The translations under genes were made by a program, and so were the position numbers. A stretch of DNA of 64,000 nucleotides from Pusillimonas sp. GTDB taxonomy: Bacteria; Pseudomonadota; Gammaproteobacteria; Burkholderiales; Burkholderiaceae_B. The notes below the pieces were generated by a model. The model saw only the letters and a list, made by a program, of their open reading frames with translations. It ran no database searches and had not been told where the DNA came from. Location: the NCBI RefSeq assembly GCF_029263785.1, contig NZ_JAJUFE010000007.1, positions 1 to 64,000 of the forward strand. The letters run 5' to 3'. Below are positions 1 through 64,000 of the stretch, piece by piece; position 1 is the first letter of the stretch; each line of letters begins with the position of its first letter.

Positions 1-178
1 CCTGGCCTGGCGCCTCGCCCAATGTGAGTGCAGGCGGTGCCGCCAACGGCCGTGGCGCAAGAAGAAGTGCAGCCCAAAGACCGACACCCACCGCAACTGC
101 AAGCATGGCAGCGGCCTGAAGCAACCTTGGCCCCCGTTGGTACAGGAAGCTCGCGAAAGGAATTTTCTTTGAGACCAT
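1..178 (-). CDS. gspC: Type II secretion inner-membrane protein GspC (N-terminal part, runs off left edge)
   Basis: Reading the minus strand from the ATG at 178 down to base 1 gives 59 open residues. A short basic cytoplasmic segment comes first, then one hydrophobic helix at about residues 22-42, then a proline/alanine-rich start of a periplasmic region (RPLAAPPALTLGEAPG). This is the N-terminal layout of GspC, which links the inner-membrane platform of the type II secretion system to the GspD secretin. An in-frame TAG lies at 185-187, just above the ATG, so the start is well bounded. It diverges from gspG, and gspC is the one core gene otherwise missing from this locus. Only the anchor is visible, so the identification rests on topology and context. 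Confidence 0.68.
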   Translation of the reverse strand, partial: MVSKKIPFASFLYQRGPRLLQAAAMLAVAVGVGLWAALLLAPRPLAAPPALTLGEAPGQ

Positions 179-280
179 GGGCGACTATCTTAAAGGACAT
201 TGCCACAAGCTGAAAGTGCTTGTTGTACGGCGCCTCGGTCATATTCCTGTCCAAATCTTCAGTGAATATCGTAAATACCA

Positions 281-310
281 TTGACGTCGGCAATTGACGA
301 CAGGTAGCAT
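281..310 (+). promoter_or_regulatory. Candidate sigma-70 promoter for the gsp operon
   Basis: TTGACG at 281-286 and TAGCAT at 305-310 are separated by 18 bp in the 222-bp space between divergent gspC and gspG. A second TTGACG at 294-299 lies 13 bp downstream of the first. The -10 match is only moderate. No terminator or operator is obvious in this gap. Confidence 0.3.
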
Positions 311-400
311 GCATTCGACTTCATATGTATCCAATTCATTCTGCTGATTCACATATATTGGACATCGTTACATCCGCGTCCACGGTAATGCCCGAGCAAC

Positions 401-865
401 ATGACAGGTAAAACGCAAACATCCAGAAGTACTCCACGCTCAACCGTCGAAGCCTCAGAATTTCGTGGTCATCCGCAACGTGGTTTTTCCCTGATTGAAA
501 TCATGGTGGTAGTCGTGATCATGGGCATCCTCGCCGCTCTGGTCGTGCCCAACGTCATGGACCGCCCGGATCAGGCCCGTGTCGTCGCTGCCAAACAGGA
601 TATCGGCGCCATCATGCAGGCACTCAAGTTGTATCGGCTGGACCACGGGCGCTATCCGTCCAACGAGCAGGGGCTTGGGGCCCTGACCGGCGGCCAGGGG
701 AAGGGCACCTCGTATATGGACCGGCTCCCCGTCGACCCCTGGAACACTCCTTATCAGTATCTGAATCCGGGGGTGCATGGCGAAATCGACGTATTTTCGC
801 TCGGCGCCGACCGGCAGCCTGGAGGCGAAGGTGTCGACGCCGACATTGGTTCCTGGACACGCTGA
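401..865 (+). CDS. gspG: Type II secretion major pseudopilin GspG
   Basis: GspG is the main subunit of the periplasmic pseudopilus that pushes substrates through the GspD secretin. The prepilin peptidase site is G28/F29 in QRG-FSLIE, with the conserved Glu at +5, followed by a hydrophobic helix. After it come the typical GspG segments RLDHGRYPSNEQGL and LPVDPWNTPYQY and a Ca-loop-like C-terminus. The protein is 154 aa. The 28-residue leader before the cleavage site is longer than the usual 6-10 residues, but I see no better in-frame start. It is the first gene of an 11-gene plus-strand operon, and its end overlaps gspH. Confidence 0.95.
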   Translation: MTGKTQTSRSTPRSTVEASEFRGHPQRGFSLIEIMVVVVIMGILAALVVPNVMDRPDQARVVAAKQDIGAIMQALKLYRLDHGRYPSNEQGLGALTGGQGKGTSYMDRLPVDPWNTPYQYLNPGVHGEIDVFSLGADRQPGGEGVDADIGSWTR

Positions 866-1355
866 CCCTGATCAGAAGGGGTTTACCTTGCTCGAGATGA
901 TGATCGTAGTGCTCATCATCGGCATTGCTACAACTTTGGCCAGCGTTTCGGCGTTTGGAAACAACACAGAAAAAGCCCTTCGGCAGGACGCCCAGAGGCT
1001 GGCACAGCTGTTTAGCGCGGCTCAGGTTGAAGCCAGGGCCAGCGGCCATGGCATTGTCTGGGAGCACGACCAGCAAGGCTACCGCTTCAGGCGGCTACCG
1101 CGCCGGATGATGTTGCCGGCACGGCTTGCTGCTCGGGCCCAGCAACCACAAGACGTCGCACTGGCTGGCGACTCCGTATTGCGGCCTCGCGAATGGTCCT
1201 CCAGAACTCCCGTTGAGGTCAGGGTCGAGCCGCAGGAAGTGCTAAGCTTCGGACCCGACTGGATCACCACTCCGGTCAATCTGGAACTTCGGACGGATGG
1301 CATTTCAATCCGCCTGCTCCGGCTGGGGAACGGCCGTTTCGTGGTACAGCAATGA
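831..1355 (+). CDS. gspH: Type II secretion minor pseudopilin GspH
   Basis: Minor pseudopilin of the secretion pseudopilus tip. The cleavage motif KG-FTLLEMM is followed by a hydrophobic helix and a beta-rich C-terminal domain typical of GspH (about 174 aa). I chose the GTG at 831 because GGAGG lies 5 bases before it (821-825), leaving a 17-residue leader. An ATG at 777 would overlap gspG by 89 bases, and a TTG at 846 is also possible. The stop overlaps the gspI start (ATGA at 1352). Confidence 0.88.
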   Translation: MSTPTLVPGHADPDQKGFTLLEMMIVVLIIGIATTLASVSAFGNNTEKALRQDAQRLAQLFSAAQVEARASGHGIVWEHDQQGYRFRRLPRRMMLPARLAARAQQPQDVALAGDSVLRPREWSSRTPVEVRVEPQEVLSFGPDWITTPVNLELRTDGISIRLLRLGNGRFVVQQ

Positions 1356-1717
1356 AACGACACCAGCAGGGATTCACTCTTGTCGAAGTCCTCGTTGCCC
1401 TGGCTATCGCCGCTGTGGCACTGGCCGCTTGCGTGCGCGCGCTAGGCGTAGGGGCAAACGGAACCCGGGCGATGCAGGAAAGAAGCCTCGCCCAACAGGC
1501 AGCCGAGAACTTCATGGCCGAAAGTCGTCTGCAAGCTGTATTTCCAGCCACAGGCAGACGCACCGAAGCTTGCCCGCAGGGCCCTCTGGGATTTCGATGT
1601 GAACAAGTCGTACAGGCAACGCCCAACCCCGATTTTCGTCGCGTGACGATTCGGGTACGCCTCGGTAACGGACCAGTTCTGACTGAACTGGACGGCATCA
1701 CTTCGAGGCTGCGATGA
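1352..1717 (+). CDS. gspI: Type II secretion minor pseudopilin GspI
   Basis: Minor pseudopilin of the GspH-I-J-K tip complex. The 7-residue leader MKRHQQG precedes FTLVEVLVALAI, with Glu at +5 and a single N-terminal helix. The length of 121 aa is normal for GspI. ATGA overlaps couple it to gspH upstream and gspJ downstream. Confidence 0.93.
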   Translation: MKRHQQGFTLVEVLVALAIAAVALAACVRALGVGANGTRAMQERSLAQQAAENFMAESRLQAVFPATGRRTEACPQGPLGFRCEQVVQATPNPDFRRVTIRVRLGNGPVLTELDGITSRLR

Positions 1718-2499
1718 ACACGACATTCCAGCGACAAGCAAGCGTCGAAACGTGCACCTCCTTTCGCGGTTCCAGACAGCAGTGTGCAGTGCAGGGCGAT
1801 GCACCCGATCGGAATACCGTGCGTCAAACTAACGCTCGAGACAATACCGCTCAGCTTGGCTTCACGCTGATAGAAGTGCTGGTCGCCCTGACGCTGATGG
1901 CACTGGTCAGTCTTATTTCCTGGCAAGGTCTGGACGCGGTTCAACGTACCGGAGAGCGCCTGGATGAGCGCGGCGAAGAAACCCTGGCCCTGGTTCGTGC
2001 GCTGGGGCAGATTGAACGAGACCTGCTCTTGCATGCGGGTGAGGATGTGCTCGAACCCAGCCTGTCACCATTTCCCGGGGCTGATGACAACGATATAAAA
2101 GACGCTCGCGGGCGCTTGCCTGCGGGCATCCGCTGGGAGCCGGATCACGGTCTGTTCCTGGTGCGCTCGGCGGGCGACGGCCTTTGGCAGCGCTTGCGGT
2201 GGTATCTGGAAGACGGCCGATTAATGCGCGCTGCCGGCATTCCTTCCTATGTGCTTCCTTTACCTGAACCCAGCGCCCCGGTCGCTGTTCTGGAGCAGGT
2301 TCAGGGTCTTGGGGTAAGGATATGGATGCCTGGCGAAGGCTGGGTAGAACCACAAAACGAGGATGACGCCGGCACGGCGCCTCAGACACCCGCGCGACCC
2401 GGCGCCGCACAAGGAACGGCGGTCCAGGGGTTGGAAATCGCGCTATACCGACAGGGTGCTGCAAAAGACCCATACCGCAAAGTCGTGGTGTTGCCATGA
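1714..2499 (+). CDS. gspJ: Type II secretion minor pseudopilin GspJ
   Basis: Minor pseudopilin recognised by the cleavage site LG-FTLIEVLVALTLMAL and by GspJ-type blocks (SWQGLDAVQRT, LVRALGQIERDLL). From the ATG at 1714, which overlaps the gspI stop as ATGA, the leader would be 49 residues, which is unusually long. A GTG at 1819, with CGGA a few bases upstream, would give a normal leader of about 14 residues. The gene call is firm, but the start is not settled. Confidence 0.9.
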   Translation: MNTTFQRQASVETCTSFRGSRQQCAVQGDAPDRNTVRQTNARDNTAQLGFTLIEVLVALTLMALVSLISWQGLDAVQRTGERLDERGEETLALVRALGQIERDLLLHAGEDVLEPSLSPFPGADDNDIKDARGRLPAGIRWEPDHGLFLVRSAGDGLWQRLRWYLEDGRLMRAAGIPSYVLPLPEPSAPVAVLEQVQGLGVRIWMPGEGWVEPQNEDDAGTAPQTPARPGAAQGTAVQGLEIALYRQGAAKDPYRKVVVLP

Positions 2500-3389
2500 G
2501 TTCACGCCTCACTCAACGCGGCATGGCAGTGATCGCTGCATTGCTGGTAGTGGTGGCGGCTTCGGCACTTGCCACATCAGTGATCGAACGCCAGGGGATC
2601 ATGGCAAGTATCCTGATCTCTGAACGTGACCGGACCCAGGCGATCTGGCTGCTGAAGGGCGGACTGGACTGGTCACGGGTCATCCTCATGATGGACGCTC
2701 GCAGCAACCCGACCACCCGCCTGGATGGAATGTGGGCCTTGCCCGTTTTGGGTCTGCCCGTAGGGACTGCCGAAGACCCCGACCGCGCACTTTTTTCGGG
2801 TCAGATCGAAGATGAGCAAGCCAAGTTCAATATTTCAGAATTAGCCGAACGTGGGCGAATCGTTCCCGGCCAACTCGAAATGCTGGAGAATCTGCTGCGA
2901 TGGCTAGATATCAATCCCGATCTGGCGCGAGCCATGGCTCACCGGGTTGCCCTGGCGCAGCCTGGCGAAAATGGCCTCCCCAAGGCAGTTGGATTGCGTA
3001 GCCTGGACGACTTGCGCGCATTGGAGGGGTTTTCGCAGACGATCATTGATGCGCTGCAGCCTTACATTACAGTGCTTCCGCCCGGTACCAAGATCAACGT
3101 CAATACGGCCTCCGCAGAGGTCCTGGCTGCAATCATCCCGGAAATTGGACTCGCAGGCGCACGAGAGCTGGTGGTGCAGCGTGATCGAGGCCTATGGTTT
3201 GTCAATCGTGGAGACTTCACGAACCGCGTCAGAACGACCACTGATGACGCCGCACAACGTATAAGCGTAAACAGCAATTGGTTTCGCGTCACGGGCGAGG
3301 TTACCGTAGGGGCTACCCTGGTCAGCCTGCGTGCTTTATTGCATCGCAGCAGCCAAGGCCTTGCTTCGGTCCGCTGGGTGACCTACTAA
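2496..3389 (+). CDS. gspK: Type II secretion minor pseudopilin GspK
   Basis: Largest minor pseudopilin, 297 aa, which caps the pseudopilus tip. The leader MSSRLTQRG precedes MAVIAALLVVVAAS. Glu+5 is absent, as is normal for GspK. The large inserted domain carries the family signatures DEQAKFNISEL and INVNTASAEVLAAI (a helix-hairpin-helix-like segment). It overlaps gspJ by 4 bases. Confidence 0.93.
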   Translation: MSSRLTQRGMAVIAALLVVVAASALATSVIERQGIMASILISERDRTQAIWLLKGGLDWSRVILMMDARSNPTTRLDGMWALPVLGLPVGTAEDPDRALFSGQIEDEQAKFNISELAERGRIVPGQLEMLENLLRWLDINPDLARAMAHRVALAQPGENGLPKAVGLRSLDDLRALEGFSQTIIDALQPYITVLPPGTKINVNTASAEVLAAIIPEIGLAGARELVVQRDRGLWFVNRGDFTNRVRTTTDDAAQRISVNSNWFRVTGEVTVGATLVSLRALLHRSSQGLASVRWVTY

Positions 3390-3396
3390 TACTAAT

Positions 3397-4422
3397 ATGA
3401 AACAACATTTGCGCCTGGCCCTCCCGCCGCTCGATCAACTTGACTCCGAATCCCAAATCGCTTTCGTACTGGTCGATCGTCAGGGTCGCGTTGCCAGAGC
3501 AGGCGAACTTGCTCCCGCCCAACTGGCCGCACAATGCCCATCCGTTCCGGTCTACGCCGTACTGCATCCTGACGATGCAGTCGTCACACAAATTACAGTT
3601 CCGCCCGTATCATCTCAGCGTCTGAGTGCTGCGGTCCTGGGAAGCGTCGAACCCCTTGTGCTGTCAGACCTTGATCACCTATGTGTGGCACACAGCCCGC
3701 GCAACGAGCAGGGTGAAGTTACGGTAGCCTGGGCGACACGTCGCTCACTGGCGCAAGCCTGGTCAATGCTGTCCGGCGCAGGTCTTGACATCGCCGGAAT
3801 CTATCCGCATCCGTTGGCTGTTCCTCAAACCGACGGACAACTGCAGAAGCCACTGGCCCTGCCCGCAGGACCACAGTGGCTGGCGCCACTGCCGTCCTGG
3901 TCTCTGGCCCACGATAGTCTGCGACCCGCGACGGCCAAAGGACGTTGGGGCAAAGCCGTCCGATGGGCCGGCTTTGCTGCAGTGGTCTGGATAGTGGGGT
4001 TGAACGTATACGCAGCCCGACTGCAAGGCGAAGTCAAGGCACTTGAGCACAGCCAGCAAGCCGCGGTGTTGCAGGCTTTCCCCGAGATTCCCATTGTCAT
4101 TGACCCATTGCGGCAGGCACGAAATCAACTTGAGTCCTTGCGCCTGACGCAGGGCATCAGTGCCGACGATGACTTCATGCCTTTGGCTTTGGCAACCGCA
4201 CAAGTACTCGAATTTGCCCAGAGCCACGTTCGCGCACTGCAATACGCCAATGGCGAGTTGATTCTTACACTTGCAGAAGGGTACGCTCCACCGGGAAACG
4301 AGGCAGCATTGGCTCAGGCTGCCGCCGCACAGCAGATAATGCTCGCGAAAGATGATGCGAGACCACATGTATGGCGTGCCAAAAGGGCAACCTCGATGTC
4401 GAATGGAGCTTCAGCCTCATGA
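3397..4422 (+). CDS. gspL: Type II secretion platform protein GspL
   Basis: Inner-membrane platform protein that recruits the ATPase GspE. It has a cytoplasmic actin-like domain (about residues 1-180), one membrane helix near residues 190-205 (WAGFAAVVWIVGLNVYAA) and a short periplasmic ferredoxin-like domain. At 341 aa it is shorter than the enterobacterial protein but within the betaproteobacterial range. It ends in an ATGA overlap with gspM. Confidence 0.88.
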   Translation: MKQHLRLALPPLDQLDSESQIAFVLVDRQGRVARAGELAPAQLAAQCPSVPVYAVLHPDDAVVTQITVPPVSSQRLSAAVLGSVEPLVLSDLDHLCVAHSPRNEQGEVTVAWATRRSLAQAWSMLSGAGLDIAGIYPHPLAVPQTDGQLQKPLALPAGPQWLAPLPSWSLAHDSLRPATAKGRWGKAVRWAGFAAVVWIVGLNVYAARLQGEVKALEHSQQAAVLQAFPEIPIVIDPLRQARNQLESLRLTQGISADDDFMPLALATAQVLEFAQSHVRALQYANGELILTLAEGYAPPGNEAALAQAAAAQQIMLAKDDARPHVWRAKRATSMSNGASAS

Positions 4423-5000
4423 ACGCCCCGAACCCTTTTTCCGGAATAGGGCAGAGTGCCCGCATCAGGCTCGAGCCGATGGCCGGGCAAATCGCTGCCG
4501 CCTGGAAGCGTCTCAGCAATCGCGAAAGAAACCTGGTTCGCCTCGCATCGTGCGTCGGGGCCGTCGCCCTGATCTGGCTTGTGGGCCTGAAACCGGCGCT
4601 CGACGACGTTCAGAAGGCCAACGAGCGACTTCCTGTATTGCAGTCGCAATCCAGCCAGTTGGACGCCGTCATTCTCGAAGCGAAGACCCTGAACCGCAGT
4701 CGTTCAGGAACACTGACACCTTCAGAAACTGAAGAAGCGCTGCGCACCAGCCTGGTCACTGTAGGGCTGGACGGTCTGAGCGAAATCTCGGTCTCAGACG
4801 AGACCCCGGCCGGCTGGCAGATTCACTTCTCCAATGCACCGGCCAGTCGACTGATCCACTGGTTGGCCAGCCTGCCATATGTAGCACGGGTCAAGACGGT
4901 GAGTGTGGATCTGGCACGCAGCAATATTGATGGCCGCGAAAGACCCGGTCAGCTCAGCGGTACCGTCGTGCTTGCCATGCCGTCTACGGAGCCCCTATGA
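4419..5000 (+). CDS. gspM: Type II secretion platform protein GspM
   Basis: Bitopic inner-membrane partner of GspL. A cytoplasmic N-terminus (RLSNRERNLV) leads into a membrane helix (LASCVGAVALIWLVG), a coiled segment and a small periplasmic ferredoxin-like fold. The ATG at 4419 overlaps the gspL stop, so it is preferred over an in-frame ATG at 4371 inside gspL. The product is 193 aa. Confidence 0.87.
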   Translation: MNAPNPFSGIGQSARIRLEPMAGQIAAAWKRLSNRERNLVRLASCVGAVALIWLVGLKPALDDVQKANERLPVLQSQSSQLDAVILEAKTLNRSRSGTLTPSETEEALRTSLVTVGLDGLSEISVSDETPAGWQIHFSNAPASRLIHWLASLPYVARVKTVSVDLARSNIDGRERPGQLSGTVVLAMPSTEPL

Positions 5001-5761
5001 CACGCGCTGCACGCACTACCGGGTATCTTGTGCTGATGGCCACGACGCTGGCAGCAGCGTTATGGGCATTGCCTGCCCGCTGGATGATGGCCTGGATTCC
5101 TGAAGCATCCCCGGTGAGAATCGTTGACGCATCCGGCACCATGTGGAACGCGAGTGCAACAGTGGCCATCGGAGTCGGTGGCCTGCGCCGTACACTTCCC
5201 GACCGGGTACATTGGAAACTGACATTCTCGGGCGGTCCGCAACTTGTCATTCGCCATCCTTGGCTTCAGGGTCCGCTCAAGCTTGCTCCCGGCTGGAGCG
5301 GCGTGCAATTGTCTGCCCAATCCTTGCAGCTTCCGGCAACCGCACTCACTGCTGTTCATGCCATATTCAACACACTTGATCCTGGCGGGATGCTTGTATT
5401 GTCGTGGCCCGACTTGACTATCGGACGTAGCGTTTCGGGTCAGGGCAACTCCCCGACGCTTCTGACAGGGCATTGGCGAAATGCTTCGTCTTCCTTAAGC
5501 CGCATCAAGCCCATGGGCGACTACACTCTGACGGTCAACAAGGATTCAGGCAGCACGATGGCGCTCGCACTACGCACCCGCAACGGTCCTTTGATGATGG
5601 AAGGATCTGGCGTCGCGTCGCATGCCGGGGCGCAATTCGACGGCAGGGCCTGGGTCGACGAATCGGCAAGCCAGGATACGCGCCAGGCATTGCAAGGCCT
5701 TCTGGCCGCCATCGGCCCCATCAATCCACGAGACGGCTCAGTTGCCATGAAAATCCGCTAG
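4997..5761 (+). CDS. gspN: Type II secretion protein GspN
   Basis: GspN-family protein of 254 aa with an N-terminal signal anchor (TTGYLVLMATTLAAALWAL) and a beta-rich periplasmic body containing LPDRVHWKL and GGMLVLSWPDL. Its exact role in secretion is not well defined even in studied systems, and it is present only in some T2SS loci. It is coupled to gspM by an ATGA overlap. Confidence 0.82.
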   Translation: MTRAARTTGYLVLMATTLAAALWALPARWMMAWIPEASPVRIVDASGTMWNASATVAIGVGGLRRTLPDRVHWKLTFSGGPQLVIRHPWLQGPLKLAPGWSGVQLSAQSLQLPATALTAVHAIFNTLDPGGMLVLSWPDLTIGRSVSGQGNSPTLLTGHWRNASSSLSRIKPMGDYTLTVNKDSGSTMALALRTRNGPLMMEGSGVASHAGAQFDGRAWVDESASQDTRQALQGLLAAIGPINPRDGSVAMKIR

Positions 5762-5805
5762 CCCCGCCACTGGACAAACCAAACCATGAAGACCCACCTG
5801 CAGCC

Positions 5806-8244
5806 ATGACGATCTTCTTTCAAAACCACAGTCGCTTGTTCAACCTTCATCCGAAGCACAGGCTAAGGCCGGCTATGCTGGTGTTCGCCTTGGTGCTGGG
5901 TGGTTGCACTGCTACCGATACCCAACTGCAATCGGACCGATCGCCGCTGGTGGCGTATACAGCCGTAGGCAATGCCCCTCCCCAGGAAGCACGACGCTAC
6001 GTCGATCAGCCTGGCACGCCTCAGCGTCCGCTCCCGCCCATTCAGGAAAGGCCGGCCTTCGATGATGAACCCGCCCAGCGTCCATCACTTGGAACTGCGG
6101 AGCAACGCACCACACTGAACTTCAACGAGGCCGACCTGCAAGGTGTCATACGTGCCCTGGCGCAGTTCACCGGACGGAATTTTGTTGTCGACCCCCGCGT
6201 AAAGGGACAGTTGACGCTGATATCAGACACCCCCGTCGACCCCGATACAGCGTACTCAATGCTGCTGGGCGCGCTGCGCATGCAAGGCTTTGCCGTCATC
6301 GATGTCGATGGCGTCAGTCGCGTCGTTCCGGAGGCAGACGCCAAGTTGCAGGGCGGCCCTGTCGTGTCGAGCGATCAGGCCGCCCGAGGCGGCGAGCTTG
6401 TCACCCGCGTGTTTCCACTGCGATACGAAAGCGCCGCAGCACTCGTGCCCATCTTGCGACCGATGGTGGCACCCAACAACACCATTGCTGCCCATGCCGG
6501 CAATAACACCTTGGTGATCACCGACTACGCCGACAACCTGGATCGCGTCGCGAACGTCATCGCCCGTATCGATACTCCCACGGCGATCAATACGGATGTC
6601 ATTCCGATTCGATACGGTGTGGCACTGGACGTAGCCGCCCTGGCGCAGCAGATGTTGCAGGCACCAGGGGGTGCGGATACAGGTCAGCAAGGCACCACGA
6701 TTGTGGCCGACCCACGAAGCAACTCAGTCCTGGTCCGTTCCAGTACCCCTGAACGACTCAAACTTGCACGCGATCTTGTTCGCCGTATAGACAGCCCTGA
6801 GTCACGTGCCGGCAACCTGCACGTGGTGTACTTGCGCAACGCGCAAGCCACTCAGTTGGCAGAAGTGCTTCGCGGCGCCCTGACAGGGCAGGGCGGATCC
6901 GGAGCGACATCGGGGTCATCGCTTCTTGACGGCACGCTGGACGAGGGTTCCATGCTTGAAGGTGCTTTCGCCGGCAGCCTGAATACCAGCACGTCGGGAT
7001 CGACAGGGGCCGGCTCTGGGTCCCGTGGAAGCATGGGAACCGCCATGCCGGATTTCCGCGGAGGAAATCAGGCTGTGGCGTTCTCAGCCGGCGGAGCTAC
7101 CGTTCAAGCTGACCCGACTACCAACACGCTTATTATCTCGGCGCCAGATCCGTTGTACCGCAGCCTTCGCGAGGTCATCGATCTCCTGGATCAGCGCCGA
7201 GCCCAGGTCCTGATCGAGAGTCTCATCGTTGAGGTCAATGCAGAAGACGCCGCAGAAATCGGAGTTCAATGGATGACGGGCGGCGACAGCATTGCCAACG
7301 GTGGCACCTCGTTCTTTGGTGGCGCGAACCTCGGGGGCACAGCTATCGCCAGCAATCTGTCCAGAAGCTACACGACCATCGACGCCCTGGGACCCGGCAT
7401 GAGCCTAGGCGTGGTCAAGGGCACTGTGGACGTACTTGGACAACCTTTGCTGAATCTTGGTGTTCTGGCAAGAGCGATGCAAAGACAAGGGGGGGTCAAC
7501 ATTCTTTCGACGCCCAATCTGATGACCCTCGACAATGAACAGGCGAGCATCATCGTCGGTCGCACCGTACCATTCGTGACAGGCACCTATACCACTACAG
7601 GCGACGGCGCCAGCAATCCATTCCAGACAGTTCAACGTGAAGATGTAGGTCTGACATTGCGGATACGGCCGCAAATTTCAGAGGGCGGTACCGTCAAGCT
7701 GTCGCTATATCAAGAGGTCAGCAGCATCGACCCGAGCTCAGCCTTGCCCACCGCCGACTCCAGCGGCACCATCATCACCCGCAAGCGCGCACTCGAAACC
7801 AGCGTGCTGGTGGACGATGGCCAGATCATCGTTCTGGGTGGCCTGCTTGAAGACATTGTCGATGATTCCACTACATCTGTACCCTTGCTCGGTGACATCC
7901 CCGTATTGGGCAACCTGTTCAAGTACCAGAAGCGGGGACGCAGCAAGACGAACCTGATGGTTTTCCTGCGGCCCCACATCGTACGTACCCCTCAAGACAG
8001 CGCGAGCCTGACGCTTGATCGGTACAACTACATGCGTGCAGCGCAAGACAATTTGCCGGTACGCGCATCGTGGCTGGTGCCGGGCGCCGCGGCGGCCTCG
8101 TTGCCCGACATTCAACGTGACGCCGCCACCGGCCTGCTCGATTTGCGGAGCGCACCGCGAACCGAGCCCCGCGCCGATGGGCCTCAAGTGCAGCCCGTAT
8201 CTGCACCCATGAGCGTACAACCGCTGGGAGACGGATCGCCATGA
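5806..8244 (+). CDS. gspD: Type II secretion secretin GspD (lipoprotein-type)
   Basis: Outer-membrane secretin through which folded exoproteins leave the cell. The ATG at 5806 gives 812 aa with a lipobox (LVLGGC, Cys34). N0-N3 domains follow ([20 protein letters not shown], then repeated secretin N motifs). A Gly/Ser-rich loop lies around residues 360-420, and the C-domain carries [14 protein letters not shown]. The open frame begins at 5473 inside gspN, but the upstream codons show no signal sequence, so they are excluded. An alternative ATG at 5875 would still leave a short lipoprotein signal. The lipobox suggests the secretin carries its own lipid anchor, and no pilotin gene is seen nearby. 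Confidence 0.93.
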
Positions 8245-9662
8245 TTTCGCGCCTGCCGTACGCCTGGGCTCGGGCCCAGCGCTGTCTGATCCAGACTGGC
8301 GCCGCGGGCGCGGCACTGACCATCTCCGAAAGGACCCCATCCTGGGCATTGGCCGAAATACGCCGTCGCCATGGTGCCTTGCCCGTTCGAACGGTCAGTG
8401 ACGACGAGCTGGACACACTGCTGGCGGCTGCTTATGCACAAACCGGCGACGCAGCCGAGATCGTCGATGCTGCAGCAAATGAAATAGACCTTGATCGTCT
8501 CATGCAGGATATTCCCGAAGTTGAAGACCTGCTTGAAACCAGCGACGACGCACCTATCATCCGAATGATCAATGCATTGTTCACGCAAGCAGCACGGGAC
8601 GGCGCCAGTGACATACATATCGAGCCATTCGAAACCCATTCGATAGTTCGCTATCGGGTAGACGGCACCTTGCGCGATATTGTCAATCCGCGCCGGGCCT
8701 TGCACAATGCACTGGTTTCCCGCATCAAGATCATGGCCAACCTCGACATCGCCGAAAAACGCCTTCCGCAAGACGGCAGAATTGCGCTGAGGGTAGGGGG
8801 GCGGCCTATAGATGTGCGGGTCTCGACCCTGCCTACCGGGCATGGAGAGCGGGCCGTGCTGCGTCTGCTGGACAAGCAGGCAGGACGACTCGAACTCGAA
8901 CGATTGGGCATGGCTCCTGACGTCTTGCAAGGCCTCGACTCCCTGATCCGGCAACCCCACGGCATCTTCCTGGTAACAGGCCCAACCGGAAGTGGCAAGA
9001 CCACCACCCTGTATGCGGCGCTGGGGCGCCTGGACGCTTCGACCACCAATATTCTGACAGTCGAAGACCCTATCGAGTATGACTTGCCAGGCATCGGCCA
9101 GACACAGGTCAATCCCAGAATTGATCTGACCTTTGCAAATGCATTGCGCGCCATCTTGCGCCAAGACCCCGATGTCATCATGATCGGCGAAATCCGCGAT
9201 CTCGAAACCGCACAGATCGCGGTGCAGGCGTCGCTGACCGGCCACCTGGTTTTGGCTACTCTGCACACCAACGATGCGGTATCGGCCGTAACCCGCCTTA
9301 TTGATATGGGTGTCGAACCGTTTTTGCTCGCCTCTACCTTGCGCGGAGCCCTTGCGCAACGTCTTGTTCGCAAGCTTTGCCCGCATTGCAAGACGCCCAT
9401 GCCCGATGGTAGCTCGGCCTGGAAGCCTGGTGGCTGCCCGGCCTGCGGACACACGGGGTATAGCGGGCGAACCGGAGTACACGAGCTATTCGTCCTTGAC
9501 GATACCCTGCGCGAAATGATTCACGCCGACAAGGGCGAGCAGGAATTGCGACGCGCCGCGCAGGCCGCCGGCATGCGCACGTTGAGCCAGGACGCCCAGC
9601 GTTGGGTGGGACAAGGCGTGACCTCGCGCGAAGAGGTAGCGCGCGTAACCCGCGACAGCTGA
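8241..9662 (+). CDS. gspE: Type II secretion ATPase GspE
   Basis: Cytoplasmic hexameric ATPase that powers pseudopilus assembly. It has an N-terminal GspL-binding domain, Walker [11 protein letters not shown], Asp box DPIEYD, Walker [13 protein letters not shown] and the His box [14 protein letters not shown]...CPAC tetracysteine metal site lies near the C-terminus. It is 473 aa and overlaps gspD by 4 bases. Confidence 0.96.
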
Positions 9663-9678
9663 CCGAGGTTGACACGCC

Positions 9679-10884
9679 ATGCCTTCCTATCATTACGAAG
9701 CTGTCGATGCCACGGGGCGCAGTGACCAGGGCACCCTCGATGCCGACAGCGAACGCAGTGCCCGCCAGATCTTGCGTTCTCGCGGGCTGATACCACTTTC
9801 TGTAAAAGAGACGCGCAAGCGGGCAGGGCAGAGCTGGTCTGCCGGCTCCAAAATCAGCGACGCGGATCTGGGGTGGCTGACCCGACAGCTCGCCAGTTTG
9901 CTGGCTGCACGCTTGCCCCTGGAAGCGGCATTGCGCGCTACGCTTGAACAGGCCGAACGAAAACATGTCGCCCAGATCCTTGCCGCCGTTCGAGACGACG
10001 TCCGGGCCGGCCACCGGCTTGGCGACGCACTGGCCGCACATCCACGCGACTTCCCCGAAATTTACCGGGCCCTGGTCGACGCTGGAGAACAGTCTGGCGA
10101 TCTTGCCCAGGTACTGGAAAAACTCGCTGATTACATCGAGTCCCGAGGAGCACTGCGAAACAAGGTACTGACAGCTTTCATTTACCCGATCATCGTTACC
10201 GTCGTCTCCATCGGCATTGTCATCTTCCTGCTGAGTTACGTGGTGCCCCAGGTGGTGGGCGCCTTCACCCAGGCTCACCAGACGCTGCCACTGCTCACGC
10301 GCATGATGCTGGCATCCAGCGATTTTGCCCGTGAATGGGGTTTATTGACCGTGGGGATTCTTGTGGCATTGTTCGCCCTGTGGCGACTGAGCCTGCGCAA
10401 TCCCGCTGCACGTCTGGCCTGGCATGCCCGCGTTTTACGCCTGCCGGTATTCGGGCGTTACGCCCTGGGCGTTGACGTCGCCCGTTTCGCTGCGACCCTG
10501 GCCATCCTGACCGGCAGCAACGTTCCACTTCTTGACGCGCTGGACGCTTCACGACGCACACTGAACAATCGCAAACTGCAGGCGGCGGTAGATGAAGCCA
10601 CCCATCGCGTTCGTGAGGGAAGTCCGCTGGCGCAGGCCCTTCAGGCACAGAAGGTCTTTCCCCCACTATTGATACACCTGGTGGGTAGTGGAGAGCGCAC
10701 GGGCGAGCTGCCCGCCATGCTGGATCGTGCTGCCACTGTTCTGGCCACCGAACTGGAACGCCGTGCCATGACGATGACTGCCATACTTGAACCCCTGATG
10801 ATCCTGGTCATGGGAGGCATCGTTCTGGTCATTGTGCTGGCAGTGATGATGCCCATCATCGAGATCAATCAGTTAGTGCAGTAA
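9679..10884 (+). CDS. gspF: Type II secretion platform protein GspF
   Basis: Polytopic inner-membrane platform protein of 401 aa. It has two repeated GspF cytoplasmic domains (WLTRQLASLLAARLPLEAAL and VARFAATLAILTGSNVPLL) and three membrane segments (near residues 170-190, 215-235 and 375-395). The N-terminal YHYEAVDATGRSDQGTLDADS is the family signature. It is the last gene of the gsp operon, and no clear terminator follows. Confidence 0.95.
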   Translation: MPSYHYEAVDATGRSDQGTLDADSERSARQILRSRGLIPLSVKETRKRAGQSWSAGSKISDADLGWLTRQLASLLAARLPLEAALRATLEQAERKHVAQILAAVRDDVRAGHRLGDALAAHPRDFPEIYRALVDAGEQSGDLAQVLEKLADYIESRGALRNKVLTAFIYPIIVTVVSIGIVIFLLSYVVPQVVGAFTQAHQTLPLLTRMMLASSDFAREWGLLTVGILVALFALWRLSLRNPAARLAWHARVLRLPVFGRYALGVDVARFAATLAILTGSNVPLLDALDASRRTLNNRKLQAAVDEATHRVREGSPLAQALQAQKVFPPLLIHLVGSGERTGELPAMLDRAATVLATELERRAMTMTAILEPLMILVMGGIVLVIVLAVMMPIIEINQLVQ

Positions 10885-10948
10885 GCAGACAGGAAGTGCG
10901 CGGCGCGGGCGGGTGCGCGAAGCCTGATCCGTCGACCCCGCGTCCCGA

Positions 10949-11083
10949 TCACTTCCTGGCGGCCAAGCCCAGGGCGATTCCAATACCTATTCCCATGCCA
11001 ATGCCCAAACCAATATCGTCCTGTGCAACTCCGATGGCTGCGCCAATGGCAACGCCGATTGCTATCCATAAACTTGTCGACAT
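10949..11083 (-). CDS. Small glycine-rich membrane peptide (44 aa)
   Basis: The minus strand from ATG 11083 to TGA 10949 encodes MSTSLWIAIGVAIGAAIGVA followed by QDDIGLGIGMGIGIGIALGL and AARK. Almost the whole peptide is Gly/Ala/Ile with GxxxG-like spacing, which suggests one or two tightly packing membrane helices. Similar short glycine-zipper proteins occur in many proteobacteria with no assigned role. No strong Shine-Dalgarno is visible. It lies convergent to gspF and divergent from the cupin gene. Confidence 0.6.
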   Translation of the reverse strand: MSTSLWIAIGVAIGAAIGVAQDDIGLGIGMGIGIGIALGLAARK

Positions 11084-11218
11084 GACTGTTATTTTTTGCT
11101 GAATGAACGCTTGGGACGGCAGCAAGCGGCGAACCTGCCTGTTTGCATAATGTGGTGCCGACGATGTGATATTGTTTGTCTGTCAACCTTTAACCACCAC
11201 TTTTTACGGAGCCAGCCC

Positions 11219-11608
11219 ATGAAAGGTTTTGTCGACGATATCGAAAAGCTGACAGTCGAAAACGATCTGTTTCGCAAAGTACTCTATACCGGTAAACACC
11301 TGCAGCTCGTGCTCATGACCCTTCAGCCGGGTGAAGAAATCGGCTCCGAAGTGCACGAAGGACACGACCAGTTTTTCCGCATTGAAGAAGGCAAGGGCGA
11401 AGTCGTGATAGACGGCAAAGCCACAGCCATCGAAGACGACGACGCCATCATCGTGCCGGCCGGTGCGGAACACAATGTCATCAATACCGGCTCCGAACCG
11501 CTGCGCCTGTATACGCTTTACGGTCCACCCGAGCATCGTGATGGTGTTGTTCATGCGACCAAGGCCGACGAAAAAGAAGAACATTTCGACGGCAAGACGA
11601 CCGAATAG
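11219..11608 (+). CDS. Cupin-domain protein
   Basis: Small single-domain cupin of 129 aa. Both cupin motifs are present: GSEVHEGHDQFFRIEEGKGEV and PAGAEHNVINTGSEPLRLYT. They supply the usual His/His/Glu and His metal ligands. The ATG at 11219 has GGAG 8 bases upstream. An upstream in-frame start at 11096 lacks any cupin sequence and is rejected. The substrate is unknown; the overall form resembles mannose-6-phosphate isomerase-like cupins. It is a single gene ended by the hairpin at 11650-11694. Confidence 0.85.
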   Translation: MKGFVDDIEKLTVENDLFRKVLYTGKHLQLVLMTLQPGEEIGSEVHEGHDQFFRIEEGKGEVVIDGKATAIEDDDAIIVPAGAEHNVINTGSEPLRLYTLYGPPEHRDGVVHATKADEKEEHFDGKTTE

Positions 11609-11649
11609 CAACGGTCCGGTCGGCGGCAACGAAAAGCGCACGCCGATTG

Positions 11650-11694
11650 AAAAGCCCACGCCCGCATTTGTGCGAATCGGCGTGGGCTTTTTTG
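11650..11694 (+). terminator. Rho-independent terminator after the cupin gene
   Basis: A 13-bp stem (AAAAGCCCACGCC at 11650-11662 with its complement at 11679-11691) closes a 16-base loop and is followed directly by a T tract. It lies 42 bases after the cupin stop. Confidence 0.9.
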
Positions 11695-11699
11695 CTTTT

Positions 11700-11950
11700 T
11701 TGATTTAAGTTTTGCTTTAAGGGTAGGCTCGATTCTGATTTGAAGGTAAAGCTCGAAGGGCTTGATGGAAGATGCAGATGAAATGGCTAGCCGCCATTCA
11801 AACAGACCAATCAAACAGGCCAATCTAAAAGAGGCCAATCTATGACTTTACATAATATACATTATGCGTCATTTGGCAATCGGGCCTTGGGGATTATCCT
11901 GGTCTTCGGCAGATCAAAAACGGCACGTACTACTTCTTCGATCAACCTTG
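11700..11950. other. Non-coding stretch with short repeats and an AT-rich palindrome
   Basis: I see no credible gene here. Three near-copies of GGCCAATC occur at 11805-11812 (GACCAATC), 11818-11825 and 11833-11840. They are followed by CATAAT-ATAC-ATTATG at 11851-11866, a perfect 6-bp dyad. The stretch lies downstream of the adenosyltransferase gene, which is on the minus strand. Confidence 0.5.
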
Positions 11951-12526
11951 CTAATGGGCTTCGCGCTCCCACAGCACGTCTGATCGTCCCGCCGCCTTGT
12001 TCAGGGCTCTGGCAAGCACGAACAAAAGATCGGACAGCCTGTTCAGGTACTGGACAAGCAACCGATCGGGTCTGTCCTGATCTTTGGTGAGATCTCCTGT
12101 CGCATCCACCAGAAGCGAAACCACCGACCTTTCCGCGCGCCTGCAGATGGTCCGGGCCATATGTGCCAGCGCCGCACTGCGCGTTCCACCGGGCAGGATG
12201 AATTCCTTGAGTGGGCCCAGCTCGGCGTTATACAAGGCCAGAGCCTTTTCAAGCGCCACTATTTGCTTTTCAGCCACTGCCGTGTGACCGGGAATGCACA
12301 GCTGCGCACCAACGTCGAACAGATCGTTCTGTACGCGACGCAATATCGCGTCAACTTCGGCCGGCAGTGACTCTGCACGCAGCAGACCCACCGCACTGTT
12401 AAGTTCGTCGACGTCGCCCATCGCCGCGACACGCGGCGCGTCCTTGCGGATGCGGCTGCCGTCGCCCAGGCCCGTGTCGCCACTATCACCGCCTCGGGTT
12501 GTGATAATTGTCAATCGAGTCGCCAT
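11951..12526 (-). CDS. pduO: Cob(I)yrinic acid a,c-diamide / cob(I)alamin adenosyltransferase (PduO type)
   Basis: Transfers the adenosyl group of ATP to reduced cobalamin to make coenzyme B12. The N-terminal ATP-binding motif TTRGGDSGDTGLGDGSR and the helical-bundle segments RTICRRAERSVV and YLNRLSDLLFVLAR are typical of the PduO family. The ATG at 12526 gives 191 aa, the usual length; an extension to 12544 adds six residues. No other cobalamin gene is nearby. Confidence 0.93.
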   Translation of the reverse strand: MATRLTIITTRGGDSGDTGLGDGSRIRKDAPRVAAMGDVDELNSAVGLLRAESLPAEVDAILRRVQNDLFDVGAQLCIPGHTAVAEKQIVALEKALALYNAELGPLKEFILPGGTRSAALAHMARTICRRAERSVVSLLVDATGDLTKDQDRPDRLLVQYLNRLSDLLFVLARALNKAAGRSDVLWEREAH

Positions 12527-12729
12527 TGTCCTGCCCGTAATCAAGATAATGGGCTCAGGATACCGCAGACTTTAAGGTGTTGCTGCAGGCATCCAATCAG
12601 CTCTGCAGCCCCGACATGATACGGACACCATTGGGCAGCGGGAAGGTTTGCTGAGATAATCCGCGTTTGGCCTGCTTCCTCGCCGGTACCGATAAAAAGC
12701 TTGTTCACGGCTAAAACCCTGTCCTCTCG

Positions 12730-14019
12730 ATGCTTGTTGCCTCTGCAGTATTCGTACTTACACTTGTTCTCGTCATCTGGCAGCCAAGAGGGCTTGGCAT
12801 AGGCTGGAGTGCGTCCATCGGCGCCGGACTCGCCCTGCTGACAGGCGTTGTGCAAATTCAGGACATTCCTGTAGTTTGGGACATTGTCTGGAACGCCACT
12901 GCCACCTTCGTGGCAATTATTGTGATCAGTCTGCTCCTGGATGAAGCCGGCTTTTTCAAATGGGCGGCCCTGCACGTGGGGCGTTGGGGGCGCGGCCGGG
13001 CCAGACGACTGTTCGTTGCCATAATCCTGCTGGGAGCATTCGTGTCAGCACTGTTCGCCAACGACGGAGCAGCGCTGATCCTGACCCCCATCGTCATGGC
13101 CATGCTGGTGAGATTGGGTATGACTCCGGCCGCCACACTGGCGTTCGTGATGGCCGCCGGCTTTATCGCCGATACCGCCAGCCTGCCCTTTATCGTGTCC
13201 AACCTCGTCAACATCGTGACGGCAGATTTCTTCGGGATAGGCTTCGGCCGCTACGCATCAGTGATGGTACCGGTCAACATCGTGTCTGTTGCTGCAACCT
13301 TGCTGGTTCTTGTTCTTTACTTTCGTTCAAGTTTGCCCGCCACGTACGACACGAAGCAACTGCGGCCACCAGCAGAAGCCATCCACGACGCCACAACATT
13401 TCGCGCAGGATGGATCACCCTGGGCTTGTTGCTGGCCGGCCTTTTCGGTCTGGAGCCGCTGGGCATTCCCGTAAGCGCTGTCGCCGCCGTCACCGCATTT
13501 TCACTTTGGATCGTAGCGCGCGCCAGCGGCATCATCGACACCAGAAAGGTCCTGCGCGAGGCCCCGTGGCAGATTGTGTTGTTCTCACTTGGCATGTACC
13601 TGGTGGTGTATGGCTTGCGCAATCAAGGATTGACCAACTACTTGGCGACTTTGCTCGACAGCTGCGCACAGTACGGACTTTGGGCCGCTACATTCGGCAC
13701 GGGATTGCTGACCGCCCTCCTCTCCTCGGTCATGAACAATCTTCCCACTGTCCTTATCGGAGCCCTATCAATCGATGCGTCGGAAAGCCAGGGCGTGGTC
13801 CGTGAGGCCATGATTTATGCCAACGTAATCGGCAGCGATCTGGGACCAAAATTTACGCCCATTGGCAGCCTGGCCACCCTGCTCTGGCTTCATGTCCTGG
13901 CCGGCAAGGGAATGATGATTACCTGGGGATACTACTTCCGCGTCGGGGTTGTAGTGACGACACCCATCTTGCTGCTCACCCTGGCAGCGCTGGCTTTACG
14001 CCTGACACTCGGGGCCTGA
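12730..14019 (+). CDS. arsB: Arsenite efflux permease ArsB
   Basis: 429-aa polytopic membrane protein matching ArsB in length and pattern. Landmarks are [38 protein letters not shown] and [17 protein letters not shown], plus a hydrophobic C-terminus. ArsB exports arsenite or antimonite using the proton motive force, alone or with ArsA. No arsR, arsA or arsC is adjacent, although an ArsC lies 32 kb away at 46197-46535. The Shine-Dalgarno is weak. Confidence 0.93.
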
Positions 14020-14055
14020 CCACCAAACCCCATACTGCACCACAATGAACGCCTA

Positions 14056-14084
14056 TTGGCATCAGGAGTTCAGGCTACTATAGT
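14056..14084 (+). promoter_or_regulatory. Predicted sigma-70 promoter of the catalase gene
   Basis: TTGGCA at 14056-14061 and TATAGT at 14079-14084 are spaced by exactly 17 bp, 57 bases before the katA start. No clear OxyR site was recognised around it. Confidence 0.55.
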
Positions 14085-14140
14085 GGACGCAGTCAGGACT
14101 TCAGGTCCGAGCCGTACGCCATAACCAGAAGGAGAACTCC

Positions 14141-15640
14141 ATGAGCGATTCGAAAAAAACCATAACAGGCCATTCAACAACCGGAAGCGGCGCACCCGCG
14201 CCAAGCGATCGCAACACCTTGTCGGTAGGGCCGAACGGGCCGTTGCTGTTGCATGACGTCCATTTTCTGGAGCAGATGGCGCACTTCAATCGTGAAAAAG
14301 TTCCCGAGCGTCAGCCACACGCCAAGGGCGGCGGGGCGTTTGGCGTGTTTGAAACCACCGAAGACGTCTCGGCCTACACGCGTGCAGCGCTATTTCAAAA
14401 AGGTGTCAAAACCGAAATGCTCGCGCGTTTTTCCACAGTGGCCGGCGAAGCAGGCAGCCCTGACACGTGGCGGGACGTACGCGGCTTCTCGCTCAAGTTC
14501 TACACGACCGAGGGCAATTACGATCTGGTGGGCAACAACACCCCCATTTTTTTCGTGCGCGACCCCATGAAGTTTCCGCATTTCATTCGCAGTCAGAAGC
14601 GCTTGCCGGATTCGGGGCTTCGCGATAACCATATGCAATGGGATTTCTGGACCAGTAATCCGGAAACCGCGCACCAGGTCACCTACCTGATGGGCGAACG
14701 TGGCCTGCCGCGCACCTGGCGCCACATGAACGGTTATGGCTCCCACACCTATATGTGGATTAACGCCAAAGGTGAGAAGTTCTGGGTCAAGTACCATTTC
14801 CACACCCAACAGGGCATGGAGTTCTTCACGAACGAAGAAGCCGCACAGATGGCAGGAAAAGACGCCGACTTTCACCGCCGCGACCTGTTTGATGCCATTG
14901 CACGCGGCGAGCATCCAAAGTGGGTGCTATCCGTGCAGGTCATGCCCTATGCCGACGCCAAGACATACCGGATCAATCCGTTCGATCTTACAAAAACATG
15001 GTCGCACAAGGATTACCCGCTCATTCCCGTTGGCACAATGACGCTCAATCGCAACCCCGAGAACTTCTTTGCGCAGATCGAGCAGGCGGCTTTCTCGCCC
15101 GGTAACACTGTGCCGGGAATCGGCCTGTCACCCGACAAGATGCTGCTGGGTCGCGCCTTTGCCTATGCCGACGCCCAGCGCAACCGCATCGGCGCCAACT
15201 TCCACCAGCTGCCTGTCAACCAACCCAAGGTACCTGTCAACACGTATATGTTCGACGGACAAATGGCCTATCACCATAGCGGAAACGCCCCGGTGTATGC
15301 GCCGAACAGCCACGGCCGGCCCTGGGCGGACGACACGGGTGCCATGCCTGACGGATGGGAATCCGACGGCGAAATGGTACGTGCCGCCTACACCCTGCAC
15401 GCCGAAGATGATGATTTCAGCCAGGCCGGTACGCTGGTGCGCGAAGTGTTCAACGACGATCAGCGCAGCAAACTTGTCGACCAGGTTGCCGGAAGCCTGT
15501 TGGGCGGTGTGCGCAGCCCTGTTCTTGAGCGCGCCATCGAATACTGGAAAAACATCGATGCCGATGTAGGACGACGCATCGAAGAACAGGTCTTTTCGGG
15601 ACGCGGATCGGACCCTGCGGCCGGCATGGGCGACGCCTGA
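14141..15640 (+). CDS. katA: Small-subunit heme catalase
   Basis: Converts hydrogen peroxide to water and oxygen in the cytoplasm. The 499-aa protein has the distal heme His in [12 protein letters not shown], the Asn in [11 protein letters not shown] and the proximal heme Tyr in [11 protein letters not shown], so the active site looks intact. Strong AGAAGGAGA ribosome site. It stands as a single gene with its own promoter. A large-subunit KatE catalase follows 5 kb away. Confidence 0.95.
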
Positions 15641-15675
15641 ACCGGGTTTGGTGCGTTAATCTGTATCTGACTGAT

Positions 15676-16335
15676 CTACTGCACGAGGGCCTTCAGCACG
15701 TTGGCCCCCGTGCGTTCTATATGCGAGCGCAGCAGCTCGCATGCGTCATCAGGCCGGCGCTCAAGAGTGGCCGAACAAATGTCCACATGCTCCTGACGTA
15801 CGTCTCTGTCGATGGGATTTTCCGACAGGAATATCCGCCGATACCGGTCGTTCAGGTCGTGCAAGGTTTCGCAGAAGTGCAGTAACAAGGGCATGCTGCA
15901 GGCCGAAATCAGAGTGCGGTGAAACACAGTGTGGGCCTGTTCCCACTGGCTGACACCTTCCACACGCTCACGCTCTATCTTGTTCAGCCTGTGCAAGGAC
16001 GCCAACACCTCTCCTTCCCAGGCGTCATCCCCTTTCTTGATGGCTTCACGCAAGGCGTAGCTTTCAAACTGCACGCGCAGGCGGATGACTTCGTCCAGAT
16101 TATTTTCGGACACAGGCACCACGCGGTAGCCGCGTTGGTCCTCCATGGCTACGAATCCTTCAGCGCACAGGCGCGACAATGCTTCGCGCAAGGGGCTAAG
16201 GCTTACGCCGAACATCGACCTCAACTCGTCCAGTCGCAATTTGGCACCCGGAGCAAATTCGCCGTGCGCAATGCGCTCGCGCAACATGGCCGCAATGCTG
16301 CTGGCCAGGGTCGGAGTTGAGTCGGTCTTGGACAT
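15676..16335 (-). CDS. GntR-family (FCD) transcriptional regulator
   Basis: 219 aa with an N-terminal winged helix (ELRSMFGVSLSPLREALSRLCAEGFV) and a C-terminal all-helical FCD ligand domain with metal-type His/Asp positions (FHRTLISACSMPLLLHFCETLHDL). Regulators of this kind usually repress aromatic or sugar-acid catabolic genes until an intermediate binds. It diverges from the ring-cleavage operon starting at 16439, with a strong promoter and dyads in the 103-bp gap, so it most likely controls that operon. Confidence 0.92.
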   Translation of the reverse strand: MSKTDSTPTLASSIAAMLRERIAHGEFAPGAKLRLDELRSMFGVSLSPLREALSRLCAEGFVAMEDQRGYRVVPVSENNLDEVIRLRVQFESYALREAIKKGDDAWEGEVLASLHRLNKIERERVEGVSQWEQAHTVFHRTLISACSMPLLLHFCETLHDLNDRYRRIFLSENPIDRDVRQEHVDICSATLERRPDDACELLRSHIERTGANVLKALVQ

Positions 16336-16365
16336 GAATAGTTAATTGATGAGTGACGCCACGGA

Positions 16366-16394
16366 TTGACATGGATTATAAACCCCACTACATT
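16366..16394 (+). promoter_or_regulatory. Strong sigma-70-like promoter of the ring-cleavage operon
   Basis: TTGACA at 16366-16371 and TACATT at 16389-16394 are separated by 17 bp. Transcription would start near 16401, inside the left arm of the inverted repeat described next. Confidence 0.65.
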
Positions 16395-16396
16395 AA

Positions 16397-16440
16397 ATCG
16401 ATATTAATGGCTGAAATCGAAATTTAAAAGGAATATCGAT
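16397..16440 (+). promoter_or_regulatory. Inverted repeat ATCGATATT...AATATCGAT spanning the leader and start codon
   Basis: Perfect 9-bp arms lie at 16397-16405 and 16432-16440, with a third, near-identical direct copy ATCGAAATT at 16416-16424. The right arm overlaps the AAGGA ribosome site region and the ATG of the LigA-like gene. It may be a GntR operator over the start site, or an mRNA stem masking the start codon. Confidence 0.55.
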
Positions 16441-16747
16441 GGGAATCCAGGATACAGACCGCACTTTGCCGTCAAATCGCATGGTGTTCGAACTCCGACG
16501 CGACGAAGAGCGATATCGGCAATTCCAGCAAGACATCGAAGCCTCGATGGAACATTACGGCCTAAGCGAGGCCGAGCGCCAAGCCTGGCGAAATATGGAC
16601 ATATCAGGACTCGCGCGGCTGGGCGTGCATCCCTATTTCCTGCCCCAGATCAGCCGCCTGTTCAAAGGCGGCGGCTACAACCACAACAACAGCGACGCCG
16701 CCCGGCTCTACGCCGAAAAAATGGGTATCGTCTCGGAGGACAACTGA
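16439..16747 (+). CDS. LigA-like small (alpha) subunit of an extradiol dioxygenase
   Basis: 102-aa helical protein of the LigA superfamily (protocatechuate 4,5-dioxygenase alpha chain). It has the typical AERQAWRNMDISGLARLGVHPYF segment that forms the lid over the active site of the beta subunit. It lies 2 bases before the LigB-like gene, which supports an alpha-beta pair. The substrate is not set by sequence. Confidence 0.85.
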   Translation: MGIQDTDRTLPSNRMVFELRRDEERYRQFQQDIEASMEHYGLSEAERQAWRNMDISGLARLGVHPYFLPQISRLFKGGGYNHNNSDAARLYAEKMGIVSEDN

Positions 16748-16749
16748 AC

Positions 16750-17607
16750 ATGGCAAAGCTCGTAGCAACTTTGGGCATCGCCCACGCGCCAGGCGTCACC
16801 GGCTGGATCGATCGGGCTCCCAAAGAGCAGCAAGAAGGCGTTTTGGCCGGATATCAGGAATTTCGGCGCCGCATGGAAGTTCTCAAGCCAGATGTCGTGA
16901 TTGGCGTGGCCAACGATCATCTGCTGAATTTCCCCATGGAAAACGTCCCCGACTTCTGTGTCGGTATCGGCGATCACTGGAAAGGTCCGGCACCGTGGTT
17001 CAAGGACTGGCTGAACGTCCCCGATTACGAAATCAAGGGTCATCGCGAGCTGGGTCGCGCCCTGGTGCGCGAATCAGCCAAGGCTGGTACCAATCACGCC
17101 TTTGCCGAAGAACTGCTGTTCGACGACAACTGGTCGGTTCCGCTGAAGTTCCTTTTCCCGAAGTATGACGTGCGATTCGTGCCCATTCACATGAACTGCA
17201 TCGTCCCGCCCCTGCCTACAGCAACACATTGCCTCGAGGTCGGCGCGCAGCTGGCACGCATCATCAAAAGCTTCCCAGGCGAAGAACGCGTCGTGTTGAT
17301 GGCCACCGGCGGCCTGTCACACGATCCGGGTGGCCTCGATTACTTTACCGTCCACGAAGAATTCGACCGCTGGTTTATGGAGCTTCTCGAAACCGGAGAC
17401 CTGGAAAAGGTCCGTAAAGAAGCCACCTTCGAAAAGATGCTCACCGGCGGTGACGGCGGCGCGGGCGAACTGCTGGCGTGGCTTGTTGCCATGGGCGCCG
17501 CAGCCGAGCAAGGCAATTCAAAGGCGGAAAGCGTTTTCTATGTGCCGTCGGTTCCGATGCGCTGCGGTATGGGTGGTTCGTACTGGGCTCTTCCGGAGGC
17601 TGCATGA
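16750..17607 (+). CDS. LigB-family extradiol ring-cleavage dioxygenase (beta subunit)
   Basis: 285-aa non-heme iron dioxygenase of the class III extradiol type. Residues expected for iron and catalysis are all present: His12 (GIAHAPG), His57 (ANDHLL), Glu240 (GGAGEL) and His191 (GGLSHDPGG). They align with LigB His12/His61/Glu242/His195. It should open a catechol-like ring next to one hydroxyl. Likely substrates by family are protocatechuate, gallate or an aminophenol-type compound; the adjacent amidase-like gene favours a less common substrate. It ends in an ATGA overlap with the next gene. Confidence 0.88.
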   Translation: MAKLVATLGIAHAPGVTGWIDRAPKEQQEGVLAGYQEFRRRMEVLKPDVVIGVANDHLLNFPMENVPDFCVGIGDHWKGPAPWFKDWLNVPDYEIKGHRELGRALVRESAKAGTNHAFAEELLFDDNWSVPLKFLFPKYDVRFVPIHMNCIVPPLPTATHCLEVGAQLARIIKSFPGEERVVLMATGGLSHDPGGLDYFTVHEEFDRWFMELLETGDLEKVRKEATFEKMLTGGDGGAGELLAWLVAMGAAAEQGNSKAESVFYVPSVPMRCGMGGSYWALPEAA

Positions 17608-18269
17608 ACCCGGCGCAGACGACACTCGACGGAGCACTGAAAGAAGCCTTGCGTCCTGACGCATCGGCGTTGCTGGTCATCGACATGCAGAACGACTTCT
17701 GCGCACCCGGTGGCTACATTGATAAAGTCATGGGCAAGGATATCTCTGCGGTCGCCGGAATATGCGACAACCTGAAGCAGTTGGTGCAGACAGCCCGCTC
17801 GCGCAAGATCCCCGTCATCTGGATTGCCGCTGATTATTCTCACGACCGCATTCCGGCATCGATGCTGCGCAAACTCAGGCAACGCGGTGTTACCGCGGTA
17901 TGCTGCGAGCCCGGCTCTTGGGGCGCCGACTGGTTCTGTGTCCGACCCGATGATGGCGAAACGGTCATCGTCAAACATAATTACAGCGGGTTCTCGGGCA
18001 CAGATCTGGAATCCACCCTTCGCTCTCATAACGTCGAAACGCTGGTGCTCACTGGTGTACAAACGCAAATCTGCGTCGAATCCACCGCCCGCGAAGGCCA
18101 TTCTCTGGGATACACCTGCGTCGTGCCCAAAGACGCCGTGGCGTCCCACACTCCTGATCTGCATGACGCCAGCCTGATGAACATGCAGTTTTTATTTGGC
18201 GAAGTCTGCGGCACGCAAGACATCCTGTCCGCGTGGTCCAGAACGCCCTCTTCCCTATCCACTAACTGA
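17604..18269 (+). CDS. Cysteine hydrolase (isochorismatase-like, putative amidohydrolase)
   Basis: 221-aa protein of the isochorismatase/nicotinamidase fold with the complete catalytic triad Asp27 (LLVIDMQND), Lys124 (VIVKHNY) and Cys157 (GVQTQICVEST). Such enzymes hydrolyse amides such as maleamate, nicotinamide or carbamoyl compounds. The ATG at 17604 overlaps the dioxygenase stop. An upstream extension to 17478 lies inside the dioxygenase gene and is rejected. Its place after a ring-cleavage enzyme suggests that the fission product carries an amide or carbamoyl group. Confidence 0.88.
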   Translation: MNPAQTTLDGALKEALRPDASALLVIDMQNDFCAPGGYIDKVMGKDISAVAGICDNLKQLVQTARSRKIPVIWIAADYSHDRIPASMLRKLRQRGVTAVCCEPGSWGADWFCVRPDDGETVIVKHNYSGFSGTDLESTLRSHNVETLVLTGVQTQICVESTAREGHSLGYTCVVPKDAVASHTPDLHDASLMNMQFLFGEVCGTQDILSAWSRTPSSLSTN

Positions 18270-18282
18270 AAGAGCTTTACTG

Positions 18283-18729
18283 ATGCTACCTAAACGAATC
18301 AATCTGGACGTTGTTCGCCAATCCATGGGCGAGTATGCGGACACCAAAAAGACTGCTGAAGAACGCGGCAAGATCTACGAAGACCTGCTGGGTTTCGTTC
18401 CACCGCGAATCGAAGCACGCGTGAACGTTACCGGCGCGCTTGACCCGAAAATGGTCGACCTGCAAGAGCAAATGCGCGAACACGCCATGTACCCCGAGAG
18501 CTTCGACGTCAAGACCACTCAGCTGATGTTGTTTGGCATGCTGCTGATTTCGCTTAGCGACGCTGCCGTTCTTCATGGCATTGCCGCCCGTCGGGCAGGC
18601 GCCACATGGAAAGAAATGCAGGATGTCGTCAATTTGACTTTCCTGTTCCGTGGTTTGTCGGCTGCCAACCGTGGCGCCGAAATTCTGGCCAACATTGCCG
18701 AGCGCGAAGCGGCACAAGAAAACAAATAA
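18283..18729 (+). CDS. Carboxymuconolactone decarboxylase-like protein
   Basis: 148-aa all-helical protein of the CMD/AhpD fold (MREHAMYPESFDVKTTQLM, LHGIAARRAGATWKEMQDVV). It lacks the CxxC of AhpD peroxidase partners, so a decarboxylase or isomerase-like role in the ring-fission pathway is more likely than a redox role. The ATG at 18283 follows AAAGAG. It is the last gene of the operon and is followed by a long palindrome. Confidence 0.82.
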   Translation: MLPKRINLDVVRQSMGEYADTKKTAEERGKIYEDLLGFVPPRIEARVNVTGALDPKMVDLQEQMREHAMYPESFDVKTTQLMLFGMLLISLSDAAVLHGIAARRAGATWKEMQDVVNLTFLFRGLSAANRGAEILANIAEREAAQENK

Positions 18730-18735
18730 GTCGTC

Positions 18736-18813
18736 GCCGGTTTCAAGAACGTGGCGCTTTACGCGGCGGAGTATCTTCGCCACGTAAAGCGCCACTTCTA
18801 TTTCGACACCGGC
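18736..18813. terminator. Nested 78-base palindrome between convergent genes, likely bidirectional terminator
   Basis: GCCGGT (18736-18741) pairs with ACCGGC (18808-18813). Inside lies a perfect 13-bp stem, GTGGCGCTTTACG (18751-18763) with its complement at 18783-18795, and inside that GGCG (18765-18768) pairs with CGCC (18778-18781). It fills the gap between the ends of the CMD-like gene and boxB. There is no T tract, so the terminator role is inferred from position. Confidence 0.6.
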
Positions 18814-18841
18814 CAATCATGCGGCCATGAGATTCGGAAAC

Positions 18842-20335
18842 TCAGTTTCCGGCCGCTGCATCATTGGAGTAGATCTTCACATATTCGAAGTCGCCCGGCT
18901 TGCTGTTGATGCCAACTCGCGGCGGGGCTATCCAGCTTGCATACTTTCCTGGCTCGTAGACCGGCTTCATCAGGGAGTTGATGAAATCGTGATCCGCTTC
19001 ATTGCATAACCATTCGTCGCGACGCGCTTCGAATTCCTCTGCCGAGATCAGCTCACCGTCGGGAGTGATGCTGTGACCGGCGAACTCGCCAATCTTGCGG
19101 TTGAAGCCTTTATGGGGCTGCGTAAACCGGAAATTGATGCCGGCGTTGGCAATGATCTTGTTCCAGCGATCAATGCCGCCCTGACAATCCTTGATGTAAT
19201 CATCCAGCAAACGACTGTTGATTGCGGCCAGCGCGGGCTGCTCTTCAGTGACGATCTCTCCACCGCGAACCGTCATCACCGGGTAGGTGTCGTTGGTCAG
19301 CACGTGATCATCATCGATACGGGTTTCTTCGTATCTGCCTTTCAGGCCGGCGCTATAAAGCTCGGCACCGTTGCTCGATATCTCGGAGCCAAACAGATCG
19401 CGTGTCACCGACATATGGAAGTTGGCCTTTCGTTGCAGGGTGGGCAGATCAATCACGCCCAGGGCGCGAATGGCATCAACGTCATAGGGGTCGGTGATAC
19501 CCGCCGCGTTCATGGCCTTGACGGTGGCTTCGACGGTCCGCCCGACTCCGGTCTCGCCAACAAAAAGATGATGCGCTTCTTCGGTCAGCATGAATCGACA
19601 GCTGCGGGACAACGGGTCAAAACCTGATTGTGCCAAAGCCGCCAGCTGCATCTTGCCGTCTCTGTCGGTAAAGTAGGTAAACATGAAGAACGACAACCAG
19701 TCCGGGGTTCGCTCGTTGAATGCCCCGAGAATCCTGGGATTGTTCTTGTCCGCAGAACGACGCTCAAGCAAGGCCTTCGCTTCATCCCGCCCGTCGCGGC
19801 CGAAATACTTGACCAGCAGATACACCATGGCCCACAAGTGCCTGCCCTCTTCGACGTTTACCTGGAACAAGTTACGAAGATCATAAAGGGACGGTGCCGT
19901 TTGGCCGAGATAACGCTGCTGTTCAACGGAAGCAGGCTCGGTATCACCTTGCACCACGATCAGACGACGCAGTATCGAGCGATACTCGCCCGGAACCTCT
20001 TGCCACACGGGTTCACCCTTATGGCGTCCGAAGGCGATGGTCCTGCCCTCTTCCTTGGGCGCGAGCAGGATTCCCCAGCGATACTCGGGCATCTTGACGT
20101 GATCAAAGACCGCCCAGCCGCTTGGGTCTACACCGACGGCAGTGCGCAGGTATACCTCGGCGTCCTGAAATCCTTCAGGACCGGCCTCTTTCCACCAGTC
20201 AAGATAATCGGGTTGCCAGGATTCCAGGGCCCTTTGCAGTTGACGGTCGTTGCTCAGGTCGACGTTGTTGGGAATCTTGTCGTCGTAATTGACTTCCACA
20301 TATCTGGTGCCGCGAATGGCTTCGCTTTCGCTCAT
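18842..20335 (-). CDS. boxB: Benzoyl-CoA 2,3-epoxidase catalytic subunit BoxB
   Basis: Diiron oxygenase that epoxidises benzoyl-CoA in the aerobic box pathway, receiving electrons from BoxA. The 497-aa sequence has the helical-bundle diiron motifs EEGRHLWAMVYLLVKYFG and EEAHHLFVGETG, and the BoxB-typical segments YFTDRDGKMQL and DYIKDCQGGIDRWN. I chose the ATG at 20335 with CGGGAGAA upstream, over an extension to 20362. BoxA, BoxC and benzoate-CoA ligase are not in the window, so this copy stands alone. Confidence 0.92.
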   Translation of the reverse strand: MSESEAIRGTRYVEVNYDDKIPNNVDLSNDRQLQRALESWQPDYLDWWKEAGPEGFQDAEVYLRTAVGVDPSGWAVFDHVKMPEYRWGILLAPKEEGRTIAFGRHKGEPVWQEVPGEYRSILRRLIVVQGDTEPASVEQQRYLGQTAPSLYDLRNLFQVNVEEGRHLWAMVYLLVKYFGRDGRDEAKALLERRSADKNNPRILGAFNERTPDWLSFFMFTYFTDRDGKMQLAALAQSGFDPLSRSCRFMLTEEAHHLFVGETGVGRTVEATVKAMNAAGITDPYDVDAIRALGVIDLPTLQRKANFHMSVTRDLFGSEISSNGAELYSAGLKGRYEETRIDDDHVLTNDTYPVMTVRGGEIVTEEQPALAAINSRLLDDYIKDCQGGIDRWNKIIANAGINFRFTQPHKGFNRKIGEFAGHSITPDGELISAEEFEARRDEWLCNEADHDFINSLMKPVYEPGKYASWIAPPRVGINSKPGDFEYVKIYSNDAAAGN

Positions 20336-20674
20336 GATGTTCTCCCGTGGGGGGTTCGTCACCCCGAAATACTTTCATCCTCTGCGGGTGGCCCCGCCCT
20401 TGGCTAAAACTGCAATTTGATGCATATTTCAGCCTGGATATGCATGATAGTGCTTTCAACAGAGCGAGCTTTGACAAAAATCAAACTTTTGATTCAAGGC
20501 TGTCAGCGAACCGGGAGCGTCTGATGGCCAGCGGGGGGTAAGAACACTGAAACAATGCCCCTTGCGCAATGCTCGTTTGAGTTATCTAGCGCGTCAGGGG
20601 ATACCGTCTGGGGGTTCCAACTGGCAAAGTACCTGTCAGAGCCCCCCAGAGAACATGCTACACAGAGAATACTT
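20336..20674. promoter_or_regulatory. boxB upstream region with TGCA repeats and an FNR-like box
   Basis: No gene is supported in this 339-bp gap. TGCA occurs at 20411, 20421 and 20441: TGCA-N6-TGCA, then a third copy two helical turns further on, two of them as ATGCAT. TTGACAAAAATCAA at 20471-20484 matches the FNR/ANR consensus TTGAT-N4-ATCAA at 9 of 10 positions. A possible 8-bp stem, TCTGGGGG/CCCCCAGA at 20607-20614 and 20643-20650, lies just after the katE stop. Confidence 0.5.
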
Positions 20675-23062
20675 CTACGCCGCAGCAGCCGGCCGCTCCC
20701 GCTCGAAATGACGATGATGCCCCAAGGCCGATACGAAGGTCTGGATTGCCTTGGCATCACTGTCTTGCGTGACGAAAATGCCCGGCAGTGCCTCGTCCTC
20801 AGCCGTAATCCCTGCCTTGCGCAACAGTTCTTCCGCATCTCGAGACACCCAAATCGTCTTGGAGTGAAAGAACTGATCAACCAGAAATTCACGCGCCTTG
20901 GGATCTGCGGCCAATAACTGCCCCGCCTTCTTTCCTCCAGGCACCACCATCCCGTCAAACAGAACACCGGGATGATTCTCCAGCGAAGCATCCGCATCGA
21001 TGGCCTGCCCCGTCTCAGGAGCGACAGGTCCAATCCGAGGACCCACCAGACGGACTACGGCACCCTGCTCCTGCAGGCTACGTGTGACCTCCCAGACCAT
21101 TTCACCATCCACGCCGTCTGCCACGAGCACAGCTACCTTCCGTGCCTGGATGCCCGCCTCGCCCGGCCGTGCCATCAATGACAGTGCCGGCGATACATCG
21201 ACTTCGGCCTGGGGCGGCTCTGCCAGGGCGCGTGGCATCGGGTCGGGCAGTTCCATTCCCAATCCTTCGGCCACTTCGGCTGCCAGGCCCTCGGATGCAT
21301 TGCGCAGCATGGACACCACGCGACGACGGACAGCGGGCACGGTGACCTTGCTCAATTCGAAGCGGAAGGCCTCGACAATATGGCGACGTTCGGCTTCCGA
21401 CTGGCTGTTGTAAAACAGCGCAGCCTGCGCGAAATGCTCGGCAAATTTTTCCGGTTTGCCGCGTACTTCGTCCTGCTCCACCGGCTCGGGGAACGAGACA
21501 AAACCTGCTGCTCCGGCCTGGAAAGGACACCCGCCACCCAAGGAGTTTGGCTCGTAGGCCACGCGTCCGCGATGAATGGCCTGTCGATGCATTCCGTCGC
21601 GCTGATTGTTCTGGACGGGTGCCAAAGGCGCATTGATGGGCAATTCGTGGAAATTGGGTCCGCCCAGCCGGCTGATCTGGGTATCCACGTAGGAATGGAT
21701 TCGACCTGCGAGCAAGGGGTCATTGGTGAAATCAATACCTGGCACCACATGCGCCGCGCAGAAAGCGACCTGTTCGGTTTCAGCGAAAAAATTATCCGGG
21801 TTGCGATTCAATACCATGCGGCCGACTGGCTTCAGGGGAACCAGCTCTTCAGGAATGATCTTGGTCGCGTCGAGCACATCAAAGCTGAAGCGCTCTGCAT
21901 CGTCTTCGGAGAATGTTTGCACGCATAACTCCCATTCCGGATAGGCTCCCGCTTCGATGGCTTCCCAAAGATCACGTCGGTGAAAGTCGGGATCCGCGCC
22001 CGAGATCTTGACGGCCTCGTCCCATACCAGGGAGTGAGTCCCTTGTTTCGGATTCCAATGAAACTTCACAAACGTGGATTCGCCTTGCGCACTGACGAAG
22101 CGAAAGGTGTGCACGCCAAAGCCCTGCATGGTGCGATAGCTGCGAGGAATTGCCCGGTCCGACATCTGCCACATGAGCATATGCGTGGATTCCGGCATGA
22201 GCGACACGAAATCCCAGAACGTGTCATGCGCCGAAGCCGCTTGGGGCATGGCGTGATGGGGCTCGGGTTTTACGGCATGAACAAGGTCCGGAAACTTCAT
22301 GGCATCCTGAATGAAGAACACAGGCATGTTGTTGCCCACCAGGTCCCAGATGCCTTCATCGGTATAAAACTTTACAGCAAAGCCACGGACATCGCGGGCG
22401 GTGTCCTTCGAGCCCCGCTCACCGGCCACAGTGGAAAACCGGACAAATACGGGTGTGATTTTTCCCGCCTCGGCAAACAGCGATGCACAGGTCAGATCAC
22501 CCAGGGCTTCGTAGCATTCAAAATATCCGTGAGCACCCGATCCGCGGGCATGAACGACACGCTCGGGAATCCGTTCGTGATCGAAATGGGTGATCTTTTC
22601 ACGAAGAATGAAGTCCTTCAGCAAGGCTGGCCCTCTCAAACCAGCCTTGAGCGAATTCTGGTTATCTGAAACCTTTACGCCCTGATTGGTGGTCAGGACT
22701 TGTCCGTCGGCATCGGCGCGCACGCGCGCCAAAGACCCGCCCACTGCGTTGACACCGGGGTTGGCGGGGCCATCCGTTTTCTCGCTGGCATTTTTTTCAG
22801 CCAGAGTGCTGCCCGTTGCATCTCGCGACGGGGGGTCGATGGCAGCACCAGCCGGCGGTGACAAGGCGTTGTCATGCCCGTGTTCGGCAGCTTTATTGGG
22901 GTTGTGCGGCATGCCGGACGCCAGTTGACCGACCGCCGCAGCCTTGGCCACGCCCTCCCCGGCCTGCGCAGCATTCGGGTCCGTGGCAGGACCGCTATCG
23001 GTCAGGTTATAACCAGTTTCCGCAGCCTGCGCGCCTTTTCCAGGCGTTGTCTTCTTGGCCAT
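20675..23062 (-). CDS. katE: Large-subunit catalase HPII
   Basis: 795-aa monofunctional catalase with a C-terminal DJ-1/GATase-like domain ([15 protein letters not shown]...[11 protein letters not shown]). The core carries the heme His in [14 protein letters not shown] and the motifs [13 protein letters not shown] and [15 protein letters not shown]. The N-terminal 120 residues are low-complexity and Ala/Gly/Pro-rich. The ATG at 23062 has AGGAG upstream, so an extension to 23179 is rejected. This is a stationary-phase type enzyme. Its neighbours CsbD and CbpAM are also stress proteins. Confidence 0.95.
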
Positions 23063-23218
23063 TTGCACTTCTCCTGATGTAGTGGATGCAGTGCGGCCAA
23101 CGCCTCCATGGCAGTGATGCACACAGATTTGTTGGCCGCGAAGGACGCTTTGAAGAAGTGCCGCGTCGTGCTCTGACACTCAAGCCAGACAGTGCGGACC
23201 CATCGGCGCCCATTCTTG

Positions 23219-23419
23219 TTAGTGATTGCTGTCAAAGAAATCCTTGACCTCGCGTTCGGCTTCTTCCCGGGTTCTGCCGTAGCGTTCCTGGATCAAGCCC
23301 GCCAGTTGCTGGGCGTCGCCTTTCGTACGCGTGAGCTCATCGTCGGTCAGTTCCCCCCAGGCCGCTTTGGCCTTGCCGGAGAGTTGTTTCCATTGGCCTT
23401 CCAGTGTGTCTTTATTCAT
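23219..23419 (-). CDS. CsbD-family stress protein
   Basis: 66-aa hydrophilic protein with the CsbD layout MNKDTLEGQWKQLSGKAKAA followed by WGELTDDELTRTKGD. The family is induced under general stress, and its molecular role is unknown. The ATG at 23419 has AGGAG upstream. It lies upstream of katE on the same strand. Confidence 0.92.
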   Translation of the reverse strand: MNKDTLEGQWKQLSGKAKAAWGELTDDELTRTKGDAQQLAGLIQERYGRTREEAEREVKDFFDSNH

Positions 23420-23701
23420 GATTGAACTCCTGTGAGAAAGTTTCGACGTATTGTCCTGACATGCCCAGATGCATGTGAGCGGATACATGTGCCGTGTTGA
23501 GATGGATGGTCCGGGCTTTCACCCTTCTCCGGCTCATGCATCCGCCGGTTGACTACAGCAAACGCCGTACCCGCGACCGCTTTGCAATGGCCAAGGTTGT
23601 TGGTAATCTGATATGCAGCGGCGGTGACTGAAGTCTCTCGTGCCGCTCGACCCGCATCCGCATCAGCCGCCAATAGCGGCCCCCTGCTTTTGGGAGTCCG
23701 A
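23420..23701. other. Divergent intergenic region csbD / cbpA
   Basis: 282 bp hold the control regions of csbD (minus) and cbpA (plus). I see a TTGACT near 23549 without a convincing -10 at the right distance. No gene or terminator is supported. Confidence 0.4.
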
Positions 23702-24643
23702 ATGAAATACATTGATTATTACGATGTACTGGGCGTCCCTCGAGACGCATCGCAAGAAGACATAAAAAAAGCCTATCGGAAACTGGCACACCAGTACCAT
23801 CCCGATGTCTCGAAAGATCCCGATGCGGAACGCAAATTCAAAGAGGTAGCCGAAGCGTACGCAACGCTCAAAGACCCCGAAAAACGCGCGGCTTTCGACA
23901 ATCTTGGACGTCACCCCTCAGGAGAAGAGTTCGTACCGCCGCACCAGTGGCAGCAGCATTTCCAGGAAGGATCGGCCGATTTTTCGGATGTCGATCTGGC
24001 TGACCTGCTGGCCGCCTTTGCTGCCGCCCAGCGGGCCGACCGTCAAGAGCGCAGCCGCATGGCTGTAAACGGTCAAGACTTCGAAACCAGCATGCCGGTC
24101 ACCCTGGAGCAGGCCTACTCGGGTGCCGAGGCGGATCTGACAATCTCCGTCCTCGAAGAAGACGAACGTGGCATGCCTCGGCGGGTACCCAAGACTTATC
24201 GCATTCGCATACCCAAAGGCGTTTCGGACGGACAGCGTTTGCGACTGCCCCAAAAAGGAGGCCCAGGGTTCAATGGGGGCCGGCCAGGCGATCTGTATGT
24301 CAGGATGCAGCTTCAGCCGCACCCAATTTTTCGGGCAAGCAATCGCGATCTGTATATCGATCTTCCGCTTGCCCCCTGGGAAGCCGCTCTGGGTGCAACG
24401 GTCGAGGTACCCACACTGGGCGGGCTGGTCGAACTTCGCATACCCGAAGGCACGGTGGCCGGCAGGAAGCTTCGACTTTCGGGTCGCGGCCTGCCCGATG
24501 CCTCAGGCAAACACGGCGATCTTTACGCCATTGCAAAAATAGACATCCCTTCAAAGCTCTCAGCGCGTGAGCGCGAACTGTTTCAACAGCTGGCTGCGGA
24601 ATCCCGCTTTAATCCACGCTCGTTTCCGGAGGCACGCTCATGA
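23702..24643 (+). CDS. cbpA: Curved DNA-binding protein CbpA (DnaJ co-chaperone)
   Basis: 313-aa class II J-protein. The J-domain spans residues 1-68 with HPD in [11 protein letters not shown] linker follows, then two beta C-terminal domains ([34 protein letters not shown]). It lacks the zinc fingers of DnaJ, as CbpA does. It stimulates DnaK and binds DNA in stationary phase. I chose the ATG at 23702; the upstream codons to 23624 are not J-domain sequence. Its stop overlaps cbpM. Confidence 0.95.
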
Positions 24644-24957
24644 CCACTACGATTACTGAAAGCGTCTGGCTGAACACGTCGGACATTTGCTCGTTCGACC
24701 ACGTCATCGAAGTGTCCGGACTAAGCGCCGACGAACTCCACGAACTGATCGACATGGGCATAATCCAGCCTTCGAGCTCCAAGGCCAATGCCCTGTTTTT
24801 CAGGATGGAATGCATAGTCATTGCGCGCAAGGCGCGGCAGCTGCGGGACGACTTCGAACTGGACACCCGTGGCTTGGCGCTGGCCCTCAGCCTGCTGCGC
24901 AAGATGGATGAGCTTGAATCCGAAATTGCACAACTTCGAGCGCGATTGATGCGATAG
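24640..24957 (+). CDS. cbpM: Chaperone modulator CbpM
   Basis: 105-aa MerR-like helical protein that binds the J-domain of CbpA and inhibits its activity. It contains [20 protein letters not shown] and a C-terminal coiled segment ([19 protein letters not shown]). ATGA overlap with cbpA, the standard arrangement. Confidence 0.92.
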
Positions 24958-24969
24958 TGCGTGAAATTT

Positions 24970-25890
24970 TCAACTCAACGACGTGTCCAGCACCATCATC
25001 AGCACAAATCCCAGTATCAAACCGCCAGTGGCCCAGGCCTCATGACCTTGCCTGTGCGACTCAGGGATGATCTCGTGGCTGATGACAAATAGCATCGCGC
25101 CCGCCGCGGCTGCCAGGCCCCAGGGCAACAGTGCGCTGGATATGCCCAACACCATCACGCCCAACACTGCTGCCAGGGGCTCGATGAGTCCCGACAGCAT
25201 GGCGATACAGGCCGAGAGACGCCGGCTATATCCAGCCGAGCACAATGCCAGCGCCACCACCATGCCTTCGGGTATATCCTGAATCGAAATGCCTGCCGCC
25301 AACGATTGGGCACCTACGGAATCAGTACCGGCGAAAGCTACCCCAATGGCGAGTCCTTCGGGGAAGTTATGCAGCATGATCGCCAGCGTAAACAGCCAGG
25401 CGCGGCGCATGGCGCGTTTGCGGCCCCCCTCCACACCCTTGACGAAATGCTCGTGAGGAGTCAGTTGGTCGATCAAAAACAATGCCCCTGCTCCCAGCAA
25501 GATGCCCAACCCGACCAGGCTGCTTCCTGCCCACGCGCTGGCACCCTGTTCTGCCGCAACGTGTAGCGCCGGCAATATGAGCGAGAAGCCACTGGCCGCC
25601 AACATGACGCCGGCACCGAAACCCATCATCGTATCGATGAAGCGCTGTGAGTAGGTCTGGGAGAACAGAAGTGGCAGGGTTCCCAGGGCAGTTGCCGCGG
25701 CCGCCGCCATGCCGCCCCACAGGGCACCGCGCATTGCCCAGTTCCCCGCCAGGATCTGCTGACAGACATGCAGGCCCAGCATGCACAGGACAAGCCCCAT
25801 GACGACCCACAGCCATCGCGGGCCTCCAAAAGGAGACGTGCCGGCCTTTTGCTTGTCTCGGGTCAATGCAGCGGGTTCGTCCATTTTCAT
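24970..25890 (-). CDS. ZIP-family metal transporter
   Basis: Polytopic inner-membrane protein of about 306 aa, eight predicted helices, of the ZIP/GufA family that imports divalent metals such as zinc. The metal-path motifs are MLHNFPEGLAIGV in helix 4 and IQDIPEGMVVAL in helix 5, and HEIIPE appears near the C-terminus. A basic cytoplasmic loop with PHEHFVKG lies between helices 3 and 4. The start at 25890 is preferred because a longer frame to 25986 runs into the LysR gene, which ends 22 bases upstream on the same strand. Confidence 0.88.
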   Translation of the reverse strand: MKMDEPAALTRDKQKAGTSPFGGPRWLWVVMGLVLCMLGLHVCQQILAGNWAMRGALWGGMAAAAATALGTLPLLFSQTYSQRFIDTMMGFGAGVMLAASGFSLILPALHVAAEQGASAWAGSSLVGLGILLGAGALFLIDQLTPHEHFVKGVEGGRKRAMRRAWLFTLAIMLHNFPEGLAIGVAFAGTDSVGAQSLAAGISIQDIPEGMVVALALCSAGYSRRLSACIAMLSGLIEPLAAVLGVMVLGISSALLPWGLAAAAGAMLFVISHEIIPESHRQGHEAWATGGLILGFVLMMVLDTSLS

Positions 25891-25912
25891 CCTGGGTTTT
25901 GCGTGAGCGCCT

Positions 25913-26824
25913 TTACAGGGGAGTTTCGTGTTCCTGGAGCATGCTTGAAAAAGCTCGGGCAGCCGGAGAGAGCGGACGCTGAGCACGCTTAAGCAGATAT
26001 AGCGGCCTGCGAAAACTCTTTGCCCCGCCGATGTTCATGGTAGCCAGACGTCCCAAGGCGAGCAAGTCCTGCACGACAACCGCTGGCAGCATCGCCACCC
26101 CAAGGCCCTGCGAGACCGAGCGTGCAATACCCTCGTTGCTGCCAACTTCGATCAGATGGTTCCACTGCACTCCCTCGGCTTGCATGAGTCGTTCGGTGAC
26201 CTCACGCGTGCCCGAGCCGGGCTCGCGGACCAGCCACCGTGCGGCCGAAAGCGTAACAGAATCCACAGCATCGACGCCTGCCAACGGGGTTTCGGGCCCA
26301 GTGACCAGCACGAGCGACTCTTCCCGCCAGTGCAAAGAGCTGACACCCGGGTCGGTCACCCCGCCCTCCACCACTGCTATATCGACTTCGCAGTCGAGCA
26401 GACCCTGACTGATGGCGGCGGTATTGCCTACTACCATCTGAAGCTCGATGTCCGGAAACCTGTTTGCGTACATGGCAAGGTGTGTGGGAAGCCAATAGCC
26501 TGCCACCGTAGTGCTAGCACCCACTGTCAGGGCGCCCTTTTTAATTCCGGTCCGGGCACCCAGATCATCAAGCGCAGCCCGCTCCAGCGCAAAGATTCCC
26601 CGGGCGTGTTCGTATAAGGCGCGGCCTGCCTCTGTCAGGCGTAAACCGCTCTTTGCACGCGCACCACCGCGTTCTATCAATGCCAGCCCCAGTTGACCTT
26701 CCAGTTCTCGGACGGCCTTCGACGCCGCAGACTGGCTGATGTGCAGGAGCTCTGCCCCGCGAGAAAAGCTGCCGCTTGTGGCAACCGTGAAAAAAATTCG
26801 AGTCAGATGAAGATTGAGTCGCAT
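25913..26824 (-). CDS. LysR-family regulator divergent from yeiH
   Basis: 303-aa LysR protein with an N-terminal winged helix (FFTVATSGSFSRGAELLHIS) and a periplasmic-binding-like ligand domain (LTVGASTTVAGYWLPTHLAM). Its layout and divergent YeiH neighbour match the enterobacterial YeiE-YeiH pair, so it probably activates yeiH. The ATG at 26824 (MRLNLH) is preferred over 26836. The zip gene follows 22 bases downstream and may be co-transcribed. Confidence 0.9.
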   Translation of the reverse strand: MRLNLHLTRIFFTVATSGSFSRGAELLHISQSAASKAVRELEGQLGLALIERGGARAKSGLRLTEAGRALYEHARGIFALERAALDDLGARTGIKKGALTVGASTTVAGYWLPTHLAMYANRFPDIELQMVVGNTAAISQGLLDCEVDIAVVEGGVTDPGVSSLHWREESLVLVTGPETPLAGVDAVDSVTLSAARWLVREPGSGTREVTERLMQAEGVQWNHLIEVGSNEGIARSVSQGLGVAMLPAVVVQDLLALGRLATMNIGGAKSFRRPLYLLKRAQRPLSPAARAFSSMLQEHETPL

Positions 26825-26833
26825 CACACACCC

Positions 26834-26850
26834 CATGAGTTTTACTCATG
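26834..26850 (+). promoter_or_regulatory. LysR-type operator CATGAG-N5-CTCATG
   Basis: Perfect 6-bp dyad containing the T-N11-A signature (T26836, A26848). Its centre lies about 62 bp before the start point expected from the promoter at 26870-26897, the usual place for a LysR recognition site. Confidence 0.6.
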
Positions 26851-26869
26851 AAAATGGGAAAAATGGGTA

Positions 26870-26897
26870 TTGGACTCATATTACTGGAAACTATAAG
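26870..26897 (+). promoter_or_regulatory. Predicted yeiH promoter
   Basis: TTGGAC (26870-26875), a 16-bp spacer and TATAAG (26892-26897), 38 bases before the yeiH ATG. Confidence 0.5.
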
Positions 26898-26934
26898 CTT
26901 ACGCCCGAGAGTTTTACATATCCAAGGCCATTTC

Positions 26935-27981
26935 ATGACGCAGTCGGCAGCAGCTTCACCACAACCCGCCCTCCTCAGCCAACCGGGTCTTGTTCCCGGA
27001 CTTGTCCTTACCTTCGCACTTGCAGCCGGCAGCACAGGGTTGGCGAAATTGCCCTGGTTGTCGAGCGCGGGCTTGAGTGTGCTGACCTTGGCCATTATCC
27101 TGGGCATGCTCGTCGGGAACACAATCTTCCCTTCATTCGCGGATCGCGCCGATGCGGGCGTTGATTTTTCAAAGAACATCCTGTTGCGCACAGGCATTGT
27201 TTTCTTCGGCTTCCGCATCACGTTCCAGGATATTGCGCAAGTGGGTTGGGCCGGAGTTGTCATCGCTGCGCTTATCGTTGGTGGTACCTTCCTGTTGGCC
27301 GTAGTTCTGGGAACAAGGGTTTTCCGGCTGGATAAGCACACGGCAATGTTGATAGGTGCAGGAAGCGCCATATGCGGTGCTGCAGCCGTCATGGCTACTG
27401 AACCTGTGGTTAAAGGCAAACCGCAGCAGGTTACTGTTGCGGTCGCAACAGTGGTGATATTTGGCACATTGGCCATGTTTGCCTACCCGTTCCTTTTTTC
27501 GCTTTCAGGGCTCGACGATCTGGCATTCGGTGTCTATATTGGTTCCACCGTACATGAGGTTGCCCAGGTGGTCGCCGCCGGTGCAGCAGTCAGCGAACAT
27601 GTAGCCGCGACGGCGGTAATCGAAAAAATGATTCGGGTCATGATGCTTGCCCCGTTCTTGCTGGTGTTATCGGTGATTGTGTCGCGCAATCAGTCCACGG
27701 CGTCGAATCGACGCATCGTCATCCCCTGGTTTGCCGTTCTTTTTATTGTTGCAGCCGGAGTCAATTCGTCGAATATTTTGCCTGCATCGCTGGTAGAAGG
27801 CATTTTGCACATAGACATGATGCTGCTGGCCATGGCCATGGCTGCACTGGGTCTGCGCACGCGATTCGCTTCATTGCGACAGGCAGGCCTGCGACCCATC
27901 CTGCTTGCAGCGACATTGTTTGCATTCCTGGTGGTCGGCGGCTTGGGGATCAACGTTGCGGTAAGTTCGCTGCTAGCCTGA
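26935..27981 (+). CDS. yeiH: YeiH/UPF0324-family inner-membrane transporter (putative sulfate exporter family)
   Basis: 348-aa protein with about ten membrane helices and the family signatures KNILLRTGIVFFGFRITF, GAGSAICGAAAVMA and GSTVHEVAQVVAAG. The family is annotated as putative sulfate/sulfonate exporters, but direct evidence of substrate is thin. The ATG at 26935 after AAGG is preferred to 26848. It diverges from a LysR regulator, as in the yeiE-yeiH pair. Confidence 0.9.
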   Translation: MTQSAAASPQPALLSQPGLVPGLVLTFALAAGSTGLAKLPWLSSAGLSVLTLAIILGMLVGNTIFPSFADRADAGVDFSKNILLRTGIVFFGFRITFQDIAQVGWAGVVIAALIVGGTFLLAVVLGTRVFRLDKHTAMLIGAGSAICGAAAVMATEPVVKGKPQQVTVAVATVVIFGTLAMFAYPFLFSLSGLDDLAFGVYIGSTVHEVAQVVAAGAAVSEHVAATAVIEKMIRVMMLAPFLLVLSVIVSRNQSTASNRRIVIPWFAVLFIVAAGVNSSNILPASLVEGILHIDMMLLAMAMAALGLRTRFASLRQAGLRPILLAATLFAFLVVGGLGINVAVSSLLA

Positions 27982-27993
27982 TTCCGGCTGCCT

Positions 27994-28956
27994 TTACGCA
28001 ACTTTGAACATGTACCCCTGTTTGCGGAACTCTTCGAGCCGGTTATATAGGGTTTTGGGGCTGATTCCCAGGGCCATGGCGGTTCGACGCTTGTCGCCAC
28101 CATAATAATCCAGGGTGGCCATGATTACGGCACGCTGTGCTGAATCAAGGGGTGTTCCAACCGAAATCTTGAGCAAGCCGTGCTTTACATCGGGCAGACG
28201 CGGCTGGACATTGGCGCTTAGCTGAGGTATCTCGACTTCGTCGTCGGCCAGGATAAATGCCCGCGTGACGGTGTTTTTCAACTCGCGGATGTTGCCCGGC
28301 CAGTGATAGCTTTCGAGCTGGAACAAGGCGTCGGGTGCAAATACCTTTTTTGTGCCTTCCTGCTCGTTAAGTTCGTTGAGAAAACGCTGCGCCAGGTAGG
28401 GAATATCGCTTTTACGTTCACGTAAAGCAGGTACGCGCACTGGAAATACCGCCAGACGATACAACAGGTCTGAACGGAAGGTATGGGCCTGGACGGCCGC
28501 CTTGGGATCACGGTTGGTGGCCGCGATAATGCGCACATTCACTTTTTTTTGCTCGGTACCGCCGACACTGAAATAGCTGCCGTTTTCGAGGACGCGCAGC
28601 AACTGGACCTGCACCGATAACGGCATTTCGGTAATTTCATCCAGAAACAGCGTGCCCATGTGAGCACGCCCGAAACAGCCTTCGGTACTGGTGACTGCTC
28701 CGGTGAAGCTTCCTTTCTCGTGGCCGAAAAGTTCACTTTCGGCCAACGATGGACTGATCGCGCCACAGTTGACCGCAACGAATGGCTGCTTGCGACGCGA
28801 GCTTCTGTCGTGAATGGCACGCGCCACAACCTCTTTACCGGTGCCGCTTTCACCTATGATCAAGACACTGGCAGAGGTGGGTGCCGCTTTGACAATTGCT
28901 CTGGCCAGCCGAAATGCTCCTGCAGAGTGACCGAGAAACCGTGAAGTTTTTATCAT
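27994..28956 (-). CDS. Sigma-54-dependent transcriptional activator without sensor domain
   Basis: 320 aa made of an AAA+ domain (Walker A GESGTGKE, Walker [14 protein letters not shown]-finger region [14 protein letters not shown]) and a C-terminal Fis-type helix-turn-helix ([22 protein letters not shown]). The sigma-54 contact loop reads GSFTGA instead of GAFTGA. There is no receiver, PAS or GAF domain before the AAA+ core, as in PspF, so control would come from a partner protein or from expression level. The target is unknown. The cioAB operon lies upstream on the same strand. Confidence 0.9.
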
Positions 28957-29030
28957 GAGTGAAGCCTGATTTCGAGCAAAAATGGAGCATTGTCGCCCCG
29001 CCTTCCGGTGGATGGTATGTCGAATGGTAA

Positions 29031-29092
29031 AACGTTACTGCTATTAAGAAAATAAGTATTAGTCAGGTAAACGTAACATTTCATACGTTACG
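29031..29092. repeat. CGTTAC/GTAACG repeats upstream of the sigma-54 activator gene
   Basis: AACGTTAC at 29031-29038, then CGTAAC at 29072-29077 facing GTTACG at 29087-29092, a dyad with 9 bases between the arms. They lie 75-136 bp before the activator start, a range typical of activator-binding sites. Confidence 0.35.
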
Positions 29093-29231
29093 AGTTGAAT
29101 CCCGCCCAGCCCATGACAAGCCGAAGCAGGTGCGCCACGAGCGCAAGCGCTGCGACACCGATGGCCCAAAGAACTGCCATCCACCCCACGCGGCTGGCCC
29201 AGCGCCTTCTGCCACCCTGAAGATCGCCCAT
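29088..29231 (-). CDS. DUF2474-family small membrane protein of the CIO oxidase operon
   Basis: 47-aa single-helix protein (VGWMAVLWAIGVAALALVAHLL) with a basic N-terminus. DUF2474 proteins follow cyanide-insensitive bd oxidase genes and may play the part that CydX has in CydAB. The ATG overlaps the cioB stop by one base. An upstream frame to 29285 lies inside cioB and is rejected. Confidence 0.82.
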   Translation of the reverse strand: MGDLQGGRRRWASRVGWMAVLWAIGVAALALVAHLLRLVMGWAGFNS

Positions 29232-30238
29232 CAGTGATAGCCCTCGCCGTGCCTCACTTTGCCACGGAAGACATAATATGACCACCCGGTGTACATCAGG
29301 ATAATGGGCATTATCAGCAGCGCCCCTACCAATGCAAAGCCCTGGCTTTGCGGCGGGCCGGAAGCATCCCAGATGCTGATGTCCGGCGGTATGATGCTGG
29401 GCCAGATACTGATGCCCAGTCCGCTATAGCCTAGAAATATCAATATCAGGGTAAGCACGAACGGCCCGGCGTGGGGTTTTTGGCCGAGCATTGCCAGCAA
29501 GTAGTATGCCGAGACGGCTACGAGTATGGGTACAGGTGCAAACCACAACAGATTCGGCATACTGAACCAGCGTTCACCAATTGCCGGATGCGCAACAGGC
29601 GTCCACAAGCTGATCACCACAATGACGCCGAGCAATGTAAAGGTCAAGGGCCGCGCCAGCGCGCGCATGCGGTCATAAAGCAGGCCTTCAGTCTTGAAGA
29701 TCAGCCACGTGCAACCCAACAAGGCATACGCAACAATCAGACCCAGACCGGTAAAAATGGAAAATGGATGGATCCAGTCCAGCGCTCCACCGGCATACGC
29801 GCGGTCGACGACGGGCAAACCGTCGATATAGGCACCCAGCACCACGCCTTGAAAGAACGTCGCGCAAAAAGAGCCAAAAATAAAGGCCTTGTCCCACCAA
29901 TGCCGTTTATCGGCACCTGCCTTGAATCGAAACTCGAAAGCAACTCCGCGAAAAATCAGCCCCAACAGCATGAAGATCAAGGGCAACATGAAGGCATGAA
30001 GGATGACGGCATACGCCAGAGGAAACGCCGCAAGCAGCCCCGCTCCCCCCAACACCAGCCAGGTTTCGTTACCGTCCCACACGGGGGCAACCGTGTTCAT
30101 CATCACGTCGCGGTCGTGCTCATCGGGCATGAACGGAAATAATATGCCGATTCCAAGATCGAACCCGTCCATGATGACGTACATGAGGATTCCGAAAAGA
30201 ATGATAATGGCCCACAAAAGTGGAAGATCGATACCCAT
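29231..30238 (-). CDS. cioB: Cytochrome bd-type (CIO) ubiquinol oxidase subunit II
   Basis: 335-aa CydB-family protein with eight to nine membrane helices and the conserved start MGIDLPLLWAIIILFGILMY, then GFDLGIGILFPF and NTVAPVWDGNETWLVLGGA. It supports heme binding by subunit I in the quinol oxidase. It lies 2 bases after cioA. The DUF2474 partner favours the CIO subtype. Confidence 0.93.
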   Translation of the reverse strand: MGIDLPLLWAIIILFGILMYVIMDGFDLGIGILFPFMPDEHDRDVMMNTVAPVWDGNETWLVLGGAGLLAAFPLAYAVILHAFMLPLIFMLLGLIFRGVAFEFRFKAGADKRHWWDKAFIFGSFCATFFQGVVLGAYIDGLPVVDRAYAGGALDWIHPFSIFTGLGLIVAYALLGCTWLIFKTEGLLYDRMRALARPLTFTLLGVIVVISLWTPVAHPAIGERWFSMPNLLWFAPVPILVAVSAYYLLAMLGQKPHAGPFVLTLILIFLGYSGLGISIWPSIIPPDISIWDASGPPQSQGFALVGALLIMPIILMYTGWSYYVFRGKVRHGEGYH

Positions 30239-30240
30239 CC

Positions 30241-31650
30241 TTATCCCCTTTCCTGGTTGGCCTTGCTGTGCTCGGCCGCGGAAAGCGGTCTGGCAGGCGT
30301 ACGATGCTCTCCTGGCCCCCCTTCCTGCGGCTCATGCCTGAGCGGGCCGGTGCGTATCAGTCTCAGAATGTAGACAATACCCGCACCGAACAGAATGAAA
30401 TACACGATAATGAACAGAACCAGCGTCAGGCCCACCTCGGCGGCATTATGAGGCGTGACGGCATCGGCCGTTCGCATCAGTCCATGAATAATCCAGGGCT
30501 GTCGCCCGATCTCGGTGGTATACCAGCCTGCGAGTATCGCCACCAGGCCGCTGGCACCCATGCAAAGCGCAAAGCGATGCAACCCCCGCTGCGCATATAA
30601 AGTGCCACGCCATCTGGCCACGGCACCCCACAGCGCCAGGGCGATCATCAACAATCCCAGCCCGACCATGATGCGGAACGTCCAGAACACGACTAATGAA
30701 TTGGGGCGATCTTCGGGTGCGAACTCTTTCAGGCCCTTGAACTGACCACGCCAGCTATGCGTAAGGATCAGGCTTCCCAAATGCGGCACATTGACCGCGA
30801 ACCGGGTGCGTTCCTCTTCCATGTCGGGCCAGCCAATCAAGGTCAGGGGTACCGCTTCGCCCGGCTTGTTTTCCCAATGCCCCTCGATGGCGGCTATCTT
30901 GGCCGGCTGGTGTTCAAGAGTATTCAGTCCGTGAAAATCTCCCACGACTGCCTGCAATGGCGCAACAAACAGCAGCATCCACATGGCCATCGAGAGCATC
31001 TTGCGTACAGCCGGATTGTCATTACCCCGCAACAAGTGCCATCCGGCGGACGCGGCGACCATTAAGGCCGTTGCCAGGTAGGCAGCTAGCGTCATGTGGA
31101 TCAGCCGGTACGGAAAGGAGGGGTTGAGGATCACGGCGAACCAATCCACTGGTATTACCTGATTATTGACGATCTCGTAACCCTGCGGTGTGTGCATCCA
31201 GCTATTGGAAGCCAGGATCCACGTGGCTGATATCAGGGTACCCAGTGCCACCATTACGGTAGAGAAAAAATGCAGCCCGGGGCCCACCCGTTTCCAGCCG
31301 AATAACATTACGCCCAAAAAACCGGCTTCCAGAAAAAATGCGGTAAGAACCTCGTAAGCCAGGAGCGGGCCGGTTATGCTGCCGGCGAAATCAGAGAACG
31401 CGCTCCAGTTGGTTCCGAACTGATAGGCCATGACAACGCCCGAAACCACTCCCATACCGAAATTCACTGCGAAAATCTTGATCCAGAAATGATAAAGATC
31501 GCGATAAATGACGTTGGCAGTGCGCAACCAGCAGGCCTCGAGTACAGCAAGATAGCTGGCGAGCCCGATGGTGATGGCGGGAAAAATAATGTGGAACGAG
31601 ATGGTGAAGCCAAATTGAATGCGGGACAACATCAAGGCATCGAGTTCCAT
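30241..31650 (-). CDS. cioA: Cytochrome bd-type (CIO) ubiquinol oxidase subunit I
   Basis: 469-aa CydA-family protein carrying the heme groups that oxidise ubiquinol and reduce oxygen. Signatures are RIQFGFTISFHIIFPAITIG (heme-ligand His), GFLGVMLFGWKRVGP and GRQPWIIHGLMRTADAVTP. The Q-loop region is short, as in CIO-type oxidases, which tolerate cyanide and low copper. First gene of the cioAB-DUF2474 operon. A possible -10 (TATAGT on the minus strand) lies at 31752-31757. Confidence 0.93.
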   Translation of the reverse strand: MELDALMLSRIQFGFTISFHIIFPAITIGLASYLAVLEACWLRTANVIYRDLYHFWIKIFAVNFGMGVVSGVVMAYQFGTNWSAFSDFAGSITGPLLAYEVLTAFFLEAGFLGVMLFGWKRVGPGLHFFSTVMVALGTLISATWILASNSWMHTPQGYEIVNNQVIPVDWFAVILNPSFPYRLIHMTLAAYLATALMVAASAGWHLLRGNDNPAVRKMLSMAMWMLLFVAPLQAVVGDFHGLNTLEHQPAKIAAIEGHWENKPGEAVPLTLIGWPDMEEERTRFAVNVPHLGSLILTHSWRGQFKGLKEFAPEDRPNSLVVFWTFRIMVGLGLLMIALALWGAVARWRGTLYAQRGLHRFALCMGASGLVAILAGWYTTEIGRQPWIIHGLMRTADAVTPHNAAEVGLTLVLFIIVYFILFGAGIVYILRLIRTGPLRHEPQEGGPGEHRTPARPLSAAEHSKANQERG

Positions 31651-31878
31651 TCCTGCGCTCCTGTAGGCGATAGAGACTGGTGTCAGTGCATGCTGGCAGG
31701 CCGACTGACTTACACACGCAAGACAACGTCGACAGCCAATCCCTGGGCCACACTATAGCGCCACTTTTCCTGGCAAACCAGACAACAGGCTCCTTTTGTA
31801 GATTTACTGGGCATTTGAGCGCCTCGGTCGCTCATGGGCATGTTGCTTGCCGCTGCACGTTGCAATGAAGGAGGCCAT

Positions 31879-33036
31879 ATGGCAGCAATGACGAACCTGG
31901 CCACGGTCGGAGGTCAACTGCGAGGCGCCGTCGCGTTCCCGCGGCGGCACGGCGCTACAGCACATGACCTCGCATCTCAGGATGCCCTGACCGAAAAGCT
32001 CGCCGCGATCCTCGGGCTTTCGTATTGGCAGAACTATCAGCCCGATGTTTCGGCAATCGTTAATGACGTTTATTACGTGCCTGCACACACACTGGTGCGA
32101 TCCCGTTTACCTGAAGCCACCGACGCTTACATTCAAGCCATCGTGGATGACTTTCACTTGTTCGGAGGAGTCGTTCCTTACGAGTTCGTCGCTACAAAGT
32201 CGATCACGCACAGCCTGTTGCACGACGGCTCTGTGGCGCCTGAAGGATGGAGTCGGGAATTTGGTCGCGAAGTCGCTTCAGACACTCTGGCAGGCTTCAC
32301 TGTCTTCACGATTTCCGAGGCGCGCATTGCGGGCGCACGGCTACTGGCACTAGGCCCGGCACGCATCAAGCCGGTTCAGGCCAGTGGAGGCCGTGGGCAG
32401 ACCGTGGTGCACAATTTACGCCAGCTCGACGAGGCACTGGCGCAACAAGACGACAGTGAACTGGCACGGTGGGGATTGGTGCTGGAAGAGCACCTTAGCA
32501 ATGTGGAAACCTTGAGCGTTGGCCAAGTTTGCATCGATGGGCTGACAACATCATATGTAGGTACACAATCACTGACGCCCGATAACGAAGAGCAGCTGGT
32601 TTATGGGGGGTCCACTCTGTTATGTGTACGCGGCAGCTATGACGAACTGTTGAAGCTTCGCTTGGCGCAACGGTATCGTCAGGCTGTATGCATGGCACGA
32701 CATTACGATGCAGCCGCCCAACGCTGCTGGCCCGACCTGCTGGCATCCCGGCGCAACTACGACGTGGCTCTGGGAACGAACGCGCAGGGCCTGACCAGGA
32801 TGGGCGTACTTGAACAAAGCTGGCGTGCCGGCGGGGCCAGCTTTGCAGAAGCGTGCGCATTGCAGGCCTTTCAAAACTCCGAACAACTGCTCGCCGTACA
32901 GGCTGCAACATTCGAGCGTTACGGCGCGTCTTTCGAGGCCCCCGCGCATGCACAGGTGGTCTACCGCGGCGATGACCCTGCCACAGGATTCATCACAAAA
33001 TACGGCTTGATTGAACCCTATGGGAACCCTCAGTGA
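31879..33036 (+). CDS. DUF3182 protein, ATP-grasp-like
   Basis: 385-aa protein matching DUF3182. It shows ATP-grasp-like elements: Lys164 with a glycine loop in RIKPVQASGGRGQTVV, then WGLVLEEHLSNVETLSVGQV (Glu203/204/210) and a later NYDVALGTNAQGLTRMGVLE. I infer an ATP-dependent ligase or kinase activity; no reaction is known. The ATG at 31879 has AAGGAGG upstream. First of five coupled genes ending with the ybhN-like gene; its 3' end overlaps the hydrolase start by 17 bases. Confidence 0.75.
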   Translation: MAAMTNLATVGGQLRGAVAFPRRHGATAHDLASQDALTEKLAAILGLSYWQNYQPDVSAIVNDVYYVPAHTLVRSRLPEATDAYIQAIVDDFHLFGGVVPYEFVATKSITHSLLHDGSVAPEGWSREFGREVASDTLAGFTVFTISEARIAGARLLALGPARIKPVQASGGRGQTVVHNLRQLDEALAQQDDSELARWGLVLEEHLSNVETLSVGQVCIDGLTTSYVGTQSLTPDNEEQLVYGGSTLLCVRGSYDELLKLRLAQRYRQAVCMARHYDAAAQRCWPDLLASRRNYDVALGTNAQGLTRMGVLEQSWRAGGASFAEACALQAFQNSEQLLAVQAATFERYGASFEAPAHAQVVYRGDDPATGFITKYGLIEPYGNPQ

Positions 33037-33772
33037 AACTGTCATGATCCCTGTCGAAGGACAGCAGATAGCAGGGACATTTCTTGAACCGTCCAACAAA
33101 GTCCCCGGAGTGCTCTTTGTCCATGGCTGGGGTGGCAGCCAGGATTTTGACCTGCGCCGGGCACGCGGGCTAGCCGGTCTGGGCTGTGTGTGCCTGACAT
33201 TTGACCTGCGCGGGCACGCCGCCACACTGGAGCAGCAGCGAAGGGTTTCACGAGAGGACAACCTGCGGGACGTAATTGCCGCCTACGATCTGCTGGCCGC
33301 ACACCCGGCCATCGACACTTCTGCCATCGCGGTTGTAGGCAGCAGCTACGGTGGTTATCTGGCCGCCATCCTGACCAGCCTGCGGTCGGTGAGGTGGCTG
33401 GCCTTGCACGTTCCCGCCTTATACCAGGACGACCAATGGAACTTGCCCAAGCGTCAGCTCAATCGCAAGAGCCTGGCCAAGTATCGGCTGGCCACAGTCG
33501 GTCCGAACGAGAATCGCGCCTTGGCTGCCTGCCGGCGATTCAAGGGTGATGTGCTGATTGTCGAAGCCGAACACGACGACTTCGTTCCCCATTCCACCAT
33601 CATGAACTATCGGGCTGCTTTTCGGGAAGCACATTCGCTGACGCACCGCATGCTCGATGATGCGGACCATGGACTGACTCGCAAGGAGGCTCAGCGCTCG
33701 TACACGTCCATCTTGCTCAACTGGGCGACCGAAATGGTGGTCGGCGCACGCATTTCGTCGGGCCGGGTATGA
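33020..33772 (+). CDS. Alpha/beta hydrolase (dienelactone hydrolase-like)
   Basis: 250-aa alpha/beta hydrolase with oxyanion region VLFVHGWGGSQ, nucleophile Ser in VVGSSYGGYLAA, acid in EAEHDDFVPH and His in DDADHGLTRKEAQ. The substrate is unknown; in this operon a lipid- or peptide-linked ester is possible. The ATG at 33020 is used; a TTG lies at 33011. Both overlap the DUF3182 gene, indicating translational coupling. Confidence 0.85.
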   Translation: MGTLSETVMIPVEGQQIAGTFLEPSNKVPGVLFVHGWGGSQDFDLRRARGLAGLGCVCLTFDLRGHAATLEQQRRVSREDNLRDVIAAYDLLAAHPAIDTSAIAVVGSSYGGYLAAILTSLRSVRWLALHVPALYQDDQWNLPKRQLNRKSLAKYRLATVGPNENRALAACRRFKGDVLIVEAEHDDFVPHSTIMNYRAAFREAHSLTHRMLDDADHGLTRKEAQRSYTSILLNWATEMVVGARISSGRV

Positions 33773-33814
33773 AATTTGCCTGGTCAGGCGACATCAAGTC
33801 TGATGGAGCATTGC

Positions 33815-34573
33815 ATGCCAGAAGGAACCGGGCAGACAGTCAAGGTATTGACCGTCAACGTACATAAGGGCTTTACCATATTCAACCGGCGCTTTGTCCT
33901 GAGCGAACTTCGCGATGCGATTCGCAGTACGGCTCCTGACATCATTTTTTTGCAGGAAGTTCTGGGTGAACACCACCGGCATGCTGCACGCCTTCATGGA
34001 TGGCCCACCACTTCGCATTACGAGTATCTTGCCGACAGCATCTGGTCAGATTTCGCCTATGGGCGAAACGCCGTGTATCCGGCAGGCCATCATGGAAACG
34101 CGGTGCTTTCCAAATACCCTATCACCACCTACGATAATCACGACATCAGCGTCAGCCGTCATGAAGCCCGCGGACTATTGCACTGTGTCCTTGAGGCACC
34201 CGGAAATGGCTTGCGCCTGCATGCTGTGTGTGTGCATCTTGGCCTGCGCGAAACCCATCGCAGACGCCAACTGAGCAGCTTGTGCGAATTGGTGCGCAGC
34301 ACCGTTCCCGAGGGCGAGCCGGTCATAGTTGCCGGCGATTTCAACGACTGGCGGCTAAAGGCAGGAAGACACCTGCGCGACTGCGGTCTTGTCGAGGTTT
34401 TCGCGCAGGCCGGTGGTCTGCCCATCCGCACCTTCCCGGCACGCTGCCCATTGTTGAGGCTCGACCGCATCTACGTCGGCAACGTGGCCGAGGCGCGTCC
34501 CGTCCCCATGGCGAGGCGTCCCTGGAACGGACTTTCAGATCATTTACCCCTGGTTGCGGAGGTGATCGTATGA
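33815..34573 (+). CDS. Endonuclease/exonuclease/phosphatase-family protein (YbhP-like)
   Basis: 252-aa EEP-fold metal-dependent phosphoesterase. Motifs are LTVNVHKGF, DIIFLQEVLGEH (Glu), GNAVLSKYPI, VIVAGDFNDWR and LSDHLPLVAEV. In enterobacteria the homologue YbhP lies beside clsB (ybhO). The ATG at 33815 has GGAG 6 bases upstream; starts at 33803 and 33776 (TTG) are weaker. ATGA overlap with the cardiolipin synthase gene. Confidence 0.85.
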   Translation: MPEGTGQTVKVLTVNVHKGFTIFNRRFVLSELRDAIRSTAPDIIFLQEVLGEHHRHAARLHGWPTTSHYEYLADSIWSDFAYGRNAVYPAGHHGNAVLSKYPITTYDNHDISVSRHEARGLLHCVLEAPGNGLRLHAVCVHLGLRETHRRRQLSSLCELVRSTVPEGEPVIVAGDFNDWRLKAGRHLRDCGLVEVFAQAGGLPIRTFPARCPLLRLDRIYVGNVAEARPVPMARRPWNGLSDHLPLVAEVIV

Positions 34574-35778
34574 ACAGCCCATGGAGGGACGGCAACGAGT
34601 TTTTGCTGCTGGAAAATGGAGAAGCCTACTACCCGCGAGTCTTCGAGGCGATTGCCAGTGCCAGGACGGAAGTGCTCATAGAAACCTTCATACTTTTCGA
34701 TGACAAGGTTGGTCGCGAACTGAGGAAAGTCGTCATTGACGCTGCGAACCGCGGCGTTCAGGTCGACATCACCGTCGATGGCTATGGCTCCGACACATTA
34801 TCCGAAGAGTTCATAAAAGGCCTTGCAGACGCCGGGGTACGGTTGCATGTCTTCGATCCCCGGCCGCGCTTGCTGGGCGTACGGACCAACTTGTTCCGAC
34901 GCATGCATCGCAAGATCGTCGCCATAGACGGCGAGATCTCCTTTATCGGAGGCATCAACTTTTCCATCGACCATCTTGCTGAATTTGGTCCTATGGCCAA
35001 GCAAGATTACGCCGTCGAGGTGCGTGGACCTCTGGCTACGGACATCGCCAACTTTGCACGCGGCATGTTGAAGGCGGCAAGGGTCGGGCGCCGCAGATGG
35101 CGTCGGCCGTCCCGTCTGGCTCCGCCAACCGGAGATGCCAGCGGGCGCCTGATCGTCCGGGATAACGATGCCAACCCGACAACCATCGAAAATGCGTATC
35201 GCGTAGCAATTCGTGCAGCGAGCACAGATGTCCTCATTGCCAATGCGTATTTCTTTCCCGGCTATCGTTTGCTGCGTGAGCTGGTCAATGCAGCGAAGCG
35301 TGGAGTAAAAGTGCGGCTGATCCTGCAAGGGGAGCCAGACATGCGTTTTGCTCAAAAGGCAGCCGAAATGCTTTATGACTACCTGGAATCGGCCGGAGTA
35401 CAGATTTACGAGTATTGCGACCGCCCCCTGCACGGGAAAGTGGCTTGCATCGATGGTCAATGGTCAACTGTGGGGTCCAGCAATCTCGACCCTTTCAGCC
35501 TTGCCTTGAACCTCGAAGCCAATGTCATCATTCATGATCGGACCTTCAACAGGGTGCTTCGGGATAATCTCGAACAATTGATCGCGAATCACTGCCGCAG
35601 GATCGCAGAGCCCCGGGCTGAAAGAGGACGACTGCAGCGTCCATGGACCAGCGTTCTGGTGTTTCACTTTTTACGGCGGTTTCCAGCCTGGGCAGGCAGC
35701 CTGCCTGCTCATAAGCCACGGCTGGAAACAGTGAGTGTGGACACCATTACCGACGACGGCACCCAGGAGCCGGCATGA
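34570..35778 (+). CDS. clsB: Cardiolipin synthase ClsB-type phospholipase D
   Basis: 402-aa PLD-family enzyme with two HKD motifs, H113-K115-D120 (MHRKIVAIDG) and H288-K290-D295 (LHGKVACIDG). They form one active site that joins phosphatidylglycerol molecules into cardiolipin. It lacks N-terminal membrane helices, as ClsB does. The frame upstream of 34570 lies inside the EEP gene and is rejected. ATGA overlaps on both sides. Confidence 0.9.
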   Translation: MNSPWRDGNEFLLLENGEAYYPRVFEAIASARTEVLIETFILFDDKVGRELRKVVIDAANRGVQVDITVDGYGSDTLSEEFIKGLADAGVRLHVFDPRPRLLGVRTNLFRRMHRKIVAIDGEISFIGGINFSIDHLAEFGPMAKQDYAVEVRGPLATDIANFARGMLKAARVGRRRWRRPSRLAPPTGDASGRLIVRDNDANPTTIENAYRVAIRAASTDVLIANAYFFPGYRLLRELVNAAKRGVKVRLILQGEPDMRFAQKAAEMLYDYLESAGVQIYEYCDRPLHGKVACIDGQWSTVGSSNLDPFSLALNLEANVIIHDRTFNRVLRDNLEQLIANHCRRIAEPRAERGRLQRPWTSVLVFHFLRRFPAWAGSLPAHKPRLETVSVDTITDDGTQEPA

Positions 35779-36803
35779 CTTCACAATTTGCCCGAGCGAC
35801 ATTAAAACGGATTCGATGGCCGCTTGTTACCAAGGCTTTGACCGCCATCATGGTCGTTGCCGTCATCATCCTCCTGTTCAACCTGGCCCGTAAACTGGAC
35901 TGGGGAGAAGTGTTGCAGTCAGCCCGCGGCATAGGCGCTCCCACGTTGGCACTCGCCATGGGCATAGCGATAGTTGGTCACCTGGTTTATACAACCTTCG
36001 ACCTGCTGGCCAAGCGGTACGCCGGAACGCCGCTGCCCTTCTGGAAGGTAATGGGCATCTCGTCGCTCAGCTATGCCATGAACCTCAACCTGGGTGTACT
36101 GGTTGGAGGCGTAGCCATACGGTTCCGTCTGTATCATCGGCTTGGTGTTCGCGCGGCCATTGCAGGCAAAGTCGTTGCCTTCAGTACCCTGACCAACTGG
36201 ATTGGATATGGGTGGCTGGCTGGCCTGCTTTTCATGATCGGTGCCGTACCTCTGCCTGGCAAATGGGATATTGGAAGTACCCTGCTGCAGCTCATAGGCC
36301 TGGGAATGGTTGCAGCAGTACTTGTATACCTGGCCATGTGTGCATTTTCGAAACGCCGGTCCTGGACGTTGCGGCGCCATCGTATCGAGCTGCCCCCTGT
36401 AAAGCTGGCTCTGGCGCAATGCGGTCTGGCCGCCGTCTCGTGGTCACTGATGGGCGCAATAATTTATATTCTTTTAGGGCAACAGGTTGAGTACACAGCC
36501 GTTCTGGGGGTTTTGCTTTTTTGCAGCATTGCGGCGGTGATTGCGCATATACCGGGAGGATTGGGCGTAACCGAAGCGATATTCGTCGGGGCGCTTGCAG
36601 GTACTATACCCGCCCACGAGGTTCTGGCTGCAGTACTGACCTATCGCATCGTCTATTGCATAGTACCCCTGACCCTCGCGTTGCCCGCCTATCTGATCAC
36701 CGAAGCGCGCCTTCGCGGAACCAGACCGCAGCCCAAACGCGGAAAGTCGGTCAAGCGCAGCGACCTCGCCGAATCGCGGCAGATCGCTGCGCCCTCTCGC
36801 TAG
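35775..36803 (+). CDS. UPF0104/YbhN-type membrane protein (lysylphosphatidylglycerol synthase TM-like)
   Basis: 342-aa protein with about eight membrane helices and the UPF0104 motifs SLSYAMNLNLGVLVGGVAIRFRLYHRLGV and AVIAHIPGGLGVTEAIFVG. It resembles the flippase part of MprF but has no aminoacyl-transfer domain. E. coli YbhN completes the ybhPON operon. The C-terminus is basic and cytoplasmic. It probably works on phospholipids made or handled by the preceding enzymes. Confidence 0.88.
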   Translation: MTSQFARATLKRIRWPLVTKALTAIMVVAVIILLFNLARKLDWGEVLQSARGIGAPTLALAMGIAIVGHLVYTTFDLLAKRYAGTPLPFWKVMGISSLSYAMNLNLGVLVGGVAIRFRLYHRLGVRAAIAGKVVAFSTLTNWIGYGWLAGLLFMIGAVPLPGKWDIGSTLLQLIGLGMVAAVLVYLAMCAFSKRRSWTLRRHRIELPPVKLALAQCGLAAVSWSLMGAIIYILLGQQVEYTAVLGVLLFCSIAAVIAHIPGGLGVTEAIFVGALAGTIPAHEVLAAVLTYRIVYCIVPLTLALPAYLITEARLRGTRPQPKRGKSVKRSDLAESRQIAAPSR

Positions 36804-36831
36804 TTTTGTCCGGGCATGAATGGAGATGAAC

Positions 36832-37014
36832 ATGACAACTCGCAAAACCCAGCCGGAGTCTGAAATCCAGCAAGACGATACGCGTCGAGAAGAGCAAAAG
36901 AGTCACGGCACGCAACAGAACCGAAGCAAGAAGGACGGTCACACCAGCCAGATCGGCTCCGGTCAGGATCAACAGAGCAATCGACCGCAGGGGCCGAAAG
37001 GGACGGGTCACTGA
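36832..37014 (+). CDS. Small hydrophilic protein
   Basis: 60-aa, Gln/Lys/Ser-rich protein (QPESEIQQDDTRREEQKSH) with no hydrophobic segment, probably disordered. The start at 36832 has GGAG 6 bases upstream. ATGs at 36820 and 36826 are also in frame. It is similar in character to the hydrophilic protein at 40780-41100 and sits before ku. Function unknown. Confidence 0.55.
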   Translation: MTTRKTQPESEIQQDDTRREEQKSHGTQQNRSKKDGHTSQIGSGQDQQSNRPQGPKGTGH

Positions 37015-37103
37015 CCGGAGGATATCCGTTGTTCTGAAGGCAGTTCGGCCGGCATGTTATTTGCTGGCCGATGGCAGATCTATCTTTTTAAGAGGACGAA
37101 CTT

Positions 37104-38048
37104 ATGGCTCGCGTCATCTGGAAAGGCGCCATTGCCTTCGGCTTGGTAAACGTCCCTATTGTTCTTCATGCCGCCACCCGCGTCACACGACTGGATTTCG
37201 ACTGGATCGATAAGCGGGACAACGCCCCGGTCGGGTATCAACGCATCAACAAACGGACCGGCAAGCCCATCGACAGCGAACATATCGTCAAAGGCTACGA
37301 ATACGAAAAAGGTGATTACGTCTTTCTGAGTGACGAAGATTTCAAGCGCGCGAATACGGCGGCCACCCAGTCCGTGGATGTGCTCAGCTTCGTCAAGGCC
37401 GATGAAGTTCCCCTTTACTATTTCGACACGCCCTACTACCTGGCTCCTGACAAGCGAGGCGCAAAGGGCTATGCTCTTTTTCGCGAGGTACTGAGGAAAA
37501 GCGGCCTGATCGCCCTCGCATCAGTAGTCTTGCACACGCGACAGTATCTCGCCGCAATTCTGCCTTTGGATGACGTCCTGATGCTTGTGACCATGCGGTA
37601 TGCAGACGAGATCCGCGACGCCGGGGAGCTCGACATTCCGACGGGCAAGGAAAGCGCGCCAAGCGCTCGCGAAATGGAAATGGCGTCCCGTCTGCTCGAA
37701 GACATGACTGCCCCGTGGGACCCGGAACTATATCGCGATGAATATCGCGACGACCTGATTGCGACCATCGAGGAAAAGATCGAATCGGGACGCACCCATG
37801 CAGTGGACGAAACGGATTCCCCGCCCAGACGGCAATCCGGAAAAGTGATTGATCTCATGTCTATGCTGCAGCGCAGCATAGATGAACGCAAGGATTCATC
37901 CCGAAAATCAACGGGCACCGGAAAAAAATCCGAAAACCGGCCGGCACGAAAGACGAGCAAGACCGCAAGCAAAAAATCGGCGGCCAAAAAGTCGTCCTCC
38001 AGCCGGAAAACCGCATCGACTACAGCGCGCAAGAAAAAAAGCGCCTGA
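37104..38048 (+). CDS. ku: Non-homologous end joining protein Ku
   Basis: 314-aa bacterial Ku. It forms a homodimer that rings DNA ends and recruits LigD. Core motifs are IWKGAIAFGLVNVPI, HIVKGYEYEKGDYV and YLAPDKRGAKGYALFREVL. The Lys/Ser-rich tail (from about residue 270) is a DNA- and LigD-binding extension. RBS GAGGACG. It lies 65 bases before ligD. Confidence 0.96.
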   Translation: MARVIWKGAIAFGLVNVPIVLHAATRVTRLDFDWIDKRDNAPVGYQRINKRTGKPIDSEHIVKGYEYEKGDYVFLSDEDFKRANTAATQSVDVLSFVKADEVPLYYFDTPYYLAPDKRGAKGYALFREVLRKSGLIALASVVLHTRQYLAAILPLDDVLMLVTMRYADEIRDAGELDIPTGKESAPSAREMEMASRLLEDMTAPWDPELYRDEYRDDLIATIEEKIESGRTHAVDETDSPPRRQSGKVIDLMSMLQRSIDERKDSSRKSTGTGKKSENRPARKTSKTASKKSAAKKSSSSRKTASTTARKKKSA

Positions 38049-38113
38049 CATAACGCCACCCGCCTCGCCACCCGCCCGGGTTGCGCAGCTGCACGTGTCG
38101 CGAGGAGTTTTTC

Positions 38114-40696
38114 TTGAAGCAAGCTTTGCAAACCTATCGCGAAAAGCGCGATTTTGACGTGACAGCGGAACCGAAGGGTGCTGCCCGTAAACAAAAAGGG
38201 TCGTCTCGTCCCAGCTACGTCATACAGCGCCACCAGGCGCGACGCCTCCACTACGATTTTCGTCTCGAAATAAATGGGGTGCTCGTCAGTTGGGCCGTCC
38301 CCAAAGGGCCCTCCCTCGACACCTCTGTCAAACGCCTGGCCGTTCACGTAGAAGATCATCCATTGGAATATGCAAAGTTCGAAGGAGAGATCCCGCGAGG
38401 GCAATACGGCGCGGGCCGGGTCGAAATCTGGGACAAGGGCCGCTGGACGCCCGAGTCCGATCCTGTCGAAGCGCTTGCAAAAGGACGACTCAAGTTTCAG
38501 CTGGACGGCGGCCTGCAAGGCCGCTGGCTGTTGGTTCGTACAGGCAAACAAAGCGAGCAATGGCTTCTGCGCAAGCTCGAAGACGAACATGCCGTACCGG
38601 GCCACGACGCCGAACGCGACGGAGACCCGGTTTCCATGGCGGCCACAAGCTCCGCGACGAAAGCGACCGCCAGGACTTCAAGGAAATCTGCCAGGAAATC
38701 AGCCGCGGGAAGGACACCTAAGCCGAAAGCAGAAGCGGAATCCAGGACGTCGAAAGCTTCCTTGCCTACAACCTTGGAGCCGCAACTGGCGACACTTGTT
38801 GACCGCCCCCCGGCAGGAAAAGGTTGGTCATACGAGGTCAAGTACGACGGCTATCGCATTGTCTGCCGCTTCGAACGCGGCAAGGTCAGCCTGTTGAGTC
38901 GCAATGGCAAGAGCTGGAACGCACGAATGAAGAATCTGGTCAAGGATTTGGCCGACCTGGACTTGGGAGAAGGCTGGATCGATGGCGAGGTCGTCTGTTT
39001 CGACGACCGGGGCATCAGCAACTTCCAGGCGTTACAGCAGGCGCTGGATGGAAACGCCAAAGATCTGGTTTTCGTGGCATTTGACCTCCCCTTCTGGAAT
39101 GGCATCGACCTGCGCCAGTTCCCGCTATCCGAGCGTCAGCAACGGCTGGCAGACCTGCTTGAACCGGTGCCTGCCAACGCGCCGATCATGCTCACGCAGA
39201 TGCTGGATGTTGCAAGCGATACTGAAGGAGAGTCCGCATGGACCGAAGCCTGTCGCCTGAGTCTTGAAGGCCTGATATGCAAGAAATCGGATTCGCCCTA
39301 CGTTTCGGGCCGCAGCAAGACATGGTTGAAGCTCAAGTGCCGCCCACACCAGGAGTTCGTGGTGGGAGGCTACTCCGCGCCGTCCGGATCGCGCTCGCAT
39401 TTTGGTTCCTTGCTGGTGGGATTGCGCGACGGCAAACGGCTGAGCTATGCGGGACGTGTTGGCACGGGTTTCAATCAGCAAGCCCTGGAACAGATGCATG
39501 ACAAACTCAAGCCGCTTCACCGCAAAACCAGCCCTTTTACCGGCCCCGTCGAATCCAATGGGCGGTATGGAAGGGGGAACAACGACATTCAGTGGGTGAC
39601 ACCAAAGCTGATTGTGGAAGTAGACTACGCCGATCGCACAGACGACGGGCTTCTTCGGCAAGCATCCTTTCGGGGGCTGCGTGAAGATAAACCAGCCTCG
39701 GCAGTGACCGGCGAGGAAATGGCGTCCATCGAGACTGTTGAAGCCGATGCCAACGCAGACAAGCGCGTCGACGGCAAGAACTCAAGGGGCAAGTCGAAGG
39801 CGAGCCGCTCCGCAATGGGTGGCCCGGTTAGCGTCGAAGATGTAAAGGTCACTCATCCCGACCGCATCATCTACACAAAGCCGGATCGCAGCAAACTGGA
39901 TCTTGTCACTTATTATGCCGAGGCTTGCGAATGGATACTGCCCCATCTGAAGAGTCGGCGCATTGCCCTGCTACGCTGCCCCCAAGGCACCAACCAGACC
40001 TGTTTTTTTCAGAAACACCTGCGTGGCAAGCTGCCCCCAGGTGTCGCTCTGGACGACGAACAAATCGTTGTCGAGAATGAACGGGGCCTGCTAGAACTCG
40101 TCCAGTACGGTGTCATCGAGTTTCACACCTGGGGCTCATCGCTGCCCAAGCCAGAAAACCCTGATCGCATTACGCTGGATCTGGATCCCGATCCCGACAT
40201 TCCGTGGGCCGATGTTGTCGTTGCCGCTCGTCTGGTACAACGCCTCATGGAAGATGCCGGCCTGACGCCATTTCTCAAGACCACGGGTGGAAAAGGATTG
40301 CACTTGGTGGCTCCCATCAAGCCCTCCCATCCCTGGGACACCGTCAAGGAATTTTCGCGCGCATTGGCAGCCTATCTGGCCCGGGAAGCTCCCAACCAAT
40401 TCACGGCCAGCGTTTCAAAGGCGAGGCGAAAAGGCGTGGTTTTCGTGGATTATCTGCGCAATGGCAGAGGCGCCACGGCAATCGCTGCCTTCTCGGCCCG
40501 AGCGCGCCAGGGCGCACCGGTATCCATGCCGGTAGCTTGGGAGGAGCTGGACCCAAAGAAGGATATGCGTGCGTCGTACTTCAACATACAGAACGCCCTG
40601 AAGCATCGCCGCATGCAGGGACTGGACCCCTGGCAAGCGTACGCTTCAAGCCAAAAAACGCTTCGTCTGGCTTTTCGCAAAGAGTTGAAAGGGTGA
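38114..40696 (+). CDS. ligD: ATP-dependent DNA ligase D (phosphoesterase-ligase-polymerase)
   Basis: 860-aa NHEJ enzyme with domain order 3'-phosphoesterase (about 35-165; His40, His46, Asp48, His82), a basic linker, ligase (about 225-535; Lys243 in EVKYDGYR) and an AEP-type polymerase (about 575-855; DxD at Asp689/Asp691). It processes, fills in and seals ends held by Ku. I chose a TTG start at 38114 because GAGGAG lies 7 bases upstream and residues from MKQALQTYREKRDF match family N-termini. A TTG at 38081 is less likely. Confidence 0.95.
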   Translation: MKQALQTYREKRDFDVTAEPKGAARKQKGSSRPSYVIQRHQARRLHYDFRLEINGVLVSWAVPKGPSLDTSVKRLAVHVEDHPLEYAKFEGEIPRGQYGAGRVEIWDKGRWTPESDPVEALAKGRLKFQLDGGLQGRWLLVRTGKQSEQWLLRKLEDEHAVPGHDAERDGDPVSMAATSSATKATARTSRKSARKSAAGRTPKPKAEAESRTSKASLPTTLEPQLATLVDRPPAGKGWSYEVKYDGYRIVCRFERGKVSLLSRNGKSWNARMKNLVKDLADLDLGEGWIDGEVVCFDDRGISNFQALQQALDGNAKDLVFVAFDLPFWNGIDLRQFPLSERQQRLADLLEPVPANAPIMLTQMLDVASDTEGESAWTEACRLSLEGLICKKSDSPYVSGRSKTWLKLKCRPHQEFVVGGYSAPSGSRSHFGSLLVGLRDGKRLSYAGRVGTGFNQQALEQMHDKLKPLHRKTSPFTGPVESNGRYGRGNNDIQWVTPKLIVEVDYADRTDDGLLRQASFRGLREDKPASAVTGEEMASIETVEADANADKRVDGKNSRGKSKASRSAMGGPVSVEDVKVTHPDRIIYTKPDRSKLDLVTYYAEACEWILPHLKSRRIALLRCPQGTNQTCFFQKHLRGKLPPGVALDDEQIVVENERGLLELVQYGVIEFHTWGSSLPKPENPDRITLDLDPDPDIPWADVVVAARLVQRLMEDAGLTPFLKTTGGKGLHLVAPIKPSHPWDTVKEFSRALAAYLAREAPNQFTASVSKARRKGVVFVDYLRNGRGATAIAAFSARARQGAPVSMPVAWEELDPKKDMRASYFNIQNALKHRRMQGLDPWQAYASSQKTLRLAFRKELKG

Positions 40697-40779
40697 CGAT
40701 CCGCTCTGGGCATTGCAGCCCACTTGTCTCCAGTGTCCCCACCAACATGGAGCCGGCGGCCCGGCCCCCTTGCTGGCTC

Positions 40780-41100
40780 TCAGTCCGATTTTTCGCGATC
40801 TTCCATACCTCCGGGATCTCGCACGTCTTCGTCAGTGATGCCCGGAGGCAGGAGGTTCCAATCCGCCCCCTGCCTGTTGGGATCGGCGGGATGATTTCCG
40901 ACCGTGCGCTTTTGATTGTTGGTTTCCTGCGCTTCTTGCCTATCTGGCTTGGCCAGCCTGTCGGGACTGCGCATGGACTCGGGTGACCCGCCGGAATTCG
41001 ACGTACGCGACCCTTGTTCACGTGCCAGTTTTTCGCTGGCGGGCTTTTTTTCATTCAACTGGCGCTCGCCGGCATCAGAGTCTGGGTTGTGAATCGTCAT
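40780..41100 (-). CDS. Hydrophilic protein of unknown function
   Basis: 106-aa, strongly charged and polar sequence with no hydrophobic core (KPASEKLAREQG, DRLAKPDRQEAQETNNQKRT, then PPGITDEDVRDPGGMEDR). The start at 41100 follows an excellent AGGAGGT. It lies just after the DUF883 gene on the same strand. Probably a stress-related disordered protein, but that is inference. Confidence 0.6.
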   Translation of the reverse strand: MTIHNPDSDAGERQLNEKKPASEKLAREQGSRTSNSGGSPESMRSPDRLAKPDRQEAQETNNQKRTVGNHPADPNRQGADWNLLPPGITDEDVRDPGGMEDREKSD

Positions 41101-41102
41101 GT

Positions 41103-41441
41103 TTACCTCCTGGAACTGTCGGAGGACATGCACTTGCCTAACAGCAGGCCGATGACGCCGGCGACACAAACCGCCTTCCAGGCATGTTCATGAACGCATT
41201 GATCGGTAGCGCGAGACACAGCGTGATAACTCTCTTTAAGGGAGTGACCGTAGTTTCCGGCTTCCTGGCGCGCCACGTCGAGCTGCTTCTTCAACCGCTC
41301 GCGAGCCGCCTCGACTTCTGATCCGCCATAACTAGCTGTAGTGCGGAGAAGTTCATCCGCGCTGCTGATCAGATCACGCAGATTGGCTACGACTTCATCG
41401 CGCTTTTCCAGGACGTCTTCGCGTTGTGGGTTTCGGGCCAT
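41103..41441 (-). CDS. DUF883-family membrane-anchored protein (ElaB/YqjD-like)
   Basis: 112-aa protein with a long amphipathic N-terminal helix (VLEKRDEVVANLRDLISSAD...ARERLKKQLDVARQEAG) and a C-terminal membrane segment (AWKAVCVAGVIGLLLGKCM). E. coli ElaB and YqjD of this family bind ribosomes at the membrane in stationary phase. The ending SSDSSRR differs slightly from the usual GxLlGRR tail. Confidence 0.88.
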   Translation of the reverse strand: MARNPQREDVLEKRDEVVANLRDLISSADELLRTTASYGGSEVEAARERLKKQLDVARQEAGNYGHSLKESYHAVSRATDQCVHEHAWKAVCVAGVIGLLLGKCMSSDSSRR

Positions 41442-41614
41442 GATTGCTCCTTGTTTGCCTGAACTGCCCGGTATGAGCAGCCATCAGGGTAAACAGCAGC
41501 AATCCGTATGCCGGTCGACAGAGATCCGGAACCGCTCGACTGGGAACTGTCGATTCCGGACGTGTAGCCCCGATCGGAATGCAGGAAAGGATCGGGCCTG
41601 CCCGCAAGGCAGAC

Positions 41615-42592
41615 CTAAACCCGATCGCGCTGGTGAGGCGTAGTGAGATCCAGCTGCGGCCCTGCAGGTACGATGCCGGTGGGGTTGATCTGGGTATGGC
41701 TACGATAGTAATGGCCTTTGATGTGCCGCATGTTCACCGTGGGGGCCACACCCGGGTATTGGTAGAGCTCGCGCGTGTATCCCCACAATGCAGGAAAATC
41801 AACAATACGCTTGTAGTTACACTTGAAATGGCTGTAATAGACCGGATCAAAGCGCAACAAGGTGGTGAATAATCGCCAGTCAGCCTCGGTCAACGTGTTG
41901 CCTGCAAGATAACGCTGCTTCAATAACCGCCGTTCCACCTGTTCAAGTGCGTCGAAAAGCTCGTTGACCGCCTGCTCGTAGGCCTCCTGAGTTGTCGCAA
42001 ATCCGGCTTTGTACACACCGTTATTGATCTTGTCGTAGACAAGCGCATTGATCTCGTCAATGTCGGCCCGTAGCGATTCCGGATAGTAATCACCGGGCGC
42101 TGCACCAATCGAGTCGAACGCACTGTTGAACATGCGTATGATTTCTGAAGACTCGTTACTGACTATGGTGCGACGCTGCGTATCCCATAGCACCGGAACC
42201 GTCACTCGCCCCGTGTAGGCGGGCTGCGCCAGGGTATAGAGCTGGTGAAGGAAACTTGCATGATTGACATGGTCGGGGATTACGCCCTCATCCGGGGTGA
42301 AGGTCCAGCCGTCGCGCCCCATCAGGGGGTTAACCACAGACAGGCCAATCATGGGATCGAGCTTTTTGATCGCACGGAAGATCAGGCAGCGATGCGCCCA
42401 CGGACAAGCAAGCGAGACATACAGGTGATAACGGCCTGCCTCGGCCTTGAAGCCACTCTGGCCGGTAGGCCCGGCCGACCCGTCTGCCGTGATCCAATTG
42501 CGGAACTGCGCTTCGCTACGAACAAATCGCCCGCCCGTGCGTTTGGTGTCATACCATTGATCGGTCCATTGTCCATCTACCAGTAAGCCCAT
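41615..42592 (-). CDS. yqjG: Glutathionyl-hydroquinone reductase (Xi-class GST)
   Basis: 325-aa enzyme that removes glutathione from glutathionyl-hydroquinones. The catalytic Cys63 lies in SLACPWAHRCL, and the GST C-domain carries LNRL-type helices (DIDEINALVYDKINNGVYKAGFA). Length and N-terminal QWYDTKRTGGRFVR are family-typical. It follows cueR after 3 bases, so it is probably co-expressed from the CueR-controlled promoter. Confidence 0.93.
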   Translation of the reverse strand: MGLLVDGQWTDQWYDTKRTGGRFVRSEAQFRNWITADGSAGPTGQSGFKAEAGRYHLYVSLACPWAHRCLIFRAIKKLDPMIGLSVVNPLMGRDGWTFTPDEGVIPDHVNHASFLHQLYTLAQPAYTGRVTVPVLWDTQRRTIVSNESSEIIRMFNSAFDSIGAAPGDYYPESLRADIDEINALVYDKINNGVYKAGFATTQEAYEQAVNELFDALEQVERRLLKQRYLAGNTLTEADWRLFTTLLRFDPVYYSHFKCNYKRIVDFPALWGYTRELYQYPGVAPTVNMRHIKGHYYRSHTQINPTGIVPAGPQLDLTTPHQRDRV

Positions 42593-42595
42593 GGA

Positions 42596-43003
42596 TCACC
42601 TATTGTCAGAAATATCGAAACCCGATAGCTCCTCGAGGATGGGGCAATCGGGACGGTCGTCGCCCTGGCAGCAATTTGCCAGAACCTGCAACTGGTCTCG
42701 AATGGACTGAAGTTTGGCGATGTCCTGGTCGAGCTCGGCAATGTACTGATGAGCCAGCCGCTTCACATCGTGGCTCTTCCGGTCTTTGTCCTTCCAGAGG
42801 CCAATCAGGGTTCGGATTCTATCCAGCGAAAAGCCAAGATCACGTGCCCGTTTGATAAAACGGAGTGTCTGAACCTCGGTTTCTCCGTATTGACGATAGC
42901 CCGAAGGAGACCTTTGGGCCGCCGGCATCAGACCCACGCTTTCATAGTAGCGTATCATTTTCGCCGTAACTCCCGAAGCCTCGGCTGCCTGTCCTATATT
43001 CAT
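42596..43003 (-). CDS. cueR: Copper(I)-responsive MerR-family regulator CueR
   Basis: 135-aa MerR-type activator. The N-terminal HTH is MNIGQAAEASGVTAKMIRYYE. The metal site has Cys112 and Cys120 in ANCCQGDDRPDCPILEEL, and Ser77, which marks the monovalent-metal branch (CueR) against the divalent branch. It should bind its operator at 43049-43071 and activate its own operon with yqjG. No copper ATPase or copper oxidase is in the window. Confidence 0.9.
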   Translation of the reverse strand: MNIGQAAEASGVTAKMIRYYESVGLMPAAQRSPSGYRQYGETEVQTLRFIKRARDLGFSLDRIRTLIGLWKDKDRKSHDVKRLAHQYIAELDQDIAKLQSIRDQLQVLANCCQGDDRPDCPILEELSGFDISDNR

Positions 43004-43048
43004 AAAAGCACCTCCGCTTCAATATTCCCGAGACATGAACTCTTCACT

Positions 43049-43071
43049 AACCTTACCACGAGGTAAAGGTT
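43049..43071 (-). promoter_or_regulatory. CueR-type operator/promoter
   Basis: AACCTTACC-ACGA-GGTAAAGGTT is a near-perfect dyad (one base difference between the arms). On the minus strand TTAACC is followed by a 19-bp spacer, the stretched spacing that MerR regulators need. This orientation points transcription into cueR. Confidence 0.65.
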
Positions 43072-43225
43072 AATCTTGCGACCTCTTGCGCAAAGCCTGG
43101 AGAACTCTTTAAGGTGCGCCCGTTTTCGTATATAAAGCTGAATATGAAAAAGTTGGTATTTGCTCGCATTTCCATGCGCTGAAATCCAGCACACGATTAT
43201 TCGAAAACTGTCCTCGGGAAGAGAC

Positions 43226-43465
43226 ATGAAAATAGCAACGTTAATCCTTGCGTTAGCCGGCATGACAGTGTTGACGGCATGCCAGACACCCTCCAACGGC
43301 CAGGCCCGAAACTCCGAATTCAACTGTATTGCCGGTACGGTAGGCGGCGCGATTGTCGGCGGCTTGCTCGGCAGCACTATCGGAGGTGGAACGGGTCGAA
43401 CCGCCGCTACTGCGGTAGGAATCGGTGCGGGCGGTTATCTTGGAAATCGGATGGGATGCAAATAA
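43226..43465 (+). CDS. Glycine-zipper lipoprotein
   Basis: 79-aa lipoprotein with lipobox TVLTAC (Cys19) and a Gly-rich 17-kDa-antigen-like segment (GTVGGAIVGGLLGSTIGGG). It is likely outer-membrane attached. The ATG at 43226 is preferred to an upstream frame start at 43160. Its stop overlaps the next start by one base (TAATG), so the two are translated together. Confidence 0.82.
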   Translation: MKIATLILALAGMTVLTACQTPSNGQARNSEFNCIAGTVGGAIVGGLLGSTIGGGTGRTAATAVGIGAGGYLGNRMGCK

Positions 43466-43839
43466 TGAAAAAGAGCCATTTACTGCCTTTGGCGCTTACG
43501 ATGGGCATGTCGCTGGCGCTGGCTGGTACCGTACATGCCCAGGCCACCCCACAGGTCGAGCTGACACCAGAACACTTCAAGCAGCTTGATCGGAACGGAG
43601 ACGGAGGCGTGAGCCGCGACGAATACGAAGCATTCATGCGCGAATCGTTCAACAAGCTGGATACCGACGGCAACAAGCGTCTGAGCAAGGCCGAAGCCAG
43701 TGCCGTCCTGAGCGCCGAGCAATTTGATGCGGTAGACGCGAACAACGATGGCGAACTTACGCTTGATGAATTCATAGCACATACCATGCGCGACTTCGAC
43801 CGACATGATTATGACGGTGATGGCGTGCTTCAGCCCTAG
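43465..43839 (+). CDS. Exported EF-hand calcium-binding protein
   Basis: 124 aa with a Sec signal peptide (residues 1-26, ending VHA-Q). Three EF-hand loops follow: DRNGDGGVSRDE (42-53), DTDGNKRLSKAE (66-77) and DANNDGELTLDE (91-102). A fourth loop begins at 112 but is cut short by the stop. Periplasmic calmodulin-like protein, possibly a calcium buffer or sensor. Coupled to the glycine-zipper lipoprotein. Confidence 0.85.
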   Translation: MKKSHLLPLALTMGMSLALAGTVHAQATPQVELTPEHFKQLDRNGDGGVSRDEYEAFMRESFNKLDTDGNKRLSKAEASAVLSAEQFDAVDANNDGELTLDEFIAHTMRDFDRHDYDGDGVLQP

Positions 43840-43921
43840 CATGGCAACCTGACCGCGCCAAGGGGCGGCTCGCTGATTCCCAAGTAGAGGGCCGTCACCG
43901 GTGCCTTACCGGAGAATCAGC

Positions 43922-44812
43922 ATGAGCCGCAAGAAAGCCTCTGAGTTTCACCCTGCCGTTCTGAAGCTGTTCGATCAATATGTTCATGGCACCCTGACTC
44001 GTCGAGGGTTCTTGAGGCAGGCCTCCCGCTACGCCGTAGGAGGAATCACGGCAACAGCGTTGCTGGACAGCCTGACCCCCAACTTTGCCTGGGCCATACA
44101 GGTAGAGGAGTCTGACAGCCGTATCCGTGCAAGCCGGGTCGAATACCCTTCGCCGAGCGGCAGCGCGACCATGCAGGGATATCTGGTTCTGCCCTCTGGG
44201 GGTGCCGAGAAGTTGCCGGCAGTCGTGGTGTATCACGAGAACCGTGGTCTGAACCCGTATATCGAGGACGTGGCCCGCCGACTCGCACTCGAAGGCTATA
44301 TGGCATTTGCCCCGGATGCTCTGGCGCCTCACGGCGGCTACCCGGGCGACGAGGACAAAGCGCGGGCGATGTTCGCAGAGCTGGATCAGGGCAAGACGCA
44401 CGAAGACCTGTTCGCTGCGGCAGATTTCATCAAGAATCATCCGCGGTGCAATGGACGCTACGGCGCCGTCGGTTTTTGTTATGGCGGCGGAGTGGTCAAC
44501 AAGCTGGCCGCCCGCCACACCGATCTGGCGGCTGCCGTTCCCTTCTACGGTCCGGCACCCACCGCAAACGACGCACTCAAGGTTTCGTCACCGTTGCTGC
44601 TTCATTTTGCCGGCAACGATGACCGAGTCAATGCCGGCTGGCCAGCCTTTGAAGAAATTCTGAAAACAAACAATGTGGATTACCAGGCCTACTTTTACGA
44701 TGGCACCCAGCATGGTTTCCACAACGACACGACGCCCAGGTATGACGAGGATGCGGCCAGGCTGGCCTGGCAACGAACGCTTGAGTTCTTCAAGAAACAT
44801 CTGACGTCCTGA
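43922..44812 (+). CDS. Tat-exported dienelactone hydrolase-family protein
   Basis: 296-aa protein with a twin-arginine signal (TRRGFLRQAS, Arg27-Arg28) and a dienelactone hydrolase fold: Glu in VVYHENRGLNPY, nucleophilic Cys in AVGFCYGGGVV, Asp in GNDDRVNAGW and His in GTQHGFHND. It resembles YghX-type hydrolases. The ATG at 43922 follows GGAG. The physiological substrate is unknown; export suggests an envelope or periplasmic ester. Confidence 0.9.
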   Translation: MSRKKASEFHPAVLKLFDQYVHGTLTRRGFLRQASRYAVGGITATALLDSLTPNFAWAIQVEESDSRIRASRVEYPSPSGSATMQGYLVLPSGGAEKLPAVVVYHENRGLNPYIEDVARRLALEGYMAFAPDALAPHGGYPGDEDKARAMFAELDQGKTHEDLFAAADFIKNHPRCNGRYGAVGFCYGGGVVNKLAARHTDLAAAVPFYGPAPTANDALKVSSPLLLHFAGNDDRVNAGWPAFEEILKTNNVDYQAYFYDGTQHGFHNDTTPRYDEDAARLAWQRTLEFFKKHLTS

Positions 44813-44853
44813 TCGGGCATCAGGCAATCAGGGACGGCGATGCGCACCCGGCC

Positions 44854-45540
44854 TCAGGAGATCTGCTCGATAACAGGTTCAGGCGGCCCGGACCAGGTCA
44901 GACTATAGGCTGGGCCACGCCTGACATTACCTACCAGTGCGGGCCGGAAACAGGCCAGGTTCGTTCCGGCCGGGCGGCGTACGCTGGGATAGACCACGCC
45001 CATCGAGCCGGCGTCGAGCAGCCGCTGCGCAAGCTCTTGCGAAGTGACATAGCTGAAAGGATCGAGGCACCCGGCATAAAGCGGTGCGTCGCGCAGGTCG
45101 TGGAACTCGGCGCTGAAGTCGGCCAGCAGCGCCTGGTAGCTGACGCTATCGTGAAAATAGTCGATCTCGGCGTATTCGACCGTTTTATGAAACACGATTT
45201 CGGCCAACGCGGTTTGCACGTCGAAAGCGCAATACCAGGCGCCCCGTTCGCCGGTGTTGAAACGGCTGCCCTCGGGCCTGGGATACGTGAAGGCGGCGTT
45301 GACAATGCGAAAATTCGGCACGCCAAAGACGAGCTCATCTATTCCGATGCCGGCCAGGCCGCCGCGCTCGGCGCGCAAGCGCTGGTTGGTGGCGTTATCA
45401 AGAACAAACAGGTCAGCAAGATGATCGGCACTTTCGGACAAAGCGGCCAGAACCGAATCTTCCTGATCGGCAAAGCGGGACGGAAGCAGCCGGTAAGTAT
45501 CGAGCTGGCGTACCAACGCTGTGGGCGGCAGCGCTGGCAC
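44854..45540 (-). CDS. RES-domain toxin of a type II toxin-antitoxin pair
   Basis: 228-aa RES-domain protein named for its conserved Arg (TYRLLPSRF region), Glu (ALAEIVFHKT) and Ser (VVYPSVRRP). Studied RES toxins deplete NAD+. It begins with GTG at 45540, 3 bases after the antitoxin stop. The gene order antitoxin-toxin is standard for RES-Xre modules. Confidence 0.9.
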   Translation of the reverse strand: MPALPPTALVRQLDTYRLLPSRFADQEDSVLAALSESADHLADLFVLDNATNQRLRAERGGLAGIGIDELVFGVPNFRIVNAAFTYPRPEGSRFNTGERGAWYCAFDVQTALAEIVFHKTVEYAEIDYFHDSVSYQALLADFSAEFHDLRDAPLYAGCLDPFSYVTSQELAQRLLDAGSMGVVYPSVRRPAGTNLACFRPALVGNVRRGPAYSLTWSGPPEPVIEQIS

Positions 45541-45543
45541 GAG

Positions 45544-45981
45544 CTAAACACCTCCGCGCCTGGCGTCGAGCAACTGCCTGACGGCCTGCATGGCCAGCAG
45601 CCCCCCTTCCATCATGTAGGCCAGGGGCGTGCGCCCGCCAAACAACACATTGCGATTAGGCATGTGTACCCATTTGTCGGCGAGGTCGTCGCCATAAAGA
45701 ATATGAAGGGATTTATAGATGCCCAGCAGGTACGAAATGCGCGTGAGCCTGTCGACTTCGAGGACTCGCTGAGGGTTTTTTTTCCACTCGTAATACGAGC
45801 TGCTGGAGACCCCGCCCAAAAGCACGCACGCGTCCTCGTCTCGCAGATTCCAGGCTTGTGCGAGCTTGAAAAAACCCTTTAAGGCGGAACCAGACAGACG
45901 CTGGCGCACAGACCTGGCGTTGAGGTCGACGATGGGCGCGGGCTCGAAGCGGCTATAGGGGTAAGCGAAGGCGGCTGTCAT
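45544..45981 (-). CDS. Xre/MbcA/ParS-type antitoxin
   Basis: 145-aa antitoxin with an N-terminal Xre-like HTH region (GFFKLAQAWNLRDEDACVLL, VSSSSYYEWKKNP) and the C-terminal MbcA/ParS toxin-binding domain (PNRNVLFGGRTPLAYMMEGG). RBS GGAG 7 bases upstream. A dyad over the promoter suggests autorepression. Confidence 0.9.
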   Translation of the reverse strand: MTAAFAYPYSRFEPAPIVDLNARSVRQRLSGSALKGFFKLAQAWNLRDEDACVLLGGVSSSSYYEWKKNPQRVLEVDRLTRISYLLGIYKSLHILYGDDLADKWVHMPNRNVLFGGRTPLAYMMEGGLLAMQAVRQLLDARRGGV

Positions 45982-46029
45982 GGTTTTCTCCGGTTGCGGT
46001 TATTTTATCCTCCAAAACCGGAAAAATCC
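45982..46029 (-). promoter_or_regulatory. Operator-promoter of the RES-Xre module
   Basis: GGTTTTCTCCGGTT (45982-45995) and AACCGGAAAAATCC (46016-46029) form an inverted repeat with 12 of 14 matching positions. A minus-strand -10 (TAAAAT, 46007-46002) lies between the arms, and a weak -35 (TGGATT) sits 17 bp upstream of it. Confidence 0.6.
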
Positions 46030-46196
46030 ACCTTTTCAGTGGCTTATAGCTCAAGACAGCATCGGCCAGCACCAAGGTTCTGGAGTTCGATCTGATGCAC
46101 CCATCACTTCGAGACTACGCCGCGGGCATCGACTCGAAGATCACCGAAGCAAACCAACATTGTGGTGCCGCCTTGGCCACCCGCTCTGCAAAGTGG

Positions 46197-46535
46197 CTAC
46201 AGGATCTCGTCCACCGATTCAATCGGTCGGGCCAGACGCGTACCTTTTTCTGTGACTACAAAAGGCCGGTTGATAAGAATGGGGTTGGCTGCCATGGCGT
46301 CCAGCAGCTCTTCGTCGGTGGCGTCCTGCAAGCCCAGTTCGGAATACACCGCCTCTTTTGTACGAATGGCCTGACGTGGCGACAAACCCGCATCGCGAAT
46401 CAATGTTGCAAGCTGATCGCGGGTCGGAGGTGTCTTGAGGTACTCAATGACTTCGGGCTGACGACCGGCGTCGATCAATTTTTGAAGCGTGTTGCGAGAG
46501 GTACTGCATCGCGGGTTGTGGTAGATGGTGGTCAT
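46197..46535 (-). CDS. arsC: Glutaredoxin-linked arsenate reductase ArsC
   Basis: 112-aa ArsC family protein with catalytic Cys10 in IYHNPRCSTSRN and a C-terminal Arg-rich site (LINRPFVVTEKGTRLARP). It reduces arsenate to arsenite with glutathione and glutaredoxin. It stands alone, away from arsB (12730). The palindrome at 46560-46579 lies 25 bp upstream. Confidence 0.9.
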   Translation of the reverse strand: MTTIYHNPRCSTSRNTLQKLIDAGRQPEVIEYLKTPPTRDQLATLIRDAGLSPRQAIRTKEAVYSELGLQDATDEELLDAMAANPILINRPFVVTEKGTRLARPIESVDEIL

Positions 46536-46559
46536 TGCCTATGTACTCCGTATGAAAAC

Positions 46560-46579
46560 CACTGCAAAGTATTGCAGTG
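46560..46579. promoter_or_regulatory. Perfect inverted repeat CACTGCAA-AGTA-TTGCAGTG
   Basis: 8-bp arms with a 4-base spacer in the divergent gap between arsC and the livH start (46688). No T tract follows, so an operator is more likely than a terminator. It could serve either direction. Confidence 0.5.
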
Positions 46580-46687
46580 ATTCTATACGAGCAGGAATAT
46601 TGCATTCTTGCGCCGCGCTGTAATACCCTATTTCGGTCCTGCGGACTTCAACAATTAAAGCTTAAAACAAATACACCGGAGACAAGA

Positions 46688-47608
46688 ATGGAGCTGACGC
46701 TGTTGATCGAGCTGGCGCTGAACGGGCTCCAGTTCGGCCTCATGCTGTTCTTGCTGGCGGCGGGCCTGACGCTCGTCTTCGGCATCATGGATTTCATCAA
46801 CCTTGCCCACGGTTCCCTTTACATGCTGGGCGCGTATTTCGCTGCGTCTTTTGTCATGGCTACCGATTCGTTCTGGCTGGGTTTGTTGCTGGCGGTGGCA
46901 GCAACCATGGTGGCGGGGGTCATCCTCGAAGTTCTGGTCTTTCGAAGGCTGTACCAGCGCAACCACATGTCCCAGGTGTTGGCCACCTTCGCACTGATAC
47001 TGATTTTCAATGAAGGCGCACGTATGGTGTGGGGCGAACAGCCCCTGCGCCTCAACACCCCTGCCCTGCTCTCGGAGCCCGTCCAGATAATGCCGGGCTT
47101 TTATTACTCATCGTTCCGTCTGTTCATCATTGTCACGGGGCTGGCCGTTGCAGCGGCCCTATATGTGCTGGTTACCAAAACGCGGGTGGGCATGCGGGTT
47201 CGCGCCGGCGCCTCGAACCGCGAAATGGCAACCGCCATGGGCGTAAACATAAAAACCATATTCACATTGCTCTTTGCCTTCGGTGCCGCGCTGTGCGCCA
47301 TTGCAGGTGCCTTGCTGGGAACGATATTGTCGGTTCAGGTAGGCATGGGCGAGAGCATATTGATACTGGCTTTCGTGGTGATTGTGGTGGGTGGAATCGG
47401 CTCCATTCGCGGTGCACTCATCGGCTCAATACTTGTCGGCTGCGTAGACACCATCAGCCGGACGCTGCTGCCTTCAATGTTGCACGCAGTCATGCCGCCA
47501 GCTGTGGCGTCAAGTCTGGGGCCGGCGCTGGCTTCAATACTGATCTATCTCCTTATGGCCGCAGTGCTGTTCTTCAAGCCAGAAGGCCTGTTCCCTGCCC
47601 GCAGCTAA
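46688..47608 (+). CDS. livH: ABC transporter permease, branched-chain amino acid type (LivH-like)
   Basis: 306-aa permease with about eight helices and LivH signatures ALNGLQFGLMLFLLAAGLTL, GIMDFINLAHGSLYMLGAYF and VVGGIGSIRGALIGS. The ATG at 46688 follows GGAGA; upstream codons from 46577 are not membrane-like. HAAT-family transporters of this type often import aromatic acids, and the Rieske operon downstream makes that likely here. Confidence 0.92.
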   Translation: MELTLLIELALNGLQFGLMLFLLAAGLTLVFGIMDFINLAHGSLYMLGAYFAASFVMATDSFWLGLLLAVAATMVAGVILEVLVFRRLYQRNHMSQVLATFALILIFNEGARMVWGEQPLRLNTPALLSEPVQIMPGFYYSSFRLFIIVTGLAVAAALYVLVTKTRVGMRVRAGASNREMATAMGVNIKTIFTLLFAFGAALCAIAGALLGTILSVQVGMGESILILAFVVIVVGGIGSIRGALIGSILVGCVDTISRTLLPSMLHAVMPPAVASSLGPALASILIYLLMAAVLFFKPEGLFPARS

Positions 47609-47617
47609 GGAGCCACC

Positions 47618-48583
47618 ATGCACAGTACTTTGCACCACCGTCTGTCAGGTCCCTGGATGGCTGTCCTGCTGGTCCTGCTTTTCGCCTTCCCACCCGTGGC
47701 CACATTCTTCGGCCAGGATTTCTACATCAGTTTTGGCTCTCGCCTGATCATCTTCGCCCTGGTTGCCTCCAGCCTCAATCTCATCCTGGGCTTTGGCGGC
47801 ATGGTCAGTCTGGGTCATGCCGCCTATTTTGGGGCCGGGGCCTACGTGGTGGCCATACTCATGTATCACGACATTGCGTCGGCATGGATCAGCTGGCCCG
47901 CCGCCGTGTTATTGGGCGCAGCACTGGCCTTCCTGATCGGACTTGTCTGCCTGCGCACACGAGGCGTGTATTTCATCATGATCACCCTGGCCTTTGCGCA
48001 AATGACCTATTACATCTTTGTATCGCTACGAAGCTACGGGGGTGACGACGGGCTGGCCATTACAAGACGGTCTTCCTTCGTTCTGGATCTGGCTTCCGAC
48101 ACGGTCTTTTACTATGTCTGCCTGGTCCTGACGGTGCTGGTACTCTTTTTCATGCATCGCCTCATCAATGCCAGGTTCGGTCGCGTGTTGCAGGGCATAC
48201 GCGAAAACGAAACACGCATGCTGGCCATTGGATACCCGGTGTTTCGTTACAAGCTGGTTGCCTTCGTGATAGCGGGCGCCATAGCCGCACTCGGAGGCGC
48301 ACTGTTCGCCAACCAGAACTACATGGCCAGTCCCAGCCAATTGCACTGGATGCAATCGGGCACACTGATGGTCATGGTACTGGTGGGTGGGCTGGGATAC
48401 TTCTTTGGCGGGGTCATCGGCGCCGTGACCTTGCTCTTGCTCGAAGAAATACTCATGGCGTACACCACCCACTGGGCCTTTTACCTTGGCTTCATCCTGC
48501 TGGCCATTGTGCTGTTCCTGCCCAACGGATTGGCCAGCCTTACCTTGCGCAGAACCGAAGGCGCTACCGGAGTCAGGTCATGA
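47618..48583 (+). CDS. livM: ABC transporter permease, branched-chain amino acid type (LivM-like)
   Basis: 321-aa second permease. Typical segments are LIIFALVASSLNLILGFGGMVSLGHAAYFGAGAY and GRVLQGIRENETRMLAIGY, the latter the coupling loop to the ATPases. RBS AAGGAG. It ends in an ATGA overlap with livG. Confidence 0.92.
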   Translation: MHSTLHHRLSGPWMAVLLVLLFAFPPVATFFGQDFYISFGSRLIIFALVASSLNLILGFGGMVSLGHAAYFGAGAYVVAILMYHDIASAWISWPAAVLLGAALAFLIGLVCLRTRGVYFIMITLAFAQMTYYIFVSLRSYGGDDGLAITRRSSFVLDLASDTVFYYVCLVLTVLVLFFMHRLINARFGRVLQGIRENETRMLAIGYPVFRYKLVAFVIAGAIAALGGALFANQNYMASPSQLHWMQSGTLMVMVLVGGLGYFFGGVIGAVTLLLLEEILMAYTTHWAFYLGFILLAIVLFLPNGLASLTLRRTEGATGVRS

Positions 48584-49335
48584 CAGCACCACTACTCGAG
48601 TTACGTGGTCTGGTGCGTCGCTACGGCGGCATCCTGGCCACCGATCACCTCGACCTGACGGTTATCGAAGGCGAAACCCATGCCATCATCGGCCCGAACG
48701 GCGCCGGCAAGACCACCCTTATCCAGCAAATCTCCGGCGGCCTCAGCCCCGACGAGGGCAACATCATTTTTCAGGGCAAAGACATCACGCATCTTCCCAT
48801 GAACCAGCGTGTTCATCGGGGCCTTGCACGCTCTTACCAAATTACCAACATCTTTCGTCAATGCACCGTCCTGGATAACCTTGCTTTGGCGGTTCAGGCA
48901 AGGTCGGGTTCCAGCATGCGGTTCTGGCGACCGGCAATGTCAGAATCTCGGGTCATTGACGAAGCGCGCGCCCTGGCCGATAAAATCGGTCTTGGCGGAC
49001 GCCTTGACACCTTGTCGGGAAACCTGGCCCACGGGGAGCAGCGCCTGCTTGAAGTCGGGCTGGCCCTTGCAACACGTCCCCGTCTGTTGCTGCTCGATGA
49101 GCCCATGGCAGGCATGGGCCCCAAAGAGTCTCGCAGTCTGATGCCGCTCGTGCAATCGCTTAGCGAAGAACTGTCTGTACTGCTCGTCGAGCACGACATG
49201 GAGACCGTGTTCCAGTTGGCCGATCGCATCTCGGTACTGGTATCGGGCAGAGTCATCGCCACGGGCACCCCAGACGAAATTCGCCACAACGCCGAAGTAC
49301 GCAAGGCCTATTTGGGCGATGAGGTCAGCGCATGA
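48580..49335 (+). CDS. livG: ABC transporter ATP-binding protein (LivG-like)
   Basis: 251-aa ATPase with Walker A GPNGAGKTT, signature NLAHGEQRLLEVGLAL (variant LAHGEQ for LSGGQ, usual in LivG), Walker B LLLLDEPMAG and switch His in LLVEHDME. Pairs with LivF. Overlaps both neighbours by 4 bases. Confidence 0.93.
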   Translation: MTAPLLELRGLVRRYGGILATDHLDLTVIEGETHAIIGPNGAGKTTLIQQISGGLSPDEGNIIFQGKDITHLPMNQRVHRGLARSYQITNIFRQCTVLDNLALAVQARSGSSMRFWRPAMSESRVIDEARALADKIGLGGRLDTLSGNLAHGEQRLLEVGLALATRPRLLLLDEPMAGMGPKESRSLMPLVQSLSEELSVLLVEHDMETVFQLADRISVLVSGRVIATGTPDEIRHNAEVRKAYLGDEVSA

Positions 49336-50042
49336 AACCTTTGCTCGAAGTCCACGCCATTGAAACCGCCTATGGCAGCAGCCAGATACTGTTTGGCATC
49401 GACCTGACCATCCAGGCGGGGCAGACAGCCACGCTGCTGGGACGTAACGGAATGGGGAAAACAACCACTGTGCGTTCCGTACTTGGTCTGACACCCATCC
49501 GTAGTGGGACAATCCGCTTCGACGGACACGACATCGGGCGCTGGAGCGCTGATCGCATTGCACGTCTTGGCGTTGCAGTAGTTCCCGAAGGCAGGCATAT
49601 CTTCCCCAACCTGTCGGTCCGCGAAAATCTTGTCGCCTTTGCTTGCAACCGCAGTGGAACCGATCAACCCTGGACACTCGAACGCGTGTTTGCGCTGTTT
49701 CCGCGTTTGCGCGAACGCGCAAACAACATGGGCAATCAGCTTTCCGGAGGCGAACAGCAGATGCTGGCCATTGGGCGCGCCCTGATGACCAACCCAAAAC
49801 TGCTTATTCTTGATGAAGCGACCGAAGGGCTGGCCCCCCTGATTCGCGAAGAGATCTGGCAATGCCTGAACCAGCTTCGCAATATGGGGCAAACAACCCT
49901 GGTCATAGACAAATACGTTCAAAGGCTTATCGAGCTGGCCGACCAGCACACCATCATCGAGCGCGGCCAGGTGGTATGGAACGGAAGCTCGGATACCTTG
50001 CGACAGTCGCCTGAAATCTGGGAACGCTACGTGGGCGTTTGA
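49332..50042 (+). CDS. livF: ABC transporter ATP-binding protein (LivF-like)
   Basis: 236-aa ATPase with Walker A GRNGMGKTT, signature NQLSGGEQQMLAIGRAL and Walker B LLILDEATEG. The switch region reads LVIDKYVQ: the His of the usual EH(D/N) is replaced by Lys, a feature also seen in some LivF-type subunits. Last gene of livHMGF. Confidence 0.92.
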   Translation: MKPLLEVHAIETAYGSSQILFGIDLTIQAGQTATLLGRNGMGKTTTVRSVLGLTPIRSGTIRFDGHDIGRWSADRIARLGVAVVPEGRHIFPNLSVRENLVAFACNRSGTDQPWTLERVFALFPRLRERANNMGNQLSGGEQQMLAIGRALMTNPKLLILDEATEGLAPLIREEIWQCLNQLRNMGQTTLVIDKYVQRLIELADQHTIIERGQVVWNGSSDTLRQSPEIWERYVGV

Positions 50043-50085
50043 CCCACACCAGCCAGGCAGGCCCGCCCCCCAGCAACTGCCATCC

Positions 50086-51066
50086 CTATGCCTGCAAGGT
50101 TTCCAGGGGCGTGCGCCCGTAACGCTCTCGATATCGGGTGCAGAAACGGCCCAGATGCGTGAAACCCCAGCGCAGTGCGACATCCGTCACTCGGGTACCC
50201 GGTGGTGCTTGCGTCAGGTCGATATGTGCTCGCTGCATGCGTTGCTCTCGCACGTAGGCCATCGGCGACAGGCCATGGTGCTCTTTGAACGCGGCACAAA
50301 GACCCCGCACGCTCGAGCCGCTGGCCTGAGCGATACGGCCAAGGTCGAGGGGGTCCTGCAAATGAGCGATGATGAATTCCTCGGCCAGCCTCACATTGCG
50401 GCGAGAGGCGCCACTACGCTTTTGCAACAGCTCGGAATAGTTATGTCGCTGACAGAGCAGCAAGTGCTGAATCAGGGTTTCTTCCTGTGCATGGACCCAC
50501 TTGCCTGGCGGACGGTTCTCTGTAAGCTGGAACCAGCAGAGCAAGGCGCTGATCTGATGCTGCCACGAGCGTCCGTGCGGGGTATCCAGGGCGAACTCGG
50601 GGCAAAACTCTACCGGCTTGTCCAGCCGCGCTCCCAGGAGGTTGCTGCACGACGCCTCAATCCGCTCTCGCGGTATCTTGAGCAGTAGCTGCTCACAGCC
50701 CTCGCTCCAGTCCAGACGTATCGGAAGAGTGGGCGATATCAGCGCCCCCATACGCGAATCGGCAGCCACTATCGAATCGCCTACAGAGATCTGCGCCGAA
50801 CCGTGCAGGGGCACCTGAAAAAGCAGGAAACGCCGTAGTTCGCCAGGTGCAATGTGAACGGCCGCGCCATAGCGCAGCAACAAAAGCGAGACCTCTCCCA
50901 ATTGCAGACACCGTAAAAAGGAATCGACCTTGCCGGAGCGCCAGACCAGATCGTGTTCTTTCAGCGCGCCCGTAGTGGCCAGCTTGGCCTCTTGGGGGTC
51001 TGTGGATGCAAACAGGGGTGACGCATTGTACAGCGGAGTCAAGCCCGATTTAAACCAAGGTTCCAT
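50086..51066 (-). CDS. AraC/XylS-family transcriptional regulator
   Basis: 326-aa activator with an AraC-binding-like N-terminal domain and a C-terminal double HTH. The end region VTDVALRWGFTHLGRFCTRYRERYGRTPLETL closely follows the XylS/benzoate-regulator pattern. It diverges from the binding protein and dioxygenase operon, and XylS-type sites lie between them. The start at 51066 (MEPWFKSGL) is preferred to 51150, but its ribosome site is weak. The inducer is probably an aromatic carboxylate (inference). Confidence 0.9.
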   Translation of the reverse strand: MEPWFKSGLTPLYNASPLFASTDPQEAKLATTGALKEHDLVWRSGKVDSFLRCLQLGEVSLLLLRYGAAVHIAPGELRRFLLFQVPLHGSAQISVGDSIVAADSRMGALISPTLPIRLDWSEGCEQLLLKIPRERIEASCSNLLGARLDKPVEFCPEFALDTPHGRSWQHQISALLCWFQLTENRPPGKWVHAQEETLIQHLLLCQRHNYSELLQKRSGASRRNVRLAEEFIIAHLQDPLDLGRIAQASGSSVRGLCAAFKEHHGLSPMAYVREQRMQRAHIDLTQAPPGTRVTDVALRWGFTHLGRFCTRYRERYGRTPLETLQA

Positions 51067-51105
51067 CGTACGGCCCTCATAAGCGGTAAATGCACAGGCA
51101 AATGT

Positions 51106-51140
51106 TGCACGAGCTGGCTCAAATTTGCCAGAAAAGGATA
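51106..51140 (+). promoter_or_regulatory. XylS-type direct-repeat activator sites upstream of the dioxygenase operon
   Basis: TGCA-N6-GGCTC at 51106-51120 and TGCC-N6-GGATA at 51126-51140 match the XylS half-site TGCA-N6-GGNTA and are 20 bp apart. A further TGCA lies at 51091. The proximal site ends about 110 bp before the start codon, with TACACA/CATATA -10-like sequences at 51158-51170. Confidence 0.6.
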
Positions 51141-51249
51141 GCCGCGCCAATTCAACCTACACATCATATAAGGAAGCTCTGCACTTCGGAACTGCCTTAG
51201 ATCAGGGCTTTCCACAGTACAACTGCATAAAAATACGGAGACAACGCAT

Positions 51250-52440
51250 ATGAAACCCGCCTCGTTCAAGCTTGGCCTGCTCGCTGCTGCGTGTGCAGCC
51301 GCACTAACCCTCTCGCCGGCCCATGCCGCGGATTCCATCAAGGTAGGCTTCCTGTCGACTCTTTCGGGACCGGGCGGCGCCCTGGGAATCGATATCCGCG
51401 ACGGCTTTCAACTGGCACTAAAGCATGCCGGGGGCAAGCTTGGCGACCTGGACACCGAAGTCATCGTCGTCGACGATCAACAAAAGGCCGATATTGGCCG
51501 GCAGGCTACCGACCGGCTTATCAAGCGTGACCGCGTCGACGTCATGACCGGAATGGTGTTTTCAAATGTCCTTTTACCACTGATGCCCAGCATCCTGTCC
51601 AGTGACACGATCTATATCTCGACCAACACTGGTCCGGCCGATTACGCCGGCAAGGACTGCAATCCGAATTTCTTTGTGGTCTCTTGGCAAAACGAAGACA
51701 TTCCCGCAGCCATGGGCAGATATGTCACCGAACAAAAGCACAAGAGCGTTTTCCTGATTGCACCCAATTACCCTGGGGGACGCGAGTCTATCGGTGGTTT
51801 CAAGCGTCTGTACAAAGGCGAGATCGCTGACGAAGTCTACGTCAAGCTTGGCCAGCTTGATTTTTCGGCAGAGCTTGCCCAGGCTCGCGCATCGGGTGCC
51901 GATTCCGTGTTCTTCTTCCTTCCCGGGGGCATGGGAATCAGCTTCATCAAGCAGCTCGAAAGCTCCGGCCTATCCAAGAACATGAAGATCTATATGCCGG
52001 GATTCTCGGGCGACCAGGACACCATCAAGGCTGTCGGTGACCCCATGGTGGGCACCTTCAACTCTTCGCAATGGTCACCTGATCTGGACAACCCGCAGAA
52101 CAAGAAGTTTGTGGCCGATTTCGAAAAGGAATACGGACGCATCCCCACGCTGTACGCGTCGCAGGGCTACGACGCCGCCATGTTGCTCGATGCAGCCGTA
52201 CGAGATGTCAAGGGCAAGATCGAAGACAAAGACGCGTTCCGCCAGGCACTGCGAGCCGCAAATTTCAAATCGGTGCGCGGCGATTTCAAGTTCAACACCA
52301 ATCAGTACCCCATCCAGGATTACTACCTGCGAGAAGTCATCAAGGACGACCAGGGCCGCATCACCAACAAAGTCGTAAGCACCATTCTGGAGGACTATCA
52401 AGACCCGTTCGCCGCCGAATGCAAGATGGGTCAGTCATAG
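51250..52440 (+). CDS. ABC transporter periplasmic substrate-binding protein (LivK-like)
   Basis: 396-aa periplasmic-binding protein with a Sec signal (AAACAAALTLSPAHA-A) and the type I fold (KVGFLSTLSGPGGALGIDIRDGFQLAL, YASQGYDAAMLLDAAVRDV). It delivers ligand to LivHMGF. It is separated from those genes by the regulator but placed first in the dioxygenase operon, which suggests the ligand is the dioxygenase substrate. Confidence 0.92.
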   Translation: MKPASFKLGLLAAACAAALTLSPAHAADSIKVGFLSTLSGPGGALGIDIRDGFQLALKHAGGKLGDLDTEVIVVDDQQKADIGRQATDRLIKRDRVDVMTGMVFSNVLLPLMPSILSSDTIYISTNTGPADYAGKDCNPNFFVVSWQNEDIPAAMGRYVTEQKHKSVFLIAPNYPGGRESIGGFKRLYKGEIADEVYVKLGQLDFSAELAQARASGADSVFFFLPGGMGISFIKQLESSGLSKNMKIYMPGFSGDQDTIKAVGDPMVGTFNSSQWSPDLDNPQNKKFVADFEKEYGRIPTLYASQGYDAAMLLDAAVRDVKGKIEDKDAFRQALRAANFKSVRGDFKFNTNQYPIQDYYLREVIKDDQGRITNKVVSTILEDYQDPFAAECKMGQS

Positions 52441-52464
52441 GCAGTCAAAAGCAGGAGCATCACC

Positions 52465-53769
52465 ATGTCGTACAGCAACGAACGCATCGCCGAACTCGTC
52501 CGGCCCGACAGCGTCCACAAGTCGGTCTACACTGACCCCGAGCTGTTCGAGCTGGAAATGGACCGGATCTATGGTCGTGCCTGGATTTACGCAGGGCATG
52601 AAAGCCAGGTGCCGAATGTGGGCGATTATCACACTACCCTCATCGGCAACCAGGATGTCATCATGGTACGTGGCACCGACAACAAGGTCCATGTGCTTTA
52701 CAACCGCTGCCCGCACAAAGGTGCCATGCTTGTGGCGCGCGGAAGTGGCAACGCGGGCAAGTTCTTCAGATGTCCGTACCATGCCTGGACATTCAAGCTT
52801 GATGGCAACCACCTTGCTGCGCCAATCCGCCGGGGTTTCGAAGGGACCACCTTTGATCCGGCCTCACCCGAGTTCTCGATGCGGCCGCTTGCCCGTGTCG
52901 AAAGCTACCGTGGGTTCGTGTTTGTCAGCCAGGCCGCCGAGGGCCCCGCCCTGCTTGATTTCCTCGGCGGGGTGCGTTCTTCCATCGACAACCTTTGCGA
53001 TCGCTCACCCTTGGGCGAAGTCGAAGTGGCCGGCGGGTCGTTCAAGGTCATGCAACCTTCCAACTGGAAGGTCTTCTACGAAAACCTGCACGACACCATG
53101 CATGCCAATGTCACGCACGAATCATCGTATTCGTCGGCCCGCAAGCAAGCCGAAGCGTTTGACAAGATGCCCCTTGAGCTGCACATCATGGATGGCAACG
53201 GCGAACCCTACGAATTCTGGGAAAAGCTCTCGCTGGTCGCATTTGATTACGGCCATGGCTATATGGAAGGCATTTTCAACCCGGGCGCCATCGATACCGA
53301 TCCCGTCACGCGAGCCCATTACGAATCTCTGGTCGAGGCATACGGCAAGGAGCGCGCGCTGGCCATCCTCGGAGAAAACCGCCACAACACCATCATCTAT
53401 GGCAGCGGATCCCCGCACACCGTCTTTCAGCAGTTCAGGGTCATCCGCCCCATTGCAGTAGACCGTACCATGGTCGAGATCCAGGTCTTCAAGTTGAAAG
53501 GTGCTCCGGAAGCAATCTTCAAGCGGGGCCTCATGTACGCCAATCTGATCAATTCGCCTTCGTCCAACGTCATGCCCGACGACCTCGAGCTGTATGGTCG
53601 TTGCCAGCAGGGAAACACCACACATGGTGGGGACTGGGTAAGCCAGCACCGCTATGCAGGTACCGACAGGCCGATTGAAGGTGGCATGACCTCCATCAAC
53701 GGCACCAGCGAATTACCGATGCGCAACCAGTTCAAGGCCTGGAAGCAATACATGCTTGGCCAGGTCTGA
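52465..53769 (+). CDS. Aromatic ring-hydroxylating dioxygenase, alpha (Rieske) subunit
   Basis: 434-aa catalytic subunit. The Rieske [2Fe-2S] site is Cys82-x-His84...Cys103-x2-His106 (RCPHKG, RCPYHAW). The mononuclear iron site is Asp210-x2-His213-x4-His218 (LHDTMHANVTH). It adds both atoms of O2 to an aromatic ring to form a cis-diol. The length and the partner beta subunit fit benzoate-, anthranilate- or halobenzoate-type enzymes. The substrate is not defined by sequence. No ferredoxin or reductase gene is in the operon. Confidence 0.92.
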   Translation: MSYSNERIAELVRPDSVHKSVYTDPELFELEMDRIYGRAWIYAGHESQVPNVGDYHTTLIGNQDVIMVRGTDNKVHVLYNRCPHKGAMLVARGSGNAGKFFRCPYHAWTFKLDGNHLAAPIRRGFEGTTFDPASPEFSMRPLARVESYRGFVFVSQAAEGPALLDFLGGVRSSIDNLCDRSPLGEVEVAGGSFKVMQPSNWKVFYENLHDTMHANVTHESSYSSARKQAEAFDKMPLELHIMDGNGEPYEFWEKLSLVAFDYGHGYMEGIFNPGAIDTDPVTRAHYESLVEAYGKERALAILGENRHNTIIYGSGSPHTVFQQFRVIRPIAVDRTMVEIQVFKLKGAPEAIFKRGLMYANLINSPSSNVMPDDLELYGRCQQGNTTHGGDWVSQHRYAGTDRPIEGGMTSINGTSELPMRNQFKAWKQYMLGQV

Positions 53770-53796
53770 TCCGATTGCAGCAAGGAGTATTTCATT

Positions 53797-54330
53797 ATGC
53801 TATTTGATATCGATCTTGACGTTTCTGCGGTCCCGGCCAAGGACGTTACCGTTCCGCTCGAAACCTATCATCGCATCCAGCAATTCATCTACCACGAGGC
53901 GCGCCTGCTGGACGAGCGCCAGTGGCAGGCCTGGCTCGATCTCTGGACCGATGACGGCATGTACTGGATTCCCCAGCAACATGACCAGAACAGCCCTTTT
54001 GACCACATTTCGCTGTGCTGGGATAACGGCATGTTGCGGGAGTTGCGCCTGCGTACCCTGGACCATCCGCGCAATTGGGCGCAGCAGCCCATCACTCATG
54101 CTACCCGCGTGGTCGGCAACGTCATGGTAGACGGCACCGATCCAGACGGCTGCCTTATCGTTCGCTCCGCCTTTCATATGACCGAGTGGCGCAAGGATCA
54201 ACCACGGCATATGGCCGGGTCTTACATCCATAAACTGGTAACCCACGAAGACAGTTGGCGCATCAGGCTGAAGCAGGTGAACCTCGTCAACTGCGATGCG
54301 GTCCATAGTGCCATTCAGGTCTACATATGA
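53797..54330 (+). CDS. Aromatic ring-hydroxylating dioxygenase, beta subunit
   Basis: 177-aa structural subunit of the cone-shaped NTF2-like family (IYHEARLLDERQWQAWLDLWTDDGMYWIPQ, WRIRLKQVNLVNCD). It forms the alpha3-beta3 hexamer with the preceding gene product. RBS AAGGAG. ATGA overlap with the next gene. Confidence 0.92.
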   Translation: MLFDIDLDVSAVPAKDVTVPLETYHRIQQFIYHEARLLDERQWQAWLDLWTDDGMYWIPQQHDQNSPFDHISLCWDNGMLRELRLRTLDHPRNWAQQPITHATRVVGNVMVDGTDPDGCLIVRSAFHMTEWRKDQPRHMAGSYIHKLVTHEDSWRIRLKQVNLVNCDAVHSAIQVYI

Positions 54331-54944
54331 CCGAGGCACACTACGGGGACACCGCCGTATTGGCCCTGCATTATCAAAACGATGTGCTTCATCCCGAAGG
54401 CGTCATTCGTGTCGGCATCGATGCAAACAGCCCTGAACGGGACCGGCTAATCGCTACTGCCGAAGCCCTGCTCGAGCGGGCCCGGTCACGAGAAATGCCA
54501 ATTGTGCACGTTCGGGTCGCCTACCGGCCAGACGGTGCCGACATCATCCGCAATGCACCCATATTTCGCAATGTCGCTGCCCAGGGAGCAGTACAGGACG
54601 GCACCTGGGGTGCCGAGTTTTATTCCAGTCTTGCGCCCCATTACACCAGCCAACGTGAATTTGTTGTCAAGCACTCGCGCATCAATGCTTTTTTTGGGTC
54701 GCAACTGGAAGAAATCCTGCGGGTATTGGGTGTTTCCCGCTTGCTCGTAGCCGGGGTGGCCACGCATTCGGTCGTCGAAAGCACGGTTCGGCATGCCGTG
54801 GATATGGGCTTCGAGGTCGACGTCGCTGCCGACGCCTGCTCTGCGGCCGATCTTTCCGTACACCGCGCGTCCTTGCACAGCATGAGCCTGATTGCGCGCA
54901 TCCTGAGCTCCGCCGACCTGGCGCAGGCCTATCCAACGGAATGA
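54327..54944 (+). CDS. Isochorismatase-fold protein lacking the catalytic Asp and Cys
   Basis: 205-aa member of the cysteine-hydrolase fold. Compared with the intact relative at 17604, the catalytic Asp is His15 (VLALHYQND against LLVIDMQND) and the catalytic Cys is Val149 (GVATHSVVEST against GVQTQICVEST). Lys115 is kept. It cannot work as a Cys hydrolase; a different chemistry or a binding role is possible. It lies inside the dioxygenase operon, coupled to the beta subunit gene by ATGA. Confidence 0.82.
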   Translation: MTEAHYGDTAVLALHYQNDVLHPEGVIRVGIDANSPERDRLIATAEALLERARSREMPIVHVRVAYRPDGADIIRNAPIFRNVAAQGAVQDGTWGAEFYSSLAPHYTSQREFVVKHSRINAFFGSQLEEILRVLGVSRLLVAGVATHSVVESTVRHAVDMGFEVDVAADACSAADLSVHRASLHSMSLIARILSSADLAQAYPTE

Positions 54945-54989
54945 AACCTCGTTAACCCGTATTAATTCAACAAGCTGCCAGGCATACTC

Positions 54990-55817
54990 ATGACCGACTC
55001 CCGCCCTCTCGTTGATCTGACAGGCAAAACCGCCATCATTACCGGAAGTACACAAGGTCTGGGCGCAGATATTGCCAGAGTATTGGCCCGCTGCGGAGCC
55101 GCGGTAACCATCGTGGGGCGCAACGCCGACAAGGGCAATGAACTCGTGGAATCGCTGCACATCCAGGGGGCCAAGGCCCTGTACAGCTGCACCGATATCC
55201 AGCAAGACGAAGACATCGACGCCTGCCTGCGAAAGACGCTGGAAACTTTCGGACGTCTCGATATCCTCGTCAACAACGCATGCATCTACGAAGATGCCGG
55301 CCTCGCATCCACGCGCGAGCAGTGGCACCACACCTTGGGGGTCAACCTGATCTCTGCAGCCATCTTCACGCAAAAAGCCTGTGCGCTGATGAAGCCGGGC
55401 AGCGTGGTCATCAACCTGGGAAGTACCGGGGGCAAGTTCGGCGCAGCGGGTCGAGCCCTATATCCCGCGTCAAAAGCCGCCATGCTCCAATTCACCAAAA
55501 ACCTCGCTGTCACGCTCGCACCCGACGGCATCCGCGCTGTGGCGGTGTCCCCGGCATGGACATGGTCGCCCTCTGTAGAGCGGCTCAGCCAGGGCTCCCG
55601 CCCGGATGCCGATCGAGTAGGCGCAGCGCTCCACCCTTTGGGGCGGGTCGGACATGGAAGCGAAATAGGCAATGCCGTTGCTTTCCTTGCCAGCGATGCT
55701 GCCTCGTGGATCACCGGAGTCGATATTCCGGTCGATGGCGGCTTCTCGATTCTGGGACCCGACCAGGGACAACCACCCCGGCTATGGTTCGAACGCATTC
55801 TCAAGCAACAAAACTAG
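54990..55817 (+). CDS. SDR-family dehydrogenase, probably cis-dihydrodiol dehydrogenase
   Basis: 275-aa short-chain dehydrogenase with NAD(P) motif TGSTQGLG, NNA in LVNNACIYE, and catalytic Ser and Tyr-x3-Lys (NLGSTGG, YPASK). By position after a ring-hydroxylating dioxygenase it should oxidise the cis-diol to a catechol-type product. Weak ribosome site, 45 bases after the previous gene. Last gene of the operon. Confidence 0.87.
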   Translation: MTDSRPLVDLTGKTAIITGSTQGLGADIARVLARCGAAVTIVGRNADKGNELVESLHIQGAKALYSCTDIQQDEDIDACLRKTLETFGRLDILVNNACIYEDAGLASTREQWHHTLGVNLISAAIFTQKACALMKPGSVVINLGSTGGKFGAAGRALYPASKAAMLQFTKNLAVTLAPDGIRAVAVSPAWTWSPSVERLSQGSRPDADRVGAALHPLGRVGHGSEIGNAVAFLASDAASWITGVDIPVDGGFSILGPDQGQPPRLWFERILKQQN

Positions 55818-55880
55818 CTTATTGGGGTCACATTGCCCCCAGCCCACGCCGCTGGTAAAGTAAATAGTCGGCTCCCGTAT

Positions 55881-55917
55881 GCGCAACGCCTGTTGCGCTT
55901 GGGCCTTTAAAGTTTTT
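55881..55917 (+). terminator. Possible terminator after the dioxygenase operon
   Basis: GCGCAAC-GCCT-GTTGCGC hairpin (55881-55898) is followed after 14 bases by a run of seven T. The distance to the T tract is longer than ideal. It lies 63 bases after the SDR stop. Confidence 0.35.
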
Positions 55918-55932
55918 TTGCGTGTGGGCATC

Positions 55933-56415
55933 ATGAATTCGCTACATTCTTTTCAGGCCAGGTCGATTACCGGCGAACCCGTCGATCTTTCCAGCTATGC
56001 TGGCCAGGTTGCTTTAATTGTCAATGTAGCTTCCAAATGCGGCTATACCCCTCAATACGAAGGCCTTGAGGCGCTTTATCGCGACTACAAGGACCGCGGC
56101 TTTACCGTCTTGGCGTTTCCATGCAACCAGTTTGGCAACCAGGAACCCGGTAACAGTGTCGACATCCTCACCTTCTGCTCTACCGTCTATAAAGCCAGTT
56201 TTCCATTGTTCGAAAAAATCGAGGTAAACGGCCCGCATGCTCACCCGCTTTATAACTGGCTCAAAGAAGAAAAAAGCGGGGTGCTTGGTACCAAAGCGAT
56301 CAAATGGAACTTCACAAAATTCCTGGTGGGTCGCGACGGCCAGGTCATAGAACGCTATGGCTCATCCACCACTCCCGACGAAATTCGCGCCGACATCGAA
56401 AAAGCGTTGGCTTAA
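55933..56415 (+). CDS. Glutathione peroxidase
   Basis: 160-aa thioredoxin-fold peroxidase with the peroxidatic Cys in NVASKCGYTPQYEGL (Cys in place of Sec), the GPx signatures LAFPCNQFGNQEPG and WNFTKFLV, and the Gln and Trp of the catalytic site. The resolving-type Cys in FPCNQF is present, so thioredoxin may be the reductant. The ATG at 55933 is chosen; upstream codons from 55879 are not conserved. Confidence 0.93.
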   Translation: MNSLHSFQARSITGEPVDLSSYAGQVALIVNVASKCGYTPQYEGLEALYRDYKDRGFTVLAFPCNQFGNQEPGNSVDILTFCSTVYKASFPLFEKIEVNGPHAHPLYNWLKEEKSGVLGTKAIKWNFTKFLVGRDGQVIERYGSSTTPDEIRADIEKALA

Positions 56416-56430
56416 CCTTCAAGGAAACTC

Positions 56431-57132
56431 ATGATCGATCTGTATTACTGGACCACCCCCAACGGACACAAAATCACCCTATTCCTTGAAGAAACCGGCT
56501 TGCAGTACAAGCTCATTCCGGTAAATATCGGCAAGGGCGACCAGTTCAAGCCAGAGTTTCTGAAAATCGCCCCCAATAACCGCATCCCGGCCATGGTCGA
56601 CCACGATCCCGCGGGCGGCGGCGAACCCATTTCGGTTTTTGAGTCTGGCGCCATGCTGCTGTATCTGGCCGAAAAGACCGGGCGTTTTCTGCCGACAGAC
56701 CTCCGTGGACGCACCGAGGTCTTGCAGTGGCTGTTCTGGCAGATGGGGGGCCTTGGCCCAATGGCCGGACAAAACCATCACTTCAATGGTTATGCGCCCG
56801 AAAAGATCCAGTACGCCATCGACCGATACGTGGGCGAGACAGGCCGCTTGTATGGCGTCCTGAACAAGCGCCTGGCCGATCGCGAATTTGTTGCGGGCAC
56901 CGAATACTCTATCGCGGACATGGCCTGCTATCCGTGGATCGTATCGCACGAAAAACAAAGTCAGGATCTCAACGACTTCCCTAATCTGAAACGCTGGTTT
57001 GACACCATCGCCCAGCGCCCGGCAACCATCCGTGCGTATGAAATGGCCAAGACCATCAACAGCGGTCCCACCGTGCACGACGAAGAAGCCAGACGCATCC
57101 TGTTCGGCCAAAACGCCCAGACCGTCAGATAA
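56431..57132 (+). CDS. yfcG: Nu-class glutathione transferase / disulfide-bond reductase YfcG
   Basis: 233-aa protein strikingly like E. coli YfcG: IDLYYWTTPNGHKITLFLEE, PNNRIPAMVDHDP, FESGAMLLYLAEKTG and QWLFWQMGGLGPMAGQNHHF. Nu-class GSTs hold two glutathiones and reduce disulfides and organic peroxides. It follows glutathione peroxidase by 15 bases, so the two form a thiol-redox pair. Confidence 0.93.
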   Translation: MIDLYYWTTPNGHKITLFLEETGLQYKLIPVNIGKGDQFKPEFLKIAPNNRIPAMVDHDPAGGGEPISVFESGAMLLYLAEKTGRFLPTDLRGRTEVLQWLFWQMGGLGPMAGQNHHFNGYAPEKIQYAIDRYVGETGRLYGVLNKRLADREFVAGTEYSIADMACYPWIVSHEKQSQDLNDFPNLKRWFDTIAQRPATIRAYEMAKTINSGPTVHDEEARRILFGQNAQTVR

Positions 57133-57149
57133 GTACCCAGGCGCACACG

Positions 57150-57995
57150 ATGAAAGAAATTCTCGCTACACGCCGCGCTGCAGGCCAAAGCCTGCATCCT
57201 GCCGCTAGCCGCGCGTCGCGCATCAGTATCCTGTTGGCGCTGTCGGCCGTACTGGCAGCCTGTGCCGGCGGCCCCCGCGACAATATCACCTTGATTCCGG
57301 CCGACCAGATCGAGCAGGAAAGCAGCAAGGACGGCCTTTTCACCCAGCCAATCAAGTACAAGCGCAGCAAGCCGGATTGCAAGGGTGAATGCCCACAAAT
57401 CGAGGTGGATTCACTGGTTTTTCCGGGAGTACCTATCCTGACGGAACTGGTTGATCATGCTTTGGCCGTAATGACCGGCGTCAGCACCGACCATCCCCAG
57501 CCTTATGACACCATCGCCGAATACGAGGAATATTTCTGGAAAACCGCAGCGCCCCGCGACTCTACCGTATTCTCGGCGAAAGCCCGGTATCGCAGTCGCC
57601 TGCTGACTGTCATCGAGCTTAACACCTGGCAGTACTATACGGGGGCTGCTCACGGCATTTCGGCCACCCAGTTTCTAAACTGGGACAACGCTAACGGAAA
57701 GGTTCTTGGCATGGCTGACATCCTGCGACCGGGGGCCTACGACAAGTACGAACAGGCCTTGCGCGCTGCCCACAAGAGGTGGCTCGCCGGAAATCCCGAT
57801 GCACAAAACGACCCCGTGGCGTATGACAGATTATGGCCATTTCAGGTAAGCGAAAACTTTGCACTGACCGACACGGGTCTGGTCGTCAAGTATGACTCGT
57901 ACCAGTTGGCCCCATACTCACATGGGCAACCCGAACTGACGATTCCGTACAGCGAACTGCAAGACATCCTGAACCCGCGCTTTCTCCCCGGGTAA
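57150..57995 (+). CDS. DUF3298-domain lipoprotein
   Basis: 281-aa lipoprotein with an extended N-terminus and lipobox VLAACAG (Cys38), followed by a DUF4163/DUF3298 (RsiV-like) periplasmic module (YYTGAAHGISATQFLNWDNANGKVL, FALTDTGLVVKYDSYQLAPYSHG). Function unknown; RsiV domains bind lysozyme in Gram-positives, but this need not apply here. It starts 17 bases after yfcG and ends 8 bases from a convergent gene. Confidence 0.8.
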   Translation: MKEILATRRAAGQSLHPAASRASRISILLALSAVLAACAGGPRDNITLIPADQIEQESSKDGLFTQPIKYKRSKPDCKGECPQIEVDSLVFPGVPILTELVDHALAVMTGVSTDHPQPYDTIAEYEEYFWKTAAPRDSTVFSAKARYRSRLLTVIELNTWQYYTGAAHGISATQFLNWDNANGKVLGMADILRPGAYDKYEQALRAAHKRWLAGNPDAQNDPVAYDRLWPFQVSENFALTDTGLVVKYDSYQLAPYSHGQPELTIPYSELQDILNPRFLPG

Positions 57996-58003
57996 CCAAA
58001 ACT

Positions 58004-58873
58004 TCAATAGCCGGAATCCTCTCTTTCGAAACGGTCAAGATCGAAGTAACGCGAAGTTGAGCCGGCTTCTTCGCCCTGACCTTGCGCCGTAGAGGAGCTG
58101 TCCGGCGAAGGCTCAGCACGTTGCACAGCCTCGGGGACAGGATCTTTGCTGGTATCCAGGGTCTGCACATGACCGGGGTCAGAGGGCAGCGCTTGTGAAC
58201 CCGATGCCGCCCGTGCAGCCCGGCTCTTCAGCACACGATCAGACAGATCATCCAGTTTTGCTGCCAGCTGGTTATGGTTCTTGCGTCGTGCCCAAAGAGC
58301 TGCATCTTCTCCACGCAAATTGCGTGCGGTGACGTCAGCCCCTGCCGCCAACAGTACACGGACGACGTCTTCACTACCCGCATAGGCTGCCATCATCAAC
58401 GGTGAAGTGCCGTCAGGCGACGGCGCGTTGACCAGTGCCTTGTGTGAAAGAAGCAATTTGACTGTCTCGAGATGCCCTTTTGAAGCCGCGTAATGCAACG
58501 GCGTCCAGCCCAGCCGATTGACCTTCGCTCCTTTTGCAATCAGATCAGAGGCTCTTTTGGTTTCGCCTATGACTGCCAGGTACATCAGGGGCGTCTCGTC
58601 GTGACCATTGACGGCGTTGACATCGATCTGTCGATGCCTCACAAGCAGATCGTACACCTTCCATGCGCCTTCCTGGATGGCAAGCATCAGGGAGGGTTGG
58701 CCGTCCTTGTTTACCGCATTCGGGTCGTCGCCCAACGCCAGTTGGGTCCGAATCTGCTCCACCCGATCATTCGCAATGTCGACCCACCAATCCTTGGACA
58801 CAGAGGCCGAAGCCACTTGAAAGGAGGCTGTCAACATGATGGCGGCAAACAAGGCACGAATAAACTTATTCAT
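58004..58873 (-). CDS. Exported ankyrin-repeat protein
   Basis: 289 aa with a signal peptide (LFAAIMLTASFQVASA-S) and four to five ankyrin repeats at about residues 45-200 (GWTPLHYAASKGHLETVKLLL, GTSPLMMAAYAGSEDVVRVLL). A polar C-terminal tail is rich in Asp/Glu/Ser/Pro. Likely a periplasmic protein-binding scaffold. It follows tatD across an AT-rich gap. Confidence 0.88.
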   Translation of the reverse strand: MNKFIRALFAAIMLTASFQVASASVSKDWWVDIANDRVEQIRTQLALGDDPNAVNKDGQPSLMLAIQEGAWKVYDLLVRHRQIDVNAVNGHDETPLMYLAVIGETKRASDLIAKGAKVNRLGWTPLHYAASKGHLETVKLLLSHKALVNAPSPDGTSPLMMAAYAGSEDVVRVLLAAGADVTARNLRGEDAALWARRKNHNQLAAKLDDLSDRVLKSRAARAASGSQALPSDPGHVQTLDTSKDPVPEAVQRAEPSPDSSSTAQGQGEEAGSTSRYFDLDRFEREDSGY

Positions 58874-58949
58874 TGTTGTAAATCAATGAGTTAGAAAAGA
58901 TTTCTAATTTAGATTATTTAAATTAAATTATTAAATAATCCACGTTAAA
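58874..58949 (-). promoter_or_regulatory. AT-rich upstream region of the ankyrin gene
   Basis: About 76 bp of very AT-rich sequence (runs such as TTAAATTAAATTATTAAATAAT, taken as two overlapping 11-mers) sit between tatD and the ankyrin gene, in contrast to the GC-rich flanks. Probably a promoter region with an UP-like element; no single -10/-35 pair stands out. Confidence 0.35.
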
Positions 58950-59720
58950 TTAACTTCTTATCTTATTGAAAAGACTAAAAAAATTGTCTTTCGTTCGCTC
59001 TGCGATTTCTGCAACTGAAACGCCGCGCAACTCGGCAATTTTCTCGGCAACGTGTATGACCTTGGAGGGATCGTTAACTTTACCCCGAAACGGTACCGGA
59101 GCCAGGAAGGGAGAATCTGTTTCGATCAATAGCCGGTCCAGAGGTATTCGCGTGGCAACATCCTGCAGTTCTTGCGCCTTCTTGAATGTGACAATGCCAG
59201 ACATGGATATATAGAAATTCATGTCCATCGCAGCTTCGGCGACTTCCCACGATTCGGTAAAGCAATGCATGACGCCGCCAAATTCGTCCGCCCCCTCTTC
59301 ACGCATGATCCTTAGCGTGTCTTCGCTGGCTGACCTGGTATGAATGATAAGTGGCAAGCCGCTTTGACGGCTGGCCCGAATATGAACACGAAAACGCTCG
59401 CGTTGCCAGTCGAGAGGTTCAGAAAGCCGAAAATAATCCAGTCCCGTTTCGCCAATGGCCACAACTTTGGGATGTTCGGCCATTTCCGCCAGCTTCTCTG
59501 CGCTTGGAACGGGAGTGTCTTCGTAGTCCGGGTGGACGCCGACAGAAGCATACAAATTAGGGTGCGGAGCCACAAGCTCCATCAGACCCGGCCATTGCGG
59601 CATGTTTACACTGACCACCAGCGCATGGCTCACCTGATTTTGCTGCATGCGCGCCAGGATATCAGGCAGGTTCTGTGCCAGCTCAGGAAAATCAAGGTGA
59701 CAATGTGAATCAACAAACAT
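58950..59720 (-). CDS. tatD: TatD-family metal-dependent deoxyribonuclease
   Basis: 256-aa TIM-barrel metallohydrolase (YcfH/TatD branch). Metal ligands are in FVDSHCHLDF, VAIGETGLDYF (Glu), PLIIHTRSA (His), MHCFTES (His) and LLIETDSPFL (Asp). The ATG at 59720 is used, since the frame start at 59726 is a TTG. It follows holB by 20 bases, in the order common in proteobacteria. Confidence 0.93.
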   Translation of the reverse strand: MFVDSHCHLDFPELAQNLPDILARMQQNQVSHALVVSVNMPQWPGLMELVAPHPNLYASVGVHPDYEDTPVPSAEKLAEMAEHPKVVAIGETGLDYFRLSEPLDWQRERFRVHIRASRQSGLPLIIHTRSASEDTLRIMREEGADEFGGVMHCFTESWEVAEAAMDMNFYISMSGIVTFKKAQELQDVATRIPLDRLLIETDSPFLAPVPFRGKVNDPSKVIHVAEKIAELRGVSVAEIAERTKDNFFSLFNKIRS

Positions 59721-59740
59721 GTTCAAGCTACTTCATCAAA

Positions 59741-60784
59741 TCAGGTGGGGCTGCAATCGTGAGCGACGCGTTGCAGCACAGTGTGGGTAAACAGCTTCGC
59801 ACTTAATGGATGGCCGGCTACAGCACGCTGGGAACTCAGCCATTTTGCGGCTTCGGATAACCTTGAAGCGGATGCTCGGCGGGCAATCTTCTGAATCCTG
59901 GCCTGTTGGCCAGGGAAATACCGGACCGGTCCCTCGACAGCGGATAGAGACAGATCAACCATCATTCGTTGCAGAAAATCAATCCACAACGTTGGCGGCT
60001 GCTGTTCGAGCAAATCAGCCAGCGGTCCGATCTGAGGGCTCCGTCCACTAGCCAATACTTCCAGAAAGCGCTCCATCCATTCGGGGCACGCCTGAGTATT
60101 TGAATGGAAGCGTTCCAGCGCCAAGAGCGGCGCCCCGCCCGCCACCGCCAGCCACTGAGACGGGTCGGACAGCCCCTGCTCTTTCAACCAGGGCAGGCAT
60201 TGAACAGGGTCGGGAATGGGCAATGGCAATCGACGGCAGCGCGAAACCAGCGTGGGCAGTATGCGGTCCGGGGCATCCGCCGTCAGCAAAAAGACCGTAT
60301 GAGCGGGAGGCTCTTCCAGCACTTTCAAAAGTGCATTGGCAGAAATAAGGTTTAAAGACTCGGCCGGATACAGTACTGCCACGCGCCATCCGCCCCGGTG
60401 AGTGGCTGTATTGAACCAGTTGTGCAGTGCACGCAGCTGTTCAACGCGTATATCTTTTGAAGGCGCCGCTTTGGAAGACACTGCTTCGGTCGACTCTGCC
60501 ACGGGGTCATCGCCCTCTGCTGCAGCTATCGCGTCAGGACGGATCCGGCGCAGGTCAGGATGGTTTCCTGATGCAACCCAGGCGCAAGCCGGGCAGTTGC
60601 CACAGGCCAGACCATCGATGGGAGCTTCACACAGCAAACTGGCGGCTGCGGCCAGGGCAAACCGGCGTTTTCCTATGCCGGCCAGGCCATGGATCAGCCA
60701 GGCATGTGCAAAACGATCCCGCTTCGACAGCCATTGGCGCGCAATAGTTTGCTGCCACGGCAGAAAACCGGCGGCTGAGCTCAT
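59741..60784 (-). CDS. holB: DNA polymerase III subunit delta'
   Basis: 347-aa clamp-loader subunit with P-loop-like [12 protein letters not shown], zinc-binding Cys cluster (LLCEAP...CGNCPACAW) and sensor region [18 protein letters not shown]. It works with delta and tau/gamma to load the beta clamp. The ATG overlaps the tmk stop (ATGA), so an extension to 60814 is rejected. Confidence 0.93.
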
Positions 60785-61434
60785 GCCGTGCCCTCCAGCC
60801 GCCCCTTTCGCCACGCATGCTCCAGCTCTTCGGCTTGGGAAAACAGTTCGGCACGTACATGTTCAATCGCGCGGCTGGAATCGAGAATGCGGAATCGTTC
60901 GGGCTGCTGCCGCGCGCGCTCGTGGTATGCCGCGCGCGTGCGCTCAAAGAAATCGGCGCCTTCCTGTTCGAAGCGGTCTAGTTCCCGGCTGCGCGACAGC
61001 CGTTCACGTGCCACATCAAGAGGCACATCAAACAACCACGTTCGGTCCGGCTGAAGGTCGGGATGCAGCCACGCCTCAAGTGCCTCGACCTTATGTGTTC
61101 CCAGTTGCCTGCCTCCGCCCTGATAGGCGTAAGTTGCATCGGTAAAGCGATCACAGACCACCCACTTGCCGGCGGCCAGCGCGGGCTCAATTACCGTACG
61201 CAGGTGTTCACAACGCGATGCGAACATCAGCAGCGTTTCGGTTTCGAGCTGCATGGTTTGAGTAAGAACAATGTGTCGCAAGGTTTCGCCCAGTTCGGTA
61301 CCACCGGGCTCTCGCGTGCAGACAACATCAAGCCCCCGTCCACGAAGATGGTTTACCAGACCTTCGACGTGGGTGCTTTTGCCTGCGCCGTCCAGCCCTT
61401 CAAGCGTCACGAAGCAGCCTCGTTGCGGAGCCAT
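60781..61434 (-). CDS. tmk: Thymidylate kinase
   Basis: 217-aa kinase converting dTMP to dTDP. P-loop [11 protein letters not shown](F/Y) motif [18 protein letters not shown] and [11 protein letters not shown]. The lid region with [12 protein letters not shown] is present. The ATG at 61434 overlaps the last base of mltG; the position 61437 is a TTG. Part of mltG-tmk-holB-tatD. Confidence 0.95.
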
Positions 61435-62447
61435 CAACGTCGTCCCAATATATATTTAGCGACGGCGCGATTGTGCGCCACCAGGGTTTCTGAGAACTCG
61501 CTCGTACCGTCCCCGCGCGACACAAAATAAAGATATTTGTGCTTTTCGGGGTGGAGAACAGCATGCAAGGAAGCCAGGCCGCTACTGGCGATGGGGGTCG
61601 GGGGCAGGCCGCCCCGTGTATACGTGTTCCAGGGCGTATCGGTTTGCAGATCGCGCTTTCGGATGCGTCCCGTGTAGGCGTCGCCCATGCCGTAGATTAC
61701 TGTGGGGTCAGTCTGCAACGGCATTCGAATGCGAAGCCTGTTGATAAAGACACCGGCCACCCTGGCCCGATCAGCGCTATGACCGGTTTCTTTCTCGACA
61801 ATCGACGCCAGAATCAATGCTTCATAGGGACTGGACAAGGGCAAATCTGCCTCGCGGTCAGCCCAGAGTTTTTCGAGCTGCTGCATTTGAGCGTGATACG
61901 CTCGCCGCAATATGTCGTAATCGCTGGTACCCGGCGTGAATACATAGGTGTCCGGATAGAAAAGACCCTCGGGATGCGACTGTTCAGCCCCCAGGCGCTG
62001 AAGAAGCTCTTCGTCGGACACGCCGTCGAGCGTTTGCCTGACATTGGAATCGGCGCGCAAGGCATCGCGGATCTGACGGTATGTCCACCCTTCGACAAGG
62101 GTCAGTCGCGTAAGCGTCATGTCGCCCTGCGCCATACGCTCAAGAAGTTGCCATGCGGTATCGCCCTTTTTGGCTTCGTAGGCACCCGCCTTGATCTGCC
62201 GGTCGAGTTTTGAAAAACGCGCCAAGGCGACAAAGGCCCGGTTATCGATCTGGATGCCTGCCTCGTTCATGGCCCGCGCAACGCTGTGCAGGGAACTGCC
62301 GGGTTCGACGAGATAGTCGACCCGATCAGCGTTCATGGGCACCGCCCGCTGCATCGCCCAATACCAGGCCCCCGCGCCGGCTGCAACAGCACCCAGAGCG
62401 ACGATCAACACACTGTATAAGAGGAATAAACCAAATCTGATTTTCAT
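61434..62447 (-). CDS. mltG: Endolytic murein transglycosylase MltG
   Basis: 337-aa YceG-like enzyme with one N-terminal membrane helix ([20 protein letters not shown]), a LysM-like region and the catalytic Glu in [13 protein letters not shown], plus [10 protein letters not shown] and [15 protein letters not shown]. It cleaves nascent peptidoglycan and limits glycan length. First gene of the four-gene housekeeping operon; diverges from ygfZ. Confidence 0.95.
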
Positions 62448-62570
62448 GAACCTTAAAGTGTAGCCTAAGCCTCGGGCCGAGAGCCTGTCCGGGCCGCTTC
62501 TGGTTTGCCGTATGATAAACGGTAGTGTTCTCGAATTTTTGCCTTCTCTGCTTTAAGACTTGTGGCTTCT

Positions 62571-63518
62571 ATGAATAATTCCCCTGCTTTCGCCCTTCTT
62601 CTTGACGATCTTGCCGTACTGCGGGCGTCGGGAGCCGATGCAGCTGACTTCCTGCACGGGCAACTCACCCAGGATATTGCCGGCCTGCCGCCCGGCCGCG
62701 CCCGCCTGGCGGCTTACTGCACGCCCAAGGGACGTGTACTGGCCACCCTGATCATCCTGCGGGATCCGGACAATGAAGAAAGCCTGCTCGCCCTGGTCAA
62801 GGCCGATATTGCGGCCCCCCTCGTCAAGCGGCTGTCGATGTTTGTCTTGCGCGCCAAAGCCAAACTCGAAGTATCCGACCTGAAAGTACTGGGCATCAGC
62901 ACTGCACCGAAAAATTCAGATAGTACGGTTTCATTGACACCGCCTGCCAACGGCGCCACGTGGTCTGTCGTAAAAGACGCCCAGGGCATCTGGATCAACG
63001 CGCCCGCAGCCGATGCCTCTGAACAGCGCTGGTGGTTGATTACCCCTGGACACGACCCGGTTCCCGCGTCCTCGTCCCAACAGGATGCCTGGAAAGCGGC
63101 CGACATCGAAGCGGGTCTGCCCTGGATCGAAACCGCCACCCAGGATGTTTTTATCCCTCAAACGCTCAATCTCGACCTGATTGACGGAGTCAACTTCACC
63201 AAAGGTTGCTACCCCGGTCAGGAAGTGGTGGCTCGCAGCCACTATCGCGGAATCGTGAAACGCCGCATGGCCTACGGAGTCGCCGACACGACGGATGAAA
63301 TACCAGTGGCCGGCACCGATATTTATGATGCCGAACGCCCCGAGTCGCCCAGCGGCCGCGTCATCAACGCCGCGGCACGCGCAGGGCAGACCCACCTGCT
63401 GCTGGAAGTGCATCTGTCTGACATGAGTACCGCTCAATATCGTCTTGGCTCTGCCGAGGGCACGCCCATCGCCCTGCATCCGTTGCCATACGCCATTGAG
63501 CATATCCAGGAAACCTGA
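62571..63518 (+). CDS. ygfZ: Folate-binding protein YgfZ
   Basis: 315-aa GcvT-like protein that helps maintain iron-sulfur enzymes. It carries the signature KGCYPGQEVVARSHYRG with the key Cys, and an N-terminal HGQLTQDIAG. The ATG at 62571 is used; a GTG three codons upstream (62562) is also possible. Divergent from mltG, the usual arrangement in betaproteobacteria. Confidence 0.94.
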   Translation: MNNSPAFALLLDDLAVLRASGADAADFLHGQLTQDIAGLPPGRARLAAYCTPKGRVLATLIILRDPDNEESLLALVKADIAAPLVKRLSMFVLRAKAKLEVSDLKVLGISTAPKNSDSTVSLTPPANGATWSVVKDAQGIWINAPAADASEQRWWLITPGHDPVPASSSQQDAWKAADIEAGLPWIETATQDVFIPQTLNLDLIDGVNFTKGCYPGQEVVARSHYRGIVKRRMAYGVADTTDEIPVAGTDIYDAERPESPSGRVINAAARAGQTHLLLEVHLSDMSTAQYRLGSAEGTPIALHPLPYAIEHIQET

Positions 63519-63563
63519 GGATCCGGGCTTGCCGGCTCATCCGGGCCTGCCCGTTCCTTACCG

Positions 63564-64000
63564 CTAAGTAGCGCTGCCTGTATGCTCGGTCTTCCCGGAG
63601 CGCGTCGCCGACAGCCCCTGCCGGCGCGCCTGCCGGGGGCTGTCTTTTTCAAGATTTGCAAGCGGGTGCTCCAGGTGGGCCGGCCAAGCCGGCTCAAAAA
63701 ACTGCTCAACCCATTTACGGTCTGTCTCCTGGATTGAGGCGGGGTTCCAGGCCGGCGTCATGTCCTTGTCGATCAGTAAGGCACGAATCCCTTCCTTGAA
63801 ATCAGCGCTCGCCGCCCGCTGGATCATCGCCGTGTATTCCATCTGAAACACCTGCGCCAGCGACATTCGCCGTGCCCGTTTCTGCAGCTCAAAGCTCAGG
63901 CGCGCCGAGCCGGGCGAGCCGTGAACAAAGGTTTGGGCCGCCCTGGCCAGCCAGGGATCAGAGGAATCGCACCATGCGGCCAAGCCGGCGCAAATGGCTT
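63564..64000 (-). CDS. 3-hydroxyisobutyryl-CoA hydrolase / enoyl-CoA hydratase-like protein (C-terminal part)
   Basis: Open reading frame on the minus strand continuing past the right edge, so the N-terminus and active site are not in the window. The visible 144 residues match the C-terminal region of the ECH_2 type (SFELQKRARRMSLAQVF, DFKEGIRALLIDKDMTPAW). The last 25 or so residues (RQARRQGLSATRSGK) are encoded over the ygfZ terminator hairpin and look non-conserved. Confidence 0.82.
   Translation of the reverse strand, partial: AICAGLAAWCDSSDPWLARAAQTFVHGSPGSARLSFELQKRARRMSLAQVFQMEYTAMIQRAASADFKEGIRALLIDKDMTPAWNPASIQETDRKWVEQFFEPAWPAHLEHPLANLEKDSPRQARRQGLSATRSGKTEHTGSAT
63610..63648 (+). 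terminator. Rho-independent terminator of ygfZ
   Basis: GACAGCCCC (63610-63618) pairs with GGGGCTGTC (63636-63644), with GC-rich pairing extending inward, followed by five T. It lies 92 bases after the ygfZ stop and inside the 3' end of the convergent hydrolase gene. Confidence 0.75.

Follow-up and report, generated by a model that had tools for sequence, protein, structure and literature searches.

What does an isochorismatase-fold protein do inside a Rieske dioxygenase operon once the residues by which the fold usually works have been replaced? The question is raised by a stretch of 64,000 nucleotides from Pusillimonas sp. (positions 1 to 64,000 of contig NZ_JAJUFE010000007.1, assembly GCF_029263785.1), referred to throughout as the window, in which the sequence-only reading had noted a protein of this fold lacking the catalytic Asp and Cys. 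The features on which the analysis bears are these, with positions counted from the first letter of the window:

46577..50042, + strand: Liv/Urt-type ABC transporter genes, two permeases and two ATPases (the first permease and the last ATPase match NCBIfam models)
50086..51150, - strand: AraC-type regulator, AndR-like (163 bits, below the AndR model cut-off of 350)
51250..52440, + strand: periplasmic substrate-binding protein (PF13458), beside the cassette in many relatives
52465..53769, + strand: Rieske dioxygenase alpha subunit (PF00355 and PF00848)
53797..54330, + strand: Rieske dioxygenase beta subunit (PF00866)
54327..54944, + strand: isochorismatase-fold protein, 205 aa, open frame (PF00857, 128.9 bits against a cut-off of 27; slots His15, His116 and Val149)
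54369..54371, + strand: codon cat of His15, canonical Asp slot (read from the sequence)
54672..54674, + strand: codon cac of His116, canonical Lys slot (read from the sequence and aligned to solved relatives)
54771..54773, + strand: codon gtc of Val149, canonical Cys slot (read from the sequence)
54990..55817, + strand: short-chain dehydrogenase, SDR (PF13561)
17664-18221: isochorismatase-family paralogue L001, with Asp, Lys and Cys in its triad slots (D/K/C)

The gene does lie within a dioxygenase operon, as had been proposed: the alpha and beta genes stand upstream and the SDR gene downstream, and the coordinates show the beta-subunit stop overlapping the start of the isochorismatase-fold gene. 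The same Liv/Urt-type transporter block is carried by relatives at the loci examined. Downstream of the SDR, glutathione peroxidase and GST-like genes occupy 55879-57132; genes of this kind also follow the SDR in L006, L007, L080, L081, L082 and L119, and are absent from the other operons examined. L006 is the operon of Pusillimonas noertemannii DSM 10065. The paralogue L001 belongs to a second, presumably aromatic-type cluster at 16750-20362. Its other members, named from their translations, we take to be a LigB-type dioxygenase-like gene, a carboxymuconolactone decarboxylase-like gene and, on the other strand, a BoxB-like gene.

Alignment bears out most of the original residue assignments. 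His15 (codon cat) occupies the canonical Asp slot, Val149 (codon gtc) the canonical Cys slot, the VEST stretch is still present, and L001 is intact, with D/K/C in its slots. The further claim that Lys115 is kept had to be given up, as the conserved Lys of solved relatives pairs with the column of His116 and not with residue 115. In HMM alignments judged by eye, the Lys residues of triuret hydrolase (TrtA), biuret hydrolase and YecD all align with His116; in the alignment to 3kl2, the Lys is offset from this column by a gap. Residue 115 itself is variable, being K in 32, T in 21, H in 4 and S, I and R in 2 each of the 65 relatives that share both His residues (two more are not listed). With His116 rather than a variable residue 115 in the Lys slot, the triad is replaced in full, giving the combination His-His-Val (H/H/V).

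Nor is loss of the Asp, taken alone, confined to this protein. The control set comprised 33 PF00857 loci, 29 from a 60-genome phylum sample and four from the same genome as the window. With 11 of them partial at the first slot, the Asp slot was readable by eye in 22, where it held Asp in 17, Gly in four, Glu in one and His in none. A different PF00857 group (L153, L156, L158, L160 and L045) has Gly in this slot, within LIGYQND or a similar motif, and retains the Cys; to judge from the alignment, this group is a separate loss of Asp.

Membership of the PF00857 superfamily is evident from both the sequence profile and the fold, and the Asp-Lys-Cys triad of the PF00857 cysteine hydrolases is absent from the window protein. 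Annotation nevertheless calls such proteins 'cysteine hydrolase', as in the pCAR1 and Agrobacterium copies. The window protein scores below the curated cut-off of all five NCBIfam models compared (RutB, BiuH, YcaC, PRK11440 and PRK11609), its best score being 79.9 bits for PRK11440, where 195 is required. Each of the 57 sequences in alignment A3 has matches at E<=1e-5 to the RutB, PRK11440 and BiuH models, the cut-off comparison applying to the window member only. A profile of the clade matches 36 distinct PDB sequences, and in the five of these alignments that were read, the Asp slot is visible in four, with Glu in one and Asp in three. The structure predicted from 57 alignment rows has a pLDDT of 94.9 and a pTM of 0.92 (an earlier model from 17 rows had a pLDDT of 81.8), with strand 9-14 preceding His15, His116 ending strand 111-116, and Val149 near the start of helix 146-159. 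Its best structural neighbours are 3kl2 (Z 28.3, rmsd 1.7, 195 residues aligned), 3hu5 (27.1), RutB (26.5) and TrtA (26.3), and the true isochorismatases PhzD, VibB and EntB score 24.5, 24.1 and 23.3. Judging by the model, the fold by itself does not select the reaction. The near neighbours do include many amide hydrolases, which speaks for a hydrolase in which the His pair, alone or with the help of a metal, would activate water and open an oxindole lactam, an ester or a lactone supplied by the oxygenase.

Residues at the triad slots were compared among relatives. The set consists of 94 distinct sequences, each 150 residues or longer, from loci fetched by protein or profile together with plasmid and other records; as they were gathered with the window protein or its profile, the sample is biased towards that protein. 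At the first two slots, 65 of these are His-His (H/H), 26 are Asp-Lys (D/K), one is Gly-Lys, and two are fragments without the first slot; mixed pairs (H/K or D/H) do not occur among the 94. Position 15 is His in all 65 H/H sequences and Asp in all 26 D/K sequences, and position 116 is likewise His in 65 of 65 and Lys in 26 of 26. Between positions 8 and 199, with at least 95% agreement required in H/H, these are the sole two positions that are fixed in both groups yet differ between them.

The third slot behaves otherwise. Among the 65 H/H sequences it holds V in 54, I, A and S in three each, and T and C in one each; the catalytic Cys is missing from nearly every clade member, and the catalytic Asp and Lys from all of them. 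A check on the conservation of His15 and Val149 had been proposed for this protein, and its outcome is divided: His15 is invariant throughout the H/H group, but Val149 is found in only 54 of the 65 and its slot drifts. The Agrobacterium plasmid copy L078 has a Cys here, together with His15 and His116. That His15 and His116 are frozen when the Cys slot drifts suggests that the His pair carries out catalysis. The same pattern tells against a protein that is no enzyme at all, that is, one serving the Rieske dioxygenase or the SDR as a chaperone or as a specificity or regulatory subunit, despite the disappearance of all three classic catalytic residues that would suit such a role.

For the hydrolase, the third slot can be read both ways. 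Some H/H members do present a Ser or Cys in the nucleophile position (L079, L122, L126 and L078), but 60 of the 65 have V, I or A there. Nor is there an invariant metal-site motif besides the His pair, the other common His residues being H22 (58 of 65), H61 (58 of 65) and H147 (53 of 65). Gene order adds a point in favour: RutB follows RutA, and the Rhodococcus and Gordonia H/H genes similarly lie downstream of a luciferase-like oxygenase. On balance, a hydrolase seems to us rather unlikely.

The two residue types also separate in a tree. The H/H sequences make up one side of a branch whose support, at 88/72, is moderate, with several rows long-branched, and the switch needs one change; the tree was built from 64 rows under 90% identity, 40 of them H/H, with the triad columns excluded. 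Values of dN/dS range from 0.072 to 0.166 in eight pairs. Simple decay of an amidase gene, in which the substitutions would mark nothing but loss of function, can draw on one case, a second operon copy in genome G113 (G113:C1:870731-873164) in which the isochorismatase-type gene behind alpha is broken into two frames and contains a stop. Against decay stand the open frame in the window, the low dN/dS and the presence of the same His pair in 65 sequences, and we consider it refuted by the last two and its probability negligible. The sequence-only reading had named homologues in the same operon type that keep Asp and Cys as the sign of decay. Such operons were sought, and none was found among the loci read, where no operon of this type keeps even the Asp; the losses of Asp and Cys are common to orthologues, which puts simple decay out. 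As far as sequences can tell, the H/H/V state is conserved, not decay.

The gene is tied to one type of Rieske dioxygenase. An alpha subunit 67-100% identical to that of the window occurs in 79 of 268 genomes of the family, and all 79 also encode an H/H-type protein of at least 241 bits against the clade profile, a co-occurrence matched by score, with His15 and His116 read in every sequence fetched rather than in every genome. The two genes lie within 10 kb of each other for 79 of 81 alpha copies. One exception is genome G229, where the alpha and isochorismatase-fold genes are on different contigs, and the other is the split second copy in G113 described above. In another 24 genomes, the only alpha is of lower identity (43-47% as listed, E<=1e-100). 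Among these, G238 encodes an H/H protein of at least 225 bits with no alpha beside its gene; of the weaker matches in these 24 genomes, L033, L035 and L036 were read, and all three are D/K. Genome G027 encodes an H/H protein in the absence of such an alpha.

Gene order was compared at 46 loci, some of them from the same genomes. The order alpha, beta, isochorismatase-fold gene, SDR is found at 33, and L112 carries these four genes too, although the script did not resolve whether beta or the isochorismatase-fold gene comes first. At five loci, namely L088, L089, L090, L108 and L109, the gene occupies another place within the cluster or close to it and not between beta and SDR; L109 is a short contig on which alpha is absent. 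The remaining seven have neither alpha nor beta beside the gene; L091, L113, L114 and L116 are H/H, and L115, L117 and L118 are D/K. In L113 and L114, the gene sits between an RhlE-type helicase gene and prfC. In L116 (L116:8321-12883), an H/H/A variant is flanked by an SDR and a TctC-type binding protein, and a LigB-type gene lies beyond. The strict association of the gene with a single type of alpha, together with the overlap of the gene start and the beta stop in the window, is what might be expected of a non-catalytic partner. For an obligate subunit, however, displacement from beta at five of the 46 loci and four H/H copies without adjacent alpha or beta are awkward, and with the two frozen His residues they lead us to consider a non-catalytic role unlikely.

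Beyond the family the protein is sparse. Six of 398 genomes of the phylum sample match at E<=1e-40, four of them H/H (the genome of the window included in both counts), and in the class sample of 274 that genome is the sole match at E<=1e-30. Plasmid-borne copies are found on pCAR1 and in Burkholderia arboris, Variovorax and Agrobacterium. The copies on Rhodococcus and Gordonia plasmids are H/H/S and come after a luciferase-like oxygenase and before an alcohol dehydrogenase (L079:6879-9829 and L126:5849-8750). Genes named for 3-carboxyethylcatechol breakdown adjoin both of these copies.

As for the substrate of the operon, the closest solved relatives of the alpha subunit are 9o71 (E 5e-110) and 7yls/8h2t (3e-108). 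IadD is an indole-3-acetate dioxygenase whose IAA-pocket residues are named at positions 210, 211, 216, 221, 251, 311, 322, 329 and 362 (PMC10374108). We take 7yls to be this IadD, since its 437-residue chain has, by eye, the residues named in that text at those positions. Seven of the nine IadD residues are identical in the window alpha, again by eye, the differences being Lys322 to His and Phe251 to Asn. The SDR of the operon is 43% identical to that of a Burkholderia pyrrocinia cluster (L130), annotated as AraC, dienelactone hydrolase family (DLH), SDR, styrene/indole monooxygenase, flavin reductase and transporter. This gene make-up matches the iif/dho-ipo indole pathway, in which an SDR and a cofactor-independent oxygenase convert indole-2,3-dihydrodiol to anthranilate (PMC12538310). 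A DLH-SnoaL protein is present in 14 of the 46 loci. Compared with the DLH of L130, the pCAR1 copy is 65% identical and one copy, tentatively of the Achromobacter group, is 70% identical; the IifA-like call for DLH rests on gene order, not on the sequence of IifA itself. A FAD-dependent oxidoreductase related to that on the Agrobacterium plasmid occurs in 11 of the 46 loci.

On pCAR1, about 8 kb separate the operon from antA. Participation in carbazole degradation was considered and found unsupported: Table 1 of the pCAR1 study has no entry for a transcription unit spanning 14440-18860 with either carbazole or succinate, and for ORF21, which its position identifies as the DLH gene, the value in CA10 on carbazole rises from 513 to 1325 (PMC2642839). 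In the genome of the window, no protein matches DLH-SnoaL at E<=1e-80 and none reaches the cut-off for AntA or AndAc, the best scores being 173.7 of 671.9 bits for AntA and 384.5 of 750 for AndAc; two AndAc-like proteins in this genome reach 384 bits of 750.

These relationships suggest to us that the operon is a route from an indole-type acid, probably towards anthranilate, and that the isochorismatase-fold protein would act on the product of the dioxygenase and SDR by means of its His pair. The four H/H copies without adjacent alpha or beta, and the H/H/S copies of Rhodococcus and Gordonia, which sit with other oxygenases, suggest that the reaction may not be bound to indoles. The substrate and every chemical step are what we infer from the fold, the residue switch and its conservation, the co-occurrence, and the relatedness of the alpha, SDR and DLH proteins. 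The ABC transporter would import the indole-type acid, the Rieske dioxygenase would convert it to a 2,3-dihydrodiol, and the SDR would oxidise the dihydrodiol to a 3-hydroxy-2-oxindole-type product. The isochorismatase-fold protein may then remove or rearrange the extra group by decarboxylation, deformylation or C-C cleavage of the retro-aldol type, with His15 and His116 as an acid/base pair or as metal ligands in place of Cys-Asp-Lys hydrolysis. If the SDR product bears a 3-hydroxy and a 3-carboxyl-type group, loss of the group would give dioxindole, the expected substrate of an iif-type oxygenase, and in operons with a DLH-SnoaL protein the next step would lead to anthranilate.

Taken together, the reading is that the protein functions as an enzyme, belonging to an isochorismatase-fold subfamily marked by the pair His15/His116, in an operon that imports and degrades an aromatic acid, most likely of indole type, and that the steps follow the order just proposed; we adopt it tentatively, at a little short of even chances. 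It is doubtful, in our estimate, that the protein is specifically a His-His dyad lyase or decarboxylase that cleaves a C-C bond of a 3-hydroxy-oxindole acid, as part of an undescribed route from indole carboxylic acid to anthranilate found in bacteria like Pusillimonas, in many of their relatives and on plasmids, pCAR1 among them.

Whatever the reaction, the sequences compared here describe a real, conserved and unusual subfamily, in which the catalytic residues of a known fold have all been exchanged. That the protein has a new activity is plausible, and its reaction probably puts an old fold to a new use; the coupled change of Asp to His and Lys to His, seen in 65 of 65 clade sequences, would mark changed chemistry on a common fold. 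Among the literature matches listed (titles and abstract openings), we recognised no description of an isochorismatase-fold gene in such an operon. With 79 of 268 family genomes carrying it, the operon is broadly distributed, and its substrate looks indole-like, so it may matter for how bacteria turn over plant compounds of the auxin type. A guess at the substrate, probably an indole-type acid, is now possible and can be tested.

Several known systems resemble parts of this one. With the iad locus of Variovorax, as presented in the available text of PMC10374108 and PMC12633357, the window operon shares a relative of the Rieske alpha subunit, Liv-type uptake and a likely aromatic acid substrate. 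The iad core (C-K2) described there has an acyl-CoA synthase, a thiolase, an alcohol dehydrogenase and the formamidase-like IadI, and no isochorismatase-fold protein (PMC10374108, PMC12633357). No IadF/IadG-type acyl-CoA synthase or thiolase is named among the scanned neighbours at 46-57 kb of the window. The idea that the operon is the iad locus itself was not taken up, as alphas of its type are 67-100% identical to that of the window, against 43-47% as listed for the IadD-like ones, and the iad core genes, as far as they are described, differ. To the iif/dho-ipo system it is related through the SDR and, in sister operons, the DLH-like protein, both with relatives in the iif-like cluster L130; the first oxygenase there is a flavoprotein in the available description, whereas the window operon has Rieske alpha and beta subunits instead (PMC12538310). 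No isochorismatase-fold gene is annotated in L130.

Within PF00857, the fold is common over nearly the whole chain to the cysteine hydrolases (triuret and biuret hydrolases, RutB, maleamate amidase and nicotinamidase), but theirs is Asp-Lys-Cys where the window protein has His-His-Val. The fold is likewise common to the true isochorismatases PhzD, VibB and EntB, in which the Cys is absent and Asp and Lys are kept; an entry for PhzD D38A among the structural neighbours fits their keeping of the Asp. In the window protein, both of these slots are His. The nearest D/K relatives found are the Cys-less sequences of Binatia type (L010-L015) and Burkholderiales type (L031-L044). The D/K sequences have Val or Ala in the Cys slot (25 of 26), but these Cys-less relatives keep Asp and Lys and fall outside the H/H side of the branch.
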